This document shows positions 1-64,000 of a DNA stretch of 64,000 nucleotides, one piece after another (position 1 is the stretch's first letter; every line of letters starts with the position of its first letter). The stretch spans positions 1,984,001-2,048,000 of the forward strand of contig NZ_MASR01000001.1 in the NCBI RefSeq assembly GCF_001758195.1, read 5' to 3'. Source of the DNA: Pseudohongiella acticola (GTDB taxonomy: Bacteria > Pseudomonadota > Gammaproteobacteria > Pseudomonadales > Pseudohongiellaceae). The position numbers and the translations under genes are program-made. The notes below the pieces were generated by a model that was given only the letters and a program-made list of their open reading frames with translations, ran no database searches and was not told the origin of the DNA.

Positions 1-94
1 GTCGTCAAAACCTACGCGTTGTTGTGTTACTCGCTGGGCTCGAACAATAACACAAAACACTCCGGCTTCGGCGCAGCTGAAGCGAGCGTTAGGC
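1..94 (+). repeat. attC-like site, left part cut by window edge
   Basis: The site ends in a perfect right core GTTAGGC (88-94) and contains an inverted repeat TTGTGTTA (22-29) / TAACACAA (48-55), as in long attC hairpins. The left core GCCTAAC is not visible and probably lies upstream of the window. By analogy with the three complete sites that follow, it is the attC of a preceding, unseen integron cassette. The crossover point would be after G88. Confidence 0.6.
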
Positions 95-166
95 TTCTTT
101 AGCCATCAACCCTAGAGCAGTTGTTGGCCATGTGTAAATGCTCTGTAAAACTTAGAGGATTTGAAA

Positions 167-751
167 ATGTTTAGAGCGTTCGCAGTTTTATTATTAGTTT
201 TATTACTTTCAGGGTGTGAAACACTCGGTGGTGCATGGGTGAAGAAATCGTCGATAGCTTTTGTCAAAGATTCGGGTGGAAGTCTATCAATTTGGAATGC
301 CGAAATGTCCGCTGCGGTCGCTTACAATTCTGGGCAAATCTGCATGCAAAGGGCTTTGGCAGTCAAAACAATTGACGCTAAAACCTCTTTGAAAGTGTCA
401 GAGGCTATGCTTGCGTTATCTGAAACAGCTAGAGCAGCCGCAGCTAGTGGCAGCTCCGCGGACTTAGTATCAGTAACCAGCTCCTTAACAGAAACAGCGC
501 AACTTTTAACGACTAGCACTGAACGTACAACATTTCTTGATTTAGGTATGTTCTACACATGCCAAATATCGGCAAACGGTGGGCTTACCGATACTCAAAC
601 AGCTGAACTTATAAGGGTGATATCAATTTCAGGTGCAGCAATAGGTGGGCCTAATTCAGATCAGGTTATAAAAGACGCAAACAGCAAAACAATAACTCCT
701 GGTGATAATACGTCTACACCAAAGTCAGCAGTACTCACAGCGAAACAATAA
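167..751 (+). CDS. Cassette-encoded predicted lipoprotein, 194 aa, unknown function
   Basis: The protein begins with a short hydrophobic signal peptide ending in a lipobox (LLSGC, Cys17), so it should be lipidated and anchored in the envelope. The mature part is mostly helical and rich in Ala, Ser and Thr; I recognise no domain. I chose ATG 167 because AGAGGA (154-159) lies 7 nt upstream; an in-frame TTG at 161 is less likely. It is the only gene between the attC end at 94 and the attC at 753, the usual one-gene-per-cassette layout, and is clearly more AT-rich than the chromosome further right. It has no promoter of its own that I can see. Function unknown. Confidence 0.8.
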   Translation: MFRAFAVLLLVLLLSGCETLGGAWVKKSSIAFVKDSGGSLSIWNAEMSAAVAYNSGQICMQRALAVKTIDAKTSLKVSEAMLALSETARAAAASGSSADLVSVTSSLTETAQLLTTSTERTTFLDLGMFYTCQISANGGLTDTQTAELIRVISISGAAIGGPNSDQVIKDANSKTITPGDNTSTPKSAVLTAKQ

Positions 752-752
752 T

Positions 753-871
753 GCCTAACAAAAGCTGCACTCGGACACATATTACTACGCTCGTTTTTGT
801 GTATGTCGCACTGCTCCATTTTCACACAAAAACGATCCCTGCAATATGTGCTAGCGTGCTTGGCGTTAGGC
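753..871 (+). repeat. attC recombination site, 119 bp
   Basis: Left core GCCTAAC (753-759) and right core GTTAGGC (865-871) are perfect inverse complements. Between them lies an inner 11-bp inverted repeat CGTTTTTGTGT (792-802) / ACACAAAAACG (824-834). The site begins 1 bp after the stop codon of the lipoprotein gene. Folded as single strand it would give the bulged hairpin recognised by an integron integrase. Its length is within the range of long chromosomal-integron attC sites. Confidence 0.88.
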
Positions 872-895
872 TGTCAATTATATCTAGGTAACAGA

Positions 896-1696
896 ATGAA
901 GGTACCACTTAAACATTTAGCTAAACCAGCTCTTTTCGTATCATTCGTATGCTTGACAATAATTCCAGCATTTTTAATTTCTGATAGATATGGTATTTCA
1001 TACAGTTCGGAAGTTGAGACTATCACCGCTAGCGTGAGTACAGAGTGTGAAAATGTTGATAATCTTGAATTTTTCGTAACAACAGAAGAAGGTTTCGATG
1101 ATAGTAGAGTCCAAGTAGCCATTAACTTAAAGGATGGTAATTCATATATATCGCATGATTGTGAAAAAGTTGTTATCGCTTTAGGTAAAAACTCTCCCAG
1201 CAGGGTTGTATTAACTGATTACTTTAGCGAAGAGATTCTATTAGATAACGTAATAAAGGAAGATGGAGATGAAAATTATTCCTTGACCCTCAATTATGAA
1301 GAAACTCCAATTCTAGCCGGTATTGTTTTTAGTTACGATGATTCAATAGATCGGTCGGGCATAGCAAACTATGCAATTAGAGGGCGGTTTCGTATCTCAG
1401 ATCATAACGTCACGCCAGAAGTAAGTGAGGTGCAATCAAAAGTATTCTTCTCATTGCCGTATATATTCTCTCCCAATGGTCATTTTCCACAATCTACCAG
1501 TCAAACAGTTGATAGCAATTTCGATCATATTAAATATAACTTTCCCAGCGACACAGAAACAATTATTGTTAAGTGGACGGATCAAGACAGACAAGACCGA
1601 AGTGTTCTTGAGATGCTACTCTTATCCGCTCTATTTGGTGTAGGAATTTCAGGGCTAATTGAATTTGCATTAAGCCGTTTGAAAGCCAAAATCTAG
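896..1696 (+). CDS. Cassette-encoded membrane-anchored protein, 266 aa, unknown function
   Basis: An N-terminal hydrophobic segment (about residues 10-28) and a C-terminal one (about 240-262) frame a roughly 200-residue hydrophilic part with many Asp, Glu and beta-type stretches, suggesting a periplasmic domain held by two membrane helices. No known domain is recognised. The reading frame is open back to 797, but that would run through the attC, so ATG 896, 25 bp after the attC end, is the sensible start. The TAG stop (1694-1696) shares its last base with the next attC. The gene is strongly AT-rich compared with the chromosome, typical of a recently acquired cassette. Confidence 0.75.
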   Translation: MKVPLKHLAKPALFVSFVCLTIIPAFLISDRYGISYSSEVETITASVSTECENVDNLEFFVTTEEGFDDSRVQVAINLKDGNSYISHDCEKVVIALGKNSPSRVVLTDYFSEEILLDNVIKEDGDENYSLTLNYEETPILAGIVFSYDDSIDRSGIANYAIRGRFRISDHNVTPEVSEVQSKVFFSLPYIFSPNGHFPQSTSQTVDSNFDHIKYNFPSDTETIIVKWTDQDRQDRSVLEMLLLSALFGVGISGLIEFALSRLKAKI

Positions 1697-1767
1697 CCTA
1701 ACAAGGCGCTTCTGTCGGACAATTTTTCCGCTGCGGGCCAAAATTTCCGCAGAGCGAAACATTATGC
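1696..1767 (+). repeat. attC site with altered right core, 72 bp
   Basis: The left core GCCTAAC (1696-1702) is intact. The right core reads ATTATGC (1761-1767), where GTTATGC would fit the consensus; the first base, which belongs to this cassette, is changed. An inner inverted repeat CTGCGG (1731-1736) / CCGCAG (1747-1752) is flanked by AT-rich complementary tracts. The size and layout match the attC at 2502-2573. Confidence 0.8.
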
Positions 1768-1790
1768 ACTAAAAATCGTCGTAAACTGTT

Positions 1791-2507
1791 ATGAATGAAT
1801 TAGCCCAAATCGTGTTATTAACCCTAATCGCAGGATGTGCCATGCCACTTGGTGCGTCGATTGCTTCGGTTGAGCGAATCAGTCCGCGTTGGTTAGAAAC
1901 CGAAGTTCGCCATGGCGTTATTGCTTTTGGTGGTGGTGCACTTTTATCCGCAGTCGCGCTGGTTCTTGTTCCTCAGGGCGTGAATAATTTGTCTTCGGTT
2001 CTTGTTGCGGCTTGTTTCTCTGGCGGAGGCATCGTATTCATGGCGTTTGATATCCGTTTGGTTGCAAACAACACACCGTTTAGCCAACTAACAGCGATGT
2101 TGTCCGATTTTGTACCGGAGGCCTTAGCACTGGGTGCCACTTTTACTTTTTCTAAAGATGCCGGGCTTCTTCTGGCAGGAATAATAGCGCTCCAGAATTT
2201 GCCTGAAGGTTTTAACGCATATAGAGAAATCAAAGTTTCCAGCGGTTATGGCTCGCTGAAAATTATAGGTGCGTTTACGCTAATGGCATTGTTGGGCCCC
2301 GTTGCAGGGACAATTGGTTACTTTGTACTGTCAGGTTATCCGCAAATTGTTTCCGGAATCATGTTATTTGCGGCAGGTGGTATCCTGTATATGATTTTTC
2401 AAGACATTGCACCACAGTCCAGGCTGAAGAATCACTGGGCGCCTCCATTAGGCGCTGTTGCAGGTTTTTTGCTTGGTGTATTAGGCCACATCTCGCTTGG
2501 TGCATAA
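1791..2507 (+). CDS. ZIP-like membrane transporter carried on an integron cassette
   Basis: A 238-residue, very hydrophobic protein with about 7-8 TM helices. Two ZIP-type signature helices are visible: SDFVPEALALG (about residue 104) and ALQNLPEGFNAY (about 133), matching the TM4/TM5 metal-site motifs of ZIP/ZupT carriers (normally HNxPEG in both). In this protein the first motif has Ser-Asp and the second Gln where His is expected, so the binuclear metal site is altered and the substrate is uncertain. The central variable loop is short. The gene fills the cassette between attC sites at 1696 and 2502; its stop codon lies inside the next attC core. Zn/Mn/Fe uptake is the family role; the role of this divergent form is inferred only. 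Confidence 0.8.
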   Translation: MNELAQIVLLTLIAGCAMPLGASIASVERISPRWLETEVRHGVIAFGGGALLSAVALVLVPQGVNNLSSVLVAACFSGGGIVFMAFDIRLVANNTPFSQLTAMLSDFVPEALALGATFTFSKDAGLLLAGIIALQNLPEGFNAYREIKVSSGYGSLKIIGAFTLMALLGPVAGTIGYFVLSGYPQIVSGIMLFAAGGILYMIFQDIAPQSRLKNHWAPPLGAVAGFLLGVLGHISLGA

Positions 2508-2573
2508 CAAACCGCTGCTGCCGGACCCATTTCCCGCCGCGCTCCAGATTCGCCGCAGAGCGCGGCGTTATGT
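2502..2573 (+). repeat. attC recombination site, 72 bp
   Basis: Left core GCATAAC (2502-2508) and right core GTTATGT (2567-2573). A 10-bp inverted repeat CGCCGCGCTC (2535-2544) / GAGCGCGGCG (2558-2567) forms the distal stem. The TAA stop of the ZIP-like gene is inside the left core. This is a textbook attC in both size and core spacing. Confidence 0.9.
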
Positions 2574-2597
2574 GTTTTATATAGAGGATGATTCGAA

Positions 2598-3857
2598 ATG
2601 TTTTATTTAAAGCTTACCATTGGCTCTATCCTGGCTGTGGCTTGTTGGATGGGCATGGTATTTTTTAGCGCGTTCTATGGGTGGTGGATGCAGCCTATAG
2701 CCTCCCCTGGAAACTCAGAACAGTTCTTCGAATATGCAAGCAATCGCCTGGAAGTCGAGAATCCCGGGAACTCAGCTTTTGTTCTAATCGAAAATGGGCA
2801 CATTACTGGTGAGTATTACTCGTCTGGTTCTGACCAGATAAACAGGGATACAGCGTTTTCAACTGCCTCAATGAGCAAATGGTTTACAGCCTTTGGCGTT
2901 ATGAAACTAGTTGAGAATGGTGAGCTAGATTTGGACAAACCTATTTCAGAATACCTTTCTCGCTGGGAGCTCCCCCCCGGTCAATTCGACAACAATCAAG
3001 TCACCGTTCGTGGATTGCTCAGTCATACCGCGGGATTCAACGATGGGCTCGGTTTTGGTGACTATGAAGCTGATGAAGAATTGCCCACGCTGGAAGAGTC
3101 TCTAACGAATCCTCGCGCGTCATCCGACAGAGATATAAGCATTGCGGTGTCTTACGCACCGGGCTCGGAATGGCGGTACTCTGGTGGCGGCTACCTTCTG
3201 CTGGAACTGGTGGTCGAGGAAGTTACAGGGCAATCGTTTGAAGATTATATGAGAGAGTCAGTGTTTGGCCCGCTCGAGATGAACCGTTCAGGATATGGCT
3301 ATATTGGCAACTACGAGAATAACGCAGGGTCATATGGCCGTAATGGAGAAAAGGCTCCCGCGTATCAGTACGCATCGAAAGCAGCCACGGCATTCGTAAC
3401 CTCCATTTCCGATTTATCAAAGTTTGTCATGTCTCAGGTTTCATCTTCGCAAAATTCGAATACTCTCAGCGTCGATACGATTGAAAAAATGCGCGAACCG
3501 CATGGCAGAACATCGGGATTCGATATATGGGGATTGGGTACTATCTTATACTCACCAACTGAAAGTGGAGATTTCGTTTTTGGTCACGACGGAGCGAATG
3601 ACCCGGCAATAAATACAACTGCCCGAATTAATCCAGATACCAGTGATGCGATAGTGATATTGGAGACAGGCCATCCATCATTGGCGACGAATATTGCGTC
3701 AGAATGGGTGTTATGGCAAACAGGATATCCAGATGTACTTGATAATGACGCAGTTATCGCAAGTATGTATTTGCCTGCCTTGATTGGAACATTCGCTATT
3801 TTTCTTCTCTTTTCATACCTGGGCTTTAGGCATTATTCCAAACGACGTGCTGCATAA
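2598..3857 (+). CDS. Serine hydrolase of the beta-lactamase/PBP family, membrane-anchored
   Basis: A 419-residue protein with an N-terminal TM segment (about 5-30), a class C beta-lactamase-like domain and a C-terminal TM helix (about 393-413). The active-site set is visible: SxxK as SMSK (about residue 91), Tyr motif YSGG (about 198) and an HDG near residue 331 at the KTG position. Such proteins hydrolyse peptidoglycan-type D-amino-acid peptides or esters; substrate unknown. AGAGGA sits about 10 nt upstream of the start. It begins 25 bp after the attC at 2502-2573, so it looks like the last recognisable cassette gene, but no convincing attC follows. Two further family members lie at 6481 and 18761. 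Confidence 0.87.
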   Translation: MFYLKLTIGSILAVACWMGMVFFSAFYGWWMQPIASPGNSEQFFEYASNRLEVENPGNSAFVLIENGHITGEYYSSGSDQINRDTAFSTASMSKWFTAFGVMKLVENGELDLDKPISEYLSRWELPPGQFDNNQVTVRGLLSHTAGFNDGLGFGDYEADEELPTLEESLTNPRASSDRDISIAVSYAPGSEWRYSGGGYLLLELVVEEVTGQSFEDYMRESVFGPLEMNRSGYGYIGNYENNAGSYGRNGEKAPAYQYASKAATAFVTSISDLSKFVMSQVSSSQNSNTLSVDTIEKMREPHGRTSGFDIWGLGTILYSPTESGDFVFGHDGANDPAINTTARINPDTSDAIVILETGHPSLATNIASEWVLWQTGYPDVLDNDAVIASMYLPALIGTFAIFLLFSYLGFRHYSKRRAA

Positions 3858-4044
3858 CCTGCACAGGATGGACTGAGATATATTCAGCACATAAAAATCA
3901 GTTCAAAAAGGGCAGTAGCGATACTGTTGTCTATTGGTAAGGGCGTTAGCGGACATGAAGATACGAAACGCAACGTTGCCTGATGAGCCTGGCATGGGAA
4001 TCCCGTCTGAGTACCATTATAGCAAACGGTACAAAAAAGTATAA

Positions 4045-4076
4045 GACTGCCTTCTTTTGGGGCGGCGCCTTATAAT
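4045..4076 (+). promoter_or_regulatory. Possible sigma70 promoter for the esterase gene
   Basis: A perfect -10 hexamer TATAAT (4071-4076) lies 27 bp before the start codon of the next gene. The -35 region is weak (a GACTGC-like hexamer near 4045-4050, too far for ideal spacing). Support is therefore mainly the -10 box and its position. Confidence 0.35.
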
Positions 4077-4103
4077 TTCGCCACCCAACTGCTGAGGAGC
4101 GAG

Positions 4104-5051
4104 ATGATGAGTATCCATGCGATCCCCATGAACGGACTGTTTGACGCCGAATACTTTGACATAAAGTCGAACATTGTGAATGACACATTCAGAATATTTG
4201 TTGGCAAGCCCAGCGGTATGCGGACTGAGTCGTTCTATCCGGCTATTTTTTCTCTTGACGGCAATGCCTCCTTTGCATCCTTGCTGAGCACTCAGCGGAT
4301 GCTGACAATGGGTGGAGAAGTTCCTGAGGCAATAGTCGTGGGCATTGGTTATCCCGGTGAGACATTAGGGGAAGCAATGGCAAGCCGTAATAGAGACTAC
4401 GCACCAAGCGAGCCTGGTGAATCAGAGATTCGGGCGCTGGGGGCCGCGTCAAAGCCCGGGTCAGAGGAATTTTTGCGCTTCATCAGGGAAGAACTCAAGC
4501 CGCTTCTGATTGAGCACTATCCGATCAAAGTGAGTGATTCTACGTTGATTGGGGTTTCATTGGGGGGGCTGTTCGGTGTTTGGACACTGCTGACCGCACC
4601 TGATACGTTTAACCGATACATTGTTGCCAGCCCTGCGATCTGGTGGCGAAATCAACAGGTTTGGCAATGGGAAGAAGCCTATGCCAGCCGGCACAACGAC
4701 CTTGACGCCGTTGTTTTTATGGGCGCCGGTGCTTTGGAAGTAACCGAGCATTTGCGAGCGGATGCGCTCTCAATTGCCGATAAGAACCCTATGCTCAAGG
4801 ATCACGTTAACTCAATGGTAAATTGGAACGATGAGCACGGCTGGCCTGAAGTCGCTAAGCTGGTACCCGCACTTGTTTCGAAATTGACGGCCCGTGACTA
4901 TCCAAGCCTGTGCATAGATCACAAGATAATGTCGGACGAGAATCACATGTCAGCCCCACCTGGGCTGAGTTCACGGGGTCTCAGATATGTCTTTGGAGAA
5001 AGACTTGCGGATAACAAATCGTTGAATGCTGACACCGCAGGCGCACATTAG
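4104..5051 (+). CDS. Alpha/beta hydrolase of the esterase D / IroE type
   Basis: A 315-residue cytoplasmic-looking protein without signal peptide. The nucleophile elbow is GVSLGG (about residue 151, G-x-S-x-G) and a catalytic His is likely in ENHMSAPP near the C-terminus (about 275), the order found in the putative-esterase family (PF00756) that includes esterase D, BesA-like and ferri-enterobactin esterases. The substrate cannot be named. Start at ATG 4104 with a GAGGAG Shine-Dalgarno about 5 nt upstream; the next codon is also ATG. It is the first gene right of the cassette array, and its base composition already resembles the chromosome. Confidence 0.82.
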   Translation: MMSIHAIPMNGLFDAEYFDIKSNIVNDTFRIFVGKPSGMRTESFYPAIFSLDGNASFASLLSTQRMLTMGGEVPEAIVVGIGYPGETLGEAMASRNRDYAPSEPGESEIRALGAASKPGSEEFLRFIREELKPLLIEHYPIKVSDSTLIGVSLGGLFGVWTLLTAPDTFNRYIVASPAIWWRNQQVWQWEEAYASRHNDLDAVVFMGAGALEVTEHLRADALSIADKNPMLKDHVNSMVNWNDEHGWPEVAKLVPALVSKLTARDYPSLCIDHKIMSDENHMSAPPGLSSRGLRYVFGERLADNKSLNADTAGAH

Positions 5052-5184
5052 CAGAGCATTACTCATGCTAGGTCAGGAGATGAGAACTACTCTAGGCAGA
5101 ACAGAACTATTGCGGTTTTTCCGGAAGGGCGCTGCTGAAACCTGAACATAATTTTGGAGATGGACATGCTAGTACACTTTTGCA

Positions 5185-5823
5185 ATGTTTGAGTACACCC
5201 TGGTTCACTGGCTGACATTTTTTACAGCGGCAATTCTTCTCAACTTATCCCCCGGCCCGGATATCGCGTTCATCCTGGGACAGACCTTGCGCAATGGACG
5301 ACGACATGGCTTCGCTGCGATGCTGGGCGTATGGACCGGTGCTGGGTTGCATGTAGTATTGGCAGCGCTGGGCCTTTCCGCAATCCTTGCGACGTCTGCT
5401 TTGGCATTTTCTGTCGTTAAGTGGATTGGCGCTGCGTATCTGGTCTGGCTCGGTATAAAAATGTTACTGTCGCGTGGCGACTCTTTTATAGCCAACAAGA
5501 ACGCCAGCAATCAACGGATGCGGTCGATCTATCTGCAGGGAATTCTGGTGTCTGCTCTTAATCCGAAAGTAGCCATATTCTTCCTGGCTTTCTTGCCGCA
5601 GTTTGTCGTGGCAGGCGCCGGCCCTGTGAGTGCGCAGTTGTTCTTGCATGGAACTCTGATCATTGTTGTGGCCGCTTTCATAGAACCACCCGTGGTATTG
5701 GCGGGTTCACAGTTAGGGGCATTCTTGTGGGAGAATCGGCGAGTTGGCTTATGGATGGACCGAGGCCTTGGTGCTCTGTTTGTTGCCTTGGGCGCGCGCC
5801 TTGCTGCGAGCACAGGAGAGTAG
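5185..5823 (+). CDS. LysE/RhtB-family amino-acid exporter
   Basis: A 212-residue, six-helix inner membrane protein. The N-terminal family signature NLSPGPDIAFILGQTL (about residues 20-35) and the ALNPKVAIFFLAFLPQF stretch (about 125-141) are diagnostic for LysE/RhtB exporters, which export amino acids such as homoserine, threonine or lysine. The exact substrate is not predictable. Length is normal for the family (about 205-215). Ribosome-binding site is weak; upstream ATGs at 5160 and 5166 are out of frame. Four bases after its stop begins the head of a second LysE-type gene that breaks off after 38 codons. Confidence 0.87.
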   Translation: MFEYTLVHWLTFFTAAILLNLSPGPDIAFILGQTLRNGRRHGFAAMLGVWTGAGLHVVLAALGLSAILATSALAFSVVKWIGAAYLVWLGIKMLLSRGDSFIANKNASNQRMRSIYLQGILVSALNPKVAIFFLAFLPQFVVAGAGPVSAQLFLHGTLIIVVAAFIEPPVVLAGSQLGAFLWENRRVGLWMDRGLGALFVALGARLAASTGE

Positions 5824-5827
5824 CAGA

Positions 5828-5944
5828 ATGATACCGATTGAGACCGTGGCGATATTTCTAACTGCCTCTGTCGCGTTGGCGCTTGCGCCAGATCCCGACA
5901 ATATATTTGTGTTGGCGAAGCTGAATCAACATCTCCCCTGCTAA
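5828..5944 (+). pseudogene. Truncated N-terminus of a second LysE-family exporter
   Basis: The 38-codon reading frame MIPIETVAIFLTASVALALA..PDNIFVL matches the first TM helix and the APGPDNIFVL-type signature of LysE exporters, with PDPD in place of PGPD. It then runs into unrelated residues and a stop. No continuation is seen in the other two frames over the next 100 bp. It is best read as the remnant of a deleted neighbour of the intact exporter just upstream. Confidence 0.65.
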
Positions 5945-6045
5945 GGCAATGGCTCCCGCAAATGGATGAAGTTTGGATATCAATAATCAGATTGTCTGCT
6001 GACGAAGTCGGATAATAACCAGGGTGGAAGCGTACAACTTAATGT

Positions 6046-6336
6046 ATGGACAATATTATAAATAAACTGACAGCTTACACATTTGCATTGAGAGATGCTC
6101 TAGAGCGTACAAATGAAGCAAATGAACGGCCTAAAATCGCTCGGCATATGGCCGCGTCAGCGGAAATGTATGCACTTTTGCATATGCATAAAACCTGCGA
6201 CGCAATCGCTCACGTTGTAACGGCAGAGAACCGAAGTCACGGTTTGTCATATCTATCCGGTGACCACGGGACAAGGGTCGCAAAAAAATGGCTGGAGTTT
6301 GTCGATGCGACAGGACTCGAGCCAGCAAATACATAG
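6046..6336 (+). CDS. Small hypothetical protein, 96 aa
   Basis: An open frame of 96 codons with a plausible soluble helical composition (the first 55 residues are Ala/Glu/His-rich). No domain, signal peptide or TM helix is recognised. A GGTGGAAG stretch lies about 15 nt upstream of the ATG, further than ideal. It sits alone between a LysE remnant and a serine hydrolase gene in a region with broken genes, so it may itself be a remnant. Confidence 0.4.
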   Translation: MDNIINKLTAYTFALRDALERTNEANERPKIARHMAASAEMYALLHMHKTCDAIAHVVTAENRSHGLSYLSGDHGTRVAKKWLEFVDATGLEPANT

Positions 6337-6480
6337 CAAAGCGTGACAATCGCGACAGGCGTCTTGTCGGCCGTAGTAGTGGGCGTCATCGAGGGCTTTA
6401 AGATCGGGAGCAGAGTCGGATGGCAGTGGTCCACGGCTGCTTCGGAGCGGACGTCAAGCGAAACAGAGAGGATAACCCTG

Positions 6481-7566
6481 ATGCAAAAGCAGGACCGAGT
6501 AAAGCGGATTCTTGGAATTGGCATGCCCATCCTGGCACTTGTTATCACTATCAGTATCGCCCCAATGGACCTGGTGCCACCATGGATCGCGCCATTGCCA
6601 GATACGGTACAGGAGCAGGTCGACGACGCAATTGAGTATGGCCTGGATGGCATCATTGTTTATGTTGATCAGGCCGAGACAGCCCCACAGTTCTACGCGG
6701 CCGGCTGGAAGAACAAAAACACTAAAGAGCCGACAGACCCAAACGCACTATTCAGAATTGGCAGCATCAGTAAACTGTATATCGCCGCTGCTGTTGCCAA
6801 ACTGGTCAATAACGGGAGTCTGTCGCTGGATGACACTCTTGCTGACTATCTGCCTGCATTGGCTGGAAGGATTGCATACGCTGATCAGATTACCCTGCGA
6901 ATGCTGGTGCAGCACCGCAGTGGCATTGCAAATTTCACAGATGATGAAGACTGGGATTGGTTTACTTCACAGACAGACATCAACAAGGCTCTGGAACTGG
7001 TTCTGGATGACCCGGCGGATTTTGCGCCGGACGCGCGCTACAGTTACTCCAATACTAACTATCTGCTGATTGCCCGTATCCTGGATAACGAGCTGGGATA
7101 CAGTCATCATCAATATATTGCTGATGAAATACTGTCTCCTCTTGGCCTAACCAATACTTACGGTCTGCTCAGCCAGGTGGAATACGCCGATGTTGTCAGT
7201 GGGTACTGGTATGAATTTGATGATGACCTGAGGCGGCTTGACTATGTCATCCCGGGTGGTTCGATGATTGCTACCGCACAGGACGTCGGGATATTCCTCA
7301 GAGCATTGAATAATGGCTCGTTACTCAGTGACGACGAGCTGGCAATCTACGCCTCCATCTACGAATTCGAACATACCGGCTGGATACCCGGGTACTACAG
7401 TATTGCCCGTTATCATAGGAACCTTGATACGGTAGTCGTGCAGTTTGTCAGTACAACCGGCGGGGACACCTGGGGCATGGCGAATGTAGTCGGCGGTAAG
7501 GCCACAGGGATCTCTGATATTATCTACAGCCGCATTGGCAGGATTCTGGAGAACTCCTCAGAATAG
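6481..7566 (+). CDS. Serine hydrolase of the beta-lactamase/PBP family
   Basis: A 361-residue protein with an N-terminal hydrophobic export signal or anchor (about 10-30) followed by a beta-lactamase-like domain. The catalytic SxxK is SISK (about residue 95) and the second motif is YSNTN (about 188, Y-x-N). Start at ATG 6481, 9 nt after AGAGG; the frame is open upstream to a GTG at 6343 with no good ribosome site. Role is probably D-Ala-D-Ala-type peptide or ester hydrolysis in the periplasm; substrate unknown. The CPBP protease gene follows 28 bp later in the same direction, so the two may be co-transcribed. Confidence 0.83.
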   Translation: MQKQDRVKRILGIGMPILALVITISIAPMDLVPPWIAPLPDTVQEQVDDAIEYGLDGIIVYVDQAETAPQFYAAGWKNKNTKEPTDPNALFRIGSISKLYIAAAVAKLVNNGSLSLDDTLADYLPALAGRIAYADQITLRMLVQHRSGIANFTDDEDWDWFTSQTDINKALELVLDDPADFAPDARYSYSNTNYLLIARILDNELGYSHHQYIADEILSPLGLTNTYGLLSQVEYADVVSGYWYEFDDDLRRLDYVIPGGSMIATAQDVGIFLRALNNGSLLSDDELAIYASIYEFEHTGWIPGYYSIARYHRNLDTVVVQFVSTTGGDTWGMANVVGGKATGISDIIYSRIGRILENSSE

Positions 7567-7594
7567 GCAGTCAGAAACCCAGGGAGACCCGATT

Positions 7595-8365
7595 GTGAAC
7601 ACCCGCATCGCTATAAGCATCGCCGTATACGGCCTGTGGATTGTGGTAACGCTTTTGGGGGCGAAGCTGTTGCTCGGCGGAGAACAGGTTCCTCTCGATG
7701 AAATGGTCAAGAACGGCATCGGCTGGCAGTTCGTGGCCGCTGTTGTATTGCTTGCGGTAGCCATCTATGTATTTAAGTGGCATGACCTGCATTTCAATCG
7801 GGCCCACTCAGTCGTTCGGGTCATGTGGTTCCCCGCACTCTGGTTAGGCCTGATTTCGATGATGTTGTTTATCGTCGGATTACCCGCAGGGTGGATGCTT
7901 GTTTTCATCGTGCTTAACACGTTGCTGGTTGGCATTTCCGAGGAGGTGATGTTCCGGGGCGTATTGTTTCGTGCGTTACTGACACGCTATCAGGTCTGGG
8001 CTGCCATTATCGTCAGCTCGATATTGTTCGGCGCGGTGCACATTCTCAATGTCATCAACACCGGTGACCTGGGCGGGGCCTTAATGCAGTCGATCCCCGC
8101 CGGTATGAGCGGCATCCTGTTCGTCGCTATCGTCATTCGCACCGGGTCGATCTGGCCGGCAATCATCTATCACGCTCTGTGGGACTGCGTCCTGTTCATG
8201 ATTCTCACTGGAAGCCAGACGAGCGGCGCTGAAGCGAGTCCTGATGCGCTTCAGGGACTCGGTTCGTTCACTACGTTCTTGCCTGTTGTTATGGGATTGC
8301 CCAACTTCATCTGCGGACTCATTCTTCTACGCAAGGTGCGCAATGCAAACTACCCGATTCGTTGA
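7595..8365 (+). CDS. CPBP-family intramembrane metalloprotease (Abi/Rce1-like)
   Basis: A 256-residue protein with about 7-8 TM helices. Motif 1 of CPBP proteases is clear: SEEVMFRG (EExxxR, about residue 114), and motif 2 is FGAVHI (FxxxH, about 147), with a later IYHALWD (about 191) as third conserved His. These glutamate/histidine residues form the intramembrane active site of the Rce1/CAAX family. Start at GTG 7595 with AGGGAG 10 nt upstream is preferred over an ATG at 7535 that would overlap the preceding gene. Bacterial members act in peptide maturation or bacteriocin immunity; the role in this organism is unknown. Confidence 0.85.
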   Translation: MNTRIAISIAVYGLWIVVTLLGAKLLLGGEQVPLDEMVKNGIGWQFVAAVVLLAVAIYVFKWHDLHFNRAHSVVRVMWFPALWLGLISMMLFIVGLPAGWMLVFIVLNTLLVGISEEVMFRGVLFRALLTRYQVWAAIIVSSILFGAVHILNVINTGDLGGALMQSIPAGMSGILFVAIVIRTGSIWPAIIYHALWDCVLFMILTGSQTSGAEASPDALQGLGSFTTFLPVVMGLPNFICGLILLRKVRNANYPIR

Positions 8366-8398
8366 CGGCATCACCATGCGGTCTGCACTGTTTGCACT

Positions 8399-10258
8399 TC
8401 ACGCGTCAGCGTCTTCCTCGACGCCACCGAGCCAGTCGCCGCGCATACGGCGCACTGGCTCACTGGCCTCCTCGTCAACCTCGAGTTCATGTTCGCCGCG
8501 TACCGGATTCAGCGTCACTGGTACGGTTCTCAGTCGGCCATCGCGGAACAGCGAAAACTCCACTTCATCGCCGGGGCTGTAGCGCCTGAGCAGGGCATCC
8601 AGATTGCTGCCAATACGAGCGCCATCCAGTGCCACCAGCTCATCACCGGCATTAATACCGGCGTTCCAGGCAGCGCCATCCAACCGGGGTGAAGACACTA
8701 CCGGGGGATTGCCGCGCAGTGAGGCATCCAGCGACACCTGCACCGGGTCTTCGCTGGTGTCTTCACGATCCAGCAGCCAGCCTATCGACTGCAGTGCGTC
8801 GGCCAGCGGCAATGGCTGCGTGTCGTACACCCAGCTGTCCAGTCGTTCGGCCAGGGCATCACCGCCGGCTGCGGCCAGACGTTCGCGGAAATCAGCGTAG
8901 GTGAATCCACCACCGCCTAGCGGGAAGTCGTCATACAGTGCCGTCATGACAGTATCCAGGCTGCGATCGCCATTACTCATTCGGCGGATCTCCAGATCCA
9001 GCACCAGCCCCAGCAGTCCACCCTGGCTGTAAAATGACACCGTTCGGTTGGCTTTGTCCGGCGCCCGGTCGGCGCCGCGATGAAAGCCTTTGGTCCAGGC
9101 TTCGAGGCTGGCGCGGGCCAAAGTGTCCTGGTTGTAGCCTGGCGCGTCGACCACGCTGCTGACGGCATCGGCCAGTTGATCCCGATAATCATCCACGGGG
9201 ACCAGGCCCGCGCGCACCGGCAGCAACTGATCGTAATAACTGGTCAGGCCCTCGGCGACCCAGAGCAGCTCTGTGTAATTGATACTCTGGTAATCGTAGC
9301 GGTCGATCGATGCCGGCCGGAAGCGCTTGACGTTCCAGGTGTGGAAAAACTCATGCGCCATGAGTCCCAGAAAACCCTGCCAGCGATCCTCGTCCCAGAA
9401 CGCGCGCGGGTCGGTATGCACGAGCGTGCTGTTGTAATACTCGGTGCCGCCGCCCAGGCCGTCACCGCTGTGCAGCATGAACAGGTAGTAGTCTGTCGGC
9501 AGGCCCGTGTCCGAAGCCGCAAACACCTCGGCTGTGGCTTCGACGAGGGCACTCATATCATTGGCAAGCCGTTCCTCGTCGCCATCCCAGATGCCGTGAA
9601 TCATAAAATCGACCGTCATGCCGGCCGCTTCAAACGTCACCAGATCGAAGGTGCCGGCCTCAATCGGTGAGTCCACCAGACGGTCATAGTGCGGCGCCAC
9701 AAAGCGGCCCTGCTCCGGTTGCTCCATGCCGCTGGCGGCCCGCCAGCCGTCCGGCAGGTCCATGGAGACTGCGATGGGCAGGTCGCGATGCTGGTCGGCA
9801 TATATAAATACCGCAGCCGGGTTCAGAAAGGCATGATCAGCATCCACATGTCGCGTGCGATCAGTCAGGCTGTTGGCATACACGCGGTAGCGAACCACAA
9901 CGTCACCACTGCCTGAGTCGGGCCGGCTGACACGCCAGGACGACTTCGCAGTCTGCTCATACACCAGTGCCTCGCCATTGCCATCCCTGACCTCCATGCC
10001 GGACACCGTACCAACAAAATCCAGCACCAGATACAAGCCGGAGCGCCAGATGGGCAGGTGGAAATCAAGTGTGTCGCCGGTCACCTCAGTGAATCGCGCT
10101 TCGATGGTGACCTGTTGCATGGCGCGCTCGGACAGGTCCACCTGGTATCGGGTTTCAGCGGCGCTGGCCGCCCCGCTCAGGCAGAACAGCACGACCGACA
10201 GCAGAGCTGCGACCAGGGTTGGGCGGCCGGAACTGGCGTGTGTGTGTTGGGCTCTCAT
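8399..10258 (-). CDS. M61-family peptidase with C-terminal PDZ domain, secreted
   Basis: A 619-residue protein: Sec signal peptide (residues 1-34, cleavage after AASA), an M61 N-terminal beta domain, a metallopeptidase domain with the zinc motif MAHEFFHTWN (HExxH, about residue 299), and a PDZ domain near residues 520-590. The M61 family comprises glycyl-type aminopeptidases. The length and domain order are normal for bacterial members. A GGAGG sits 8 nt before the ATG. It is convergent with the CPBP gene. Probable location periplasm or outside the cell. Confidence 0.9.
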   Translation of the reverse strand: MRAQHTHASSGRPTLVAALLSVVLFCLSGAASAAETRYQVDLSERAMQQVTIEARFTEVTGDTLDFHLPIWRSGLYLVLDFVGTVSGMEVRDGNGEALVYEQTAKSSWRVSRPDSGSGDVVVRYRVYANSLTDRTRHVDADHAFLNPAAVFIYADQHRDLPIAVSMDLPDGWRAASGMEQPEQGRFVAPHYDRLVDSPIEAGTFDLVTFEAAGMTVDFMIHGIWDGDEERLANDMSALVEATAEVFAASDTGLPTDYYLFMLHSGDGLGGGTEYYNSTLVHTDPRAFWDEDRWQGFLGLMAHEFFHTWNVKRFRPASIDRYDYQSINYTELLWVAEGLTSYYDQLLPVRAGLVPVDDYRDQLADAVSSVVDAPGYNQDTLARASLEAWTKGFHRGADRAPDKANRTVSFYSQGGLLGLVLDLEIRRMSNGDRSLDTVMTALYDDFPLGGGGFTYADFRERLAAAGGDALAERLDSWVYDTQPLPLADALQSIGWLLDREDTSEDPVQVSLDASLRGNPPVVSSPRLDGAAWNAGINAGDELVALDGARIGSNLDALLRRYSPGDEVEFSLFRDGRLRTVPVTLNPVRGEHELEVDEEASEPVRRMRGDWLGGVEEDADA

Positions 10259-10701
10259 AAACTATCCTCCGAATTACCTGAAGGATAACCGAAAACCGGC
10301 TGTTCATCACGGCCTGGTTGCAAGCGCCCACCCCGTGTCGAGGCGGTTGGCGCACCAAGCTGTGATCTGAGGAAACATTGATTTCATTATCTTCTGCAAA
10401 CCTGGCGCAACCGGAGACTGGATAACCGCCTGGGTTTGCGACTTGACGCGGATTTCCACCACCGGCCAGTTGCCAGTCAAGCCTTGTTCTGCTCTTATAC
10501 AGTCAGTTTCGCCGCCAAACGTGCCAAATCTTACCGTTGTTAATAGCATTATCGGGAGCCGGGGTGATCGTAATTTATGGAATTAAAGAGCAGGCTCCCC
10601 ATCAGTGGGCTTTCGCGGCATGACAGGCAATGAAGCCAATGATCTCAATTACAACATCAACGTTTAAAAAAGCATCGTGACCGCATGGGGAGTTTTTAAA
10701 T
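10259..10701. other. 443-bp stretch without a convincing gene
   Basis: The stretch separates the divergent M61 and P-loop kinase genes. An 80-codon minus-strand frame (10307-10549) has no ribosome site and no recognisable domain. No strong inverted repeat or RNA fold was seen by eye. Promoters for both flanking genes must lie here. Confidence 0.4.
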
Positions 10702-11196
10702 ATGGCGAGATTGATCATTGTTACCGGCCCTACCGGCGCAGGTAAAACCACCTATTCTTTGTCACAGGCCAGGGAGATCGGTGCGGTCCGCTTCTCGATA
10801 GACCCGTGGATGCAGAACCTGTTCTCAAAAGACATGACCACGCTTGACTATTCCTGGATGCTTGAACGTGTCAATCGATGTTATGTGCAGATATGGAGTG
10901 TGAGCGAGCAGATCCTGAAACTGGACGGGAATGTGATCCTGGACCTTGGTTTCACCACCAAGGAGCAGAGAACCCGTTTCCGTGAGCTTGCAATGAAGAT
11001 TGGTGTTGACCCCGAAGTGCATTACCTGAATGCTCCCAGTGACATTCGGAAAAAGCGTGTTGAAACCAGAAATGTCGAGAAAGATCCTGACGTTTACTCT
11101 TTTGAGGTAACTGATTTTATGTTTGGTTTTATGGAGCCAAAATATGAAGTCCCGGATAAAGATGAACTGGTTAATGGACGTGTAGTGAATGCCTAG
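10702..11196 (+). CDS. P-loop ATPase/kinase of the AAA_33 (zeta-toxin-like) type
   Basis: A 164-residue soluble protein. The Walker A motif GPTGAGKTT lies at residues 9-17. The rest fits small P-loop kinases (AAA_33): a DPW segment after beta-2 (about residue 35), ILDLGF (Walker-B-like, about 78) and a lid helix with KKRVETRN (about 117). Such proteins phosphorylate small molecules, nucleotides, antibiotics or tRNA ends. Substrate unknown. ATG 10702 follows a GGGAG at good distance. Stand-alone gene. Confidence 0.82.
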   Translation: MARLIIVTGPTGAGKTTYSLSQAREIGAVRFSIDPWMQNLFSKDMTTLDYSWMLERVNRCYVQIWSVSEQILKLDGNVILDLGFTTKEQRTRFRELAMKIGVDPEVHYLNAPSDIRKKRVETRNVEKDPDVYSFEVTDFMFGFMEPKYEVPDKDELVNGRVVNA

Positions 11197-11369
11197 CATT
11201 TGCGTCTTGTTCACACGGCAACATAGAGAGTCGTAAAGACGGTATGGCTGCTGCCTGTGCGTTGGTTAATCCGGGAGAGTTCGCCTGGTTGCAGGGGCGC
11301 CGGTGACCAGTACATGACGAATTCTGCAAACGAAACTATCACCGCCAGTGGCGGCAGGAGAATAGGAAA

Positions 11370-11741
11370 ATGAAACTGGGTTGCTTCTCAATAAGTCTGG
11401 CGGTGAAAGACCTGCAGGTTTCAAAAGCCTTCTACGAAAAAATTGGTTTTCATGTCTATGCTGGCGAGGCATCACATGGTTTTTTAATCATGAAAAATGG
11501 TGATACCAACATCGGTTTGTTTCAGGGCATGTTTGACAAGAACATGCTGACCTTTAATCCGGGCTGGAATCAGAGTGCTGAAGGTCTTGCCTCATTTGAC
11601 GATGTGCGCCAGTTGCGTGAACAGCTCAAAGCGCAAGGACTCGAGATAGCTCAGGAATCTATCAACGCGGACAAGGGCCCGGGTAGCTTCACGGTTATTG
11701 ATCCGGATGGCAATCCCATCCTGTTTGATCAACATGTGTAG
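11370..11741 (+). CDS. VOC-family (glyoxalase/bleomycin resistance) protein
   Basis: A 123-residue protein with the two betaalphabetabetabeta halves of the VOC fold: LAVKDLQVSKAFYEKIGF (about 11-28) is the typical first repeat and FTVIDPDGNPILFDQH (about 107-122) the typical last strand with its metal-site-like residue. Family members are lyases, dioxygenases or drug-binding proteins; this short one cannot be assigned a substrate. A strong GCAGGAGA lies upstream of the ATG. Confidence 0.83.
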   Translation: MKLGCFSISLAVKDLQVSKAFYEKIGFHVYAGEASHGFLIMKNGDTNIGLFQGMFDKNMLTFNPGWNQSAEGLASFDDVRQLREQLKAQGLEIAQESINADKGPGSFTVIDPDGNPILFDQHV

Positions 11742-11842
11742 GCCAGCAAGGTAGAGAAAACGCAGCCACTACCCAATGTCCCGTATTCGTTGTATCGTCG
11801 AGTCAAAGTCCAGATTCACGCATCGATCATCCTGGAGCGACA

Positions 11843-12082
11843 ATGTTTTTCACCCTGCTTGCCGTCACCCTGAGCCTGTCGGTTGCCGTCTCCTACACGG
11901 CGGCCAAAGTCTTTCGCAAACCCATTGGCGCTATCTTTAGCCGTATCATTCAGGACGACATCAGTGCTGCCTGGCAACGCTATGTGATGTTCGCGACCTA
12001 TGTTGTGAGCATTTCTTCCGGGGTGCGCATCTATGATCTTGAGCGTTACATCAGCGATATTACCAAAGCCAATTGTGGTTAA
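11843..12082 (+). CDS. Small membrane protein, 79 aa, unknown
   Basis: The first 22 residues form one hydrophobic helix (MFFTLLAVTLSLSVAVSYTAA), followed by a short basic stretch and a second weakly hydrophobic segment (about 48-58). No family is recognised. TGGAGCG lies upstream of the ATG at usable distance. It stands between a VOC gene and a convergent secreted-protein gene. Confidence 0.6.
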   Translation: MFFTLLAVTLSLSVAVSYTAAKVFRKPIGAIFSRIIQDDISAAWQRYVMFATYVVSISSGVRIYDLERYISDITKANCG

Positions 12083-12095
12083 CTGATCGTGCAGC

Positions 12096-12461
12096 TTACT
12101 GCGCCCGGGTCATGCGCCACTCTCGGGTCTCGCCCATGGCAACAGCAGTGCCGGTGGCCTGATCGCCGTCAATGGTGGCGGTCATTTCATAGACAACACC
12201 GGAGTCACCACGCTCCAGATCAAAGCTGATGGTGTAGCCGCTGACCTGTCCGTTGCTGATCGGCCAGACGCGACCGTCCGCCAGTTCAAACTGACCTATT
12301 AAAGAGGTACCGTCGCTAAACAGATCTACTTCGGCGGTGACATCACCGGACGGGCCTGTCATAACAAAGTCCCAGAGACCGTCGGCCGAATCTTGCGCGT
12401 GCAGCGAAAAAGGCAGGGTGAACAGGAGAGTGATGAAACAGGCGAAAATTCTGGCTTTCAT
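12096..12461 (-). CDS. Secreted/periplasmic protein, 121 aa, unknown
   Basis: A clear Sec signal peptide (about 1-22, cleaved after SLHA) precedes a roughly 100-residue beta-rich domain with repeats of the type GLWDFVMTGPSGDVTAEVDL and WRMTRA at the end, resembling small periplasmic lipocalin-like beta-sandwich proteins that score a modified compound or stability. No specific family is claimed. GGAGC is the only ribosome-site candidate. Convergent with the small membrane protein gene, 13 bp apart. Confidence 0.7.
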   Translation of the reverse strand: MKARIFACFITLLFTLPFSLHAQDSADGLWDFVMTGPSGDVTAEVDLFSDGTSLIGQFELADGRVWPISNGQVSGYTISFDLERGDSGVVYEMTATIDGDQATGTAVAMGETREWRMTRAQ

Positions 12462-12719
12462 GGGTAATGCTCCGGATTATTTTGATTCTTGAGTCGTGTT
12501 CGACAAAAACGGCGCTGAGCGGAGACGTTGGCTGATTCAGATATTCGTACCGTGGCGCAAGCGTAGCCTGATGTTACTCTGTTAGCAGTCAATTGAACAA
12601 TGGCATTGGGTCTGATAAAGCAGCTCGAGCCTACCGGACAGGGAGCAAACAGGTTATTGTTGCGCTTCGGTTGCCACTAAAAACAGTTGTTTTGTACTAA
12701 CGATTGGACGGAGCGGGTT

Positions 12720-12821
12720 ATGAATGATGCCCCGGTTTATATGTTGGTTAATCTGATTATTGAAGATGCCAAAACAGCTACCAAAATGTCGGGAGAAACC
12801 CGTGCCCGTCTGGGTGAGTGA
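12720..12821 (+). pseudogene. N-terminal remnant of a DUF1330-like gene
   Basis: A 33-codon frame starts with a good GGACGGAG ribosome site and reads APVYMLVNLIIEDAKT, which resembles the first strand and helix of small DUF1330 (dimeric alpha-beta barrel) proteins. It then diverges and stops, overlapping the region just before the MBL hydrolase. The rest of a DUF1330 protein (about 60 residues) is absent. The 250 bp before it (12462-12719) hold nothing I recognise. Confidence 0.5.
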
Positions 12822-12838
12822 AACATCAGGAGAAGCAG

Positions 12839-13801
12839 ATGAAACTTGACCATAAAAGCAGGTTATACGGGATGATTAGCATGACATTCATGGCTGCGGC
12901 CCTGCTTGTCAGCAGTGGGGCCAGTGCACAGGGGAACTTTGATGGCGTGGAACTTTCCATCGAGCCAGTAGCAGGCAATGTCCACATGGTGCAACGCCCG
13001 GGCGGTGGTGGCAACATTGGCGTTCAGATCGGCCCTGACGGTGTGCTACTGGTTGATTCATTATTTGAACCACTGGCGGACAAGCTGGTTGCCGCTGTAC
13101 GCCAGGTGAGCGAGGAAGATATTCGTTTCCTGATTAACACTCACATCCATATTGATCATGTGGGCGGCAACCGGAGTCTGGCAGAGCGCGGCGTGCTGAT
13201 TTTTGCCCATGACAATACACGGGTACGCTTCTTCGAGGAAATGAGCCGCTTTCCCAGGGCTGGCGGCACCTTTGTGCCGCAACAGCCGGAAGCAGCGAGA
13301 CCGCTGATCACGTTTAACGACACCATGAGCTTTCATCTGAACGGCGAAGAAGTGCGCGCCTTTCTGGCACCGCCAGCGCACACGGATGGCGATGTTTTTG
13401 TTTATTTTTCCGAGTCTGATGTGCTGCACCTGGGTGATGTGTATCGCACCACAAGCTACCCGATTATCGATGTTTATAATGGTGGCACCCTGCAAGGAAC
13501 AATTGCTGCATTGGACCTGGCTATTGAGATAGCCGGCCCGGATACAAAAATAATACCCGGCCATGGACTCGACGTGGTAAAGCGGGACGCACTGGTGGCG
13601 TTTCGCGACATGATCGTCGATATTCAGGGCAAGGTACTCGCGATGATCCGTGACGGCAAGAAGCTCGAGGAAGTGATGGCAGCACAGCCAACCTCAGCCT
13701 ATGATGCACAATGGACCAATGACCCAGGCTGGGGGCCAGATGATTTTCTCCCGGTTGTCTATTATCAGCTTGGCGGATCTGGTCGCCTGCTGGACCGTTA
13801 G
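12839..13801 (+). CDS. Secreted MBL-fold metallohydrolase
   Basis: A 320-residue protein with a Sec signal peptide (cleavage about 31, after ASA) and a metallo-beta-lactamase fold. The zinc motif THIHIDHVGG (HxHxDH, about residues 102-107), a later His in PPAHTDGD (about 181), HLGDV (about 198) and PGHG (about 240) complete the metal site. ATG 12839 is preferred over GTG 12818 because CAGGAG lies just upstream. Similar secreted MBL hydrolases act on varied substrates; antibiotic resistance is not implied. A second, more distant MBL protein is at 25658. Confidence 0.87.
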   Translation: MKLDHKSRLYGMISMTFMAAALLVSSGASAQGNFDGVELSIEPVAGNVHMVQRPGGGGNIGVQIGPDGVLLVDSLFEPLADKLVAAVRQVSEEDIRFLINTHIHIDHVGGNRSLAERGVLIFAHDNTRVRFFEEMSRFPRAGGTFVPQQPEAARPLITFNDTMSFHLNGEEVRAFLAPPAHTDGDVFVYFSESDVLHLGDVYRTTSYPIIDVYNGGTLQGTIAALDLAIEIAGPDTKIIPGHGLDVVKRDALVAFRDMIVDIQGKVLAMIRDGKKLEEVMAAQPTSAYDAQWTNDPGWGPDDFLPVVYYQLGGSGRLLDR

Positions 13802-13870
13802 TGTTGCTCGCAGATCACGACACCCGAATCAATAGCCTACTCTGATATATTTTCGTTTAATCAAGGTGAT

Positions 13871-14161
13871 ATGGCCCTTATATATGTTGGTCGTTACTTG
13901 TTGGAACATCAGGCCAACGAAGTCGACTGGCTTGAGAATTTTTCACGCAGCCCGGTGCCCGTCGCTCAGATCATACGCACCGCGCTATCCGGCGAAATAC
14001 CTGATCGGGAATCTGAAGATGCGTTTATGCGACGTTATGGCGAGTCCAGGGCCGCTGATGACCCTGTTTTTGTCGGCCATTCTAAAATAGAGGATCTGGA
14101 CTTCCCCAGTTCCATCGAATATACCCCTTCCGGCTATCGAATTATTGATCAGGATCGTTAG
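13871..14161 (+). CDS. Hypothetical protein, 96 aa
   Basis: A soluble 96-residue protein with AAGGTGAT before the ATG. The first half is helical (LLEHQANEVDWLENFSRSP), the second half Asp/Pro-rich. No domain is recognised. It precedes the large RTX/FG-GAP gene by about 140 bp and might be co-transcribed with it. Confidence 0.55.
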   Translation: MALIYVGRYLLEHQANEVDWLENFSRSPVPVAQIIRTALSGEIPDRESEDAFMRRYGESRAADDPVFVGHSKIEDLDFPSSIEYTPSGYRIIDQDR

Positions 14162-14298
14162 AATTAATATTGTTTCGCCCTCTGAGATAAAGGAGTATCT
14201 TATAATCCCTGACCACGATCAGCCCGATGTGTACGTTTTAATTGATCAATGGACACAAACTGTATTTCCGTCTTTGAACGATAATAGCAGGAGTTCCT

Positions 14299-16599
14299 AT
14301 GCCCGATCACCACTACACCGAAGGTGATGACGTTATCCAGGCCACTACGGCACTTGGATTTGGTTCATCCGATATAATTTACGGCGATGGCGGCAATGAC
14401 ACCGTCTACCTGGGCGATGGTGTCACGTTTGCGTCCGGTCCGGGCAATGACATTATTGTCGGCTCCGGCAATAGCTCCTATGCGGCCTGGGCAGCACAGA
14501 AACCATTGATCATGAACCTGGTTGAAGGCTGGGCTGACGATGGTTTTGGCGCCCGCGACCAGGTCAGTGGCATTAATACCATCCATATGTCACCGCTTGG
14601 CGGGGAAATCATCGGTACTGACGCTGGCGAGACTGTTTTTGCCTTTGGCAACAATGTCACGCTGCGGCTGGGTGACGGCCACGACGTTGTTCAGATGTGG
14701 CAGTTGCAGAGCCAGGATTACAGCATCAGACAACATGGGGACACTGTCACCATCAAAGGTAATAACAACGTCTTTACACTTAAAGGCGTCGATTCCATCG
14801 TATTTTCAGACATCACGATAACCCCAGTTTACGAGGCCAGTGAGGCCATGTTGGCGCTTGCCACGCTGACCAGTTTTGTCGAGACCGAGATGTCGGAAGG
14901 CTGGTGGTATGCGGGCGTTTATTATGAGCCTCAGCTGGTGTCGTACGGGGCACAAGCGCCATTGCTCACGGACATTGGCCAGGACGGGGATCTTGACGCA
15001 GTCATACCGATGTCCCGTGGTTATCGAACCGGCGTGGACACACGGTACTCAATGCAGGTTTTTGAGAATATTGGTGGGCAGCTTGTGTACAGCGAAGAAC
15101 TGTCCGCCCAAACACCGTTTGTTGCCGGATCCCGCCGTTCGGATACACTTTTTCTTGAACGCACACAAACAGAAATCTTGGTGACGGCGGCCCACGATAC
15201 CGCCATAGAAACCGAGACTCGCACAGATATCCCATGGCGGTTCGGAGATCTGACGTTCACGAATACCAAACCGTTCGCTGATATTACCCATCAAATCGTA
15301 AGCAATACGAGGACAGAGGCTGCCAGCATGTCAGGCAGAGCAAGCGCAATCGATGCACACTCGATGGCCGTGGGTGACATTAACGGCGACGGCATGGACG
15401 ATGTACTGGTCGGCGATTTCAGTGGTGCCTTTGCGCTTTTGCAGACCAGAGAAGGCCATTTCGAGTATCTCTCTACACCCTTTATGAAGAAGTTACTTAG
15501 CTGGGTAGAACCGACAATAAACGGTGCAGAGACCGCATTCCTGCTTGATTTTGCACTGGGTGACGTGAACGGTGATGGCCTTGATGATCTGGTGACCGGA
15601 TGGGGTCATGCCAGCGTCATTAATCGGGTTTTTTACAATGACAAGCAGGCGGGATTTACCGAAGCGAACTCAAGTATGTTGCCGGTATCGGTGTATGGTA
15701 GCGATCTGTCTTTGCCTTTGAAACACTGGATTGCGGATCTGGATGGCGACGGTGATAACGACCTGCTGATACAACAGTCCCGTGACGAACCATACTACGG
15801 CGGCAGTTATTTCCAGGTGTTGATCAATGACGGCACAGGCCACTTTAGCGATCAGACCAATGCCAGAATAGGAGATCCGGGCGATAGCCCCCATACCTAT
15901 GGCGGGCGTATAGACTGGACGGACATGTGGCAGTTAATGGATCTGAACAACGATGGCGCTCTTGATATTATCGGAACGCCAAAACACGACGCAGAGGCAC
16001 AGTACTATCTGAATGATGGCGCCGGACACTTCTCTTTACACCAGGTCAGCAGTGGTGCCGGTGGACCGCATGTTTTGTGGGCAGACTTTAATGGCAACGG
16101 CCGAGTAGAAGGCATCAAGCTCGCTTCAATCTGGACTACCGCTGAGGGCACTGAGTCAATCAATTCCTTTAACCACAATGAACTTGTCAGTTTCACTCCG
16201 CCCGCTGCCTCACGTGCCTACGATTTGCAAGGTGATGCGGGCATCGTTGCGAAAGTATTAGGCGCGGTGCTTGGCCCGGTGGGCGTGACGATCCCGGAGT
16301 ACGTCGGCATCGGTCTGGCTGAGCTCGAGCGCGGCGCAACGTACAACGAGTTATTGGACTTTGCGCTGGATGCAGTTCTGTCAACCAATCGATCAAACGG
16401 TTCCGTAGTAAATTTGTTGTATAACAACATCATTGGCGTAGCGCCGGATCAAGTGACGATAGACAGTTTTGTTGAGCAAATCACCAGTGGACAACTGACA
16501 CAATTGGAACTGGCACGAATGGCCGCCGACCTGAATGAAAACGCTGTCAATATTGATCTGGTCGGACTATCGCAAACAGGAATAGATTATATCGCTTAG
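14299..16599 (+). CDS. Large RTX / FG-GAP (VCBS) repeat protein with C-terminal DUF4214-like region
   Basis: A 766-residue protein without signal peptide. Residues 1-60 hold RTX-like nonapeptides (GDGGNDTVYLGDG, GPGNDIIVGSGN) that bind Ca2+. Five FG-GAP/VCBS calcium loops follow: GDINGDGMDD (about 358), GDVNGDGLDD (about 421), ADLDGDGDND (about 479), DLNNDGALD (about 547) and ADFNGNGR (about 594), as in beta-propeller adhesins. The last 75 residues (LLYNNIIGVAPDQ..SGQLTQLELARMAAD) resemble DUF4214, often found at the end of type I-secreted RTX proteins. Inference: a type I-secreted surface or matrix protein. No ABC/HlyD exporter genes are nearby. AGGAG precedes the ATG. Confidence 0.8.
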   Translation: MPDHHYTEGDDVIQATTALGFGSSDIIYGDGGNDTVYLGDGVTFASGPGNDIIVGSGNSSYAAWAAQKPLIMNLVEGWADDGFGARDQVSGINTIHMSPLGGEIIGTDAGETVFAFGNNVTLRLGDGHDVVQMWQLQSQDYSIRQHGDTVTIKGNNNVFTLKGVDSIVFSDITITPVYEASEAMLALATLTSFVETEMSEGWWYAGVYYEPQLVSYGAQAPLLTDIGQDGDLDAVIPMSRGYRTGVDTRYSMQVFENIGGQLVYSEELSAQTPFVAGSRRSDTLFLERTQTEILVTAAHDTAIETETRTDIPWRFGDLTFTNTKPFADITHQIVSNTRTEAASMSGRASAIDAHSMAVGDINGDGMDDVLVGDFSGAFALLQTREGHFEYLSTPFMKKLLSWVEPTINGAETAFLLDFALGDVNGDGLDDLVTGWGHASVINRVFYNDKQAGFTEANSSMLPVSVYGSDLSLPLKHWIADLDGDGDNDLLIQQSRDEPYYGGSYFQVLINDGTGHFSDQTNARIGDPGDSPHTYGGRIDWTDMWQLMDLNNDGALDIIGTPKHDAEAQYYLNDGAGHFSLHQVSSGAGGPHVLWADFNGNGRVEGIKLASIWTTAEGTESINSFNHNELVSFTPPAASRAYDLQGDAGIVAKVLGAVLGPVGVTIPEYVGIGLAELERGATYNELLDFALDAVLSTNRSNGSVVNLLYNNIIGVAPDQVTIDSFVEQITSGQLTQLELARMAADLNENAVNIDLVGLSQTGIDYIA

Positions 16600-16647
16600 C
16601 CTCGTTGATAGTGTGCTGGCGCTGGACATGGGCAATGTAATAGAACG

Positions 16648-17088
16648 ATGACGACACATTACATAACAATCCACCGGGTAACGCCGGACAACAGGGCGCT
16701 GCTTACGCGCGTTGATGATGACGTCTTCGACAACCCTGTTCAGCCAGAGCTCCTCAACGACTTCCTGGCAAACCCTTCTAACCTGCTGGTGGTGGCAGTC
16801 GCTGGCGATGCAGTGGTCGGCATGGCCACAGGCATCGCCTATGTGCATCCGGACAAACCGATTCAGCTTTTTGTCAATGAGGTTGGTGTATCGCCGCGCT
16901 ACCAGCGTCAGGGCATCGGCAAAGACCTGGTTGCAGAGTTGCTCGGGCATGGCAAACGACTTGGCTGCGTTGAAGCGTGGGTAGCAACGGAAGTCAGCAA
17001 CACTGCAGCACGAGCGCTATACACAAGACTGGGTAGTGAGGAGGACGATGAGCAGGCGGTGGTTTATACCTGGTCGTTGACAGACTAG
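16648..17088 (+). CDS. GNAT-family N-acetyltransferase
   Basis: A 146-residue single-domain protein. Motif A with the acetyl-CoA loop is EVGVSPRYQRQGIGKDLVAE (about 75-94, Q/RxxGxG/A as RQGIGK) and motif B is NTAARALYTRLGSEED (about 117-132). Overall it looks like the AAC(3)-I type of GNAT protein, but similarity to aminoglycoside acetyltransferases does not prove that substrate. Stand-alone gene between the RTX gene and an antiporter gene. Confidence 0.83.
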   Translation: MTTHYITIHRVTPDNRALLTRVDDDVFDNPVQPELLNDFLANPSNLLVVAVAGDAVVGMATGIAYVHPDKPIQLFVNEVGVSPRYQRQGIGKDLVAELLGHGKRLGCVEAWVATEVSNTAARALYTRLGSEEDDEQAVVYTWSLTD

Positions 17089-17172
17089 CACCAGCCACCG
17101 CGAGACAGCTACTACCCAACATTCCTCTTTCGTAGTATGGTCGAAACAAATACCAGATCACAGGAATGACGC

Positions 17173-18706
17173 ATGTTTGAGGTCCTCGTTCTCAGCTTCG
17201 CTTTTTTTGCGGGCCTGTTGGTCAAGCAGATTGGGCTGCCCCCGCTGGTTGGTTTTTTGGCGGCCGGACGCCTTCGGCCCCGTACTCGGCCTGCCCGACA
17301 CGGCAGGCGATATTCTGCATTATGTTGCCCACCTCGGCGTTTTGATGCTGCTGTTCTCGGTGGGGCTGAAACTCAAGATCGGCCAGCTTGTTCAACCTCA
17401 GGTGATCGGCGGCGGCATGCTGCATTTTGCCATCACCGTGGGTATTTTTACCCCTGGCATTCACTTTTTCATGGAAGTGGACTGGAATACCGCCCTGTTG
17501 ATTGCCATGGCGCTGGGCTTTTCCAGTACGGTACTGGCGGCAAAAATTCTGGAGGGAAAGCGTGAAATCGCTGCCTTTCATGGCCGCGTTGCCATTGGCA
17601 TTCTTATCATTCAGGACATCGTTGCACTGGGCGTTATCGCGGCCTGGAGCGGAGAGACTCCGTCCATCTGGGCGCTGTGGATTCTGGGCCTGCCTTTGCT
17701 ACGACCGGTGCTGCACAAACTGCTCGACCTCAGTGGCCATGACGAGATCATGGTGCTGATGGGCATGGTGATGGCGCTGGTTATTGGCGGCTATGCATTC
17801 GAGGTGGTCGGTGTCAGCCCGGAGATCGGCGCGCTGCTGATGGGTGTGCTGCTGGCCAACCACAAGCGCGCCACTGAAATGTCGAACTCGCTGTGGAGCC
17901 TGAAGGAGATCTTCCTGGTGGGTTTCTTTCTGGAGATCGGCATGCAGGGCCTGCCCGATATGAGTGACGTGGCATTCGCCTTGATGTTTGCGCTTATTCT
18001 GCCGCTCAAGGGTCTGTTGTTCTTCTTTATCCTGATTCTGTTCCGGCTGCGCGCACGTAATGCCATGCTCGCCGGTTTGAGCCTGACCGCTTACAGTGAA
18101 TTTGGTCTGATTGTATCAGCAGCAGTGCTGCCCGAATGGATTGTGCCGCTGGCACTGACGGTGGCAATCTCATTTGTGATTGCCGCGCCATTGAACCGTT
18201 TTGCCCATCCGATGTTTACCCGCGTCGAACGCTACCTGGGCAAATTCGAACTCAAAAGCAAACACCCCGATGAAGAGCCGGCCGAGTTTGGCGATGCTCA
18301 GGTGCTGGTGCTGGGCATGGGGCGTACCGGCTCCGCAGCCTATGATTATTTGGCAGCCCACGGCAATTCTGTTATCGGGCTGGAGTCAGATCCTTACCGG
18401 GTTGCCGCACAGGTCGAAAAGGGGCGCAAGGTGCTCTACACCGATGCCGAGGACTCAAACTTCTGGCAGGGTGCCGATTTTTCCGGCATCCGTGCCGTTG
18501 TACTGGCAATGGACCTGGTAGACGCCAAGGTATTCGCCGCCCGTCAGTTACGGGCAAAAGGGTTCAAGGGGGCGGTGATCTCTCATGCACTGTATGAAGA
18601 CCACGTGGCCCGGATTGTTGAAGCAGGCGCCGACCAGACCTACCTGACCATGCAAGAGGCTGGCAAGGGCCTGGGCAAACATGTGCAATCGGCCCTGCTG
18701 CAATAA
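17173..18706 (+). CDS. CPA2 (Kef/YbaL-type) cation:proton antiporter with frameshift near the N-terminus
   Basis: The protein begins in one frame (ATG 17173, MFEVLVLSFAFFAGLLVKQI.. up to GFLAAG) and continues in the +1 frame from about 17267 (DAFGPVLGLPDTAG..), so a 2-base deletion or 1-base insertion lies near 17266-17270. The joined protein would be about 511 residues: a membrane domain of 11-12 helices with the Na+/H+ exchanger fold, then a cytoplasmic Rossmann TrkA-N domain starting at VLGMGRTGSAAYDYL (about residue 376). Family role is K+ or Na+ efflux coupled to protons, gated by nucleotide or glutathione. The rest is intact to the stop, so this is either a young mutation, an assembly error or a +1 frameshift site. 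Confidence 0.8.
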
Positions 18707-18760
18707 CAGTTCAAACTCTTGATGCGTCGCCATCGCTGTCTCTGCCACAAGGACCACAAT

Positions 18761-19963
18761 ATGAATTTGTTTTCAATAGTCCCCAGCTCAGTTGTTTTTA
18801 CGCTGCTGACAATTGCTTCCGTTGCCAACGCAGCCGAATCCCCCTACCCGCACGCTGACGAACCTATCGGCACCGTGCGGCAGGTCTACGATGGCAGGCT
18901 GTATCCCGATATTCAGGTAAACACCTTCCGCAACATTGATCGCCTGTTTCCCACCCGCACGGTGCCGCGTGGTGACGCTGTTTATCCGTTGCCGGTCAGC
19001 GACACGCCGCTGCAATCATTCTCCTACAGCGTTGATGGTCAGACCTATGATCTTTATGACGTGCTGTCCCTGAACCGGATCAGCGGCATGGTGATCATCC
19101 GTGACGGTGAAATTCTGTTTGAGAAATATTTGTTGGGCAATGATGCACGCACGCGCTGGATGTCGATGTCAGTAGTCAAATCGATCACAGCAACGCTGAT
19201 TGGCGCAGCCATACATGACGGCCATATCAATAGCATTGACGACCAGATTGTGGACTACCTTCCCCGCTTCGTCGGCACTGCCTACGATGGTGTCACCGTC
19301 CGGAACCTTTTACAGATGGCCTCGGGCGTCGCCTGGAACGAGACCTACACCGACCCGGCGTCTGACCGGAGGCGTATGCTGGAAGCACAGATCAGTGGAC
19401 AGCCCGGTGCCGTGCTGGACCTGATGGCTTCACTGCCGCGGGCGGCCGAGCCTGGGACGCGCTGGAACTACAGCACCGGTGAAACCCAGCTGGCCGGTGC
19501 GCTGGTGCAGGCAGCGACGGGCATGCCGGTGGCCGATTACCTGTCGCAAAAAATCTGGTCGAAGATGGGCATGGAAGCCGATGCCAACTGGTGGCTGCAA
19601 TCCCCCGATGGCCTGGAAGTGGGCGGCAGCGGTCTGTCCGCCACCCTGCGCGACTATGCCCGCTTTGGCATGTTCATGCTTAATGATGGCGTCATCAATG
19701 GTGAGCGCGTGCTGCCCGAAGGCTGGATGGCCACAGCAGGCGCCCCGAAAATAATTGGCGGCGAGCAGGTGGCTTACGGTTATATGTTGTGGCCGTTCCA
19801 CGAACAAAGCTACTCCGCGGTCGGCATATTTGGCCAGTACGTGTTTGTTGATCCGGACAAGAATCTGGTGGTTGCTATGTGGGGAGCGCAGCCCAAGCCG
19901 GTAGGCCGGGCGGGTCTGGACGAGGAGCGCTTCCTGGAGGCTTTGTCCGCCTTCTTTGAGTGA
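18761..19963 (+). CDS. Secreted serine hydrolase of the beta-lactamase class C-like family
   Basis: A 400-residue protein with a signal peptide (cleavage near ANA, residue 25). Catalytic SxxK is SVVK (about residue 138) within MSMSVVKSITATLIG, and the Tyr motif is YSTGE (about 236). Similar proteins are annotated as serine hydrolases or 6-aminohexanoate-dimer hydrolase-like esterases. ATG 18761 follows AAGGACC; the frame is open upstream to 18719 but lacks a ribosome site and would spoil the signal peptide. Third family member in the first 20 kb of this window. Confidence 0.85.
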   Translation: MNLFSIVPSSVVFTLLTIASVANAAESPYPHADEPIGTVRQVYDGRLYPDIQVNTFRNIDRLFPTRTVPRGDAVYPLPVSDTPLQSFSYSVDGQTYDLYDVLSLNRISGMVIIRDGEILFEKYLLGNDARTRWMSMSVVKSITATLIGAAIHDGHINSIDDQIVDYLPRFVGTAYDGVTVRNLLQMASGVAWNETYTDPASDRRRMLEAQISGQPGAVLDLMASLPRAAEPGTRWNYSTGETQLAGALVQAATGMPVADYLSQKIWSKMGMEADANWWLQSPDGLEVGGSGLSATLRDYARFGMFMLNDGVINGERVLPEGWMATAGAPKIIGGEQVAYGYMLWPFHEQSYSAVGIFGQYVFVDPDKNLVVAMWGAQPKPVGRAGLDEERFLEALSAFFE

Positions 19964-20044
19964 AAAACTATCTGTCGGCCTACATGATATGCTTTGCCTC
20001 TATTGAAGACTGTTGATCCACCTGAACTGTTGTAAGGATTCACC

Positions 20045-20695
20045 ATGAACAAAATACAGATAGATATTGTGTCAGACATCGCCTGCCCCTGGTGCGCCAT
20101 CGGTTACGCACGCCTTCAGCTCGCCATGGCTCAACTGGAGCCGGATTATGAATTCACGGTGCAATGGCATGCGTTTGAACTGAACCCCAACCATAGCGGC
20201 CAGGGCGAACCTATCCTGCCGGCATTGGCGAAGAAGTACGGCCGCAGCGAAGCTGAGATGCGCGAGGCACAGGCCAACATGATGGCGATTGCCAAAGATC
20301 TCGGCGTCAACTTCGAAAAACTGCAGGAACGCCTGACCGCCAATACCTTTGATGCCCACCGTCTGGTGAAATGGGCTGTAGACCATGACAAACAGACCGA
20401 GATGAAACAGGCCTTATTTGAGGCCTACTTTGGCGAAGCGAAGGATGTCTCCGACCCGACGGTGTTGCTGGAGTGCGTTAAATCGGTGGGACTGGATCCT
20501 GAGGCCGCCAGCGCAGTACTGGAATCGGGTCAGTTCACCACTGCGGTACGTGAAGATGAAGCCACGTACCAGAAGGCTGGTGTCAGCTCTGTGCCGGCCT
20601 TCATCATCAACAACAAGTACCTGATCTCTGGTGCGCAGGAACCTGAGGTGCTGGTGAAGGCGTTTCAGGATATCAGCGCGGAAGCCGTAGCCTGA
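20045..20695 (+). CDS. DsbA-family FrnE-like oxidoreductase
   Basis: A 216-residue cytoplasmic protein (no signal peptide) with a thioredoxin fold and helical insertion. The redox motif CPWC is at about residues 16-19 in DIACPWCAIGYARL, and the cis-Pro loop is GVSSVPAFII (about 178-187). FrnE-like proteins are disulfide oxidoreductases/isomerases acting in polyketide or stress pathways. The active-site form CPWC distinguishes it from the SPWC-type isomerases. TAAGGA lies upstream of the ATG. Confidence 0.88.
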   Translation: MNKIQIDIVSDIACPWCAIGYARLQLAMAQLEPDYEFTVQWHAFELNPNHSGQGEPILPALAKKYGRSEAEMREAQANMMAIAKDLGVNFEKLQERLTANTFDAHRLVKWAVDHDKQTEMKQALFEAYFGEAKDVSDPTVLLECVKSVGLDPEAASAVLESGQFTTAVREDEATYQKAGVSSVPAFIINNKYLISGAQEPEVLVKAFQDISAEAVA

Positions 20696-20740
20696 CCCAT
20701 TGCATAAACTGGAAAGCGCCTTTTACGGAGAGGTGGTGTT

Positions 20741-21031
20741 GTGCGGAAACGACTGATCCTGGCAGCTGTAATCATTGTCATTGTTGTTGCTACGGCGGCA
20801 ACTGCTTTTGTCTGGAATGAAGCGCGTAAAGAGATAAAATTTCTTTGCCCAAATTTTGCTCCAGGCGTCACGCAGCAAAGCGTTGTGACTCAACTCGATA
20901 CCGGCACTTTTCTGAGGTACCAGGTGACATCAACAAGAATTATTGCAGACAGCGCTTACAATGTCGGGCTTTACAGATGCGTCATTGAACTGGATGACAG
21001 TGCCCGGGTTATAGAAGCGAAGTATGATTGA
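20741..21031 (+). CDS. Small single-TM protein, 96 aa, unknown
   Basis: GTG start with GGAGAGG upstream. A basic N-terminus and one hydrophobic segment (about 5-25) point to a membrane anchor or uncleaved signal, followed by a 70-residue periplasmic domain with two Cys residues (FLCPNF and YRCVIEL) that could form a disulfide. No family recognised. Follows the FrnE-like gene by 45 bp in the same direction. Confidence 0.65.
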   Translation: MRKRLILAAVIIVIVVATAATAFVWNEARKEIKFLCPNFAPGVTQQSVVTQLDTGTFLRYQVTSTRIIADSAYNVGLYRCVIELDDSARVIEAKYD

Positions 21032-21085
21032 TATTTTCACCAAAACCGATATCATTTTTTTCATCATTCAAGAATGGGAGCCCGT

Positions 21086-21343
21086 ATGCTGGAGCTAAGA
21101 CCAAACTGTGAATGTTGTGATAAAGACCTGCCACCCGACGCAAGTGACGCAGTCATCTGTTCATTCGAATGCACTTTCTGTACCTCATGCGCATCCGGTA
21201 TTCTGAAAAACCGATGCCCCAACTGTGGCGGCAATTTCGTCTCGCGCCCGATTCGCCCTGATGCTGCGCTGGAGAAGAATCCGGCTTCTGCGAAACGAGT
21301 TTTTAAGGCTGAGGGCTGTCATGATCTTAAAACGCCGTATTAA
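21086..21343 (+). CDS. DUF1272 zinc-ribbon-like protein
   Basis: An 85-residue protein starting MLELRPNCECCDKDLPPDA, the DUF1272 signature. Eight or more Cys residues are spaced as in a treble-clef or double zinc ribbon (CECC, CSFECTFCTSC, CPNCGG). Function of the family is unknown. ATG 21086 with GGGAG upstream matches family starts better than ATG 21074. The C-terminal 25 residues are variable. Confidence 0.85.
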   Translation: MLELRPNCECCDKDLPPDASDAVICSFECTFCTSCASGILKNRCPNCGGNFVSRPIRPDAALEKNPASAKRVFKAEGCHDLKTPY

Positions 21344-21352
21344 ACAAAAATC

Positions 21353-21757
21353 ATGAACGGAATCGTCGATCTGGCAACGCTGTTAAAATCACTGGTACCT
21401 CAATTGGTGGACGGCGATTATGTATTCTGCAGCGTGTCCGGATCAATCAGTGACCATGCTTCGCTTGAACCTGTCGCGGCCATTCGGGAGCCCGAAGGGC
21501 TGACGTTGATTCTACCTGCTGCCGTTGCCGAGCGGGAGGGGTTCGACTTTAATCAGCGCTATCGACAAATTACACTGACAGTACACTCAAGCCTGGAGGC
21601 AGTGGGGCTGACTGCTGCGGTGTCGGCCGTGCTGGCAGACAGCAACATCCCTGCCAACATAGTGGCCGGTTATTATCATGATCATATATTTGTACCACGC
21701 GACAAAGCCGACAAGGCGCTGCAGATTCTGAACCGGCTGGGTGACAGTACTGAGTGA
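21353..21757 (+). CDS. ACT-domain protein
   Basis: A 134-residue protein with two ACT-like halves: YVFCSVSG..LTLILPAAVAER (about 24-62) and ITLTVHSSLEAVGLTAAVSAVLADSNIPANIVAGYYHDHIFVP (about 72-116). ACT domains bind amino acids and regulate metabolism; no partner enzyme is fused or adjacent. The second half, with YHDHIFVP, is the conserved core of stand-alone ACT_7-type proteins. It overlaps the ribosome site of the next gene. Confidence 0.75.
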   Translation: MNGIVDLATLLKSLVPQLVDGDYVFCSVSGSISDHASLEPVAAIREPEGLTLILPAAVAEREGFDFNQRYRQITLTVHSSLEAVGLTAAVSAVLADSNIPANIVAGYYHDHIFVPRDKADKALQILNRLGDSTE

Positions 21758-21770
21758 TAAGGAGGCTAAC

Positions 21771-22118
21771 ATGAATAGTCCAGTGACCCAGAACAGACAC
21801 GACACCCCGATAAGTTCGATCAGCCTGATTCTGGCGATCATCGCATTTGTACCAAGTGCGGCAACGTTTACACCAGCGATATTCCTGTCGGCGTTTGCGC
21901 TGGCGGGTGCTGTTATAGGCATGGTAGCGGGTGCAGTACGCCGGGGCATACTGACCATACTGGCGGTCTGCGGCACCGTTGTTGTCAGCCCACTTTCACC
22001 GACAGAGGCGTGGTTTTCGTCAGTGAGTGTTGAAGCCTGGATACTGGGCATGAGCACAGCATGGCTCGCGGTTGCAGGTGTTTTTTTGCTGCATTATTTA
22101 CTGAAGCGTAATAGCTGA
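21771..22118 (+). CDS. Small multi-TM membrane protein, 115 aa, unknown
   Basis: Three to four hydrophobic segments (about 18-34, 38-60, 68-82 and 92-110). A very strong AAGGAGG lies 6-7 nt before ATG 21771, which decides the start over 21741. No family recognised. It follows the ACT gene by 13 bp and is probably in the same transcript. Confidence 0.72.
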   Translation: MNSPVTQNRHDTPISSISLILAIIAFVPSAATFTPAIFLSAFALAGAVIGMVAGAVRRGILTILAVCGTVVVSPLSPTEAWFSSVSVEAWILGMSTAWLAVAGVFLLHYLLKRNS

Positions 22119-22152
22119 ATGAGTTCGCAAACTACATTGCCCGGAGATTGCA

Positions 22153-23082
22153 ATGACTGCAAAAACAAAAACCATGCTTATAGCAGGCTCTGTTGTCATC
22201 GCAGCGGGTGCCACGTTGCTGACATTCAACACGATGGACACAGCAAGGCATGAAGAGACGCCCGAGCAGGCCGACACGGTTGACACATTAGCCAGGGACC
22301 AGTCAACAGCTGACGCTAATCCAGCAAGGACAGAAACCGTCGGCGAGTCTGGCGACAACTCAGAATTGACTCAGAGCCAGATTGAAAGCACGCTCAGGGA
22401 AATCAGACAACGTCAGGGGCAGGAGCAGGCTGATTCCGCCATGAGCGACCTGGGCGAACTCATGGCGCGTTACGACAAAATGACACATACAGAGAAACGC
22501 GATCTGCTGACGGCCTATGCAACACATTTTCTCAGGAATGCGCAGTACGAAGACGCTCGCTATTTCTATGAACAGATTTTGCAGTTACCGGGCCTGGAGC
22601 AAACCAACCGGCTGGCCGTGCTACAGATGCTGGCTCGAATCGCGATGGCCGCTGAAGACTGGGAAGGTTTCATGGCATACAACGATCAGTACTTTGACGC
22701 TGGCGGCGGCTACAACTGGGTGGTCACCGGTCACATGATCAGAGCATTCAGTCAGCTGGGAAATTTCGACGCTGCTGGTGAGGCATTTCTGCTGCATTTC
22801 GAAACCGGGCTTCATCCTGAATATGACGGCAGCACCGAGCAATACCAGCGGCTCTACGGCAATAACGACTCAATTCCGCTGACGATGTCAGACAAAACCA
22901 GTGCATTGCTGTTGGCGCAAAAGATGACCGAACAATTTAATCAACCCGAGAACTGGTGGGTGCTCTCAGAGATATACAATCAGACTGGAGATGTCAGTAA
23001 TTATCAGCGGATCCTCGCAACTGCACGCGACAGGGGATTCGTCGACAGCGCGGGAAACTGGAATTACGAATCAGACCGGTAG
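22153..23082 (+). CDS. Membrane-anchored TPR-like helical protein, 309 aa
   Basis: One N-terminal TM segment (about 7-25), then an acidic Asp/Glu/Thr-rich linker (about 30-75), then a helical region (about 80-300) with tetratricopeptide-like pairs (NAQYEDARYFYEQILQLP, NRLAVLQMLARIAMAAEDWE, NWWVLSEIYNQTGDVSNYQ). It probably serves as a periplasmic scaffold. No catalytic motif is visible. Follows the small membrane protein gene by 34 bp. Confidence 0.72.
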   Translation: MTAKTKTMLIAGSVVIAAGATLLTFNTMDTARHEETPEQADTVDTLARDQSTADANPARTETVGESGDNSELTQSQIESTLREIRQRQGQEQADSAMSDLGELMARYDKMTHTEKRDLLTAYATHFLRNAQYEDARYFYEQILQLPGLEQTNRLAVLQMLARIAMAAEDWEGFMAYNDQYFDAGGGYNWVVTGHMIRAFSQLGNFDAAGEAFLLHFETGLHPEYDGSTEQYQRLYGNNDSIPLTMSDKTSALLLAQKMTEQFNQPENWWVLSEIYNQTGDVSNYQRILATARDRGFVDSAGNWNYESDR

Positions 23083-23224
23083 TGATCGTCGCTGTATGGT
23101 AACCGTCATGGCCAATACAGTATTCGCATCAATAGACGATTCCGCGTCTGCTTTCGCTGGACTAAAGCTGGAGCAGAGGATGTTGAGATCATTGATTATC
23201 ATTGGGAGTTAACGGGTGAAGGTC

Positions 23225-23449
23225 TTAACCTCGCTCAGAGTCATCAACAGATATGACTTCGTCGTCATTGAATATCTGTTCAATCGGCATGTTGAACAAT
23301 CGCGCGGCCCGGAACGCCAGCGGCAGGCTGGGATCAAACTTGCCTTTTTCGATGGCGTTGACCGTCTGGCGTGAGACCTGAAGGGCTTCCGCCAATTGCG
23401 CCTGGGTCCAGTCCCGTTCCGCACGCAGCACCTTCAGCCGGTTTTTCAT
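23225..23449 (-). CDS. XRE-family helix-turn-helix regulator
   Basis: A 74-residue protein with a single HTH: LRAERDWTQAQLAEALQVSRQTVNAIEKGKF covers helices 1-4 (about 8-38), typical of short Xre/YozG-like regulators. Its ATG overlaps the stop of the upstream membrane-protein gene (ATGA-type, 4 bp), so both are surely cotranslated. This pairing of a 70-residue XRE regulator with a small multi-TM protein is common; the regulator probably controls the pair. Confidence 0.87.
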   Translation of the reverse strand: MKNRLKVLRAERDWTQAQLAEALQVSRQTVNAIEKGKFDPSLPLAFRAARLFNMPIEQIFNDDEVISVDDSERG

Positions 23450-23862
23450 CGGAAACTCCAGACACGCCAGATCGTCGACGCCAGATAGGTTATCCCCATG
23501 ATCGCCACCAGATGGGCTATTTCTGCATCGAACGCGATCAGATCATAAGCATCCATCAGCGAGTACGGTACACTGACGATCAAACCCACTCCCAGCGTAA
23601 TACCCATCGCCTCCAGCGTGATTCGTTTATGCATTTCGTCGAGACTGGCGATGTGTTTTTTATTGGCAATCACCATGGCGACGCCCACCAGAACATTCAG
23701 GGCGACAGCGGCCAGGGTGATAGCAGTGTTCTCTGCCCAAAGGAATTTTGGTCCAAACGCCAGCACGGCGCAGGTCGCCACCCAGGTGCCAGTCCAGGCA
23801 GCCAGGGTGAGTGTCGTTGTTGCAACCCGTGATTCGTAGCTTTTATGTTGATCTGATGCCAT
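23446..23862 (-). CDS. Four-TM membrane protein paired with XRE regulator
   Basis: A 138-residue protein with four hydrophobic segments (about 15-38, 45-65, 88-105, 112-130) and a His/Lys-rich loop after helix 2 (NKKHIASLDEMHKR). No enzymatic motif. ATG 23862 with AGAGGA 7 nt upstream is chosen over a TTG at 23880. It is the first gene of a two-gene operon with the XRE regulator downstream; such membrane partners often look like DUF2178-type proteins, but I do not assign a family firmly. Confidence 0.78.
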   Translation of the reverse strand: MASDQHKSYESRVATTTLTLAAWTGTWVATCAVLAFGPKFLWAENTAITLAAVALNVLVGVAMVIANKKHIASLDEMHKRITLEAMGITLGVGLIVSVPYSLMDAYDLIAFDAEIAHLVAIMGITYLASTIWRVWSFR

Positions 23863-23894
23863 GTCGTTATCCTCTGCCAAAATGTCAAATAAAC

Positions 23895-23948
23895 TTTACA
23901 TAGTCACGATATTAGCCACTGAACGACATGTCAAGCTTAATTTACATA
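23895..23948 (-). promoter_or_regulatory. Promoter and paired repeat before the membrane/XRE operon
   Basis: On the minus strand a -35 TTGACA (23929-23934) stands 17 bp from a weak -10 TATCGT (23906-23911); an alternative TAATAT is at 23909-23914. The same 8-mer TTTACATA (plus-strand reading) occurs on both sides, at 23895-23902 and 23941-23948. The placement of two equal half-sites around the promoter suggests operators, perhaps for the XRE protein encoded in the operon. Confidence 0.45.
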
Positions 23949-23951
23949 AAG

Positions 23952-24146
23952 TTAAGCGTGATTGATTTTATGCCCATGCCGGCAGGCAAACGACTTCAAT
24001 TCCGGTTTACTCAGTGCTCCTGCCAGAATTTCGCTCTCGTCACCGATTTTTTGCGACACTGTCAGATCAGCTTCTGAATCCGATGCGCCGTCTTTGACTG
24101 CCTGCTCCCTGACATCATGAAGATGCGAATCAATTTCGACCACCAT
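23952..24146 (-). pseudogene. Probable gene remnant, 64 codons
   Basis: The frame has no ribosome site and reads EIDSHLHDVREQAVKDGASDSEADLTVSQKIGDESEILAGAL, which has the pattern of the short helical 'permease prefix'/HAAS-like domain (E-hydrophobic-H-hydrophobic..G.s..eA...v....GD...la..l). Such domains normally start longer membrane proteins; here nothing membrane-like follows. It is the only content I see between 23949 and 24248. Confidence 0.35.
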
Positions 24147-24250
24147 TATTATTACGTACGCAATCAGTTCCGTTCTAAGTGCGGCATACCAGGGAGTTCC
24201 AATGGGATCCAGACCATTGAACCTGGCATCGGTAAGACATTAATTTACTC

Positions 24251-24302
24251 AACCAGATGGTTGACAGTTAACCCGACATCGACTTAACATAACCATATGG
24301 TT
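24251..24302 (+). promoter_or_regulatory. Paired ArsR-type operators and promoter; leaderless start likely
   Basis: Two near-identical 12-bp inverted repeats AACCANATGGTT are found at 24251-24262 (N=G) and 24291-24302 (N=T), centre to centre 40 bp. Between them lies a promoter: -35 TTGACA (24261-24266), an 18-bp spacer and -10 TAACAT (24285-24290). Copy 2 contains the start codon of the arsR-type gene (ATG 24297), which is 7 bp after the -10 box, so the transcript would begin at or next to the A of ATG. The layout predicts autorepression by the encoded regulator. Confidence 0.6.
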
Positions 24303-24659
24303 GAACATAACACGACAACAACACATCAGCTGGACCGGATATTTCACGCCCTGTCTGACCCCACCCGGCGCGCCATGATACTCACGCTGAGTGAAGGCGA
24401 GCACAATATTCGCAGCCTGGCCGAACCCTTCAGCATGTCTTTTGCCGCCGCGTCCAAACACGTCAAGGTTCTGGAAAGCGCGGGGCTGATTGATCGCCGC
24501 GTGCAGGGCCGCTCACACTTCTGTCGGCTTCGGCCTGCCCGTCTTGCAGCCGCCAAACAGTGGCTGGCCTATTACGACCGATTCTGGACACAGCGGCTGG
24601 ACGACCTGGAAACACTGCTTACTCAAGACATTGAACGGGAGACAACTGCCGATGACTGA
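24297..24659 (+). CDS. ArsR-family transcriptional regulator
   Basis: A 120-residue winged-helix protein. The typical first helix IFHALSDPTRRAMILTLSEGE (about 15-35) and recognition helix region FAAASKHVKVLESAGLIDRR (about 50-69) are clear. It lacks the CxC metal motif of metal sensors, so it belongs to the metal-independent type often paired with SRPBCC genes. No Shine-Dalgarno is seen because the ATG lies inside an operator-like palindrome next to a -10 box; translation is probably leaderless. The stop overlaps the next gene's start (ATGACTGA). Confidence 0.9.
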   Translation: MVEHNTTTTHQLDRIFHALSDPTRRAMILTLSEGEHNIRSLAEPFSMSFAAASKHVKVLESAGLIDRRVQGRSHFCRLRPARLAAAKQWLAYYDRFWTQRLDDLETLLTQDIERETTADD

Positions 24660-25224
24660 TTCAAGTACACCCGATAACAATGGCACTCGCATCGCCACTG
24701 ACACCGTCCGTTTCGAACGCCTGCTGCCCGGCCCCATTGAGACGGTCTGGGCCTGGCTGACTGAATCCGATAAACGCGCGCTGTGGCTGGCCGGCGGTGC
24801 GCTGCCCGGGCGTGAAGGTGAGTATTTCCAGCTGAACTTCCGTCACGCCAGTCTGAGCCCGAAAAAAGCACCGGTACCGGAACATCTTTGCGCCATGGAA
24901 AACGGCGTCAGCACCACGCATTGCCTGCTGCAGTTTAACCCGCCATACCTATTGCAGATGAGCTGGGGTGAAAATGCTGAGGAAGCACCGTCAGAAGTGA
25001 CCATTGAGTTGAAAGCAGAAGGCGACCAGGTACGCCTTATTCTCACTCATTGCCTACTCAGTCATCGTGTGCTGGCAAGCGTTGCTGGTGGCTGGCATGC
25101 ACACCTGGCAATTATGACTGACAAATTCGCCGGCGTGATACCACCGTCGTTCTGGCCTTTGTATGAAACCGCGGAGAAGAACTACAGGCAGCGGTTCAAC
25201 GAGAGTCTGGACACCAACGATTAA
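24652..25224 (+). CDS. SRPBCC (AHSA1-like) domain protein
   Basis: A 190-residue START/Bet v1-type ligand-binding protein. The family opening VRFERLLPGPIETVWAWLTESDKRALWLAGG (about 17-47) and a C-terminal amphipathic helix with VLASVAGGWHAHLAIMTDKF (about 142-161) are visible. ATG 24652 overlaps the ArsR stop codon, giving tight coupling. The ArsR + SRPBCC pair is a widespread operon; ligand unknown. Confidence 0.88.
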   Translation: MTDSSTPDNNGTRIATDTVRFERLLPGPIETVWAWLTESDKRALWLAGGALPGREGEYFQLNFRHASLSPKKAPVPEHLCAMENGVSTTHCLLQFNPPYLLQMSWGENAEEAPSEVTIELKAEGDQVRLILTHCLLSHRVLASVAGGWHAHLAIMTDKFAGVIPPSFWPLYETAEKNYRQRFNESLDTND

Positions 25225-25256
25225 CGCGGAAGCAAGCCTGATATGGAGGAAGCACC

Positions 25257-25649
25257 ATGCACGACCTGTCTACCTGCCTGATGTTTGAAGGCAATGCAGA
25301 AGCTGCAATGACGCTATACCTGTCTCTGTTCAAAGACAGTGAAATACTGAACATTCAGCGTGCAGGCGCAGAAGGTCCAGGTACTGAGGGCAGTATTGTG
25401 TTTGCTGACATTCGGATTGGGTCGCATCGCCTGCGTTGTCTGGACAGTCCCGTGACTCACAAGTTCAGCTTTACACCGTCGACGTCACTGCTCGTCGATT
25501 GCCTTGATGAAGCCGAGCAACAGCGTCTGTATGATGTACTGGCCGACGGCGGTGAACTGTTGATGCCGTTGGACAATTACGGATTCAGCCAGCGTTACGC
25601 ATGGCTGAATGATCGTTATGGTGTATCCTGGCAACTTAACCTGCCGTAA
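25257..25649 (+). CDS. PhnB-like VOC-family protein
   Basis: A 130-residue protein of the PhnB-like/3-dmu-9_3-mt type: it begins LSTCLMFEGNAEAAMTLY (F-x-G-xAEAA, about 3-20), contains SLLVDCLDEAEQQRLYDVLADGGE (about 79-102) and ends DRYGVSWQLNLP (about 118-130). It is the third gene of the arsR operon, with GGAGGAAG before the ATG. Likely a small-molecule binding or enzymatic VOC protein; substrate unknown. Confidence 0.87.
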   Translation: MHDLSTCLMFEGNAEAAMTLYLSLFKDSEILNIQRAGAEGPGTEGSIVFADIRIGSHRLRCLDSPVTHKFSFTPSTSLLVDCLDEAEQQRLYDVLADGGELLMPLDNYGFSQRYAWLNDRYGVSWQLNLP

Positions 25650-25657
25650 CTTTTTTG

Positions 25658-26743
25658 CTACGCCTCGTCCAGCAATTGGTATATGCGGCGTATCGCCCGC
25701 ACATCGGCACCCGGTCCGCGAATCTGCGGGTAGTTACCACTGTGTGCGGTCATGTCGATTTCCGCCGCGGCCTGTTCATAGCTTAGCCCGCGCTGCTTGA
25801 GTGCACGGGTGTTGGCCCACAGGTCATCCAGATAGGCCTGCAGCATATCAATGCGTTCCTTGCCTTGTACCACACCGCCATGACCAGGCAATAACGTGGC
25901 AAAGTCCAGCGCCTTCAGGTTTTCCAACGTGGCGGGCCACTCATCGACATGGGCATCGCCCATATAAGGGAGAAATGGCACCATCAGGTCACCAGTGTAG
26001 ATAATTTTCTCTTCCGGCAGGAACACCACGACATCGCCGCCGGTATGGCCGCGGCCCAGGTGTACTATCTGAATTTCCCTGCCTCCACCACGCACGCTCT
26101 GGTAAATACTCATCGAGTCATCAATGGTGATATTAGGCGGTGTCGGCTCGATGCCAGCCAGTGAATTCAGGTGCGCCTGCTGTACAGCAATGCGGGCCTG
26201 CAACTGCACGCGTTCGTCGGTGTTTTCGGTGCTGGCCAGTTGCGCCTGCATCTGTTCTATCTGGCCCGGTACGCCTTCAGTGAAACTGATGAATGTGGAT
26301 TCTTCCAGTACATTGCCGCGTTCGCCACTGAGTTTTTCGCGGGTGTAGCGATGCCCGATAATTTCCACTTCCTGCGGGAACACCTGATTGCCATGAGCAT
26401 GATCAAAGTGGTAATGGGTGTTGATCAGGTAACGAACCGGCTTGGCACTGACGGATTTGATGGCGTCGATCAGGGCCATGCCGGCATTGGGAGACACATG
26501 TGAGTCTACGACCAGCAGATCATGTTCTCCTTCAATCAACATGGCATTGCTCATGACGTTGACTGCCCCGGTGCCAGTGACGTGGTAGATGCCCTCGCCT
26601 ACCGGTGTAAAGACGTGGCTGCGGGTTTCTATTGTGCCGGTTGGCGCGTTGTTCTGTGCCGTGCTCAGATTCACCAGCGTGAATACTGACGCAGCCATGG
26701 CCACGCCAATGGCGAGTGTTTTGATGCGGTTTTTGTTATTCAT
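25658..26743 (-). CDS. Secreted MBL-fold metallohydrolase
   Basis: A 361-residue protein with a signal peptide (about 1-29). The metal motif THYHFDHAHGN (HxHxDH, about 108-113), GRGHTGGD (about 232), IYTGDLMV (about 250) and LPGHGGV (about 285) make a complete MBL site. The central helical insertion (about 155-185, rich in Gln) is a feature of the group near quinoprotein relay MBL proteins. Convergent with the arsR operon, 8 bp apart; 25 bp downstream of the M48 gene. Confidence 0.87.
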   Translation of the reverse strand: MNNKNRIKTLAIGVAMAASVFTLVNLSTAQNNAPTGTIETRSHVFTPVGEGIYHVTGTGAVNVMSNAMLIEGEHDLLVVDSHVSPNAGMALIDAIKSVSAKPVRYLINTHYHFDHAHGNQVFPQEVEIIGHRYTREKLSGERGNVLEESTFISFTEGVPGQIEQMQAQLASTENTDERVQLQARIAVQQAHLNSLAGIEPTPPNITIDDSMSIYQSVRGGGREIQIVHLGRGHTGGDVVVFLPEEKIIYTGDLMVPFLPYMGDAHVDEWPATLENLKALDFATLLPGHGGVVQGKERIDMLQAYLDDLWANTRALKQRGLSYEQAAAEIDMTAHSGNYPQIRGPGADVRAIRRIYQLLDEA

Positions 26744-26768
26744 GTTCTGGCCTTGTATGACACAACGT

Positions 26769-28238
26769 TTATTGTAGTATTTTTATCCATTCGCCCTGTT
26801 GCGGGGTGCCAATGGGGTAATAACCATTCAGCAGCCGCAGGGTTTCCTCGGGGTACTGTTGCACCGGACTGCGCGCTGCCAGTGCTGCCCAGCTAAAGCC
26901 CTGGGTCACCTGCACGTAACGCACGCGCAGTCCATTGGCGGCAGAGCGCTCATTGGCCTGGATTGGGCGGAACGTGCGCATGGAGGCAAACAGCAGGTCT
27001 TCCAGTTCATCGTCCGCTGTCGTTGTGTCGCTGATCTCGGCGCGTAAAACAAAGACACGCGGCCCCAGATAGAACACAGCAATGCGCTCGCGATTGCCAT
27101 CAGCATTGGTGTGCATGCCCGTGTGTCCCAGCAAACGGTACTGGTTCAGATTCTCTGATTGCTGCAGATCGGTGATACCCAGATTCTCGCGGATAAACAG
27201 CCGCGGCTCCTTGTTCTCACGCAGACGCTGCGCTTCTACCAGCATCATGGCGTTGTCCTGCGGGCTGAGCGCCTGCACCGTGGTGGTGGTTTCAACGATT
27301 TCCCAGTCATCCGGGAACACCATGGTGTAACTCAGCAGGTCCTGGTAATAGCGGTTACGGTCGCTGGCAACGCTGGTGTTTTCGCCGAACAACAGACCGT
27401 CAATATAACCCCGGAACACGTTATGATCACTTTCGCGGGCTTGATCGTCGGGCAGGTTACCTGCCTGCGCCACCGCCTGCTGCAGACGCACATCGTTGCG
27501 CGGGTGAGTGGTAAACAGGCCATGGTAGGTTGGCTGGCGCTGTGCCACACGCACATTAAAATCTTCCTGGTTTTTTAACACTGACAGGACATCGATCATG
27601 GCGCGCGGATTGTACCCGGCGTTATAAAGATACTCGGCGCCCAGGCTGTCTGCTTCCAGTTCGTTGTCGCGACCAAAACCACTGACACCGGCGGCAGCCC
27701 AGATGGAACCAATCTGCGCCAACTCGGAGCCTATATAGCCACTGCCGGTGGCCACAGCTGCCACGACGCCGCCAACGGTTGCTGCTGCATTGCCCAATCG
27801 GCCACGCGCCTGTTGCTGGATAGCATGGCGGGCGGTGATGTGACCGACTTCGTGTGCCAGCACCGCTGCCAGTTCGTCTTCGGATTTCAGGTAAAGCAGT
27901 AGCCCACGGTTGATATACACGTAACCACCGGGCAAGGCAAAGGCATTGATCTCCGGGCTGTCGATAACGGTAAAGGTGTATTCCAGATCACCGCGATGGC
28001 TGCCCTGCGCAACGCGTTGGCCAACCTCACTGACATAGTCGTTAATGCGCCGGTCCTCGACCACACGCATACTTGCCAGCACTTTTTCGTGTTCTTCTTC
28101 ACCTATTTCCAGTTCCCGCGACTCACTCATCAACACCAGATTGGGTTGACCGGTGGCCGGGTTGACGGCACACGCCTGCAGCCCCAGTATCATCACCAGC
28201 GTTGCTGACAGCAGCGGTGTTATGACTCGCACATTCAT
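26769..28238 (-). CDS. M48-family metalloprotease lipoprotein (BepA-like)
   Basis: A 489-residue protein with a lipobox (LQAC, about residue 22) after ATG 28238; an in-frame TTG at 28280 is unlikely. The M48 zinc motif HEVGHITARHA (HExxH) is near residue 130, and the third ligand in ELEADSLGAEYL near 185. After the peptidase domain comes a long region ending in a LysM-like NGYYPIGTPQQGEWIKI (about 467-483). BepA-type periplasmic proteases quality-control the outer membrane. It lies downstream of the envelope cluster in the same direction and may belong to it. Confidence 0.85.
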   Translation of the reverse strand: MNVRVITPLLSATLVMILGLQACAVNPATGQPNLVLMSESRELEIGEEEHEKVLASMRVVEDRRINDYVSEVGQRVAQGSHRGDLEYTFTVIDSPEINAFALPGGYVYINRGLLLYLKSEDELAAVLAHEVGHITARHAIQQQARGRLGNAAATVGGVVAAVATGSGYIGSELAQIGSIWAAAGVSGFGRDNELEADSLGAEYLYNAGYNPRAMIDVLSVLKNQEDFNVRVAQRQPTYHGLFTTHPRNDVRLQQAVAQAGNLPDDQARESDHNVFRGYIDGLLFGENTSVASDRNRYYQDLLSYTMVFPDDWEIVETTTTVQALSPQDNAMMLVEAQRLRENKEPRLFIRENLGITDLQQSENLNQYRLLGHTGMHTNADGNRERIAVFYLGPRVFVLRAEISDTTTADDELEDLLFASMRTFRPIQANERSAANGLRVRYVQVTQGFSWAALAARSPVQQYPEETLRLLNGYYPIGTPQQGEWIKILQ

Positions 28239-28286
28239 GAGCACTGGCCCCCTTCGTTCTGATATCGCGTGTTTGGGCAAAAGGCG

Positions 28287-28976
28287 TCAGTCGCCCTTAA
28301 CAAACTGCTTAAGCTGATCGGCCAGATTGTTACAGGCATTGGCTTCCACCCGCGCAATCAATGGAATGGGAACAAAAACCGCCGGCACATAGGACTGGCC
28401 GCTGGCATCGGCGCTGATGGTGCCGACCGAGGTGTGAGACGACACGTCCCATACCCGTGCCTCATAATTGGAGTCATCTTCCCAGGAGCCAAAACCAAAA
28501 CAGCCACCACCGCCGGGGCCAACAGCACACGAGATGGATCCCATTCGGTTGCTGGTTTCGGTCTGACCGTCCAGCCACACCATATAACGGATACCGAACT
28601 CCGACATTTTGTCGGTGACCAGCGGTTGCGCCATCAGTTGCTGCAGGTCTTCACTGCGCATGGGTGCTGTCCGTGGTTCAAACCAGGGAAACAGAGCGTC
28701 AACAAACACCTGCTCCGGCACTACAGTAATCGCATCATTGCCACGCCCCATGCGGTTACCGACACATTCGACAAAGTCGGCATGGGTCGAGTAGGCCGCG
28801 CCCTGACGGCGCCCAAGAATGACAATGGATTCACTGGAATCAATACCGGTGTCGCCCTGCCGGAACTCGTCAATGGTCGTGGTGGTGCAGGCGCCAAGGG
28901 TCATTCCGACAATCAGCATCACAATCAGGTAGTACCCTGTGCGCATCAGCCCTGCTCTGGTGTTGTTTGTTGCCAT
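28287..28976 (-). CDS. Predicted lipoprotein, 229 aa, end of envelope cluster
   Basis: The N-terminus is a signal peptide with lipobox LGAC (about residue 30). The mature part has a GGGGCFGFGSW segment (about 154) and paired beta stretches (IRYMVWLDGQTE, YEARVWDVSSHTSVGTISAD), similar in style to CsgG-like/penicillin-binding activator LpoB-like lipoproteins; the assignment is weak. CAGGAG precedes the ATG. It follows another lipoprotein gene by 30 bp. Confidence 0.72.
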   Translation of the reverse strand: MATNNTRAGLMRTGYYLIVMLIVGMTLGACTTTTIDEFRQGDTGIDSSESIVILGRRQGAAYSTHADFVECVGNRMGRGNDAITVVPEQVFVDALFPWFEPRTAPMRSEDLQQLMAQPLVTDKMSEFGIRYMVWLDGQTETSNRMGSISCAVGPGGGGCFGFGSWEDDSNYEARVWDVSSHTSVGTISADASGQSYVPAVFVPIPLIARVEANACNNLADQLKQFVKGD

Positions 28977-29006
28977 GCTGACTCCTGCCTTGCGGACGCT
29001 TGCGCT

Positions 29007-29657
29007 TTATTGCAAGCGAGGTTGTAACCAGTCCCGAACGTCCGGGACACTGGTAAAACTGATGGAGAAGTTTGACGCCAGATCCCGCAGAGCCGCCACC
29101 GCTGCATCATTGATTCCGCCCTCAGCGCTGCCAAAGGTCTCCTGTCCGGTTTTGCCATAAGCCGTCATCACCCAGTCGGCAATATAATCACCATCGGGAG
29201 CGGTCATGCGCATGTTGTACTTGATCCAGACTTCGTAAGAATCCAGACGTGTTTTTTGCGGCATGCCCAGCTGAAATTCATCAATATTGGGGATAAAGAC
29301 CGCGTCAACGCCGCGTTCATTCGCCATCGCCGGATCATCCAGCACCACCACCTGCTGAAACATGGCCGGCAACACCGTGTTGAACAGCTCCATGTGGGAA
29401 CTGCCGCTGTTGACCAGGTACTCGTCCTTGCCGGCATCGCTGCGCTCGGTGTAAACAAAATTCTGCAGGGCTTCACTGTAGTACACACCCAGCGTTAGTG
29501 GTAATGGCGGGATATTGGGTGATGGATAAGTGCCTTCGATGTCGACAGTGCGTGCGGCGCAGGCATTGAGCACAACCACGGCCACCAAAAGCAGGACAAA
29601 GGCGCGAGCATGGCGTCGCAACATGGAATTCTGGACTGGATTAAAATCGCTTCTCAC
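29007..29657 (-). CDS. Predicted lipoprotein, about 216 aa, envelope cluster
   Basis: A hydrophobic signal ends in lipobox LNAC. The mature part starts with a Pro-rich segment (YPSPNIPPLPLTLGVYYS) followed by an alpha/beta region (MFQQVVVLDDP, DAVFIPNIDEFQLGMP). GTG 29657 has GGAG 6 nt upstream; ATG 29624 would give the most canonical signal peptide (MLRRHARAF..). No named family is claimed; the fold pattern resembles lipoproteins that read out or anchor envelope machines. It lies 46-60 bp after the second VWA gene. Confidence 0.7.
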   Translation of the reverse strand: MRSDFNPVQNSMLRRHARAFVLLLVAVVVLNACAARTVDIEGTYPSPNIPPLPLTLGVYYSEALQNFVYTERSDAGKDEYLVNSGSSHMELFNTVLPAMFQQVVVLDDPAMANERGVDAVFIPNIDEFQLGMPQKTRLDSYEVWIKYNMRMTAPDGDYIADWVMTAYGKTGQETFGSAEGGINDAAVAALRDLASNFSISFTSVPDVRDWLQPRLQ

Positions 29658-29715
29658 TGACTGCTCCAATGCTGTTGTTATGTTGGTTTAGCTGAACAGT
29701 TGTCGTGCGTCCCGC

Positions 29716-30717
29716 TCACTGATAGGCGTTAAGTCCGACAAAGCTGCCACCGTTACGTTCGGCCAGTTCTCGCATCAACGTGGCAAAACGATACAGACTG
29801 TCGTGATAACGCGGATCCAGATCAAACAATACCGGAAATCCGACCGCGTGAATACGCATCAGACGATTGCCACTGGCATCGGCCGCGTTGATCCGGTCCA
29901 CGGTTTCGACCACCCGGGTGATGGAACCGCCGGGAAGAAAGTCATCCCCGAAGGTGTATATGCTCACGCGTTGGCCGGTCTGGTAGAAGGCACTGATGGC
30001 GCGGGTAATACCCTCCACCGGGCTGCTGTTGCTGAACGGCGCCCAGTTGCGCAGGGCGCTGATAATGGCCTGACGCCGCGCCGGCGTGTCGGGGATCCAC
30101 TGACCGCGATAATTGGGAAACATGTAATCGCCCATGTCATTCATGATCTGGATGCCTTTGACCTCGGGATACACGTCCAGTACTTCAGTGACCATTTCCA
30201 GCACACGGGGCCAGGCGTTATAAAACATACTACCTGAGGTATCGATCAGGAAGATAATGTATTCGCTGTCGACCGGAATGCCGCCGATCACATTATTGCT
30301 GCGGGTGAAGTCCTGACCAAGCAGGCGCTCCATTTCTGCCGTCAGTGACTGCCGGGCGATGGCCAGCTCGCTCTCCTCAACGGCGCGCTCTTCGGCCAGC
30401 TCAGTTGAGGTTTCGTAACGGCCCCGAATATTGGACATCTCACGCTCCAGCCGGGCCACACGCTCGCGGTAGGCGGACAGCTGTTCTCGGCGAGCATTGA
30501 GTTCGCGGTTCAGGGTCTGGGTTTCACCGCGGATATCGAACAGTGTCTGCTGCAGCTCGGCCACCGGTTGCTCAAGCTGTTGTGGTGCGTTTTCCAGCGT
30601 CACCGGGGCCGAGTTTTCGGTAATCATCAGCAGCAGAATGATGGCGCCAAAACCACAGGAAATGACGTCCAGAAACGCTATGGTGGCACCGTCTTCTTCG
30701 CGTTTTCGTTTTCTCAT
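29716..30717 (-). CDS. VWA-domain protein with ExbD-like TM helix (second copy)
   Basis: A 333-residue protein: a very basic N-terminus (MRKRKRE), one TM helix (about 13-33) carrying AFLDVISCGFGAIILL with Asp17 at the helix start, a coiled coil (about 45-130), and a VWA domain with the MIDAS motif DTSGS (about 158) and a later Thr/Asp region. The TM motif is shared with the first VWA protein, and the Asp resembles the functional Asp of ExbD/TolR/MotB stators. Expected topology: N-in, coiled coil and VWA in the periplasm. Its ATG is the last member of the 17-bp start-codon array at 30713-30807. Confidence 0.85.
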   Translation of the reverse strand: MRKRKREEDGATIAFLDVISCGFGAIILLLMITENSAPVTLENAPQQLEQPVAELQQTLFDIRGETQTLNRELNARREQLSAYRERVARLEREMSNIRGRYETSTELAEERAVEESELAIARQSLTAEMERLLGQDFTRSNNVIGGIPVDSEYIIFLIDTSGSMFYNAWPRVLEMVTEVLDVYPEVKGIQIMNDMGDYMFPNYRGQWIPDTPARRQAIISALRNWAPFSNSSPVEGITRAISAFYQTGQRVSIYTFGDDFLPGGSITRVVETVDRINAADASGNRLMRIHAVGFPVLFDLDPRYHDSLYRFATLMRELAERNGGSFVGLNAYQ

Positions 30718-30807
30718 GGCTGCTTCTCGCTCAAGGCTGTTTCTTGCTCATGGCTGTTTCTCGCTCACGGCTGTTTCTCGCTCATGGCTGTTTCTCGCTC
30801 ATGGCTG
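30713..30807 (-). repeat. 17-bp tandem repeat made of chained start-stop mini-ORFs
   Basis: Five and a half copies of a 17-bp unit (minus strand CAGCCATGAGCGAGAAA) lie directly before and across the start codon of the second VWA gene. On the minus strand start codons recur every 17 nt with first bases at 30802 (ATG), 30785 (ATG), 30768 (GTG), 30751 (ATG), 30734 (TTG) and 30717 (ATG, the VWA start). Each of the first five encodes a hexapeptide (MSEKQP or variants) whose TGA overlaps the next start codon. Variant bases at the start position all keep a usable start codon. Confidence 0.9.
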
Positions 30808-30820
30808 CAATTATCTCCGT

Positions 30821-31924
30821 TCATGGCCAGTCGCGCGCGGGGGTGATAAATGACCCTCCGCTGAGTACGCCCAACTGCCAATACGCAGCTGCGGCCGCCG
30901 GATCCCCTTCCATCGGTAGCAAGATGGTGTTGACCGGTATATTTGCCGGCATCGTATTCAATGCCTGCTGGTACAGTTCCAGCCGCTGCCGGGGGCTGAT
31001 GGTGGTGGCGTTGCTGCTGCGTGAGCCCTGCGTCGGCAGGCTGTCTGTGATCAGGTAAACATTGTCCGGTCGCGGGTTCATGGCCGCCACCGCCTCAAAG
31101 GCGCGCTGCAGATTGTTGCCACCACCGGGCACAGTAGACTGGACCGCCCTGACCACCTCATTCAGTTCATCGCGATCAGCAACTTCCAGCCAGCGCCCGT
31201 CTGTACCCGGCATGATGGCCTCTGCGCTTTCGTTGTAGCCGATGACCTGATACTGACTGACCAGCGGCAGCTGGCTGCTGATCCATTCCACGATACGCAC
31301 GGCGCGCTGCCATTTGGCTGACGCCAGTTTCGCGTCGTCGGACATGTTCCTGATGCGAATGATGTTGACCAGGCTGGCATCCAGCATGCTGGCCGACGTA
31401 TCAAGCAGGATCAGAATCCGGTTGCCGCCCAGGAACATGCCGGTCAGATATTGTCGGTCGCCATCACCGAGAAATTCACGGCTGCTGTCGCCCTGCTCTT
31501 CCACAGCACTGGTCTGCAGGCGCAATAGCTCTTCTTCCAGCGACTGGATATCGGCGCGCAGGTCTTCCAGGCTTTCTTCCGTTGCCATGGAGTTGCCTTC
31601 CAGTGCGGCGAGTTGTGCCATAAAGTCGTCTATATTGTTCTGTATGCGATCTGCCAGCCCTTGCGCTTCCACCACCTCAAGACTGATTTCGTCCAGCGTG
31701 TTGCGGACCTGAAACAGTTGCTCTTCGCCTTCCAGTACCTCTTCCTGCAACAGCCTGGCTTCGGCCGTCAGGTTTGGATCCACTTCATTGCGGTCTTCAG
31801 TTGCAGTGTGATCGAGAATCAGAAAGATCAACACCACAGCGCCGAAACCGCAGGACATCACGTCCAGAAACGCCAGGCCCATCGGGTTGACGCCAGCGCG
31901 TTTGCGTTTACGCCCGGCCATCAT
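30821..31924 (-). CDS. VWA-domain protein with ExbD-like TM helix (first copy)
   Basis: A 367-residue protein with the same plan as its neighbour: basic N-terminus (GRKRKRAG), one TM helix (about 15-37) with AFLDVMSCGFGAVVLIF and Asp21, a long acidic coiled coil (about 50-145), then a VWA domain with MIDAS motif DTSAS (about 175) and a further NVYLITDSLP strand (about 293). The start overlaps the end of the Hsp70-like gene by 17 bp. The stop TGA overlaps an ATG (30824) that could start the chain leading to the second VWA gene. VWA domains bind protein ligands through a metal ion. Confidence 0.85.
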   Translation of the reverse strand: MMAGRKRKRAGVNPMGLAFLDVMSCGFGAVVLIFLILDHTATEDRNEVDPNLTAEARLLQEEVLEGEEQLFQVRNTLDEISLEVVEAQGLADRIQNNIDDFMAQLAALEGNSMATEESLEDLRADIQSLEEELLRLQTSAVEEQGDSSREFLGDGDRQYLTGMFLGGNRILILLDTSASMLDASLVNIIRIRNMSDDAKLASAKWQRAVRIVEWISSQLPLVSQYQVIGYNESAEAIMPGTDGRWLEVADRDELNEVVRAVQSTVPGGGNNLQRAFEAVAAMNPRPDNVYLITDSLPTQGSRSSNATTISPRQRLELYQQALNTMPANIPVNTILLPMEGDPAAAAAYWQLGVLSGGSFITPARDWP

Positions 31925-33254
31925 GCACCCGTATCAACTGCAACACCGGATCATCACCCACGCTGAGTTGGTCGCCGGCACTCAGGGTCTGCCCCGGCGT
32001 GGCTGCCTTGGCGTTGATTAAAACAGACGCGGATGCCGACTTGATAACAATGCCTTCCACGGCAGGGGCCAGCACACACAGATCCTCGGCGGACGCGGCA
32101 TCGTTCAGACTGACAGTCGCCCCGGTGCTGGCCCGGACATAGATCGACGAGCGCAGCGGATAGGCGATGCCGTCGAGCAGAATATGACTGGCTGCCACAC
32201 GCTCCGGAATCACAGGTACGGCATCTGCTGTATTATTTACGCTAGCCGGTGATATGCGCCAGCTACTGATAAACGGTACATCGGTGCCGGTGCGGGTCAA
32301 GGTAGCACTGGCGTGTGAGCAGGCATTGGCCATGTTTTCACCGCTCAGCGGTGCCTGTTGGACCTGAAGCGTGGCTTCCAGCCCGGGTATGGCCGCCGCC
32401 CGCTCCGATATTAAAACAGGTAGCGGGCCGTCACTCGAAAGTGCCGACAGTGCCTGCAGCTGTTGTGTGATACGGCGAAATACTGGCTGCAGACTGTCCA
32501 CCATTTCGGCAACGCTGACGCGCGCCTGATGTGTGGTCTTGTCGGTGGTGATACTGACCAGGAAATCCGCCTGCCCGCCACGGATCTGCAACAGATAGTC
32601 AGGCAATTCGTTGTACAGGTGCTGCTCCCAGAATGCGCTGTGCTGCGGATTAAATCGCGACTGTTGGATAAAGGCGTCATTGATGACCTGAACCAGCGCG
32701 TTGGCGATATTGCTCCAGCCCGCGCCTTGCACCACCACGGCCTGTTCACGTTTAAGCTGGTGCTGATCCTGGCTGAGCAGAGTGAGACTGAACTGGTGCA
32801 GCTGCATGTCGGCAAACACCACCCGCGAATGATCAGCCATATGCGACTTTGCATAGAACAGCCCGGCGTCCATCATGGCCGCCGCACGAAACGGCGTCTG
32901 TGCTACCACACCACCCAGAATGGCAAGCTGCTCGCGGCTGAAGCTGCCGGGCACCGCGATCGTCACATCGCCTTCGAAGTCACTGGCCTGTGCAATATGC
33001 TGGAGGTGCGCGTGGACAACATCGGCGTTGTTTCGGAAGTGCGCCAGCGGGCGCGTCAGTGGCGCCATGCTGAGACGGTACCAGAATTCGTTATGCGTAT
33101 TGACCGGATGCAGGCGGCTCTGTTCAGCGGCACTCTGGCCAAACTGGATGCTTCCGCCAAGGCTCAGTGCAAAGCCGGGGCTGCTGCTGACCAGATCGCC
33201 GTCCTGGTACAGGTTAATGGTGTTGTCATTTAACTCGAGAACGGCGCTGGTCAT
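31908..33254 (-). CDS. Hsp70-like (actin-fold) pseudo-ATPase with FHA-like C-terminal region
   Basis: A 448-residue soluble protein. Residues about 1-290 follow the Hsp70 ATPase plan: VLELNDNTINLYQDG at the N-terminus (phosphate-1 position), VTIAVPGSFSREQLAILGGV (equivalent of TVPAxFxxxQR, about 97-116), an A..MMDAGLFYA segment (equivalent of NEPTAAAL) and VVFADMQLHQFSLTLL in place of DLGGGTFD. The Gly-rich phosphate loops are lost, so ATP hydrolysis is doubtful. The last 100 residues end AGDQLSVGDDPVLQLIRV, like an FHA or similar beta sandwich. The start overlaps the ExbB-like gene's stop by 4 bp. Confidence 0.65.
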   Translation of the reverse strand: MTSAVLELNDNTINLYQDGDLVSSSPGFALSLGGSIQFGQSAAEQSRLHPVNTHNEFWYRLSMAPLTRPLAHFRNNADVVHAHLQHIAQASDFEGDVTIAVPGSFSREQLAILGGVVAQTPFRAAAMMDAGLFYAKSHMADHSRVVFADMQLHQFSLTLLSQDQHQLKREQAVVVQGAGWSNIANALVQVINDAFIQQSRFNPQHSAFWEQHLYNELPDYLLQIRGGQADFLVSITTDKTTHQARVSVAEMVDSLQPVFRRITQQLQALSALSSDGPLPVLISERAAAIPGLEATLQVQQAPLSGENMANACSHASATLTRTGTDVPFISSWRISPASVNNTADAVPVIPERVAASHILLDGIAYPLRSSIYVRASTGATVSLNDAASAEDLCVLAPAVEGIVIKSASASVLINAKAATPGQTLSAGDQLSVGDDPVLQLIRVHDGRA

Positions 33255-34096
33255 ACTGGCTGTACCGCTTCACTGTGATTATCCTGCGGTGTGCTGCGCC
33301 CCGGTACCTGTAAGTAGTTAATCAGGTGATCATCACAATAGGCCTGGCTGTCCATCACCAGACGATCCTGCACCAGCGACAATTGATACAACAGGAACAT
33401 CAGCACAATGCTGGTGACCAGTGCCACGAAGGTTGAATTAAAGGCCACGCCTAGGCTGACGGTGACACCCAGAATGTCGCCACTGACAGCCTGGTGCGCC
33501 TGACCCAGCGCGGTACCGATACCACGCACGGTGCCCAGGAAGCCGATCGACGGAATCGCCCAGGCGATATAGCGGACAATGGCCAGTTCACTTTCCAGAC
33601 GTTCGGATTCATTGTCGCAAATGTCGCGCACGGTGGCCGATACGTCCTGCACCTCTCGCGTTGTACCAAACCGGTGCAGCCCGGCAAGCAGTGCGCGCGG
33701 CAACAGAAACCCCCGTTCTTTCTCCGGCAGCGCCTGAACCGGTCGGGCAAAGTGCCGGGTGTCTTCAGGCAGGATACTGGTGCCCTCGGACACCGGCAGC
33801 AGCTCCCGATCCAGCAGTGAGCGTTCACGCATGGTGCGCACGGTTTTCATGCCGATGATGGACAGCGCCCAGAAGAACAGAATGATACAGGTTTCCTGCT
33901 CGAAATCGCGCAGCACGATATACATGGAACGATCGGGCACGTAATCTTCGTCCGCTTCCTGCTGAATGGTCTGCTGCTGTTGAATGATATCGGCGTTGGG
34001 CCTGATCACGGCGACATAGACGGCATGCACCACAATCACAACGATGATGAGTGCAAAAATCTGATAGATGACTTCAGACAGGTATTTTTGTTTCAT
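33251..34096 (-). CDS. ExbB/TolQ/MotA-type proton channel subunit
   Basis: A 281-residue membrane protein with TM segments at about 9-30, 70-88, 180-203 and 212-240. The family core SIGFLGTVRGIGTALGQA (about 185) and LGVTVSLGVAFNSTFVALVTSIV (about 208-230) match the TM2/TM3 region of ExbB/TolQ, where the conserved Thr and Pro-Gly-Leu-LGT motif occur. ATG 34096 with AGGGA 7 nt upstream is chosen over GTG 34102. There is no ExbD gene next to it; the partner helices are probably those of the two VWA proteins. Role: proton-driven motor stator. Confidence 0.85.
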   Translation of the reverse strand: MKQKYLSEVIYQIFALIIVVIVVHAVYVAVIRPNADIIQQQQTIQQEADEDYVPDRSMYIVLRDFEQETCIILFFWALSIIGMKTVRTMRERSLLDRELLPVSEGTSILPEDTRHFARPVQALPEKERGFLLPRALLAGLHRFGTTREVQDVSATVRDICDNESERLESELAIVRYIAWAIPSIGFLGTVRGIGTALGQAHQAVSGDILGVTVSLGVAFNSTFVALVTSIVLMFLLYQLSLVQDRLVMDSQAYCDDHLINYLQVPGRSTPQDNHSEAVQPV

Positions 34097-34157
34097 GCGC
34101 ACGTCCCTGATCAGGTTAAACGGTTAATCGGTTTACAGCGTTTTCTGGCTTACAGAC

Positions 34158-34472
34158 TCAGATGTCCACCGGGAAGGAAACACCGGAGTCCTGCGAAATC
34201 TGCTCTGACGGAATAAAACGACCCGGCCCCTGATTCTGTGAACCATCAATGGGCTGGCTGTCGATGTCGGGCAGCGCCGCGTCAGCGGCCGCCTGTTGGT
34301 CATCGTTGTTTTGTTCATCAACGTTCTGTTCTTCACTGGTCTGTTCTTCACTACCCTGGTCTTCATCTGCCTGGTCTTCAATGATGTCGGCACCCGCCGG
34401 CTGCGCGTGTATCGCCGTCAGCGGCATCAGCAGAATCAGACTCAGGACACACATAACACGCGTTAGGCTCAT
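34158..34472 (-). CDS. Acidic, Gln/Glu-rich secreted protein, 104 aa
   Basis: A signal peptide (about 1-23, cleaved after IHA) precedes a low-complexity acidic region (EDQADEDQGSEEQTSEEQ, about 30-65) with many Asp, Glu, Gln and Asn. No fold is expected over most of the mature part. ATG 34472 overlaps the stop of the PEGA/FGE gene (GAGTAACATG) and has GGGAG upstream. Probably a periplasmic linker or charged spacer of the envelope cluster. Confidence 0.72.
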   Translation of the reverse strand: MSLTRVMCVLSLILLMPLTAIHAQPAGADIIEDQADEDQGSEEQTSEEQNVDEQNNDDQQAAADAALPDIDSQPIDGSQNQGPGRFIPSEQISQDSGVSFPVDI

Positions 34473-34473
34473 G

Positions 34474-36570
34474 TTACTCTCCCAGGTAGCGGGCGACACG
34501 GAAACCCAGATCGTTGCGGGCCTCCTCGCCAAAATCACGATAGGACGCGCGCAGCTCGGTCATGCTGCCATGCGCCCAGCTTGAGCCCTTGATAGTGCGG
34601 TAAGTGCCATCTTCGGGTCCCAGCGGATCAGTCACCTTGACGGAGCTCAGACCGCTGACCGCGCCATAATAATCATGCACCCACTCTGATACGTTACCGG
34701 CCATATCGAACAGACCTTGAGCATTGGCTGCGAAGGCGCCGACATTGGATGTTCCGGGAATGCCATCGTTGTAACCTCGCAGAATCTGGCCCAGAAAGTC
34801 GCTGGTGGACTCGTCCGCGAAGTTGCCGGTCTCGGCTGGCGGCGGCCAGCTTTCGCCCCAGGTAAATCGGGTGATGCCGTTCTGGCCATCCGATCGCGCA
34901 GCCCATTCCCATTCGGCTTCTGAAGGCAGGCGGTAACCATTGGCATTGGCATTGAACCCGGTGATCGTGCCGTCTGCCACGTTATAAAACGGTGTCAGTC
35001 CTTCCTGCGCGCTCAGCCAGTTGGTGTATAGCGCTGCATCCTGCCAGCTCACCTGCACGGCTGGCTGGTTAGGGCGGTCCAGTGACTGCCCCTGAAGCGT
35101 GCCGGAGGCATGGTCAGCCCGGAAGCGTTTAAACTGGGCATTGGTCACCGGGCGCAATGACAGATAGAACGGTTTCTCCATGCCGACATCGCGCAGCGTT
35201 TCGTTGGCGCGTCGACCAGGCTCACGACGTGAAGACCCCATGGTGAACCCGTAGGGATAAAACAGATGCAGAGTTTGACCACCGGCACTGGTAATCACCG
35301 GTTCAATGGCATCCAGTCGCGCCTGCTCTTCAGTTTTCAGGCTGACTCGAATTTCCTGATCCAGGCCAGGCCTTGAGGTGAAGTTGGCGGCGTAAGGCAC
35401 GTAGCCTTCACGCCGAATCTCGATGCGCTGGCTGGCGGCGATCAGATCGACGGTCTGGTTGGCGGCACCCTTGAGCTCGCCGTCAACATAAAGCTGTGCG
35501 TCAGACGGCTGCGCAATAATCCTCACCGGATTGGTAATGGGGTCAAGTGGCACCGTCATATCACGTTCTTCGTCGGATCCCGTTGTGATACGTCTCACAG
35601 CGGTATCGTAACCGGTTCTGAACAACCTGATTTCGTGTTCCTGTTCTGGTGGCAGGGATACTTCAAGCGGTGTCTGGCCCCGGTACTGGCCATTGATGGT
35701 GACATTGGCGTTGCCCGGCGTGGAGCGAATAAATACCAGGCCGTCGGCCGCTTCCAGCGTCACAGACGGCAATTGCTGATCGGCTCCGGCCATGACCACC
35801 AGTTCTTCCTGCCAGGCTTTATAACCGCTGCGTTTGATGGTGACTTCATAGGCACCCTGCAGCAATTCCATTTGCGCGGGCGTCACACCCTGCACCTGGC
35901 CGTTAACGATGATGTCCGCACCCGCGGGCCGCGACGTAAAACTGATATCAGCCCAGGCTGGTGCCAGTGTGGCGGTCAGCGATTGTTCAACCTGACGACC
36001 TTCAATCTCCACCTGTTCCCGATAAGGCAGGTAGCGTTCGCGCTGAACCTGTAGTTCGTAACTGCCTGGCGGCACTTCTGCATCCACCAGGGGCGATTCA
36101 CCGAGGTCGACTCCGTCCAGCAACACGCGTGCCCCGCTTAAGGCTTCCCCTTCAGCATCACGGGTGGTGACACTGACCAGGCCGGGCAATGGCGTCAGGC
36201 TAAAGGGATGCGTTTGTGCCTGTTCCGGGCCGACAACCAGCGCTACCTCGCTGTCATAATAACCTGGAGCGCTGAGCTGCAATTGATAGTCTCCCTGCCT
36301 CATCAGATAGCGTGGACCCACTTTGACGGCAAAACCATCAACAACCTCAATGGTCGCTGCCATTGGCGAAACTTCGACAAATACGGAACGTGCAGTCAAT
36401 ACAAACCCGGCAGCGCCGGCAGCCAGCGCCAGACCCACCACCACGATGGCATGGTACCAGCGCGGTCGCCAGCTGAAGCGTCGACCGGGTGGTGGCGGCG
36501 GACTGAAGTCGACCGGTGTGATGCTGTCCGGGGCGTCATGCTGACCGGGGTTGTTGCCATTGTCCTGCAT
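34474..36570 (-). CDS. PEGA-repeat membrane protein with cysteine-free FGE-sulfatase domain
   Basis: A 698-residue protein: cytoplasmic Pro-rich tail, one TM helix (about 40-60), four to five PEGA repeats (about 75-430, each with a xxPxGAxVxVDGxxxGxTP-like core such as RPAGADIIVNGQVQGVTP), and a C-terminal FGE-sulfatase domain (about 440-698) with YRLPSEAEWEWAAR, DMAGNVSEW and NDLGFRVAR. The active-site cysteines of formylglycine-generating enzymes are missing: the GGSW region reads IKGSSWAHGSMTELRASYRD, and the whole protein has no Cys. It is thus more likely a binding or structural domain than an oxidase. The TPR-protein gene ends 4 bp upstream. Confidence 0.87.
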   Translation of the reverse strand: MQDNGNNPGQHDAPDSITPVDFSPPPPPGRRFSWRPRWYHAIVVVGLALAAGAAGFVLTARSVFVEVSPMAATIEVVDGFAVKVGPRYLMRQGDYQLQLSAPGYYDSEVALVVGPEQAQTHPFSLTPLPGLVSVTTRDAEGEALSGARVLLDGVDLGESPLVDAEVPPGSYELQVQRERYLPYREQVEIEGRQVEQSLTATLAPAWADISFTSRPAGADIIVNGQVQGVTPAQMELLQGAYEVTIKRSGYKAWQEELVVMAGADQQLPSVTLEAADGLVFIRSTPGNANVTINGQYRGQTPLEVSLPPEQEHEIRLFRTGYDTAVRRITTGSDEERDMTVPLDPITNPVRIIAQPSDAQLYVDGELKGAANQTVDLIAASQRIEIRREGYVPYAANFTSRPGLDQEIRVSLKTEEQARLDAIEPVITSAGGQTLHLFYPYGFTMGSSRREPGRRANETLRDVGMEKPFYLSLRPVTNAQFKRFRADHASGTLQGQSLDRPNQPAVQVSWQDAALYTNWLSAQEGLTPFYNVADGTITGFNANANGYRLPSEAEWEWAARSDGQNGITRFTWGESWPPPAETGNFADESTSDFLGQILRGYNDGIPGTSNVGAFAANAQGLFDMAGNVSEWVHDYYGAVSGLSSVKVTDPLGPEDGTYRTIKGSSWAHGSMTELRASYRDFGEEARNDLGFRVARYLGE

Positions 36571-36574
36571 GTGC

Positions 36575-38071
36575 TCAGGGCCTGTTGACTGCCGCGACCT
36601 CTTCGTTGCAGCGGATAGTTAAAGAGTTCAGATCGTTACCGAACCCGACGACAAATTCTTCCCGCACATCGCGGTAACCGGGGCGCGTGCCTACCGCGAC
36701 ATAACGACCGGGTGTCAGCATCAAGGTGGTTTCGGAGAATGTCCCCAGTTCTGCGACCTGATAGACGGTGACCTGAGTCGCATTGTCTGATCGAAGGGTG
36801 ACTTCCAATGGAATCTGCATTTGTTGTAACAGCTCCTCCATGGCATCCAGCTGCTGTGCCAGGCGTTCACCGACCTGACCCTGCTCGGCCAGCAAATCGG
36901 CTTCCAGATCACGGCCAATCCGGTAGACTTCCTGCGCTTCGTTGTAGGCTGCCTGATCGGACAGACGCATGGGCTGGTCAATGTTGACCGCCAGCAGACG
37001 GTCAAGTTGCAGGCGTCGGGCCGAGTAGTCTTTGCCTTCCAGCGCAAACACCAGATTACTGTCCAGCGCCAGCACCGCATCGTAAGCAGTGACGGCCTGT
37101 TCCCATTCCTCATTGGTTTCAAGGGCTTCAGCCTGTGCCTGTAGATCGGCGATTCGGGCCAGGGTGATTTCTTCCCGGGTCTGGGAAATGGCTTCAGTGG
37201 CTTCGTCGGAGCCGGGCTTGATGCGTTGTGCGCGCTGGAAGGCGGCAATAGCCTCGTCCGCCTGCCCCTGTTGCAGCAGGGCAAAACCTTCGGACATGAC
37301 ATTGGTGTAATTGGCATCGGCTATCATCTGACGGTTCTGTGTCACCAGGGCAGCGGCGCGTTCATGCGCGCCGTCCAGCGCGGCGGCCTGTTCAAACTGC
37401 TGCTGGGCGACCTGCAGATCGCCTTCTTGCTGCAGGTTTTCACCACGCGCGATCAGATTTTCCACTTCATCCAGCGTCTGCGCACGCGCCAGTCCCTGCT
37501 GCGCTCGGGCGCTGTCCGGACCCAAGCGCAACGCCAGTGTAAACCTCTCCAGTGCCAGCGCTGAATCTTGATCAATAATGGCCGCCTCGCCATCACTTAT
37601 CAGATCATCAAGCACTTGAGGTGCGCGCTCCTGCAGACGCGATAACGCCAGGTCACTTTCCTGATAGGCCAGTGCTGCCTGCACAAACTCGGTGTTGCGA
37701 TAGAACTCATCTCCGCGGCGCGCTGCGGCGACGGCGGCTTCATAATCGCTTTGTGCCCATTGAGTAACTGCCATGTCGTCCAGGGCCTGTTGCCGCTCCA
37801 GCAGGCTGGCCAACGCATCCTGCGCTTCGCGGCGTTGCCGTGAGCGCTGAGCCTCATCAAAGGGAGAAATCCGGGGACCCTCCGAGGCGGACGGAGTGGT
37901 AGACGCGACAATGGGTGCTGACTCGGTGCGCGGCACCAGCGGTAATTCATACTCCTGCACCAGGCGAGGCAGAACAAACACCACGGCCAGCGCCAATAAC
38001 ATCAGCACCGCCAGCGCCACCCACACCCAGCCCGAAATTTTATCCCCGTTCGCGGTCTTACCACCCTGCAT
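36575..38071 (-). CDS. Membrane-anchored TPR/coiled-coil protein, 498 aa
   Basis: A single TM helix (about 14-36) follows a short N-terminal tail. The remainder is helical with TPR-like units: YEAAVAAARRGDEFYRNTEFVQAALAYQESD, ALERFTLALRLGPDSARAQQGLARA, LLQQGQADEAIAAFQRAQRIKPGSDEA and EQAVTAYDAVLALDSNLVFALEG. The last 90 residues are beta-rich (MQIPLEVTLRSDNATQVTVYQVAELGTF) and resemble a PEGA-like domain. It is probably the periplasmic scaffold of the cluster. The PEGA/FGE gene starts 4 bp after its stop. Confidence 0.8.
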   Translation of the reverse strand: MQGGKTANGDKISGWVWVALAVLMLLALAVVFVLPRLVQEYELPLVPRTESAPIVASTTPSASEGPRISPFDEAQRSRQRREAQDALASLLERQQALDDMAVTQWAQSDYEAAVAAARRGDEFYRNTEFVQAALAYQESDLALSRLQERAPQVLDDLISDGEAAIIDQDSALALERFTLALRLGPDSARAQQGLARAQTLDEVENLIARGENLQQEGDLQVAQQQFEQAAALDGAHERAAALVTQNRQMIADANYTNVMSEGFALLQQGQADEAIAAFQRAQRIKPGSDEATEAISQTREEITLARIADLQAQAEALETNEEWEQAVTAYDAVLALDSNLVFALEGKDYSARRLQLDRLLAVNIDQPMRLSDQAAYNEAQEVYRIGRDLEADLLAEQGQVGERLAQQLDAMEELLQQMQIPLEVTLRSDNATQVTVYQVAELGTFSETTLMLTPGRYVAVGTRPGYRDVREEFVVGFGNDLNSLTIRCNEEVAAVNRP

Positions 38072-38108
38072 ACTGTTTAGTCCTAAACTGCCGTTTATCC
38101 ACTACGGA

Positions 38109-39302
38109 TCAAACACCACCTGTTTCAGTCAGGTAAATTTCCATCAGGATGTCACGCCATTGGTCATACTGCTCTTCAACGGTACCAGTGAGCATGATTG
38201 TGCGGTCGTCCAGTTCAATTACTTTGGGGGCGATTTCTGACTGCAGGGATTCACCCAGCTCCTGCAGCGCGGCGATGTGCATGCGCGCTTCTGCAGTGCG
38301 ATCAAAACCACTGCGTACCAGGTAGGCGCCTGCACCGACGCCGACAATGCCAGCCGTTTGCGCAGCGGCGCTGCTCTGACTGCCAACGGCAGCAATACCA
38401 CCGACAATGGCAGCAGCACCGGCGATAAAGCGACGACGCGCCGAACGTTCGGCTTCATCCAGCGCCATGGTTTCGTGGTAACTCTGTTCACGCCAGGCGT
38501 CGTAGGGACCACGCATCTCCCGTGTGTAGGTCGCGTAATAATCCTGCACGGTATCAACAAACAGGTTGTCTCGTTCGCGGATATCACGGATGCGCCGTAG
38601 TGACGGATCATTCTCGGCCGGTAGCCTGGCGACGCGCGTAATGCCGCGATCGTTGGTGGTGACATAGGAACCAAAAATGTCCGGCGCAAAGTCAGCAGCA
38701 AATTTTAGTTCGGAAACAGTGCGGATATTGCGAATCTGCTGCGCATCCAGATTCTCCTGCACGTACACCAGCAGATCATTGGCGATGGTGTTATAGACTA
38801 CCTGAAAGGGGTCATGCAGCTGGCGCTGGGTCTGGTCGTAGCTGTACTGACTGATGTGTTCTTCGTACAGGCGGGTATACCATTCGCGCCCGGTGGAGTC
38901 GGTCACCGTTACTTTGACAATCATACCTTCACCGTCGGACAGCAGGATCTGACCTTCCAGGAAAATATCCATCACGCTATTGTCCGATGGCAGCACCCGC
39001 ACTGCGCCCCAGTTGGCAGAGCGCTGCAATGTGTCTGCCATCAGATAAGGTGCGTAACGCGATTCGGCGCGGCGGATTTCAAAGTTGGTGCGATCCAGAT
39101 CACCACGGTCGACTTCGTCGATACCCGGATCAAATACCATGACCCCTACGTCCATCAGCAATGACTCGTCCTGCGGCGTGGCATTCTGTACCACCGGTAC
39201 AAATTCGGTGGTTTTCACTGACGTGGTCGAACAACCCGTCAGCGCCATCACCGACACCAGGAACAACGTCATTGTATTTCTCATCATCACCCTGATCATC
39301 AC
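38109..39302 (-). CDS. Predicted lipoprotein, about 397 aa, envelope cluster
   Basis: A signal peptide with lipobox ALTGC (about residue 24) precedes an alpha/beta region (VGVMVFDPGIDEVDR, about 51-65, then ADTLQRSANWGAVRVLPSD) that is reminiscent of lipoproteins with a GldH/CsgG-like half; a hydrophobic Gly/Ala segment (FIAGAAAIVGGIAAVGSQSSA, about 289) follows. The start overlaps the stop of the Ser-rich lipoprotein gene (TGATG). An internal ATG at 39284 or 39287 with AGGG upstream may be used instead. No family is assigned firmly. Confidence 0.75.
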   Translation of the reverse strand: MMIRVMMRNTMTLFLVSVMALTGCSTTSVKTTEFVPVVQNATPQDESLLMDVGVMVFDPGIDEVDRGDLDRTNFEIRRAESRYAPYLMADTLQRSANWGAVRVLPSDNSVMDIFLEGQILLSDGEGMIVKVTVTDSTGREWYTRLYEEHISQYSYDQTQRQLHDPFQVVYNTIANDLLVYVQENLDAQQIRNIRTVSELKFAADFAPDIFGSYVTTNDRGITRVARLPAENDPSLRRIRDIRERDNLFVDTVQDYYATYTREMRGPYDAWREQSYHETMALDEAERSARRRFIAGAAAIVGGIAAVGSQSSAAAQTAGIVGVGAGAYLVRSGFDRTAEARMHIAALQELGESLQSEIAPKVIELDDRTIMLTGTVEEQYDQWRDILMEIYLTETGGV

Positions 39303-40543
39303 TCTGCACCCGTTATTTCAAGGCCGGTGTATCGGCGATACTCATCCCACAATGCTTCGCGTAGTTCCGGGTCAGGCTCGCGCAGCGCCGCTTCACGAAT
39401 TTGACGTGCCACGACATCGTCGCCGCCGCCCGGAGGAATATCATCCGGGACCGGGAATGTCTCACGCTGTTCTCCTGCCGGGCCACCATTAACGCCCCCC
39501 ACCGAACCGCCGGAACCGCCCGCCTGAGGTCCACGGCCATCGCCGCCGGGAAAACCGCTGACGCCGCTGACACCGGCCGTCTGTACACCGGTCACACCCG
39601 GCAATGAGCCCGAGCCGCCATCGCCGCCGCTGCCCTGGCCGCTGTCTTCGTCATACAGTCCTGCGGGATCGTCTCCGACCTCGTTGGCGCGACGCTGGGC
39701 GCGGCTGCGTTCAGCCAAAATCAATCCGTCGAAGTCACCGTAAGCACCACCGAGTTCGCCATCCAGAACGGCAACGCGTTGCGAGGCTGTCATTACGCCT
39801 GCACCGCCGCCCGCTGCACTGCCAGCGCTGCCCTGGCCCGCTGACGCCTGACCGCTACTACCCTGACCTGTGCCACTCTGACCCGCGCTGCCCTGGCCAG
39901 TGGTGCCCTGACTCGCACCGCCCTGCCCCGGTGATTGTCCGCCTGCGCCGGTGCCGGCGGTTGACGCCGGAGGAATGCGATTCAGGCCACCGCTATTGCT
40001 GCGATCGCCATAGGCTTCCAGACCACCACTGCCTACCGTGGAACCGCCTGCGGCTGTGCTGCCCGCGGCACCACTGGCACTGTCAGTGCCTGGCGCACCC
40101 GGACGTCCGCTGGCGGGCATGACACCACCGACTGCGGCGGCTGTGCCTCCTGACGAAGAACTGCGACCGCCGGAGAAATCAGGCAATCCGGACGATGAAG
40201 CGCTGCCGCCACCGGAACTGGCTCCCGCGCTGCTCGCCTGTGAGCCTGATGATGAGCTCGACGATGAACTGGAGGCAGACTGCGATCCTGAAGAGCCACT
40301 CGACGGCATTGAAGGCATGGAAGGGGATGACGATGATGATGACGGCATCGACGACGAGCTACTGGATGACGATGACGACGAGCTGCTGGACGAACTGCTT
40401 GATGACGAGGACGAAGATGAAGACGACGGCATCTGCGGCATGCTGCTGGAGGATTGCTGAGACTGCTGCGTGGATTCACACGCGCTGAGCAGCAGCGCAG
40501 CAACGCTCAGGCTTAATAGAATTCGGCTTCGTGGCATATTCAT
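39299..40543 (-). CDS. Poly-Ser / Gly-rich low-complexity lipoprotein, about 414 aa
   Basis: A signal peptide ends in lipobox LSAC (about residue 23 from ATG 40543). The next 80 residues are almost only Ser with some Met, Pro and Gly, followed by a long Gly/Ser/Gln/Ala-rich part with repeats of TGQGSAGQ type (about 190-250). Only the last 60 residues look folded: REAALREPDPELREALWDEYRRYTGLE. Such sequence suggests an extended flexible tether on the outer membrane. The antisense strand gives a false acidic reading frame here. ATG 40543 has GGAG upstream; 40564 is an alternative. Confidence 0.8.
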   Translation of the reverse strand: MNMPRSRILLSLSVAALLLSACESTQQSQQSSSSMPQMPSSSSSSSSSSSSSSSSSSSSSSSSSSMPSSSSSSPSMPSMPSSGSSGSQSASSSSSSSSSGSQASSAGASSGGGSASSSGLPDFSGGRSSSSGGTAAAVGGVMPASGRPGAPGTDSASGAAGSTAAGGSTVGSGGLEAYGDRSNSGGLNRIPPASTAGTGAGGQSPGQGGASQGTTGQGSAGQSGTGQGSSGQASAGQGSAGSAAGGGAGVMTASQRVAVLDGELGGAYGDFDGLILAERSRAQRRANEVGDDPAGLYDEDSGQGSGGDGGSGSLPGVTGVQTAGVSGVSGFPGGDGRGPQAGGSGGSVGGVNGGPAGEQRETFPVPDDIPPGGGDDVVARQIREAALREPDPELREALWDEYRRYTGLEITGAE

Positions 40544-40637
40544 CTTCTCTGACTCCAACCGCACATCGCAGTGTCTTGAGTTTACCGTAATAAAGACCGG
40601 CTAACGGCATCATTATTGCGTACACGTTTTCTCGCCT

Positions 40638-42131
40638 TCAATTTTCCTCCAGCTCTCTATAGTAGGGAAAGCGGTAGACCAGGCCGTCAACCCGGGCGGC
40701 TTCACCCTCCCGAATGATGGGACGCATTCGGCTGTCACGCAGCGCACCTATCTGATGACGCTGCATGCTGACATCGTCTTCCGGCCAGGACTCTACAATG
40801 TCGACATTAACGGCGCGGCCGTACTGATTGATATCAAACTCCATGACAACATACGGCATGTTCGATGACGTCGTCATGTCAACTGCCTGTTTCGGCTCGC
40901 TCGAGCCGGCGTCTTCCGGCTGCGAAGCTGGCTCTCTCTCATCTGGCCCCGCCTCATCTACAGTGGCATCGGCCACCTGAATATCGCGTTTGCGCACCGG
41001 CCCGCGGGTTGGTTGCCGTGTGGGTTCAAATCTCGGCAACAGAACAATGCGATCAAATACTTGCTGTTTAAGCGCCTCGTCTTCATTCTGCATATTGAGC
41101 CAGGCACTCTCATAGACATCAAATGACGCATTGCGGCGCTCAAACAGCAGGTACCAGTCAGCAAGATCGAGAATCGCGTTGGTATGCGCTGCCAGTGCCT
41201 GGTCGCGCTCTTCGCCGACAATGCCGGCCGCTTCCACCCTGGCCAGCCGCGCCGCCCGCATCTGCAGAATTTGCTCCAGTGCATATTCCCCCTGCAGGAA
41301 CGGGTTGTTATGGCGTCGGTAACGCCGGTCAGTGACTTCATTCACCCAATTGTCGTCGACAAGCCGGACAATGCTGAATTGTGACTGCTGTCTGTCCTGT
41401 GCGCCGGAGCGCGCCATCAGCCATGCCAGATAGGCCAGGCGCTCAAGCATTGCCTCTCGGGACTGTTTCCTCAACGCCTCATCCTGGTCCACAATTGTCA
41501 GTGCAACACTGTAGAGATGGAAGGCATCAACCAGCCGGCTGGCCGGAAAATCACCTACACGGCGCCAGAACGCGTCGATGTTCCACTGGGCAAAGGTTTC
41601 CAGTGCCGGAATCAGGGCCGGATCGTCAACAGCTCTGGCACGGCTGTGAACGTAAAACAGATACTGCTGCAGTTCGTCGGCCTCAGACCATTGATCCAGC
41701 GCCAGATGACTTTCAATCTGCATTTCAATGGCATTGACCTGCTGCAGGCTGAACAGACCGTGATTGACCCGACTGACATGCACTGCCCGTTCCAGCAGGG
41801 CAATGGCTTCAACGTGGTCTCCGTTTTCCTGCACGTGGCGGGCCAGACTCAACGTGGATTCGGCAATATCCGGATGCCAGGTGTCACCGCTACCTTCAAG
41901 CGTCTCGATCGACTCCTTCAAATCGGTCAGGTCTGTCAGTTCGCGCAGATCCTGTGGCTCCGCAATGGTCTGCATGGGACTCAAATTGCTGGCCCAGCCC
42001 TGACCGGGATCGTTGCTTTCGGCTGCCATGATGGAAGGCGCCCAGCATAACGCTATCGCCAGGGACAGGGTTGGCAATGGACGGATCGACGTGTGAATCG
42101 ACGCTTTTACGCAGATGGTTCGGAAACACAT
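40638..42131 (-). CDS. TPR-like secreted protein with TonB C-terminal domain
   Basis: A 497-residue protein with a signal peptide (about 1-36, AMAA), a helical repeat region (about 60-360), a Pro/Glu/Ser-rich linker (about 375-410) and a C-terminal TonB_C domain (about 415-497): PYVVMEFDINQYGRAVNVDIVESWPEDD.. and SRMRPIIREGEAARVDGLVYRFPY match the V-x-F-x-I-x-x-x-G-x-x and R-F/M-x-P pattern. Unlike TonB it has no N-terminal TM, but a cleaved signal. It is the first gene of the minus-strand envelope cluster and the likely transcription start side, divergent from mutM. Confidence 0.82.
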   Translation of the reverse strand: MCFRTICVKASIHTSIRPLPTLSLAIALCWAPSIMAAESNDPGQGWASNLSPMQTIAEPQDLRELTDLTDLKESIETLEGSGDTWHPDIAESTLSLARHVQENGDHVEAIALLERAVHVSRVNHGLFSLQQVNAIEMQIESHLALDQWSEADELQQYLFYVHSRARAVDDPALIPALETFAQWNIDAFWRRVGDFPASRLVDAFHLYSVALTIVDQDEALRKQSREAMLERLAYLAWLMARSGAQDRQQSQFSIVRLVDDNWVNEVTDRRYRRHNNPFLQGEYALEQILQMRAARLARVEAAGIVGEERDQALAAHTNAILDLADWYLLFERRNASFDVYESAWLNMQNEDEALKQQVFDRIVLLPRFEPTRQPTRGPVRKRDIQVADATVDEAGPDEREPASQPEDAGSSEPKQAVDMTTSSNMPYVVMEFDINQYGRAVNVDIVESWPEDDVSMQRHQIGALRDSRMRPIIREGEAARVDGLVYRFPYYRELEEN

Positions 42132-42300
42132 GGCGGAATCTCCGGTACTGTCTTATGCTGTATTTGATGTCAGATCATGCTTTAACGTTACACCAGAATA
42201 CGCCACATCTGAATAGATACAATAGTCTGGTTCACAAAACTGACTGACAAATAATCGTCACAAACCGCTGATTTCAGCCACAATATCGAAAACAGAACGT

Positions 42301-43105
42301 ATGCCTGAACTACCCGAAGTTGAAACCAGTCGCCGTGGTATCGACCCTCATATCCGAGGCCAGACCATCGCCCGCAGCGTGGTCAGACAATCGCAGTTAC
42401 GCTGGCCGGTATCGCCACAGATCACCGCGCTCATGCCCGGTCAGACCGTGCTTGGCACGCAGCGCCGCGGCAAGTACATACTGATAGAGACAACCGCCGG
42501 ACACATAATTATTCATCTGGGCATGTCTGGCAGTGTTCGTATCCTGCCAGCCGGGGCGCCGGCGGCGAAACATGATCACATTGATATTGTGTTTACCCAT
42601 GAGCTGATGTTGCGTTACACCGATCCACGCCGATTCGGCTGCGTGCTGTGGAGCGAGGATGCCATCGCAGAGCATCCTCTGCTGGCGCGACTGGGCCCGG
42701 AGCCGCTGGCAGAAGACTTCGACACATCCTATCTGTTCCGGCTCAGCCGGGGCCGCAAAACCCCCATCAAGAGCTTTATCATGGACAGCCATGTGGTGGT
42801 GGGTGTGGGTAATATCTACGCCAACGAAGCGCTGTTTATGGCCGGTATTCGCCCGCTGGTGGAGGCCGGTTCGGTATCCCGGGCACGGATGGCACGGCTG
42901 GTGGCGTGTATCAAGCAGGTAATTGCCCATGCCATCACCGTGGGTGGCACGACATTGCGCGATTTTGTTGGTGGGGATGGCAAACCGGGCTATTTCCAGC
43001 AATCACTGCTGGTTTATGGCCGCGGCACAGAGCCCTGCAAACAATGCGGTGGCATCCTGCAGGAAGTGCGGTTGAGTGCCCGCAGCACGGTGTTTTGTAA
43101 ACGCT

Positions 43106-43116
<11 letters not shown>
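42301..43116 (+). CDS. mutM: Formamidopyrimidine-DNA glycosylase
   Basis: A 271-residue protein beginning PELPEVE, where Pro2 is the catalytic nucleophile and Glu3 the general acid. The H2TH region (SHVVVGVGNIYANEALFMAGI, about 163-183) and C-terminal zinc finger CKQCGG..CKRCQ (about 244-268) are complete. Removes 8-oxoguanine and formamidopyrimidines from DNA and cleaves the strand. Length normal. ATG 42301 is decided by the conserved N-terminus; the ribosome site is weak. Convergent with coaD. Confidence 0.97.
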
Positions 43117-43660
<544 letters not shown>

Positions 43661-43698
43661 TCAAATGCCGCCTACAGTACACGAGGATACAGGCTGTG

Positions 43699-44733
43699 TC
43701 AGCTCAATTGTGACTGCTCTATAAAGCGTAGTATCCGACGCTCCAGCCAATCATTCTGGCCTTTGGAGGTGAACCCGACATGGCCGCCAAAGGGCAGAAT
43801 TTCGCAACTCACCAGTGATGACATCTCATCTGCTCGCGGCAGTGATTGCGGTGGAATGATGGGGTCGTTGTGACTGTGAACCACCAGCGTTGGCACCGGC
43901 GTGTCAGCGATAAACTGCCGGCTGCTGCAGCGCAGATAGTAGTCTTCGGCACCGGCGAAACCATGCAGCGGTGCGGTCACCGCATCATCAAAATCCCACA
44001 GGGTCTGCAGCCCATCCAGCGGCCCGAGCTGCTGAATGCGCTGCACTTCGTCATCAACACCCTGCCGGACGAGATCCGCATGTTTGTTCTGCAGATCTGT
44101 GCGCAGACGGCGTAAAAAATACCGCCCGTACCAATAGGCCATCCCGGTTTTCATTTGCGCACAACACAGATCCAGTGAAAACGGATTGGAGACACTGACG
44201 GCAGCACGCAATTGCGGTTTAAAGCCGGTCTCGGAAAGCCATTTGATCAGCACATTGGCGCCCAGCGAGTAACCGATCACCACCAGCGGCCGGGGCTGCG
44301 CTGCCATCAGCGCTGCAATGACCTGTTCCACATCGTCAGAGCAGCCTGAGTGGTAAGCCACCGCCAGGCGATTATGTTCACCACTGCATCCGCGCAGGTT
44401 CATCGCCACACTGTCGTAACCGGCGCTGTGCAACGTGTGCTGCATGGCCAGAATGTAGGGTGACGCGGAACAGCCGGCCAGGCCATGCAACAGGAAAACC
44501 AGCGGCTTGTTGTCTCCGCCCGCCGGCAGACGATCGACATCTATAAAATCGCCATCAGCCAGTTCGATGCGCTGACGCTGACGAATCAACGTAGGGGCTG
44601 TCGCCAGTTTGCGCCAGATGGTCTGCAGGTGACCGCCGGGCAACCACCAGGGCGCGCTCAACGCCGCCAGCGAAGGCGTTGGCTCAGGGGCGGGGCTTGC
44701 TGCCTCAGCCGGTTTGGCAACAGGCCCGGTCAT
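43699..44733 (-). CDS. yheT: YheT-family alpha/beta hydrolase
   Basis: A 344-residue protein with the family features PWWLPGGHLQTIW (about 28-40, motif after the N-terminal Pro-rich tail), VFLLHGLAG (about 80) and nucleophile GYSLGANVL (about 154-162), with catalytic His in FGGHVGFT (about 318). Substrate in bacteria is not well known (short-chain esters). Its ATG overlaps the rsmD stop (ATGA), so the two are cotranslated. Confidence 0.9.
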   Translation of the reverse strand: MTGPVAKPAEAASPAPEPTPSLAALSAPWWLPGGHLQTIWRKLATAPTLIRQRQRIELADGDFIDVDRLPAGGDNKPLVFLLHGLAGCSASPYILAMQHTLHSAGYDSVAMNLRGCSGEHNRLAVAYHSGCSDDVEQVIAALMAAQPRPLVVIGYSLGANVLIKWLSETGFKPQLRAAVSVSNPFSLDLCCAQMKTGMAYWYGRYFLRRLRTDLQNKHADLVRQGVDDEVQRIQQLGPLDGLQTLWDFDDAVTAPLHGFAGAEDYYLRCSSRQFIADTPVPTLVVHSHNDPIIPPQSLPRADEMSSLVSCEILPFGGHVGFTSKGQNDWLERRILRFIEQSQLS

Positions 44734-45341
44734 GCGCGTCGCTCGTAGAGGCCGTAGTAAACCGCGCCAGCACGCAAATTCTTGCGCATGACCCAGTTGG
44801 CCGGTAACGGTAGTTCAGCCAGGTTGTGACCGGATTCCAGATAGATCTGCGCACGTGGTTTTAGAATACCGCTGGTCTCAAGCTGTTGCACAATGCCCGT
44901 CAGGGCATCGTCGGCGAACGGCGGATCCAGAAATACCAGACCAAATTTGTTTGCTTCGCCAGTGACAGCACTGGCGCCGAGCAGCCACTGGCCGGCGGAC
45001 ATGGTTACCACGCTGCCCCCCTCTGCGCCCAGCAATGACAGGTGCGCCTGAATGCTGGCACTGGCATCCCGCGAGGCATCCACAAACACGGCGGAGCGAG
45101 CGCCGCGGGACAGAGCTTCCAGACCACAGGCGCCACTGCCAGCAAACAGATCCAGACAGTTTTCGTCCAGCACCCAGCCCTGCAGCCAGTTGAACAGCGT
45201 TTCGCGCACGCGGTCGGCCGTTGGGCGCAGACCGGGGACATCGGGGAAGCTCAGCTTGCGCCCCCGCCATTGGCCACCAATAATACGGAGCGTGTTGCGC
45301 TGGGCTGTTGCAGTGCGCTTGCTGGTAGATCGTCTGGGCAA
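44730..45341 (-). CDS. rsmD: 16S rRNA (guanine966-N2)-methyltransferase
   Basis: A 203-residue SAM-dependent enzyme. RIIGGQWRGRKLSFP (about 24-38) is the typical beginning, LDLFAGSGACGLEALSRGA (about 63-81) the SAM site and LDPPFADDAL (about 136-145, a DPPY/F-type catalytic motif). It methylates G966 of 16S rRNA during 30S assembly. The N-terminus is basic. First gene of the rsmD-yheT pair, divergent from ftsY. Confidence 0.95.
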   Translation of the reverse strand: MPRRSTSKRTATAQRNTLRIIGGQWRGRKLSFPDVPGLRPTADRVRETLFNWLQGWVLDENCLDLFAGSGACGLEALSRGARSAVFVDASRDASASIQAHLSLLGAEGGSVVTMSAGQWLLGASAVTGEANKFGLVFLDPPFADDALTGIVQQLETSGILKPRAQIYLESGHNLAELPLPANWVMRKNLRAGAVYYGLYERRA

Positions 45342-45477
45342 GAGTTGTCGCCTTATCAGAGTTAAGAGTGCGCTGTCGGCTAAACAGTCAGCTAAATGGA
45401 ATGCGCATTGTAACCTGCTGGCTGCTAAATGTTAGACTAGCGCTTCTCGTTCGCCTGCACCCTGAGACAAATCATTT

Positions 45478-46662
45478 ATGTTCGGTTTTATCAAGAAACG
45501 CAAAGACACCGCTGACCAGACACCGGACTCGCAGGTTGAGGAAAACCCGCCCGTTGATGGCGTCAGTGAGAAACCCGAAGATAATCTGCCCCCTGTCAGT
45601 CAAGAAGACAGCGCAGCGCCTGCGGCTACGTTAGAGCCTGAAGCGCCTGCAGCTTTTGAAGCGCCTGATGCTGCGGATGCATCTGACGAACTCGCCACCC
45701 CCGACGCGCCAGAACCCGCCGCCCGCGGTGGCTTTTTCAGCCGTCTGAAACAGGGCTTGAGCCGCACCCGTGGCAATCTGACCGAAGGTCTGGGTTCGTT
45801 GCTGGGCGGACGCAAGACCATTGATGCTGACCTGCTCGATGACATTGAAATGCAGCTACTGACGGCAGATCTGGGTATTGAGGCCACCGACCGGGTGATT
45901 GCCTCGCTCACGGCCAAGGTCAAACGCAAACAACTTAATGACGGCGATGCCCTGATGGCGCAACTGCAAGTCGAACTGCGCGAACTGCTGACCCCCTGCA
46001 CCGCGCCACTGGAAATTCCGCGTGAGACCAAACCTTATGTTCTACTGGTCGTGGGCGTAAACGGCGTTGGCAAGACCACCACCATCGGCAAACTGGCGCG
46101 CCGCTTTCAGCAGGAAAACCGCAAAGTCATGCTGGCTGCCGGCGACACCTTCCGGGCAGCTGCCGTGGAGCAATTACAGACCTGGGGCGAGCGTAATCAG
46201 GTCCCGGTTATCGCCCAGGCATCAGGTTCTGACAGTGCCTCAGTCATTTTTGACGCCTACCAGGCCGCCAAGGCGCGCGGCATCGACGTGTTGATTGCAG
46301 ATACCGCCGGACGTCTGCATAACAAAGCCAACCTGATGCAGGAACTGGAAAAAATCGTGCGCGTGCTCAAGAAGCAGGACGATCAGCTACCCCATGAAGT
46401 CATGCTGGTGTTGGATGCAACCACCGGGCAGAACGCACTGAGTCAGGCCAAGAGCTTTAATGACGCCGTTAACGTGACCGGTCTGTGCCTGACCAAACTG
46501 GACGGCACCGCCAAAGGCGGCATGGTGTTTGCCATTGCCAATGCCATGCAGTTGCCGATCCGTTTTATCGGCATTGGCGAACAGGCCGAAGACCTGCGAC
46601 CCTTCGATGCCAGCCAGTTTGTCAGCGCGTTGTTTGATGAAGCGGATAAAGCGCAACAATGA
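45478..46662 (+). CDS. ftsY: Signal recognition particle receptor FtsY
   Basis: A 394-residue GTPase. The N-terminal acidic A domain (about 1-75, Glu/Asp/Ala/Pro-rich after the membrane-targeting MFGFIKKRK) precedes the NG domain. G1 is VNGVGKTTTIGKL (about 194), G3 DTAGR (about 279) and G4 TKLDGTAKGG (about 339). It docks SRP-ribosome complexes on the membrane. Stop overlaps the ftsE start by 4 bp (ATGA). Confidence 0.97.
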   Translation: MFGFIKKRKDTADQTPDSQVEENPPVDGVSEKPEDNLPPVSQEDSAAPAATLEPEAPAAFEAPDAADASDELATPDAPEPAARGGFFSRLKQGLSRTRGNLTEGLGSLLGGRKTIDADLLDDIEMQLLTADLGIEATDRVIASLTAKVKRKQLNDGDALMAQLQVELRELLTPCTAPLEIPRETKPYVLLVVGVNGVGKTTTIGKLARRFQQENRKVMLAAGDTFRAAAVEQLQTWGERNQVPVIAQASGSDSASVIFDAYQAAKARGIDVLIADTAGRLHNKANLMQELEKIVRVLKKQDDQLPHEVMLVLDATTGQNALSQAKSFNDAVNVTGLCLTKLDGTAKGGMVFAIANAMQLPIRFIGIGEQAEDLRPFDASQFVSALFDEADKAQQ

Positions 46663-47348
46663 TTCGCTTTGACGAGGTCAGCAAACGCTACCCCGGCGGC
46701 CACGAAGCCCTGAAACAGGTGTCCTTTGAACTTGAGAAGGGCGAAATGGCCTTTCTCACCGGCCGCTCCGGCGCCGGCAAGAGCACCCTGCTGAAACTCA
46801 TCATGCTGACCGAGGCGCTGAACCAGGGTCAGATTCTGGTCGGCGGCCGCAACATCAATCGCCTGCCATCGCGCCAGATCCCCTATTACCGTCGACGCAT
46901 CGGCGTGGTGTTTCAGGACCACCAGTTGCTATTCGATCGCAGCGTGTTTGATAACGTCATGCTGCCCTTGCAAATAGAAGGTTTCGACAAACACGAAGCC
47001 GCCCGTCGGGTCCGTGCCGCACTGGACAAAGTGGGCCTGCTGGACAAAGAGAAACTCAACCCCATCACCCTGTCCGGCGGCGAACAGCAGCGCGTTGGCA
47101 TTGCCCGGGCCGTGGTCAACCGCCCGCAGATTCTGCTTGCTGACGAGCCCACCGGCAACCTCGACCCGGAACTGGCGGCCGAGATCATGGTGCTGTTTGA
47201 ACAGTTCAACCAGGTTGGTGTCTGCATGTTAATTGCCAGCCATGACCTGTCGCTGATCACGCGGTTAAAACACCGCATGCTGACCCTGGACCTGGGTCGC
47301 CTGATCAAGGATGAACATCAGCCCAGCCGGGCCCGGAGCCCGTCATGA
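46659..47348 (+). CDS. ftsE: Cell division ATP-binding protein FtsE
   Basis: A 229-residue ABC ATPase: Walker A GRSGAGKSTLL (about 36-46), Q-loop in VFQDHQLL (about 87), signature LSGGEQQR (about 138-145), Walker B ILLADEPTGNLD (about 160-171) and switch SHD (about 195). With FtsX it controls septal murein hydrolases through periplasmic activators. Overlaps ftsY and ftsX by 4 bp each, a tight three-gene operon. Confidence 0.97.
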   Translation: MIRFDEVSKRYPGGHEALKQVSFELEKGEMAFLTGRSGAGKSTLLKLIMLTEALNQGQILVGGRNINRLPSRQIPYYRRRIGVVFQDHQLLFDRSVFDNVMLPLQIEGFDKHEAARRVRAALDKVGLLDKEKLNPITLSGGEQQRVGIARAVVNRPQILLADEPTGNLDPELAAEIMVLFEQFNQVGVCMLIASHDLSLITRLKHRMLTLDLGRLIKDEHQPSRARSPS

Positions 47349-48310
47349 CGGCCAATACCCGAAGCAGCCGGCCGGGCAACAGCAAAATCAGGCTGTCAGC
47401 GCGCCAGCGTGTCAGCGCCTGGCTGTCAATTCATCGCGAATGTGCGGTCGACGCACTACGTCGCCTGTGGCAGCAACCTGCCAGCTCGGCCATGACGCTG
47501 GCGGTGATTGCCATTGCCCTGCTGCTGCCAGCCCTGTTGTATGTGACCGGAAAGAACCTGAGCCAGTTTGATAGCGGCCTGGCGCAGGCCAACGTGGTGA
47601 CGGTCTACCTGCGCAGCGATGCCAGCCAGGGCGATGTTGATCAGCTGCAACAGCTTCTGGCGACGCATGAGCTGGTCAGTACGACCCGCTATATTTCGCC
47701 GCAACAGGCGGCAGAAGATTTTGCCGAATGGTCGGGCCTGGGTGACGTGGTCGATTCGCTGGCCCAGAACCCCTTGCCCGCCAGCCTCGTGGTGCAGCTT
47801 GATGATGCCCAATATGAAGCCATTGTGCAGTTGCAGGACATGCTCAGCGGCGAGCCCGGCGTGGACATGGTGCAGATGGATCAACTCTGGCTGCAGCGCC
47901 TGGAAAGCTTTCTGAGCCTGACTCAGCGTGCCGTGGTGGCGCTGATCATTGTGCTGTCCATGGCGGTTCTGTTCATTACCGGCAACAGTATCCGCACCGC
48001 CATTGCCAGCCGCGCAGCGGAAATCCGGGTAATGAACCTGATTGGTGCTACCCGGGCATTTATTGCACGCCCGTTTCTGTACAGCGGCCTCTGGTATGGC
48101 CTGCTCGGTGGTGCGTTGGCGTGGGTTCTGCTGGCGCTTCTGATGCTGCTGCTACGCGGCCCGGCGACAGAGTTGCTGGCATTCTACGGGGCGCAATATC
48201 GATTGCAGGGTCTGGGCGCCAGCGCCAGCATGGTGCTGCTCGGTGGCAGCGCCATGCTGGGCTGGCTGGGTGCCCGCCTGTCGGTGTCGCGGCATTTCAG
48301 CCGGTTCTGA
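47345..48310 (+). CDS. ftsX: Cell division protein FtsX
   Basis: A 321-residue membrane protein: basic cytoplasmic N-terminus, TM1 (about 58-76), a large periplasmic loop (about 80-200, with the PORD-type fold for EnvC binding), and TM2-4 (about 202-225, 245-270, 290-312). The family motif in the C-terminal region is RAAEIRVMNLIGATRAFIARPF (about 219-240). Completes the ftsYEX operon; convergent with the M13 peptidase gene. Confidence 0.95.
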   Translation: MTANTRSSRPGNSKIRLSARQRVSAWLSIHRECAVDALRRLWQQPASSAMTLAVIAIALLLPALLYVTGKNLSQFDSGLAQANVVTVYLRSDASQGDVDQLQQLLATHELVSTTRYISPQQAAEDFAEWSGLGDVVDSLAQNPLPASLVVQLDDAQYEAIVQLQDMLSGEPGVDMVQMDQLWLQRLESFLSLTQRAVVALIIVLSMAVLFITGNSIRTAIASRAAEIRVMNLIGATRAFIARPFLYSGLWYGLLGGALAWVLLALLMLLLRGPATELLAFYGAQYRLQGLGASASMVLLGGSAMLGWLGARLSVSRHFSRF

Positions 48311-48340
48311 TCTTCAACACCGTTACCAGATTTTGGCTTT

Positions 48341-50536
48341 CTACCAGATCTTAACTCGGACATCCGGGTCGCGGTACATGCCATCTCCTTCAACGACATC
48401 AAAGGCTTCGTAGAATTCCGGCATATTGGACAGCGCGCCACGCACGCGGTACTGACCGGGCGCATGCGGACCGGTAGTCAACTGACGGCGCAGGGCTTCA
48501 TCGCGGAACGCTATACGCCAGATCTGACCCCAGCCCATAAAGTAACGCTGACGGCCGCTGAAGCCTTCAATAACCGGTGATGGCTCGCCGTTCAGGCTTC
48601 GTTGCCAGGCCTGATAGGACACCGTGAGGCCGCCGAGATCAGCGATATTCTCACCCAGCGCCAGCGCGCCCTGAATGTTCATGCCTTCAATCGGCTCGTA
48701 GGCATCAAACTGCGCCACCATCAGGTCGGCGCGCTCACGAAACTGCTGTTCATCCAGATCTGCCCACCAGTCACGCAGGTTGCCGTCACCGTCCGAACGC
48801 CGGCCCTGGTCATCAAAGGCATGGGTAATTTCGTGCCCGATGACAGCGCCGATAGCGCCGTAGTTGATGGCATCATCGGCTTCCACGTTAAAGAACGGGG
48901 GCTGCAGTATGGCGGCCGGGAATACGATTTCATTCATGGTAGAGCTGTAGTAAGCATTCACTGTCTGCGGTGTCATGAACCACTCTTCTCTGTCTACCGG
49001 TTGGCCCAGACGTGCCATCATGCGCTCATATTCACAGCGATTGGCGCGGCGCACATTGCCGATCAGATCATCGGCGTCTATCCGCAGACAGTCATAGTCA
49101 CGCCACTCATCGGGATAGGCAATTTTGGTGTTCAGACGCGCCAGTTTGGCCTGCGCCTCTTCTTTGGTGGCCTCGGTCATCCAGGCCAGCTCATCAATGG
49201 CGACCTCAAATGAAGCCAGCAGGTTTTTCACCAGATCGTCCATACGCTCACGCGCCTCAGCCTGGAAATTCTCTTCCACATACAGTTGGCCGACGGCAAA
49301 GCCCAGCACTGAGTCAACGGTATCCACGGCCCGTTTTTCGCGGCTGCGCATCTCCGGCTGCCCACTCAGCGTGCGCCCGAAGAAGTCGAAATGCGCTTCG
49401 ACAAAGGCTTCGGACAGATACGGCGCTGACATTCTGAGCTGGTGATAGCGATGGTAGTGCTGCCAGTCGGCAACACTGATATCGCGAAACATGCCGGCGA
49501 CATACTGCATATAGGTCGGCTGCCGCACCACCAATGCATTTATGTCTGGCAGGCCGGCGTCATTCAGATAGCTATTCCACGCTAGGTCCGGTGCCAGGCT
49601 CATCAGCTCATCAGGACTCATGCGGTTGTAGGTTGCGGTACGGTCGCGGTTCTGTACCCGGGTCCAGTGGCCCTGGGCGATACGGCCCTCAACCTCAATC
49701 ACCCGGCCTGCGGCCTCTTCAGCCGCTTCGCCCTGCATCAGTCCGGCCAGTGCAAACATTTCGCTGATGTGCGCCTGATACTGCGCCAGCACTTCTTCGT
49801 AGCGTTCACTATCATCCAGATAGTAGTCACGATCCGGCAGCCCCAGACCCGACTGACCCAGCGTGGTGATGTACTGGTCTGACTGCCCCTGATCCTGGCT
49901 GATGCCGTACCCAAAAGGCGCCATGCGACCGTTTTCAGCAGCACCGGCCCAGTATTCCAGCAGGTCGTCATGGCTGCCCAGGCTGTCGATTTGCGCCAGC
50001 TCATCTGCCAGCGGCTGGGCCCCGAGCGCCTCTACGGCCTCGGCGTTCATGAATGCGGTGTACATGTCGCCGATTTTCTGTTCCAGCGTGCCCTCGGCAG
50101 CATCGCTACTGGCGGCATCATGCAGAATATCGAGCACATCCAGTTCAGCGGCTTCACGCAGTTCGTCAAAGCTGCCCCAGCGCGAGCGATCCGCCGGAAT
50201 AGGGTTCTGTTCCACCCAGCCACCGTTGACGTACTGGAAAAAGTCATCCTGCGGCCGCACACTGCGATCCATGTTGTCCAGATCGACACCCAGCCCCAGC
50301 GCCTGCGTGTCGCCGACTGGCGCCTGAGCCGTGGACGCCTGTGTGGCGGGCGCTTGAGCCGCCTGTTGGGCTGGCGTATCCTGTTCCGGTGCGCACTGGC
50401 TCAGCAGGACTGCCATGGCTGCCACTGGCAACAGCACGGCTGCGACGCGGCTATTGGCAAAAGGCGAGGAAAAGGCTGATGAAAAATATTTTGCTTTTTG
50501 GGCCTCTTTGCCCTTGAAATTTGACTTAGTGAACAT
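48341..50536 (-). CDS. M13-family metallopeptidase lipoprotein (neprilysin-like)
   Basis: A 731-residue secreted endopeptidase with lipobox LLSQC (about residue 25 of the ATG 50536 form). The zinc site [11 protein letters not shown] (HExxH, about 560) and GENIADLGG (ExxxD, about 620, third ligand Glu) are typical of M13. The tail ends PDVRVKIW, matching the C-terminal CxVW-type end without the Cys. Upstream ATG at 50608 would place 24 extra residues before the signal peptide. Probably digests peptides at the cell surface. Divergent from rpoH. Confidence 0.93.
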
Positions 50537-50662
50537 CAGATAATCACTCGTGTAAGAAAAAGTGGTAGAATAAGGTCGACTAGGGGTCCGATCATAACCG
50601 CAGGACACCCCGAATTAAAGACGTACCTGAAGACACTGGAAGACATTGAGAGCATAGGAAAT

Positions 50663-51523
50663 ATGACCACAGCCAAGAGTTTGCAACTAGTCGGCCCGGC
50701 CGTACCGGGTCGCGACCTATCTGCCTATGTGACGTCGGTCAACAGTATTCCTGTATTGACAGCAGAGCAGGAACTGGAACTGGCGAATCAGTATTATTAT
50801 GAAGAAAACCTTGAAGCTGCCCGCCAGCTGGTGCTCGCGCACCTGCGCTTTGTTGTGCACATGGCCCGCAGCTACTCCGGTTACGGCCTGTCACAGGCTG
50901 ACCTGATCCAGGAAGGCAATGTTGGCCTGATGAAAGCGGTCAAGCGCTTCAACCCGGAAATGGGTGTGCGCCTGGTCTCGTTTGCGGTGCACTGGATCAA
51001 GGCGGAAATGCACGAATTTATCCTGCGTAACTGGCGCATCGTCAAGATCGCCACCACCAAGGCCCAGCGTAAATTGTTCTTCAACCTGCGCAGCGCCAAG
51101 AAGCGCCTGGGCTGGCTGAGCAACGATGAAGCACACGCCGTCGCGGCAGATCTGGGTGTGGACGCCAGCGTGGTGCGGCAGATGGAAGGCCGCATGAGTT
51201 CTTACGACACCGCGTTTGACGCGGCTGCCGAAGCGGACGACGACGAAGCCTACAAGGCACCTGCCTATTATCTGCAGGATGACAGCTCTGACATGGCACT
51301 GGATATTGAAGAAGACCAGTGGGAAGAAGAGCAGAACAGTAATCTGTATCTGGCCATGGGTGAACTTGACGATCGCAGCCGCGATATCATTACCAGCCGC
51401 TGGCTGTCTGATGAGAAAGCAACTCTGCACGACCTGGCTGCGAAATACAGCGTGTCGGCGGAACGTATACGGCAGCTGGAAAAGAACGCCATGAATAAGG
51501 TGCGCGGCGCCATGGTCGCCTGA
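50663..51523 (+). CDS. rpoH: RNA polymerase heat-shock sigma factor sigma-32
   Basis: A 286-residue sigma70-family protein. Region 2 contains [19 protein letters not shown] (about 76-94) and [27 protein letters not shown], the RpoH box QRKLFFNLR is at about 134-142, and region 4 ends with the [31 protein letters not shown] (about 253-280). It directs transcription of chaperones and proteases in heat shock. AGGAA precedes the ATG. Length is normal. Confidence 0.97.
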
Positions 51524-51668
51524 ACAGGGCATTGAAAAGCTACCTGCGTTGCCAATGCGTCGTTAAAAATGGTCTCAGAATGCTCATTTACTACGTGTAA
51601 ACTGCGCTTCTTCGACCATTTTTGCCTCGTCGATCTGGCGGCCTCGCTAACGCTTTTCAACGCCCTGT
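51524..51668 (+). repeat. Long imperfect palindrome after rpoH (MITE/REP-like element)
   Basis: The stretch begins directly after the rpoH stop. Outer arms ACAGGGCATTGAAAAGC (51524-51540) and GCTTTTCAACGCCCTGT (51652-51668) pair with one mismatch, and an inner pair AAAAATGGTC (51565-51574) / GACCATTTTT (51614-51623) continues the fold, with a 39-nt loop. The whole could form a 145-nt hairpin in DNA or RNA. The sequence type (GTTGAAAAgC..CTGCGTTGCC..TGCGCTTC) recalls dispersed intergenic palindromes of marine gammaproteobacteria, from memory only. Confidence 0.75.
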
Positions 51669-51686
51669 TGGGAATGACTGAGACCC

Positions 51687-51714
51687 AAGCCGCTGCTAAT
51701 GGCAGCGGCTTTTT
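51687..51714 (+). terminator. Rho-independent terminator, rpoH
   Basis: A GC-rich hairpin GCCGCTGC-TAATG-GCAGCGGC (51689-51709) is followed by five T residues. It lies 164 bp after the rpoH stop, beyond the palindromic element, so the rpoH transcript would carry that element in its 3' UTR. The reverse reading would lack a T-run, so it serves the + strand. Confidence 0.82.
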
Positions 51715-51756
51715 CATTTAGACAAACCGTCTTTTAAGACCCTGCCGGAGCCTGCC

Positions 51757-52137
51757 ATGCCCAGTCTGTTTATCGCCCTTGCTGCCATCAATGGATTTAT
51801 CGCTGTGGGTCTGGGCGCCTTCGCGGCGCACGGGCTGAAAAACCGCCTGCCTGAGGACATGCTCGCCATCTTCCAGACCGGCGTGCAATATCAGATGTAT
51901 CACGCGCTGGCGCTGTTCGGCGTGGGCCTGCTAGCGATGCAACTCAGTGATTCAGCGCTGTTACGCGCCAGCGGCTGGTTATTTGTTGCTGGCATCGTGA
52001 TTTTCTCCGGCAGCCTGTATGTACTCAGCCTCAGTGGCGTGCGCTGGCTGGGTGCGATCACACCGATCGGTGGTGTTGCTTTCCTGATCGGCTGGGCGCT
52101 GCTAGCCTTTGCCATGCTGGCCGGTCGCACCATCTGA
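51757..52137 (+). CDS. DUF423 (YgdD-type) membrane protein
   Basis: A 126-residue protein with four TM helices. The family opening IALAAINGFIAVGLGAFAAHGLKNRL (about 6-31) and the final TPIGGVAFLIGWALLAFA (about 100-117) are typical of DUF423, whose function is unknown. GGAG precedes the ATG. thiS begins 28 bp later and may be co-transcribed. Confidence 0.9.
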   Translation: MPSLFIALAAINGFIAVGLGAFAAHGLKNRLPEDMLAIFQTGVQYQMYHALALFGVGLLAMQLSDSALLRASGWLFVAGIVIFSGSLYVLSLSGVRWLGAITPIGGVAFLIGWALLAFAMLAGRTI

Positions 52138-52165
52138 ACGCGGCGGAGCCGGTAAGGAGCACGAC

Positions 52166-52366
52166 ATGAAAATACAGGTCAATGGCGACTATATAAAAGT
52201 CGCAGAAAACACCAGTATTGAAGGTTTACTGGCGCAGCTGGATATGACGCAGGGCCGGGTCGCAGTGGAAGTGAACGCGGACATCGTGCCGCGAAGCCAG
52301 CACCCGCAACACACGTTGCATGAAGGTGACCGCGTAGAAATAGTCCATGCCATTGGTGGTGGCTGA
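52166..52366 (+). CDS. thiS: Thiamine biosynthesis sulfur carrier ThiS
   Basis: A 66-residue ubiquitin-like protein ending HAIGGG; the C-terminal Gly-Gly is adenylated and thiocarboxylated to deliver sulfur for the thiazole ring. ATG 52166 has TAAGGAG upstream. The extra third Gly is unusual but seen in some members. thiG follows 62 bp later. Confidence 0.93.
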   Translation: MKIQVNGDYIKVAENTSIEGLLAQLDMTQGRVAVEVNADIVPRSQHPQHTLHEGDRVEIVHAIGGG

Positions 52367-52428
52367 CAGCTCAGCGCCCCTGACCATCCCAATCCTGCCC
52401 GTTGCGGCAAACGCTCGAGATATTCTTT

Positions 52429-53229
52429 ATGCAAAACAGCGAACACAGACAAGACAAACCCCTGGTTCTGGCCGGCAAAACCTACCAGTCGCGCCTGATC
52501 ATCGGAAGCGGCAAGTATGCAGATTTTCAGCAGAACCTGGCAGCACTTGAGGCCAGCGGCGCCGAGATGATCACCGTTGCCATTCGTCGGGTGAATCTGG
52601 GCCAGAACAAGGATGAACCCAGTCTGCTGGACGTTATTTCGCCAGAGAAATATACCTTCCTGCCCAACACCGCTGGCTGCTACACCGCCGCCGACGCTGT
52701 GCGCACCTGTCGCATGGCGCGTGAACTGCTGGATGGACATAAACTGGTGAAGCTGGAAGTGCTGGGCGACCAGAAAACCCTGTACCCCAATGTCACTGAA
52801 ACCCTGGTCGCCGCCGAGCAGCTGGTGGCCGACGGTTTTGATGTCATGGTCTACACCAGCGATGACCCACTGATTGCCAAGCGCCTGGAAGAGATTGGCT
52901 GCATCGCCGTGATGCCGCTGGGTGCACCGATCGGCTCAGGCCTGGGTATTCGCAACCCCTATAATATTCGCATGATCCTTGAGAACGCTACTGTCCCCAT
53001 TATTGTGGATGCCGGCGTTGGCACCGCGTCAGATGCCACTATTGCCATGGAACTGGGTTGTGAAGGTGTGTTAATGAACACCGCCATTGCCGAAGCCGGT
53101 GACCCGGTACTGATGGCCTCGGCCATGCAGAAGGCTGTGATCAGCGGTCGCGAAGCCTGGCTGGCGGGTCGTATGCCGCGCAAACTGTATGCCAGTGCAT
53201 CGTCACCGATTGACGGCACATTTTTCTGA
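52429..53229 (+). CDS. thiG: Thiazole synthase ThiG
   Basis: A 266-residue TIM-barrel enzyme. [13 protein letters not shown] (about 21-33) starts the barrel; the Schiff-base Lys is in LVKLEVLGD (about 107-115); [13 protein letters not shown] (about 163-175) and [11 protein letters not shown] (about 197-207) bind phosphate. It joins DXP, dehydroglycine and ThiS thiocarboxylate to the thiamine thiazole. ATG 52429 is chosen; ATG 52402 adds residues not found in the family. No other thi genes are in the window. Confidence 0.95.
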
Positions 53230-53256
53230 CACGGGTTTCTGAAGCAGGTTAGTAAC

Positions 53257-53985
53257 ATGAGCATTTCCGGATCAGATTCCGACAACAATAAGGCCGGTAC
53301 CGAGCATCACCGGCCCCTGCGCAGTTTTGTCATCCGTGCTGGCCGCCAGACTGCTTCGCAAAAAGAAGCGCTGGAGAAATACTGGTCGCACTATGTGATT
53401 GACGACACTACCAGCCCGCTGGATACCGAAGCGGTGTTTGGGCGCAAGGCACCGCTGGTGCTGGAAATCGGATTTGGCATGGGTGACTCACTGGCTGAGA
53501 TGGCTGCGGCCAATCCCGATCACGACTTTATCGGCATCGAAGTGCATCGTCCCGGCGTCGGAAAATTGCTGGGACATATCGAGCGTCTTGGCCTCAGTAA
53601 TCTGCGTATCTATTGTCACGACGCGGTCGAAATTCTGGCAAACTGTATCGCGGATCATTCACTGACAACGGTGCAGATATTTTTCCCCGACCCGTGGCAT
53701 AAAAAGAAACACAACAAGCGTCGACTGGTGCAGCCTGCCTTCATCGCAGACCTGAGCCAAAAACTGGTGACAGGTGGCACTATACATCTGGCCACTGACT
53801 GGCAGCATTACGCCGAACACATGATGGACGTGATGAGCGCTGCCGAGGCACTGGAAAATACTGCTGGCGCCGGTGCCTATGCACAGAGCACCGGACGCCC
53901 GGAAACCAAGTTCGAACGCCGCGGGCATCGCCTCGGTCATGGCGTCTGGGATCTGGTGTTTCGCACAACTGTCATGAAACCGTAA
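53257..53985 (+). CDS. trmB: tRNA (guanine46-N7)-methyltransferase
   Basis: A 242-residue SAM-dependent enzyme: SAM site VLEIGFGMGDSLAEMAAANP (about 68-87), FIGIEVHRPGVGKLL (about 91-105) and the catalytic/tRNA-binding FPDPWHKKKHNKRRLVQP (about 145-162). It makes m7G46 in tRNA variable loops. Follows thiG by 27 bp in the same direction. Confidence 0.95.
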   Translation: MSISGSDSDNNKAGTEHHRPLRSFVIRAGRQTASQKEALEKYWSHYVIDDTTSPLDTEAVFGRKAPLVLEIGFGMGDSLAEMAAANPDHDFIGIEVHRPGVGKLLGHIERLGLSNLRIYCHDAVEILANCIADHSLTTVQIFFPDPWHKKKHNKRRLVQPAFIADLSQKLVTGGTIHLATDWQHYAEHMMDVMSAAEALENTAGAGAYAQSTGRPETKFERRGHRLGHGVWDLVFRTTVMKP

Positions 53986-54040
53986 CACCGGATTGTTATG
54001 GTCGCGGCTTTGATCTCCGTCCTTGGGAGCAAGCATTCGC

Positions 54041-56443
54041 ATGACTCGTCCAGCCCGCTTCACGACCAATTGCCCTTTGCTCATAGCCTTCGCGCTGGCC
54101 GGCCTGGTGGCCTCCTGCGATTCGCCGCAGCAACCGTCCGGCGTTGCGCCCGCTGCTGATCAGTCTGTCGACGCCAGCACGCCCCTGATGGATCAACAAA
54201 CTGCGTTTCGTTTTCGCCAGGATTTTGCTGCCCCCCTGAATGCCGACAGTGGCTGGGCGGCGGCGGCCAACGAGCCTGTCACTGTGTTCACCGACGAACC
54301 CTTTCGACTCCGCTTTGAGGTGGAATCAGCAACAGCGGATGGAGCTCAGTTTCAGCTTCAGTACCGGCGCAATGATGAAGACTGGCAGCCCATGCTGGCG
54401 GAAAATTTTCCGCAACCCGCCAAGGTGCTGCGACCGGATCTGGGTATCGACGTAAACAGCGCCTGGCAGTTTCTGAGTGGCAACGCCGACTCGGTCTCGA
54501 TTGAGGAAGACGGTGAGCAGGTCTCCGTGAACCTGAGCTCGAATGACAAGCCGGTTAACCTGCTTGGCCGCTACGAAAGTCTGTGGGAGCCGGCCGAATT
54601 TGCCATTGACGTCCGTCTGCCAGCGGGCAACAACACTGCTGGCATTCTTTTTGGGGTGACGGGTTCCGACAACTATCACCGTGTGGTGCTCAGCGCGCCC
54701 GGCAGCCTCAGCGTCGAACGTGTAATCAATGGACAGACCAGGCTGGTTGCCGAGGCCGCCGCAGACCTCGAGCCTGATCAATGGCGCGAGTTAAAAATCG
54801 CAATCGACGGTCGACAGGCCAGCATCGAATACGGTGAGTCCCTGACGGTGGACGCCGACTTCGCTGCCGTCATTCCGTCTTCCGTGGTGGGTCTGCATGT
54901 ACCCGCTGGCGCATCTGCCGCATTTGCCAACCTGGTCATTGAAGGCGAGCCACGCTCACCGCTGGTCAGCATCATCGCCAGTGACAGTTTCGCGCACGGC
55001 GCCGAGACCACCGACCTGCTGTCCGGGTCAGGTGGTTCTTCAGGTGGTTCCTCAAGCATCTTCATCGGTGGTTCGGGCGTCAGCTTTGCCCGGGCCACGC
55101 GCGCCCTGTCAGTAGAGAACAGCGCTGGCAGGGCGGCAGAAGGAACACTGGACAGCGGGCAAAGTGAATGGGAATGGCCGCTGGTGGTTCGACGCTTCGC
55201 CGATGGCGCGCAAACCAACAACAACGGTGACCGTTATGCGTTCAGAATGGTTAACGATGCGGGTGAGGCACTGACCTCAAATACTGTTGCTCAAGTCACA
55301 GTGGCAGTGCCAGCCCGCCACCTGGGCGGTGTTTTTGTTGAGACACCGGCACGTATCGGGCCTTTTGCGGCCAGCAACGGTGACCTGTATTTCCTGATGG
55401 AACCGGCCGAAACCGACAACATGCTGATGGCGGTCAGGTCCAGCGATGGTGGCGAAAGCTGGCAGGAGCTGGATGGCAACAATCGACCGGCAACCGGTGA
55501 TCTGGAAGGTTTCGCTGCGGTGCTGGCAAACGACACTATCTACATGCTGCACCAGACCTCCGACCACGTCTTCCTGCATGCCTTCCATACCTCGGATCAC
55601 CCCACCCAGCCCGACAGCTGGGCAATACAGGACGAGCGGCTGGCATCACCGCAGGAGCCGTCCACGCAGGTGGCAGACATTGCCCTGCGCAGCGATGGCA
55701 GTCTAGTCGCGGTTTATGGCGATGGGGATAAACTCGAGCTGCGTGTGCGCTCAGCAGACGGTAGCTGGGGTGACGGAACGGTGGTGGATGCCGATCAGGC
55801 CCGGCAGTTGTCCGGGCCGATGCTGGTGACAGGCCGGAACAACACCGTGCATATGGCCTACACCGGTAGCGACGGTACGGCCTGGTATCGCCGTTTTGAG
55901 GCTGACAATCGTCTGTCCCCTCGTCAGCTGATCAGTTCCGAACTCGGCACCGACGACAACGATGCCGGCGCCATTCTGCCACTGGTATGGCTGCCGGCCA
56001 GCGACAGCGTCAGCATTCTTTACCGACGTGCCACCGGCGCTAACCCTGGCACCCTGTGGGAACGCCGCGTAAACACAGCCGGGCAATTGGCCGACGCGGT
56101 CATGGTCAGTGATTACGCTGTGGTGCAGAACGCGGTGGATTCAGATCAAACTGGCGCTGATGCGATTGCGGATGGCCAGCGCGTGCAGGTGCTGTTTATC
56201 GATGCCGACAACCGTCATATTTACCATGCCTACACCGATGACGACGGCAACTGGCAACCTGCCACCTTGCAGGTAGCCGATATCAACGCACAATGGGTAC
56301 GCGGCAGCCGTCTTGACAAAGATGGTACCGGACCGGTGTATGGTTTTGTTTACGACGCCGGCTCATATGGCGGCTCAGGCAAGAACCGCTATCACGAAAT
56401 TCCGCTGGCCGACCTGCCCGGCCGCTCCGGAGTGCAGCGCTGA
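54041..56443 (+). CDS. Large lipoprotein with LamG-like and BNR/sialidase-like propeller domains
   Basis: An 800-residue protein with a lipobox LVASC (about residue 25). Residues about 150-310 look like a concanavalin/LamG-type domain (FAIDVRLPAGNNTAGILFGVT, DQWRELKIAIDGRQASIEY). Residues about 430-790 look like a beta-propeller with an Asp-box SSDGGESWQEL (about 466-476) and further propeller blades (DNRHIYHAYTDDDGNW, about 725). No sialidase catalytic set is obvious. It precedes the TAXI TRAP genes by about 190 bp and may take part in substrate capture, an inference from position only. Confidence 0.75.
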   Translation: MTRPARFTTNCPLLIAFALAGLVASCDSPQQPSGVAPAADQSVDASTPLMDQQTAFRFRQDFAAPLNADSGWAAAANEPVTVFTDEPFRLRFEVESATADGAQFQLQYRRNDEDWQPMLAENFPQPAKVLRPDLGIDVNSAWQFLSGNADSVSIEEDGEQVSVNLSSNDKPVNLLGRYESLWEPAEFAIDVRLPAGNNTAGILFGVTGSDNYHRVVLSAPGSLSVERVINGQTRLVAEAAADLEPDQWRELKIAIDGRQASIEYGESLTVDADFAAVIPSSVVGLHVPAGASAAFANLVIEGEPRSPLVSIIASDSFAHGAETTDLLSGSGGSSGGSSSIFIGGSGVSFARATRALSVENSAGRAAEGTLDSGQSEWEWPLVVRRFADGAQTNNNGDRYAFRMVNDAGEALTSNTVAQVTVAVPARHLGGVFVETPARIGPFAASNGDLYFLMEPAETDNMLMAVRSSDGGESWQELDGNNRPATGDLEGFAAVLANDTIYMLHQTSDHVFLHAFHTSDHPTQPDSWAIQDERLASPQEPSTQVADIALRSDGSLVAVYGDGDKLELRVRSADGSWGDGTVVDADQARQLSGPMLVTGRNNTVHMAYTGSDGTAWYRRFEADNRLSPRQLISSELGTDDNDAGAILPLVWLPASDSVSILYRRATGANPGTLWERRVNTAGQLADAVMVSDYAVVQNAVDSDQTGADAIADGQRVQVLFIDADNRHIYHAYTDDDGNWQPATLQVADINAQWVRGSRLDKDGTGPVYGFVYDAGSYGGSGKNRYHEIPLADLPGRSGVQR

Positions 56444-56628
56444 GCGTGCGCTGGCGGGTATTTCCGCGTCAATGTTTACCGAGCGGATAGTTACCCTCTG
56501 TTCTGGCAATGGCGCTGCAGCTACGTTATTCTTCGGCGTTGAGTATTCAGCCTGACAATAACAAACACCGGGCGTACGACCCAGGTGAACCCAGGCTGCA
56601 TCCGCCCTATCCAGGAGCTTGATAACAG

Positions 56629-57843
56629 ATGCATAGACTGGTCCCAAACCGCGCCCACCGTCTCGTCAAAGCGGGTATTCTGGCGCTGTCCGCTGCCACT
56701 CTGGTCGCCTGCGGCGTCGAGGAACTGCCGGAAAATCCGCTGGCGGGGCAACTCAATATGCCCAGAACCGTCGCCTGGTCCGCCTATCCTACAGGCACCG
56801 GCGGCTACAGCCAGGCCGTTGCCATTGGCAATATTCTGCAACGTCAGTACGGCGTCAATCTGCGTGTGGTGCCCGGTCGCAACGACGTATCACGGTTGGC
56901 CACGCTGAATGCCGGCCGGGTCCACATGTCTGCTGGCGGCTCCGAGGCTGTCTATGCGCAGGAAGGCATTCTCAATTTTGCCTCCCGCATCTGGGGGCCC
57001 CAGCCCATCCGCGCGGTACTCTCCAATTACTCGACCAGCTGCTCGTTCACCCTGGCGACCGCTGACGATGCCAATATCCGCGAAGTGGCTGACGTGCGTG
57101 GCAAACGCGTCACCTTTGTACAGGGTGCGCCCTCACTGAATAACGCCACCACAGCACTGCTGTCTTATGCCAACCTGACCTGGGACGATGTGGAAATGGT
57201 CGAGGTGGGTGGTTATAACGCCTCCATTGATGCCGTCATCAACAACCGCGCAGACGTCGCTGGTGGTGCCTGCAACTCCCCGCCCTTCCTGCGCCTGGAA
57301 ACGTCCCCCCGCGGCCTGTTCTGGGTGGAATTCCCGCCCGACGATGAGGCTGCGGTAGAGCGCGTTCGCTCTCGCCTGCCGTGGTATGTGCCTCATGTTG
57401 CCACCGAGGGTCCGGCCATCGATGAATCGGAGGGTATCAACGTATTCACCTCCGCCTACCCGCTATTGGTAGCAATGGAAGACGCTGATGCTGACATGGT
57501 ATACGGCATGACCAAAGTTATTGCCATGCACTACGACGAATACAAGAACTCGGCGCCCGGCGCCAATGGCTGGCGCATTCTGGGCCAGCAATTGCAGAAT
57601 GCCTTCATCCCCTATCACGAAGGCGCCATAGAGTATTTCAGGGAAATAGACATCTGGACACCGGCAGCCGAAGCCAGGCAGCAGGCCAACATTAACCGGC
57701 AACAGGTTCTGCTGCAGGCCTGGCAGGAATACAACATGTCCGCACCGGAAGAAGACCGCGCTGCCTTTGAAGCAGGCTGGCTTGCGTTCAGAGAACAGCG
57801 ACTGGCCGAACTGGGCCTGGTTACCCTCGCCGACACTCAATAA
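56629..57843 (+). CDS. TAXI-family TRAP transporter solute-binding protein
   Basis: A 404-residue protein with a signal ending in a lipobox-like VACG (about residue 26). TAXI features include WSAYPTGTGGYSQAVAIGNILQRQYGVNLRVVPG (about 45-78) and AGGSEAVYAQEGILNFASR (about 103-121), followed by RGKRVTFVQGAPSLNNATTALL. It binds an unknown carboxylate or related compound and passes it to the membrane subunit encoded next. AGGAG precedes the ATG. Confidence 0.88.
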   Translation: MHRLVPNRAHRLVKAGILALSAATLVACGVEELPENPLAGQLNMPRTVAWSAYPTGTGGYSQAVAIGNILQRQYGVNLRVVPGRNDVSRLATLNAGRVHMSAGGSEAVYAQEGILNFASRIWGPQPIRAVLSNYSTSCSFTLATADDANIREVADVRGKRVTFVQGAPSLNNATTALLSYANLTWDDVEMVEVGGYNASIDAVINNRADVAGGACNSPPFLRLETSPRGLFWVEFPPDDEAAVERVRSRLPWYVPHVATEGPAIDESEGINVFTSAYPLLVAMEDADADMVYGMTKVIAMHYDEYKNSAPGANGWRILGQQLQNAFIPYHEGAIEYFREIDIWTPAAEARQQANINRQQVLLQAWQEYNMSAPEEDRAAFEAGWLAFREQRLAELGLVTLADTQ

Positions 57844-57889
57844 TATTTGCCGTCAACAATCTAAAATTTTCATAACAAGATGATTGCCC

Positions 57890-59887
57890 ATGAGTAACAG
57901 TATTATTCCACCGAACGCGCCGCCCAAAGAAGACGATGCCGAACTGCCCGCGATCGGGCGCTACCGCGAACTCACCAAAAACTGGCGTGTGGTGATGGCA
58001 ACGCTGACCGCGCTGGCCTCGCTACTTGCCATTAACCAGATTTTTGCACTGGGCTTTTTTGTTGATATCACCATGCTCGACGGGCGTTATCTGTACCTGC
58101 TCACCGGCCTGATGCTGATCATGGTGTTCATCACCTTCCCCTCGCACAAAAGCAATCTCAACTTTGTGCCCTGGTATGACAAAGTCATCATGGCTGCGAT
58201 TGCCGTTATTTTTTCCTATTTTGCCATTAACGCCGAACGTATCATTCTGGACGCCTGGGAGTATGCCGCGCCGGTCGAAGGCATTGTACTGGCACTGGTA
58301 ACCTGGGTGATCATTCTGGAAGCTGGACGGCGCGCGGGTGGCTGGCCCATATTCTTTATTGTGCTGGTGCTGTCGCTGTACCCGACCTATGCTGACCGGA
58401 TGCCGGATGTTATTGCCGGTATCGGTATGCCGGTTCACGATGTCGCAATTTTCCATGTGCTGGGTGAGGAAAGCGTGTTCGGTGTGGCACTCAACTCCTT
58501 TGCCATGCTGGTGTTTGGTTTCATTCTGTTCGGGGTGGCACTTCAGTACACCGGTGGTGGCCCGTTCTTCATCAATTTTGCGTTTTCCCTGCTCGGTCAC
58601 AAACGGGGCGGCGCCGCCAAGGTGGCGATTTTTTCCAGCGGCCTGATGGGTTCAATGAGTGGCGGCCCCATTACCAATGTATTGACCACCGGCCCGCTGT
58701 CGATACCCGCCATGCGTCGCACCGGCTTCTCCCGCGGCTATGCCGCCGGGGTTGAAGCCTGTGCCTCCACCGGCGGCGTGCTGATGCCGCCCATCATGGG
58801 CGCTACCGCCTTTGTCATGGCAAGCTTTCTGGGTGTGAGTTACGTCACCGTAGCGGTGGCGGCCATTGTGCCGTCCCTGCTGTATTTCTACGGTCTGTTT
58901 ATGCAGATTGATGCCTATGCTGCCCGCAACAAACTGGAAGGCCTGCCGCGTGAAGAACTGCCCAGCCTGGGCAAGGTGTTCAAGGAAGGCTGGTATTTTA
59001 TCGCCGTGTTTGTAGTGCTGACCGTGATGCTGGTATACATGCAGCGCGAAGCAACGGCGCCGTTTATCGCGACTGCTGCACTGCTCATCATCAACCAGTT
59101 CACCATGCACAAAATGAATCTGGACAAATTTCTGCTGATGGTCGCGGCCACCGGTCGACTGATGGCTGAACTGGCCGGCATTCTCGCCGCCATTGGCCTG
59201 ATTGTGGGTTCTTTGGCCGTTACCGGCATGGCCGGCACACTGGCCAATGACCTGGTTTACCTGGCTGGTGACAACGTGCTGGTCTTGCTGATCATGGGGG
59301 CACTCACCAGTTTTGTGCTTGGCATCGGCATGACCGTTACTGCGGCCTATATTTTCCTGGCCATCGTGTTGGCACCGGCATTGATCAATGCCGGACTGGA
59401 CCCGCTCGCCTCGCACATGTTCATCATGTACTGGGGCATGCTCAGCTTCATCACACCGCCAGTGGCGCTGGCCGCGTTTGCCGCTGCCAGTGTCGCCCAG
59501 GTTTCGTCCATGCGCGCCGGCTGGGAAGCCATGCGCCTGGGTGCGATCATTTATTTCATTCCGTTCTTTTTTGTCCTCAACCCGGCGCTGCTGTTGCAGG
59601 GTGAATTTGCCAGCATTGCGCAGAATGTGGGTACCGCGCTGGTCGGTGTTGCCTTCATCTCCGCCGGCCTGCAAGGCTACCTGTTGGGCTTTGGTCGTAT
59701 CGGTGAAGACAAGCTGGGACTGGTGTCGCGTGCCTGCGTGACCATTGCCGGCCTGGCGCTGGTGACACCCGCTGGCGGCCTGTATGGTTTCAGTCAGGTC
59801 TTTCTGATCGTCGTGTGTGTTGCCTTCCTGGCCGCAGGCCTGGGCATAACAGTGCTACAGCGCAAACGCCTGTTGCCGGTGGTCTGA
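57890..59887 (+). CDS. TRAP transporter fused permease (DctQ-DctM, TAXI type)
   Basis: A 665-residue inner membrane protein with about 16 TM helices, the length of fused 4TM/12TM TRAP permeases. The DctM-type signature GGPITNVLTTGPLSIPAMRRTGFSRGYAAGVEACASTGGVLMPPIMGA (about 262-310) is well preserved. Partner of the solute-binding protein just upstream (46 bp). ATG 57890 is preferred over TTG 57884. Uptake is driven by a Na+ or H+ gradient. Confidence 0.92.
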   Translation: MSNSIIPPNAPPKEDDAELPAIGRYRELTKNWRVVMATLTALASLLAINQIFALGFFVDITMLDGRYLYLLTGLMLIMVFITFPSHKSNLNFVPWYDKVIMAAIAVIFSYFAINAERIILDAWEYAAPVEGIVLALVTWVIILEAGRRAGGWPIFFIVLVLSLYPTYADRMPDVIAGIGMPVHDVAIFHVLGEESVFGVALNSFAMLVFGFILFGVALQYTGGGPFFINFAFSLLGHKRGGAAKVAIFSSGLMGSMSGGPITNVLTTGPLSIPAMRRTGFSRGYAAGVEACASTGGVLMPPIMGATAFVMASFLGVSYVTVAVAAIVPSLLYFYGLFMQIDAYAARNKLEGLPREELPSLGKVFKEGWYFIAVFVVLTVMLVYMQREATAPFIATAALLIINQFTMHKMNLDKFLLMVAATGRLMAELAGILAAIGLIVGSLAVTGMAGTLANDLVYLAGDNVLVLLIMGALTSFVLGIGMTVTAAYIFLAIVLAPALINAGLDPLASHMFIMYWGMLSFITPPVALAAFAAASVAQVSSMRAGWEAMRLGAIIYFIPFFFVLNPALLLQGEFASIAQNVGTALVGVAFISAGLQGYLLGFGRIGEDKLGLVSRACVTIAGLALVTPAGGLYGFSQVFLIVVCVAFLAAGLGITVLQRKRLLPVV

Positions 59888-59909
59888 CCGGTAACAGGGC
59901 CTGAAGTTC

Positions 59910-60647
59910 TCAGAACCAGAGTCGGTGTTCGTGCTGTTTCAGCCAGCCCACATACCGCTTGTAGTCCGGGCACACCCGGGCCACCGCTTGCCAGTAGGCC
60001 GGTGAGTGATTCATGTGTAACAGATGACAAACTTCATGGCAGATCATGTAGTCGATGACGCCATCGGGTGCCAGCATGATCAGCCAGTTGTACTGAATGC
60101 GGCCCTGCGCCGTGCAATGTCCCCATTTGCTTTTGGTTTTGCGAAACACCACATCCGTGAGTTTTGTGCCCACACCCAGGTGTTCCGCCAGCGCGCGGGT
60201 ACGACCAGGTAACCAGGCTTTTGCCTGTTGCTGCAGCCAGCCTTTGAAAACGGCTGCCACTTTCTCCGGTGCCAGGTCAGGCCCGCTGATGGTCAGTTCG
60301 GTGGCGCTGACGATCACCTCGCTTCGCGGCGCTGTGCGCAGACGCACCGTCAGATTTTGGGCCTTGTAGAGAATAGGGCTACCATCGCTCAACGCCAGAT
60401 GCTCGGAAGCGCGTTTAACTTTCTCCTGATGTTTACGGCACACCCAGGCCTGGTGCCGTGACAGAAACTGCAGGATCTCCCGGCGCGCTATCCTCAGCGG
60501 TGCACGTACCTCAATGCGATCATGACGCACATGGACGGCCAGACTCTTGCGTTTGCTGCGGACCAGGTGACAGGGCAGCGGCAGGCCGTCGACTGCGAGC
60601 GTCTCGTCCTGGGCCTGCGGTTGCTGCTTTGGGGTAAATCTGAACAC
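59910..60647 (-). CDS. YgjP-like M48/DUF45 metallopeptidase-fold protein
   Basis: A 245-residue soluble protein. The DUF45 signature is HEVCHLLHMNHSPAYWQAV (HExxH, about 205-223) with upstream KTKSKWGHCTAQGRIQYNWLIMLAP (about 169-192). Family members such as E. coli YgjP are predicted zinc hydrolases. No signal peptide. Divergent from the HIT gene; convergent with the TRAP operon. Confidence 0.9.
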   Translation of the reverse strand: MFRFTPKQQPQAQDETLAVDGLPLPCHLVRSKRKSLAVHVRHDRIEVRAPLRIARREILQFLSRHQAWVCRKHQEKVKRASEHLALSDGSPILYKAQNLTVRLRTAPRSEVIVSATELTISGPDLAPEKVAAVFKGWLQQQAKAWLPGRTRALAEHLGVGTKLTDVVFRKTKSKWGHCTAQGRIQYNWLIMLAPDGVIDYMICHEVCHLLHMNHSPAYWQAVARVCPDYKRYVGWLKQHEHRLWF

Positions 60648-60815
60648 GTTTTATGTCCGTCGGTTTTAGTCGTCGCGTGCCTGATCCTGTGCGTGGGTAC
60701 AGCAGGCCACAGGCGGTTGGACTGTAACACGAATTCCCGCATAATGGCGGCCTGCGCGCCCGCTGTCGGGCCCCAACGTATATTTCAAAAGTCCGGTTTG
60801 CCAAGAGCACACACT

Positions 60816-61241
60816 ATGAGCAGTCTGTTTACCCAAATTCGCGAAGGTCAGTTGCCCGGCCATGTCTTGTGGGATGACGGCCGTTGTTTTGCGATTCTGA
60901 CCATCAAACCCATCCGCGTGGGTCACCTGCTGGTGATACCGCATCAGGAAGTGGACCACTGGGATGACATGGAAGCAGAACTCAATGCTCACGTCTTTCA
61001 GGTGGCCAGCGTATTATCCCGCACCTTGCGCAGCCAGTTTGACTGCGAGAAAGTCGGCATGATGGTGGCTGGCCTGGAAGTGCGCCATGCGCACCTGCAT
61101 CTGGTGCCGATCACCGCCATCAGCGACCTGAATTTTGCCCTGGCACAGGAACGCGACGAAGTAGCCCAGTTGGGCACTGCCTGTCGAATCCGGCAGGCCC
61201 TGCGCGACGCCGGCCACCCGGCTGTTCCAGACGAAGACTGA
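60816..61241 (+). CDS. HIT-family protein
   Basis: A 141-residue protein: FAILTIKPIRVGHLLVIPHQEVDHW (about 25-50) and the histidine triad HAHLHLVP (HxHxH, about 93-97) are clear. HIT proteins hydrolyse nucleotide-linked phosphoramidates or sulfates. ATG 60816 is chosen by the family start although the frame is open to 60522. cmoA follows 12 bp later. Confidence 0.92.
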   Translation: MSSLFTQIREGQLPGHVLWDDGRCFAILTIKPIRVGHLLVIPHQEVDHWDDMEAELNAHVFQVASVLSRTLRSQFDCEKVGMMVAGLEVRHAHLHLVPITAISDLNFALAQERDEVAQLGTACRIRQALRDAGHPAVPDED

Positions 61242-61253
61242 GGTCGCGCCACC

Positions 61254-61994
61254 ATGACAGGCTCCGGTAAACAACACGACAATATTTTTGCCAGTCCACA
61301 GGCAAAATCGGACTTTGTCTTCGACGAAAAAGTGGCGGCCGTGTTTACCGACATGATCAACCGATCAGTGCCCGGATATGCCACCATCCTGTCCATGATT
61401 GGCGTACTGTCCGCGCGTTACTGTACACCGGGTTCCAATATGTATGACCTGGGGTGTTCACTGGGCGGCGCCAGTCTGGCCATGGCGCATCAGATCCCGC
61501 ATCAGGACTACCGCTTGTTCGCCATCGACAATTCGCCGGCCATGGTTGGCCGACTGAGCAACACACTTGCCGAGCCCGATTCAGCCGGGCTTCCGGTGAC
61601 GGTGCTGTGTGAAGATGTCTGCACAACCGACATCAGCAACGCCTCTGTGGTTGTGCTCAATTTTACCCTGCAGTTTATTGCGCCGGCCCGGCGCGCAGCC
61701 CTGATTCAACGCATCAGTGACGGCCTGCGACCCGGCGGTATTCTTATCCTGTCGGAAAAAATACGGTTCCCGGCACCTTCACTGAACGAGCTGTTTATCG
61801 ACCTCTACCATGAGTTCAAGATGGCACGCGGTTACTCTGAACTTGAGGTCAGCCAAAAGCGTGCTGCACTGGAGAACGTGCTGATCCCCGAAACTATCAA
61901 TGATCACAAGCAGCGCTTTCAGGATGCCGGTTTTCAGTCCTGTGATGTCTGGTTCCAGTGTTTCAACTTTGCTTCCATGGTTGCGGTACGCTGA
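61254..61994 (+). CDS. cmoA: Carboxy-S-adenosyl-L-methionine synthase
   Basis: A 246-residue enzyme: FVFDEKVAAVFTDMINRSVPGY (about 22-43) and MYDLGCSLGGASLAMAHQIP (about 63-82) are the family start and SAM site, then FAIDNSPAMVGRL (about 89). It converts SAM and prephenate to carboxy-SAM, which CmoB uses for cmo5U34 of tRNA. Stop overlaps cmoB (TGATG). Confidence 0.96.
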   Translation: MTGSGKQHDNIFASPQAKSDFVFDEKVAAVFTDMINRSVPGYATILSMIGVLSARYCTPGSNMYDLGCSLGGASLAMAHQIPHQDYRLFAIDNSPAMVGRLSNTLAEPDSAGLPVTVLCEDVCTTDISNASVVVLNFTLQFIAPARRAALIQRISDGLRPGGILILSEKIRFPAPSLNELFIDLYHEFKMARGYSELEVSQKRAALENVLIPETINDHKQRFQDAGFQSCDVWFQCFNFASMVAVR

Positions 61995-62986
61995 TGTGGC
62001 ATAGCCGTGATACTGAAGCCGATCAGCGGCTGCACACACTGCTGTCTGGCACCGCTCTGGAAAGCCTGAGCCACTACGCCAGTGAGACCTACCTGTACTC
62101 CCGCAAGCATGGCCTGACCGAGCGCTGGCTCACACTGTTTGACGAGTTGCCGGCGATAGCCGCCAGCAGCATTGATCTGGCAACACAGGTGCGCATTGGA
62201 CAGGCAGACGATTGCACTGTGGAGCAACGCCAGGCACTGGAAACAGCGGCACGGACTTTCATGCCGTGGCGCAAAGGGCCGTGGTCACTTTTTGGCATCG
62301 ATATCGATACCGAATGGCGTTCGGACATGAAATGGGATCGTCTGCTACCACATATACAACCCCTGGCAGGCCGTCGCGTACTGGATGTTGGTTGTGGCAA
62401 CGGCTACCACTGCTATCGCATGCTGGGAGAAGGCGCTGACATGGTACTGGGCGTGGATCCGCACCCGGCCTACTTTTTCCAGTATCGCCTGATGCAACAC
62501 TTTCTGCGTCATTTGTCGGTTTTTGTCTTGCCCATTACTCTGGATAAGTTCCCGGATAAATCAGGGTTGTTTGATACCGTGTTTTCCATGGGTGTGCTAT
62601 ACCACCGACGCTCACCCATTGACCATTTGTTTCAGTTGCAAAGTTGTCTGCGCGAAGGCGGCGAACTGGTACTGGAATCGCTGGTTGTTGACGGGCCGGA
62701 CGGTTATGCGCTGATGCCGGACGACCGTTATTGCCAGATGAAGAACGTGTGGTTTTTACCCTCGGTGGCCACCACCGAAAGCTGGCTGAAACGCTGCGGA
62801 TTCCGTGATGTTCGTACGGTGGACGTGAACGCCACCGACAGCAGTGAACAACGCAGTACCAGTTGGATGCCGTTCCAGTCACTAAGTGACGGACTGGACC
62901 CGCATAACCCGGCACTTAGTATTGAAGGTCTGCCGGCGCCAAAGCGCGCCATTACTCTGGCCACCGCACCACAAAAACGCAACTGA
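61994..62986 (+). CDS. cmoB: tRNA U34 carboxymethyltransferase
   Basis: A 330-residue enzyme: RKGPWSLFGIDIDTEWRSDMKWDRLLPHI (about 91-119), VLDVGCGNGYHCYRMLGEGA (about 128-147), GVDPHPAYFFQY and SMGVLYHRRSP (about 198-208) are diagnostic of CmoB. It transfers the carboxymethyl group from carboxy-SAM to ho5U34 in tRNA. ATG 61994 overlaps the cmoA stop. End of the operon. Confidence 0.96.
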   Translation: MWHSRDTEADQRLHTLLSGTALESLSHYASETYLYSRKHGLTERWLTLFDELPAIAASSIDLATQVRIGQADDCTVEQRQALETAARTFMPWRKGPWSLFGIDIDTEWRSDMKWDRLLPHIQPLAGRRVLDVGCGNGYHCYRMLGEGADMVLGVDPHPAYFFQYRLMQHFLRHLSVFVLPITLDKFPDKSGLFDTVFSMGVLYHRRSPIDHLFQLQSCLREGGELVLESLVVDGPDGYALMPDDRYCQMKNVWFLPSVATTESWLKRCGFRDVRTVDVNATDSSEQRSTSWMPFQSLSDGLDPHNPALSIEGLPAPKRAITLATAPQKRN

Positions 62987-63137
62987 CTGATTTACAAGTT
63001 TGTATTGACCTGCGCCGCAAAGTTGGTTCACTATAGATCTTGATGTGGGGTCAACTCTAATTAAATAAGCAGTAATAAGAGAATAACATCGAATAAATAA
63101 CAAAAGTTAAAAACAAAAAAAACAAGGAACTGCGCCC

Positions 63138-64000
63138 ATGGCTCGTCCACTCCGAATCGAGTATCCCGATGCTTACTACCATGTCTCAAACTTCGCTGTT
63201 GAAGGGCAAAAAGCATTTCCCTCCGCTCGCTATTACGAGGCATTCCTCCAGGCTCTTGAAGAGACCTGCCTGCGCTTGAACGTACAGGTTCATGCGTACT
63301 CCCTGCTTAAAGATCAGTACCACCTGCTGCTAAAAACTCCGGAAGGTAATCTCAGTCGCTTCATGCGGCAGATTGATGGCCTCTATACCCAGTATTATCA
63401 ACGTCTGAAAAAGACCGAAGGATCGCTGTTCCGGGGTCGCTACAAAGCGGTTCTGGTACAGCCTGATGCCTACCTGCTACCGCTCACCCGGTACATTCAT
63501 CTGGGTGTCAGAAAGCAGGATCTGGACAGCAATGCCTGGTCCAGTTACCTGGCGTATACCAACAAGGTCAAGCCACAAAGCTGGCTGGCACGCGATGAAG
63601 CGCTGTCTCAGTTAGAGGGCCCGGCCAATCGCCGTTTTCAGCGTTATGCAGACTACGTCAAGGCCGGTGTCGATGATGAACTGGCGCATTTTTATGGCAA
63701 AAAGAACCTGTCATCCGTCATGGGTGATGAAAAATTCCGCAAATTTGCCAGCAACAAACGCAGCGCCAGCAAACCGCGCGGTGTTTCCCGCGGCGCCAAT
63801 GCCAAATGGCGACCCGCCTGCAAGGAGATTGTCAGTGCGGTCGCCAAGCACTTCAAGGTCTCCGAAGACAGCATCTATCAGGCTGCTCGAGGCCCCGGTT
63901 CGAAGAATGTGCCGCGCTGGGTAGCGATGTATCTGTGTCAGGAACTGTCAGCGTCAACGTTGCAAACCATTGCCCGGCTGTTCAAGCTGAAACGCTACGG
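63138..64000 (+). CDS. Y1/RAYT-like transposase-family protein, cut by window end; altered HUH motif
   Basis: At least 287 residues, continuing past the window. The start MARPLRIEYPDAYYHVSNF, VHAYSLLKDQYHLLLKTPEGNLSRFMRQIDGLYTQYY (about 51-87) and GSLFRGRYKAVLV (about 95-107) match the family of REP-associated tyrosine-type transposases with a C-terminal DnaA-like/HTH region (KEIVSAVAKHFKVSEDSIYQAARG, about 229-252). The usual N-H-x-H (HUH) metal motif reads D59-Q60-Y61-H62, so the first His is replaced. AAGGA lies upstream of the ATG; the 60 bp before are strongly AT-rich. Confidence 0.87.
   Translation, partial: MARPLRIEYPDAYYHVSNFAVEGQKAFPSARYYEAFLQALEETCLRLNVQVHAYSLLKDQYHLLLKTPEGNLSRFMRQIDGLYTQYYQRLKKTEGSLFRGRYKAVLVQPDAYLLPLTRYIHLGVRKQDLDSNAWSSYLAYTNKVKPQSWLARDEALSQLEGPANRRFQRYADYVKAGVDDELAHFYGKKNLSSVMGDEKFRKFASNKRSASKPRGVSRGANAKWRPACKEIVSAVAKHFKVSEDSIYQAARGPGSKNVPRWVAMYLCQELSASTLQTIARLFKLKRY

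Follow-up and report, generated by a model that had tools for sequence, protein, structure and literature searches.

A thirteen-gene block of Pseudohongiella acticola and the case for a proton-driven trans-envelope machine with paired VWA proteins

What does an ExbB-like channel work with when no ExbD is encoded beside it? The question is raised by thirteen tightly packed genes (26769..42131, minus strand, as are all features below) in the window, the 64,000-nucleotide stretch of P. acticola DNA analysed here. Their products include an ExbB-like channel (ExbBL) and two membrane-anchored VWA proteins, and there is no ExbD, TolR or MotB gene within the block. The original prediction placed the VWA proteins where ExbD would be expected and read the parts list as trans-envelope, and both points stand. 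We consider it rather probable that the operon encodes a trans-envelope machine driven by the proton-motive force, a motor of the 5:2 kind with a heterodimeric VWA axle that would act on outer-membrane lipoproteins.

Gene content and distribution

Seven genes make up the core: those for SerC, Lp397, a TPR protein, a PEGA/pseudo-FGE protein, ExbBL, VWA1 and VWA2. The genes for an Hsp70-like protein, an acidic protein, an M48 peptidase, a TonB_C-like protein and two further lipoproteins (Lp220 and Lp229) are additions to it. Promoter-like sites number 7 (shuffle mean, 8.5) and terminator-like sites 16 (shuffle mean, 12.9), and neither count is informative.

Conservation beyond this genome, which had been set as a test of the prediction, was found. 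Copies of the block occur throughout the class to which the host belongs and in another proteobacterial family besides, with the gene order kept in 106 of 118 loci and changed in three. Profiles of ExbBL and of VWA2 pick out the identical 94 of 390 genomes of the host's order, roughly one in four of those sampled. Such counts run over related sequences and overstate independence. Lp397 is present in 27 of 369 genomes of the class, 25 of which also match the VWA2 profile; six class genomes match that profile and are without Lp397 at a cut-off of E<=1e-10. A search for plasmid-borne copies of VWA2 gave no match at E 0.001.

The channel and its VWA partners

ExbBL (33251..34102) belongs to the MotA/TolQ/ExbB family (Pfam MotA_ExbB, 50.1 bits against a cut-off of 22.9) and has four hydrophobic stretches, or three at a stricter cut. 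No solved relative was found by sequence at E 0.01. Two threonines have a role in the pore of this channel family, and both are kept in all 116 ExbBL sequences: Thr191 (33530..33532), which aligns with the GTV of the same genome's TolQ, and Thr224 (33431..33433), which aligns with a threonine in its last transmembrane helix. A recent paper also gives threonines of this type a pore role (PMC12204202).

VWA1 (30821..31924) and VWA2 (29716..30717) share one architecture: a transmembrane anchor, a coiled coil, and a VWA domain with MIDAS-type residues. Each has an invariant aspartate in its transmembrane helix, Asp21 of VWA1 (31862..31864; 113/113) and Asp17 of VWA2 (30667..30669; 110/110), and the distance from it to the MIDAS is near-constant (medians 154 and 142, respectively). 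Against solved structures, VWA2 matched coiled coils and, at E 0.18-0.24, integrin I-domains. The similarity of the VWA helices to TolR and ExbD of the same genome is not significant (hhalign, 1.6%); because there is no statistically valid alignment, the likeness is one of motif only. The ExbD family is not among the Pfam matches listed for VWA1 and VWA2; here and below, a family missing from such lists is not taken as excluded. A lipobox pattern in 79 of 111 VWA2 open reading frames might have marked a lipoprotein, which we rejected because the SCG within the transmembrane motif is enough to produce such a match.

From these features the following motor may be drawn. ExbBL would form a five-fold channel, and its pore would hold one VWA1 and one VWA2 helix, a heterodimer replacing the ExbD, TolR or MotB dimer, with each helix supplying a proton-binding aspartate. 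Beyond the membrane the axle would run on as a coiled coil, nearly constant in length, and end in two VWA heads with their MIDAS close to the outer membrane.

Could an ExbD encoded elsewhere be the true partner of ExbBL, with the VWA proteins as its clients? One ExbD without another ExbB within 2.5 kb is present in 13 of 20 genomes, 11-15 kb from ExbBL in three of them, and the window's own genome also has such a lone ExbD. The remaining seven genomes have none. In three of these seven (G158, G333 and G351) two ExbD genes lie side by side, adjoining a long and a short ExbB, and because of this arrangement the lone ExbD elsewhere may derive from a cluster of this kind, as its second ExbD. A separate ExbD as partner of the channel, which had been set as a refutation of the prediction, does not fit the seven genomes and may fit the 13. 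We regard pairing of ExbBL with an ExbD as unlikely, and grade it no lower because of the lone ExbD in those 13; the invariance of the VWA aspartates weighs further against the fuller proposal, that the VWA proteins are clients, which appears very improbable.

A vWA axle on a TolQ-like motor has been suggested before. In 2025 Williams-Jones et al. briefly proposed, under the name TPH-vWA, motors of a TolQ-like protein and paired, aspartate-bearing vWA proteins without TolR or ExbD (PMC12204202). The features stated there are a TolQ-like gene, heterologous pairs of membrane-anchored vWA proteins, a conserved transmembrane aspartate, the lack of TolR/ExbD and occurrence in Proteobacteria. The block likewise has a TolQ-like gene beside paired TM-vWA genes, the aspartates, and no TolR/ExbD nearby, a likeness by description. 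The published sets include Idiomarina and Verrucomicrobia (PMC12204202); the likeness of the present family to the Idiomarina set is one of features. The motor itself has therefore already been proposed. The section on TPH-vWA names no PEGA/FGE, SerC, Lp397, Hsp70-like or M48 partner and gives neither co-occurrence counts nor a stalk length (PMC12204202). Hence 'undescribed', as the system was first called, does not hold for the motor; of the whole gene set no account was found in the literature searched (no preprints and few subscription papers). What was a brief proposal of vWA axles on TolQ-like motors can now be given a list of components, residues that do not vary and a stalk that hardly changes in length. 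It also offers direct tests of force transfer by 5:2 motors to the outer membrane, and of a heterodimer as axle.

The block has analogues in Ton, Tol, GldKLMN and Zorya but belongs to none of them. TolQRA-Pal and ExbBD-TonB share with it the channel family, the pore threonines and the transmembrane aspartate, but the block has VWA stalks for TolR/ExbD, other partners, and no recognised transducer of the TolA/TonB type. The AglRQS gliding motor of Myxococcus similarly combines one MotA-like protein with two MotB-like proteins bearing the aspartate, but AglQ and AglS have TolR-like peptidoglycan-binding domains, according to portions of PMC9389320. ZorAB of Zorya defence is also a MotA-family channel with a partner, but the ZorA model matches ExbBL only at E 0.013, and the coiled coil of VWA2 at 0.0054. 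A defence system was considered more generally and rejected: PADLOC matches were weak and mostly to coiled coils, the best being LmuB on VWA1 (E 0.00079).

Outer-membrane lipoproteins and periplasmic scaffold

The object of the VWA heads would be a lipoprotein assembly of Lp397 and SerC, which they may turn or pull. Lp397 (38109..39302) has an N-terminal domain predicted to resemble the TolB-D1 and CsgG/PelC/FlgT folds, followed by a hydrophobic Gly/Ala-rich stretch. The domain is a common one; its model (pLDDT 72.2) gave a modest fold match, and Foldseek returned nothing at E<=0.001. Lp397 would offer a domain like that of ring-forming outer-membrane lipoproteins. SerC (39299..40564; lipobox by eye) is a disordered Ser/Gly-rich lipoprotein whose C-terminal motif (39302..39421), probably helical, is kept in 93 of the 99 loci containing Lp397. 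It could be a disordered tether, with the conserved tail as docking peptide.

The TPR protein (36575..38071) has one N-terminal transmembrane helix and a C-terminal stretch that looks PEGA-like by eye and has no Pfam PEGA match. With the PEGA/pseudo-FGE protein (34474..36570), anchored likewise in the inner membrane, it may form a periplasmic scaffold or collar. The latter protein combines PEGA repeats with a domain of the FGE fold. FGE enzymes have their catalytic cysteines near the C-terminus. In 108 aligned PEGA/FGE sequences no cysteine is conserved there; the last 260 residues contain no cysteine in 18 of 106 proteins and one in 88, and the conserved cysteine lies upstream of the catalytic position.

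A TPR protein, a TolB-D1-like fold and a lipoprotein with a conserved tail in one block bring to mind the Tol system and its tethering or constriction of the outer membrane; Lp397 would then take the part of TolB and SerC that of Pal. We think this unlikely, as no Pal/OmpA-type family is among the block's Pfam matches, and reading by eye places tolQ, tolR and tolA elsewhere in the same genome, along with the beginning of tolB.

The order of an FGE-fold gene, a channel and long-stalk genes resembles that of GldKLMN. The block might then be its proteobacterial counterpart for export or surface movement, with the FGE-fold protein as GldK, ExbBL as GldL and VWA1/VWA2 as GldM. To our knowledge, GldM has no VWA domain. 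The FGE domain does match GldK, but its 84.4 bits are far under the cut-off of 350; it also matches PorK in the PDB (6.5e-9), where formylglycine-generating enzyme is the better match (2.1e-16). A lipobox pattern is found in just 8 of 111 PEGA/FGE open reading frames, and no T9SS translocon gene is among the block's Pfam matches. GldKLMN, the T9SS motor, is also of the 5:2 kind with a long periplasmic shaft, formed by GldM (PMC9389320, in part). Its operon too encodes an FGE-fold protein, but GldK is an outer-membrane lipoprotein and the system is one of Bacteroidetes. A GldKLMN counterpart seems improbable to us.

For the VWA-axle machine, we would go further with caution. It may, though we doubt it somewhat, represent a distinct class: a 5:1:1 proton motor whose heterodimeric axle, fixed in length, drives a ring that lipoproteins of the CsgG/FlgT fold form in the outer membrane, with a disordered docking-tail lipoprotein as tether, tuning from the cytoplasm by the Hsp70-fold/FHA-like protein, and surface export or movement as output.

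The Hsp70-like protein and other additions

The Hsp70-like and PEGA/FGE parts named in the original prediction are present. Hsp70L (31908..33254) has no transmembrane helix and is predicted to have the fold of the Hsp70 nucleotide-binding domain. The consensus phosphate-loop motifs of Hsp70 are absent from an alignment of 91 Hsp70L sequences, and where Hsp70 has its substrate-binding domain the C-terminus gives weak FHA-type matches. With Lp397 and Lp220, it matched solved structures weakly. It may act in the cytoplasm, either in regulation or in assembly of the machine, and is restricted to many, not all, lineages.

The FHA-like end suggests another possibility, that the block is a sensor or gated channel exerting no force, the VWA heads reading the state of the envelope and either gating a proton leak or signalling inward through Hsp70L. 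A distant variant with one VWA protein (L178) agrees with this: its neighbours are, by eye, a PP2C-type phosphatase and a trypsin-like protease that ends in an FHA-like stretch, together with a protein that scores 21.1 bits for Pfam FHA (cut-off, 20.7). Hsp70L, however, is present in 27 of 40 distant loci whereas the motor genes persist, and the near-fixed stalk length and the outer-membrane lipoprotein set better suit mechanical reach. A sensor is thus a minority reading for us, though one to keep in mind.

The small, secreted acidic protein (34158..34472, an inner ATG being taken as start) has tblastn matches in 61 of 68 near loci, some perhaps by chance given its low complexity, and in 23 of 40 distant ones. 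Past the core lie the lipoproteins Lp220 (29007..29669) and Lp229 (28287..28976), the latter with four invariant cysteines after the lipid cysteine and no solved relative by sequence at E 1, and the M48 peptidase lipoprotein (26769..28280).

At the other end, the predicted TonB-like transducer was not borne out. The TPR-like secreted protein (40638..42131) has a C-terminus weakly like TonB_C (14.2 bits, below the cut-off of 24.6), with no match in another profile search. Its distribution is patchy, with a TonB_C-like protein in 48 of 68 near loci and 12 of 40 distant ones. In three of the 12 (L151, L154 and L157) the gene lies on the opposite strand, and these are perhaps other genes.

The gene block and its conserved core

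The block comprises 13 minus-strand genes that run from 42131 to 26769 with intergenic gaps of -17 to +103 bases. In order, they encode TonBC, which is secreted, TPR-like and weakly TonB_C-like at its C-terminus; SerC, a Ser/Gly-rich lipoprotein with a conserved tail; the lipoprotein Lp397; two proteins with TM anchors, first TPR and then PEGA/FGE; Acid, which is small, acidic and secreted; the MotA/TolQ/ExbB-family channel ExbBL; the Hsp70-fold protein Hsp70L; the TM-anchored VWA proteins VWA1 and VWA2; two further lipoproteins, Lp220 and Lp229; and, last, an M48 peptidase. Upstream lies a mutM-like gene on the opposite strand. An MBL-fold gene (25658-26743) comes 25 bases after M48; it was matched in only 10/68 near loci and is a peripheral neighbour. 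In 18 aligned sequences, Lp229 (28287-28976) has four invariant cysteines beyond the lipid cysteine, which suggests disulfides.

The 68 near loci came from an ExbBL scan of genome contigs, the nearest named records among those fetched being Pseudohongiella and allied gammaproteobacterial MAGs. By tblastn, ExbBL was matched in 68/68, Hsp70L in 67/68, and VWA1 and VWA2 in 65/68 each (VWA2 before correction). VWA2 proper is present in 60/68, because five of its rows (L032, L034, L042, L052, L069) fall on VWA1. The remaining counts are PEGA/FGE 65/68, Acid 61/68 (low-complexity matches), TPR 61/68, Lp220 and Lp229 60/68 each, M48 and Lp397 58/68 each, TonBC 48/68 and SerC 27/68, many of the loci stopping within the block. 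A profile search of 40 distant regions, some interrupted by contig ends, found VWA2 in 40/40, ExbBL and VWA1 in 39/40 each, PEGA/FGE in 35/40, TPR in 34/40, Lp397 in 32/40, Hsp70L in 27/40, Acid in 23/40, Lp220 in 20/40, Lp229 in 17/40, M48 in 13/40 and TonBC in 12/40.

Gene order was scored in 118 loci, made up of the window itself, 68 near loci, 39 distant ones and a further 10, of which nine come from the one family outside the host's class. One genome (G260) contributes two loci, and short loci (L080-L138, L179-L192) were left out. Over up to ten genes, with absences allowed and Acid, SerC and TonBC unscored, the order is kept in 106 loci, changed in three (L145, L146, L159) and unjudgeable in nine. 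In seven of these nine the sequence stops at, or no more than 150 bases past, the last matched ORF; in L042 the end lies within 503 bases and the VWA1 frame stops early; in L147 (G600) ExbBL sits on a separate contig. Outside the 118, the block is rearranged in G224 and G244, where several genes, ExbBL and Lp397 among them, lie on the other strand.

The low-complexity body of SerC masks it in searches; the tail motif reveals it in 93 of 99 Lp397-holding loci, by a profile built from 23 sequences partly drawn from the same loci. In four of the other six, Lp397 borders the end of the sequence (L040, L048, L154, L159); the remaining two are second-copy loci (L164, L175). The conserved core thus consists of SerC, Lp397, TPR, PEGA/FGE, ExbBL, VWA1 and VWA2.

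Co-occurrence and decay across genomes

In whole genomes, the VWA2 profile matches 94/390 of the order, 31/369 of the class (three, G475, G478 and G486, partial or weak only) and 16/398 of the phylum, 13 of the 16 from a single family outside the host's class. In a by-eye comparison of the two lists, ExbBL (E<=1e-25) and VWA2 (E<=1e-5) pick out the identical 94 order genomes. Both genes occur again, as a second and diverged copy, in five genomes of this set (G105, G157, G260, G280, G332). All four second copies fetched (L162, L164, L166, L175) also have Lp397, TPR and PEGA/FGE.

Lp397 (E<=1e-10) was found in 27/369 class genomes. Of the 31 that match the VWA2 profile, 25 also have Lp397 and six (G475, G478, G600, G698, G700 and G703) do not. 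The two Lp397-only genomes are G676, where the contig stops inside VWA1, and G572, whose block (L206, 6373-9189) is decaying: a stop codon breaks Lp397, TPR is fragmented, and ExbBL and VWA matches are absent from the 19.9 kb fetched. One TPR fragment there has a transposase-like N-terminus by eye.

ExbD within and beyond the loci

An ExbD/TolR-like ORF occurs in only 2/118 loci (L148, L149), adjoining a tol-like block ~7-12 kb from the motor genes. The window's genome has seven MotA_ExbB and four ExbD-family matches, read by eye as Tol, Ton-like, ExbBD and Mot-like sets plus one lone ExbD (channel locus L006 lying outside this reading). That ExbD (G000:C1:1284254-1284634, L010) has no ExbB in its 3.4 kb locus. 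Among 20 genomes holding the system, picked mostly for few contigs, 13 have one ExbD with no other ExbB gene up to 2.5 kb away, and in three of the 13 it lies 11-15 kb from ExbBL; in the other seven no lone ExbD was found at that limit.

Motor residues and a proposed mechanism

In counts all inflated by kinship of the sequences, ExbBL Thr191 and Thr224 are each conserved in 116/116 (one of 117 ORFs excluded by length), VWA1 Asp21 in 113/113 (two of 115 excluded) and VWA2 Asp17 in 110/110 (one of 111 excluded); residues near the TM Asp are less strict (e.g., Cys 106/113 and 104/110; VWA2 Gly24 102/110), and all MIDAS-type cells but one are conserved. Both threonines align with threonines of the same genome's TolQ. 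The distance from TM Asp to MIDAS, a measure subject to the same kinship, has a median of 154 in VWA1 (IQR 151-154, range 119-156) and 142 in VWA2 (IQR 142-142, range 117-146). The intervening stretch gives weak coiled-coil family matches; ~95 residues as a single helix would span ~14 nm.

The analysis itself reaches as far as sequence, gene order, co-occurrence and models of single chains. The favoured, inferred reading is that ExbBL, VWA1 and VWA2 form a proton motor of the 5:2 type, in which the axle would be a VWA heterodimer with heads that reach an outer-membrane lipoprotein assembly. TolQ-like motors with heterologous Asp-bearing vWA pairs and no TolR/ExbD have already been proposed, with AF3 models and with their function given as unknown (PMC12204202). 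The passages searched of a 2026 review (PMC12905483) do not mention vWA, and PMC9389320 and PMC12505986 deal with other 5:2 motors. An account of the larger gene set was not found in the literature searched. Thus the motor is already known as a proposal, and the whole machine is undescribed as far as the search reaches.

A distant single-VWA variant, one of the 40 distant regions and excluded from the 118 loci (L178 in G478; 7625-12091, minus strand), encodes an ExbB-like channel, an FHA protein, a PP2C-type phosphatase (by eye), a TM-anchored VWA protein with an LD motif and what reads by eye as a trypsin-like protease ending in an FHA-like part. It may be a phospho-regulated relative.
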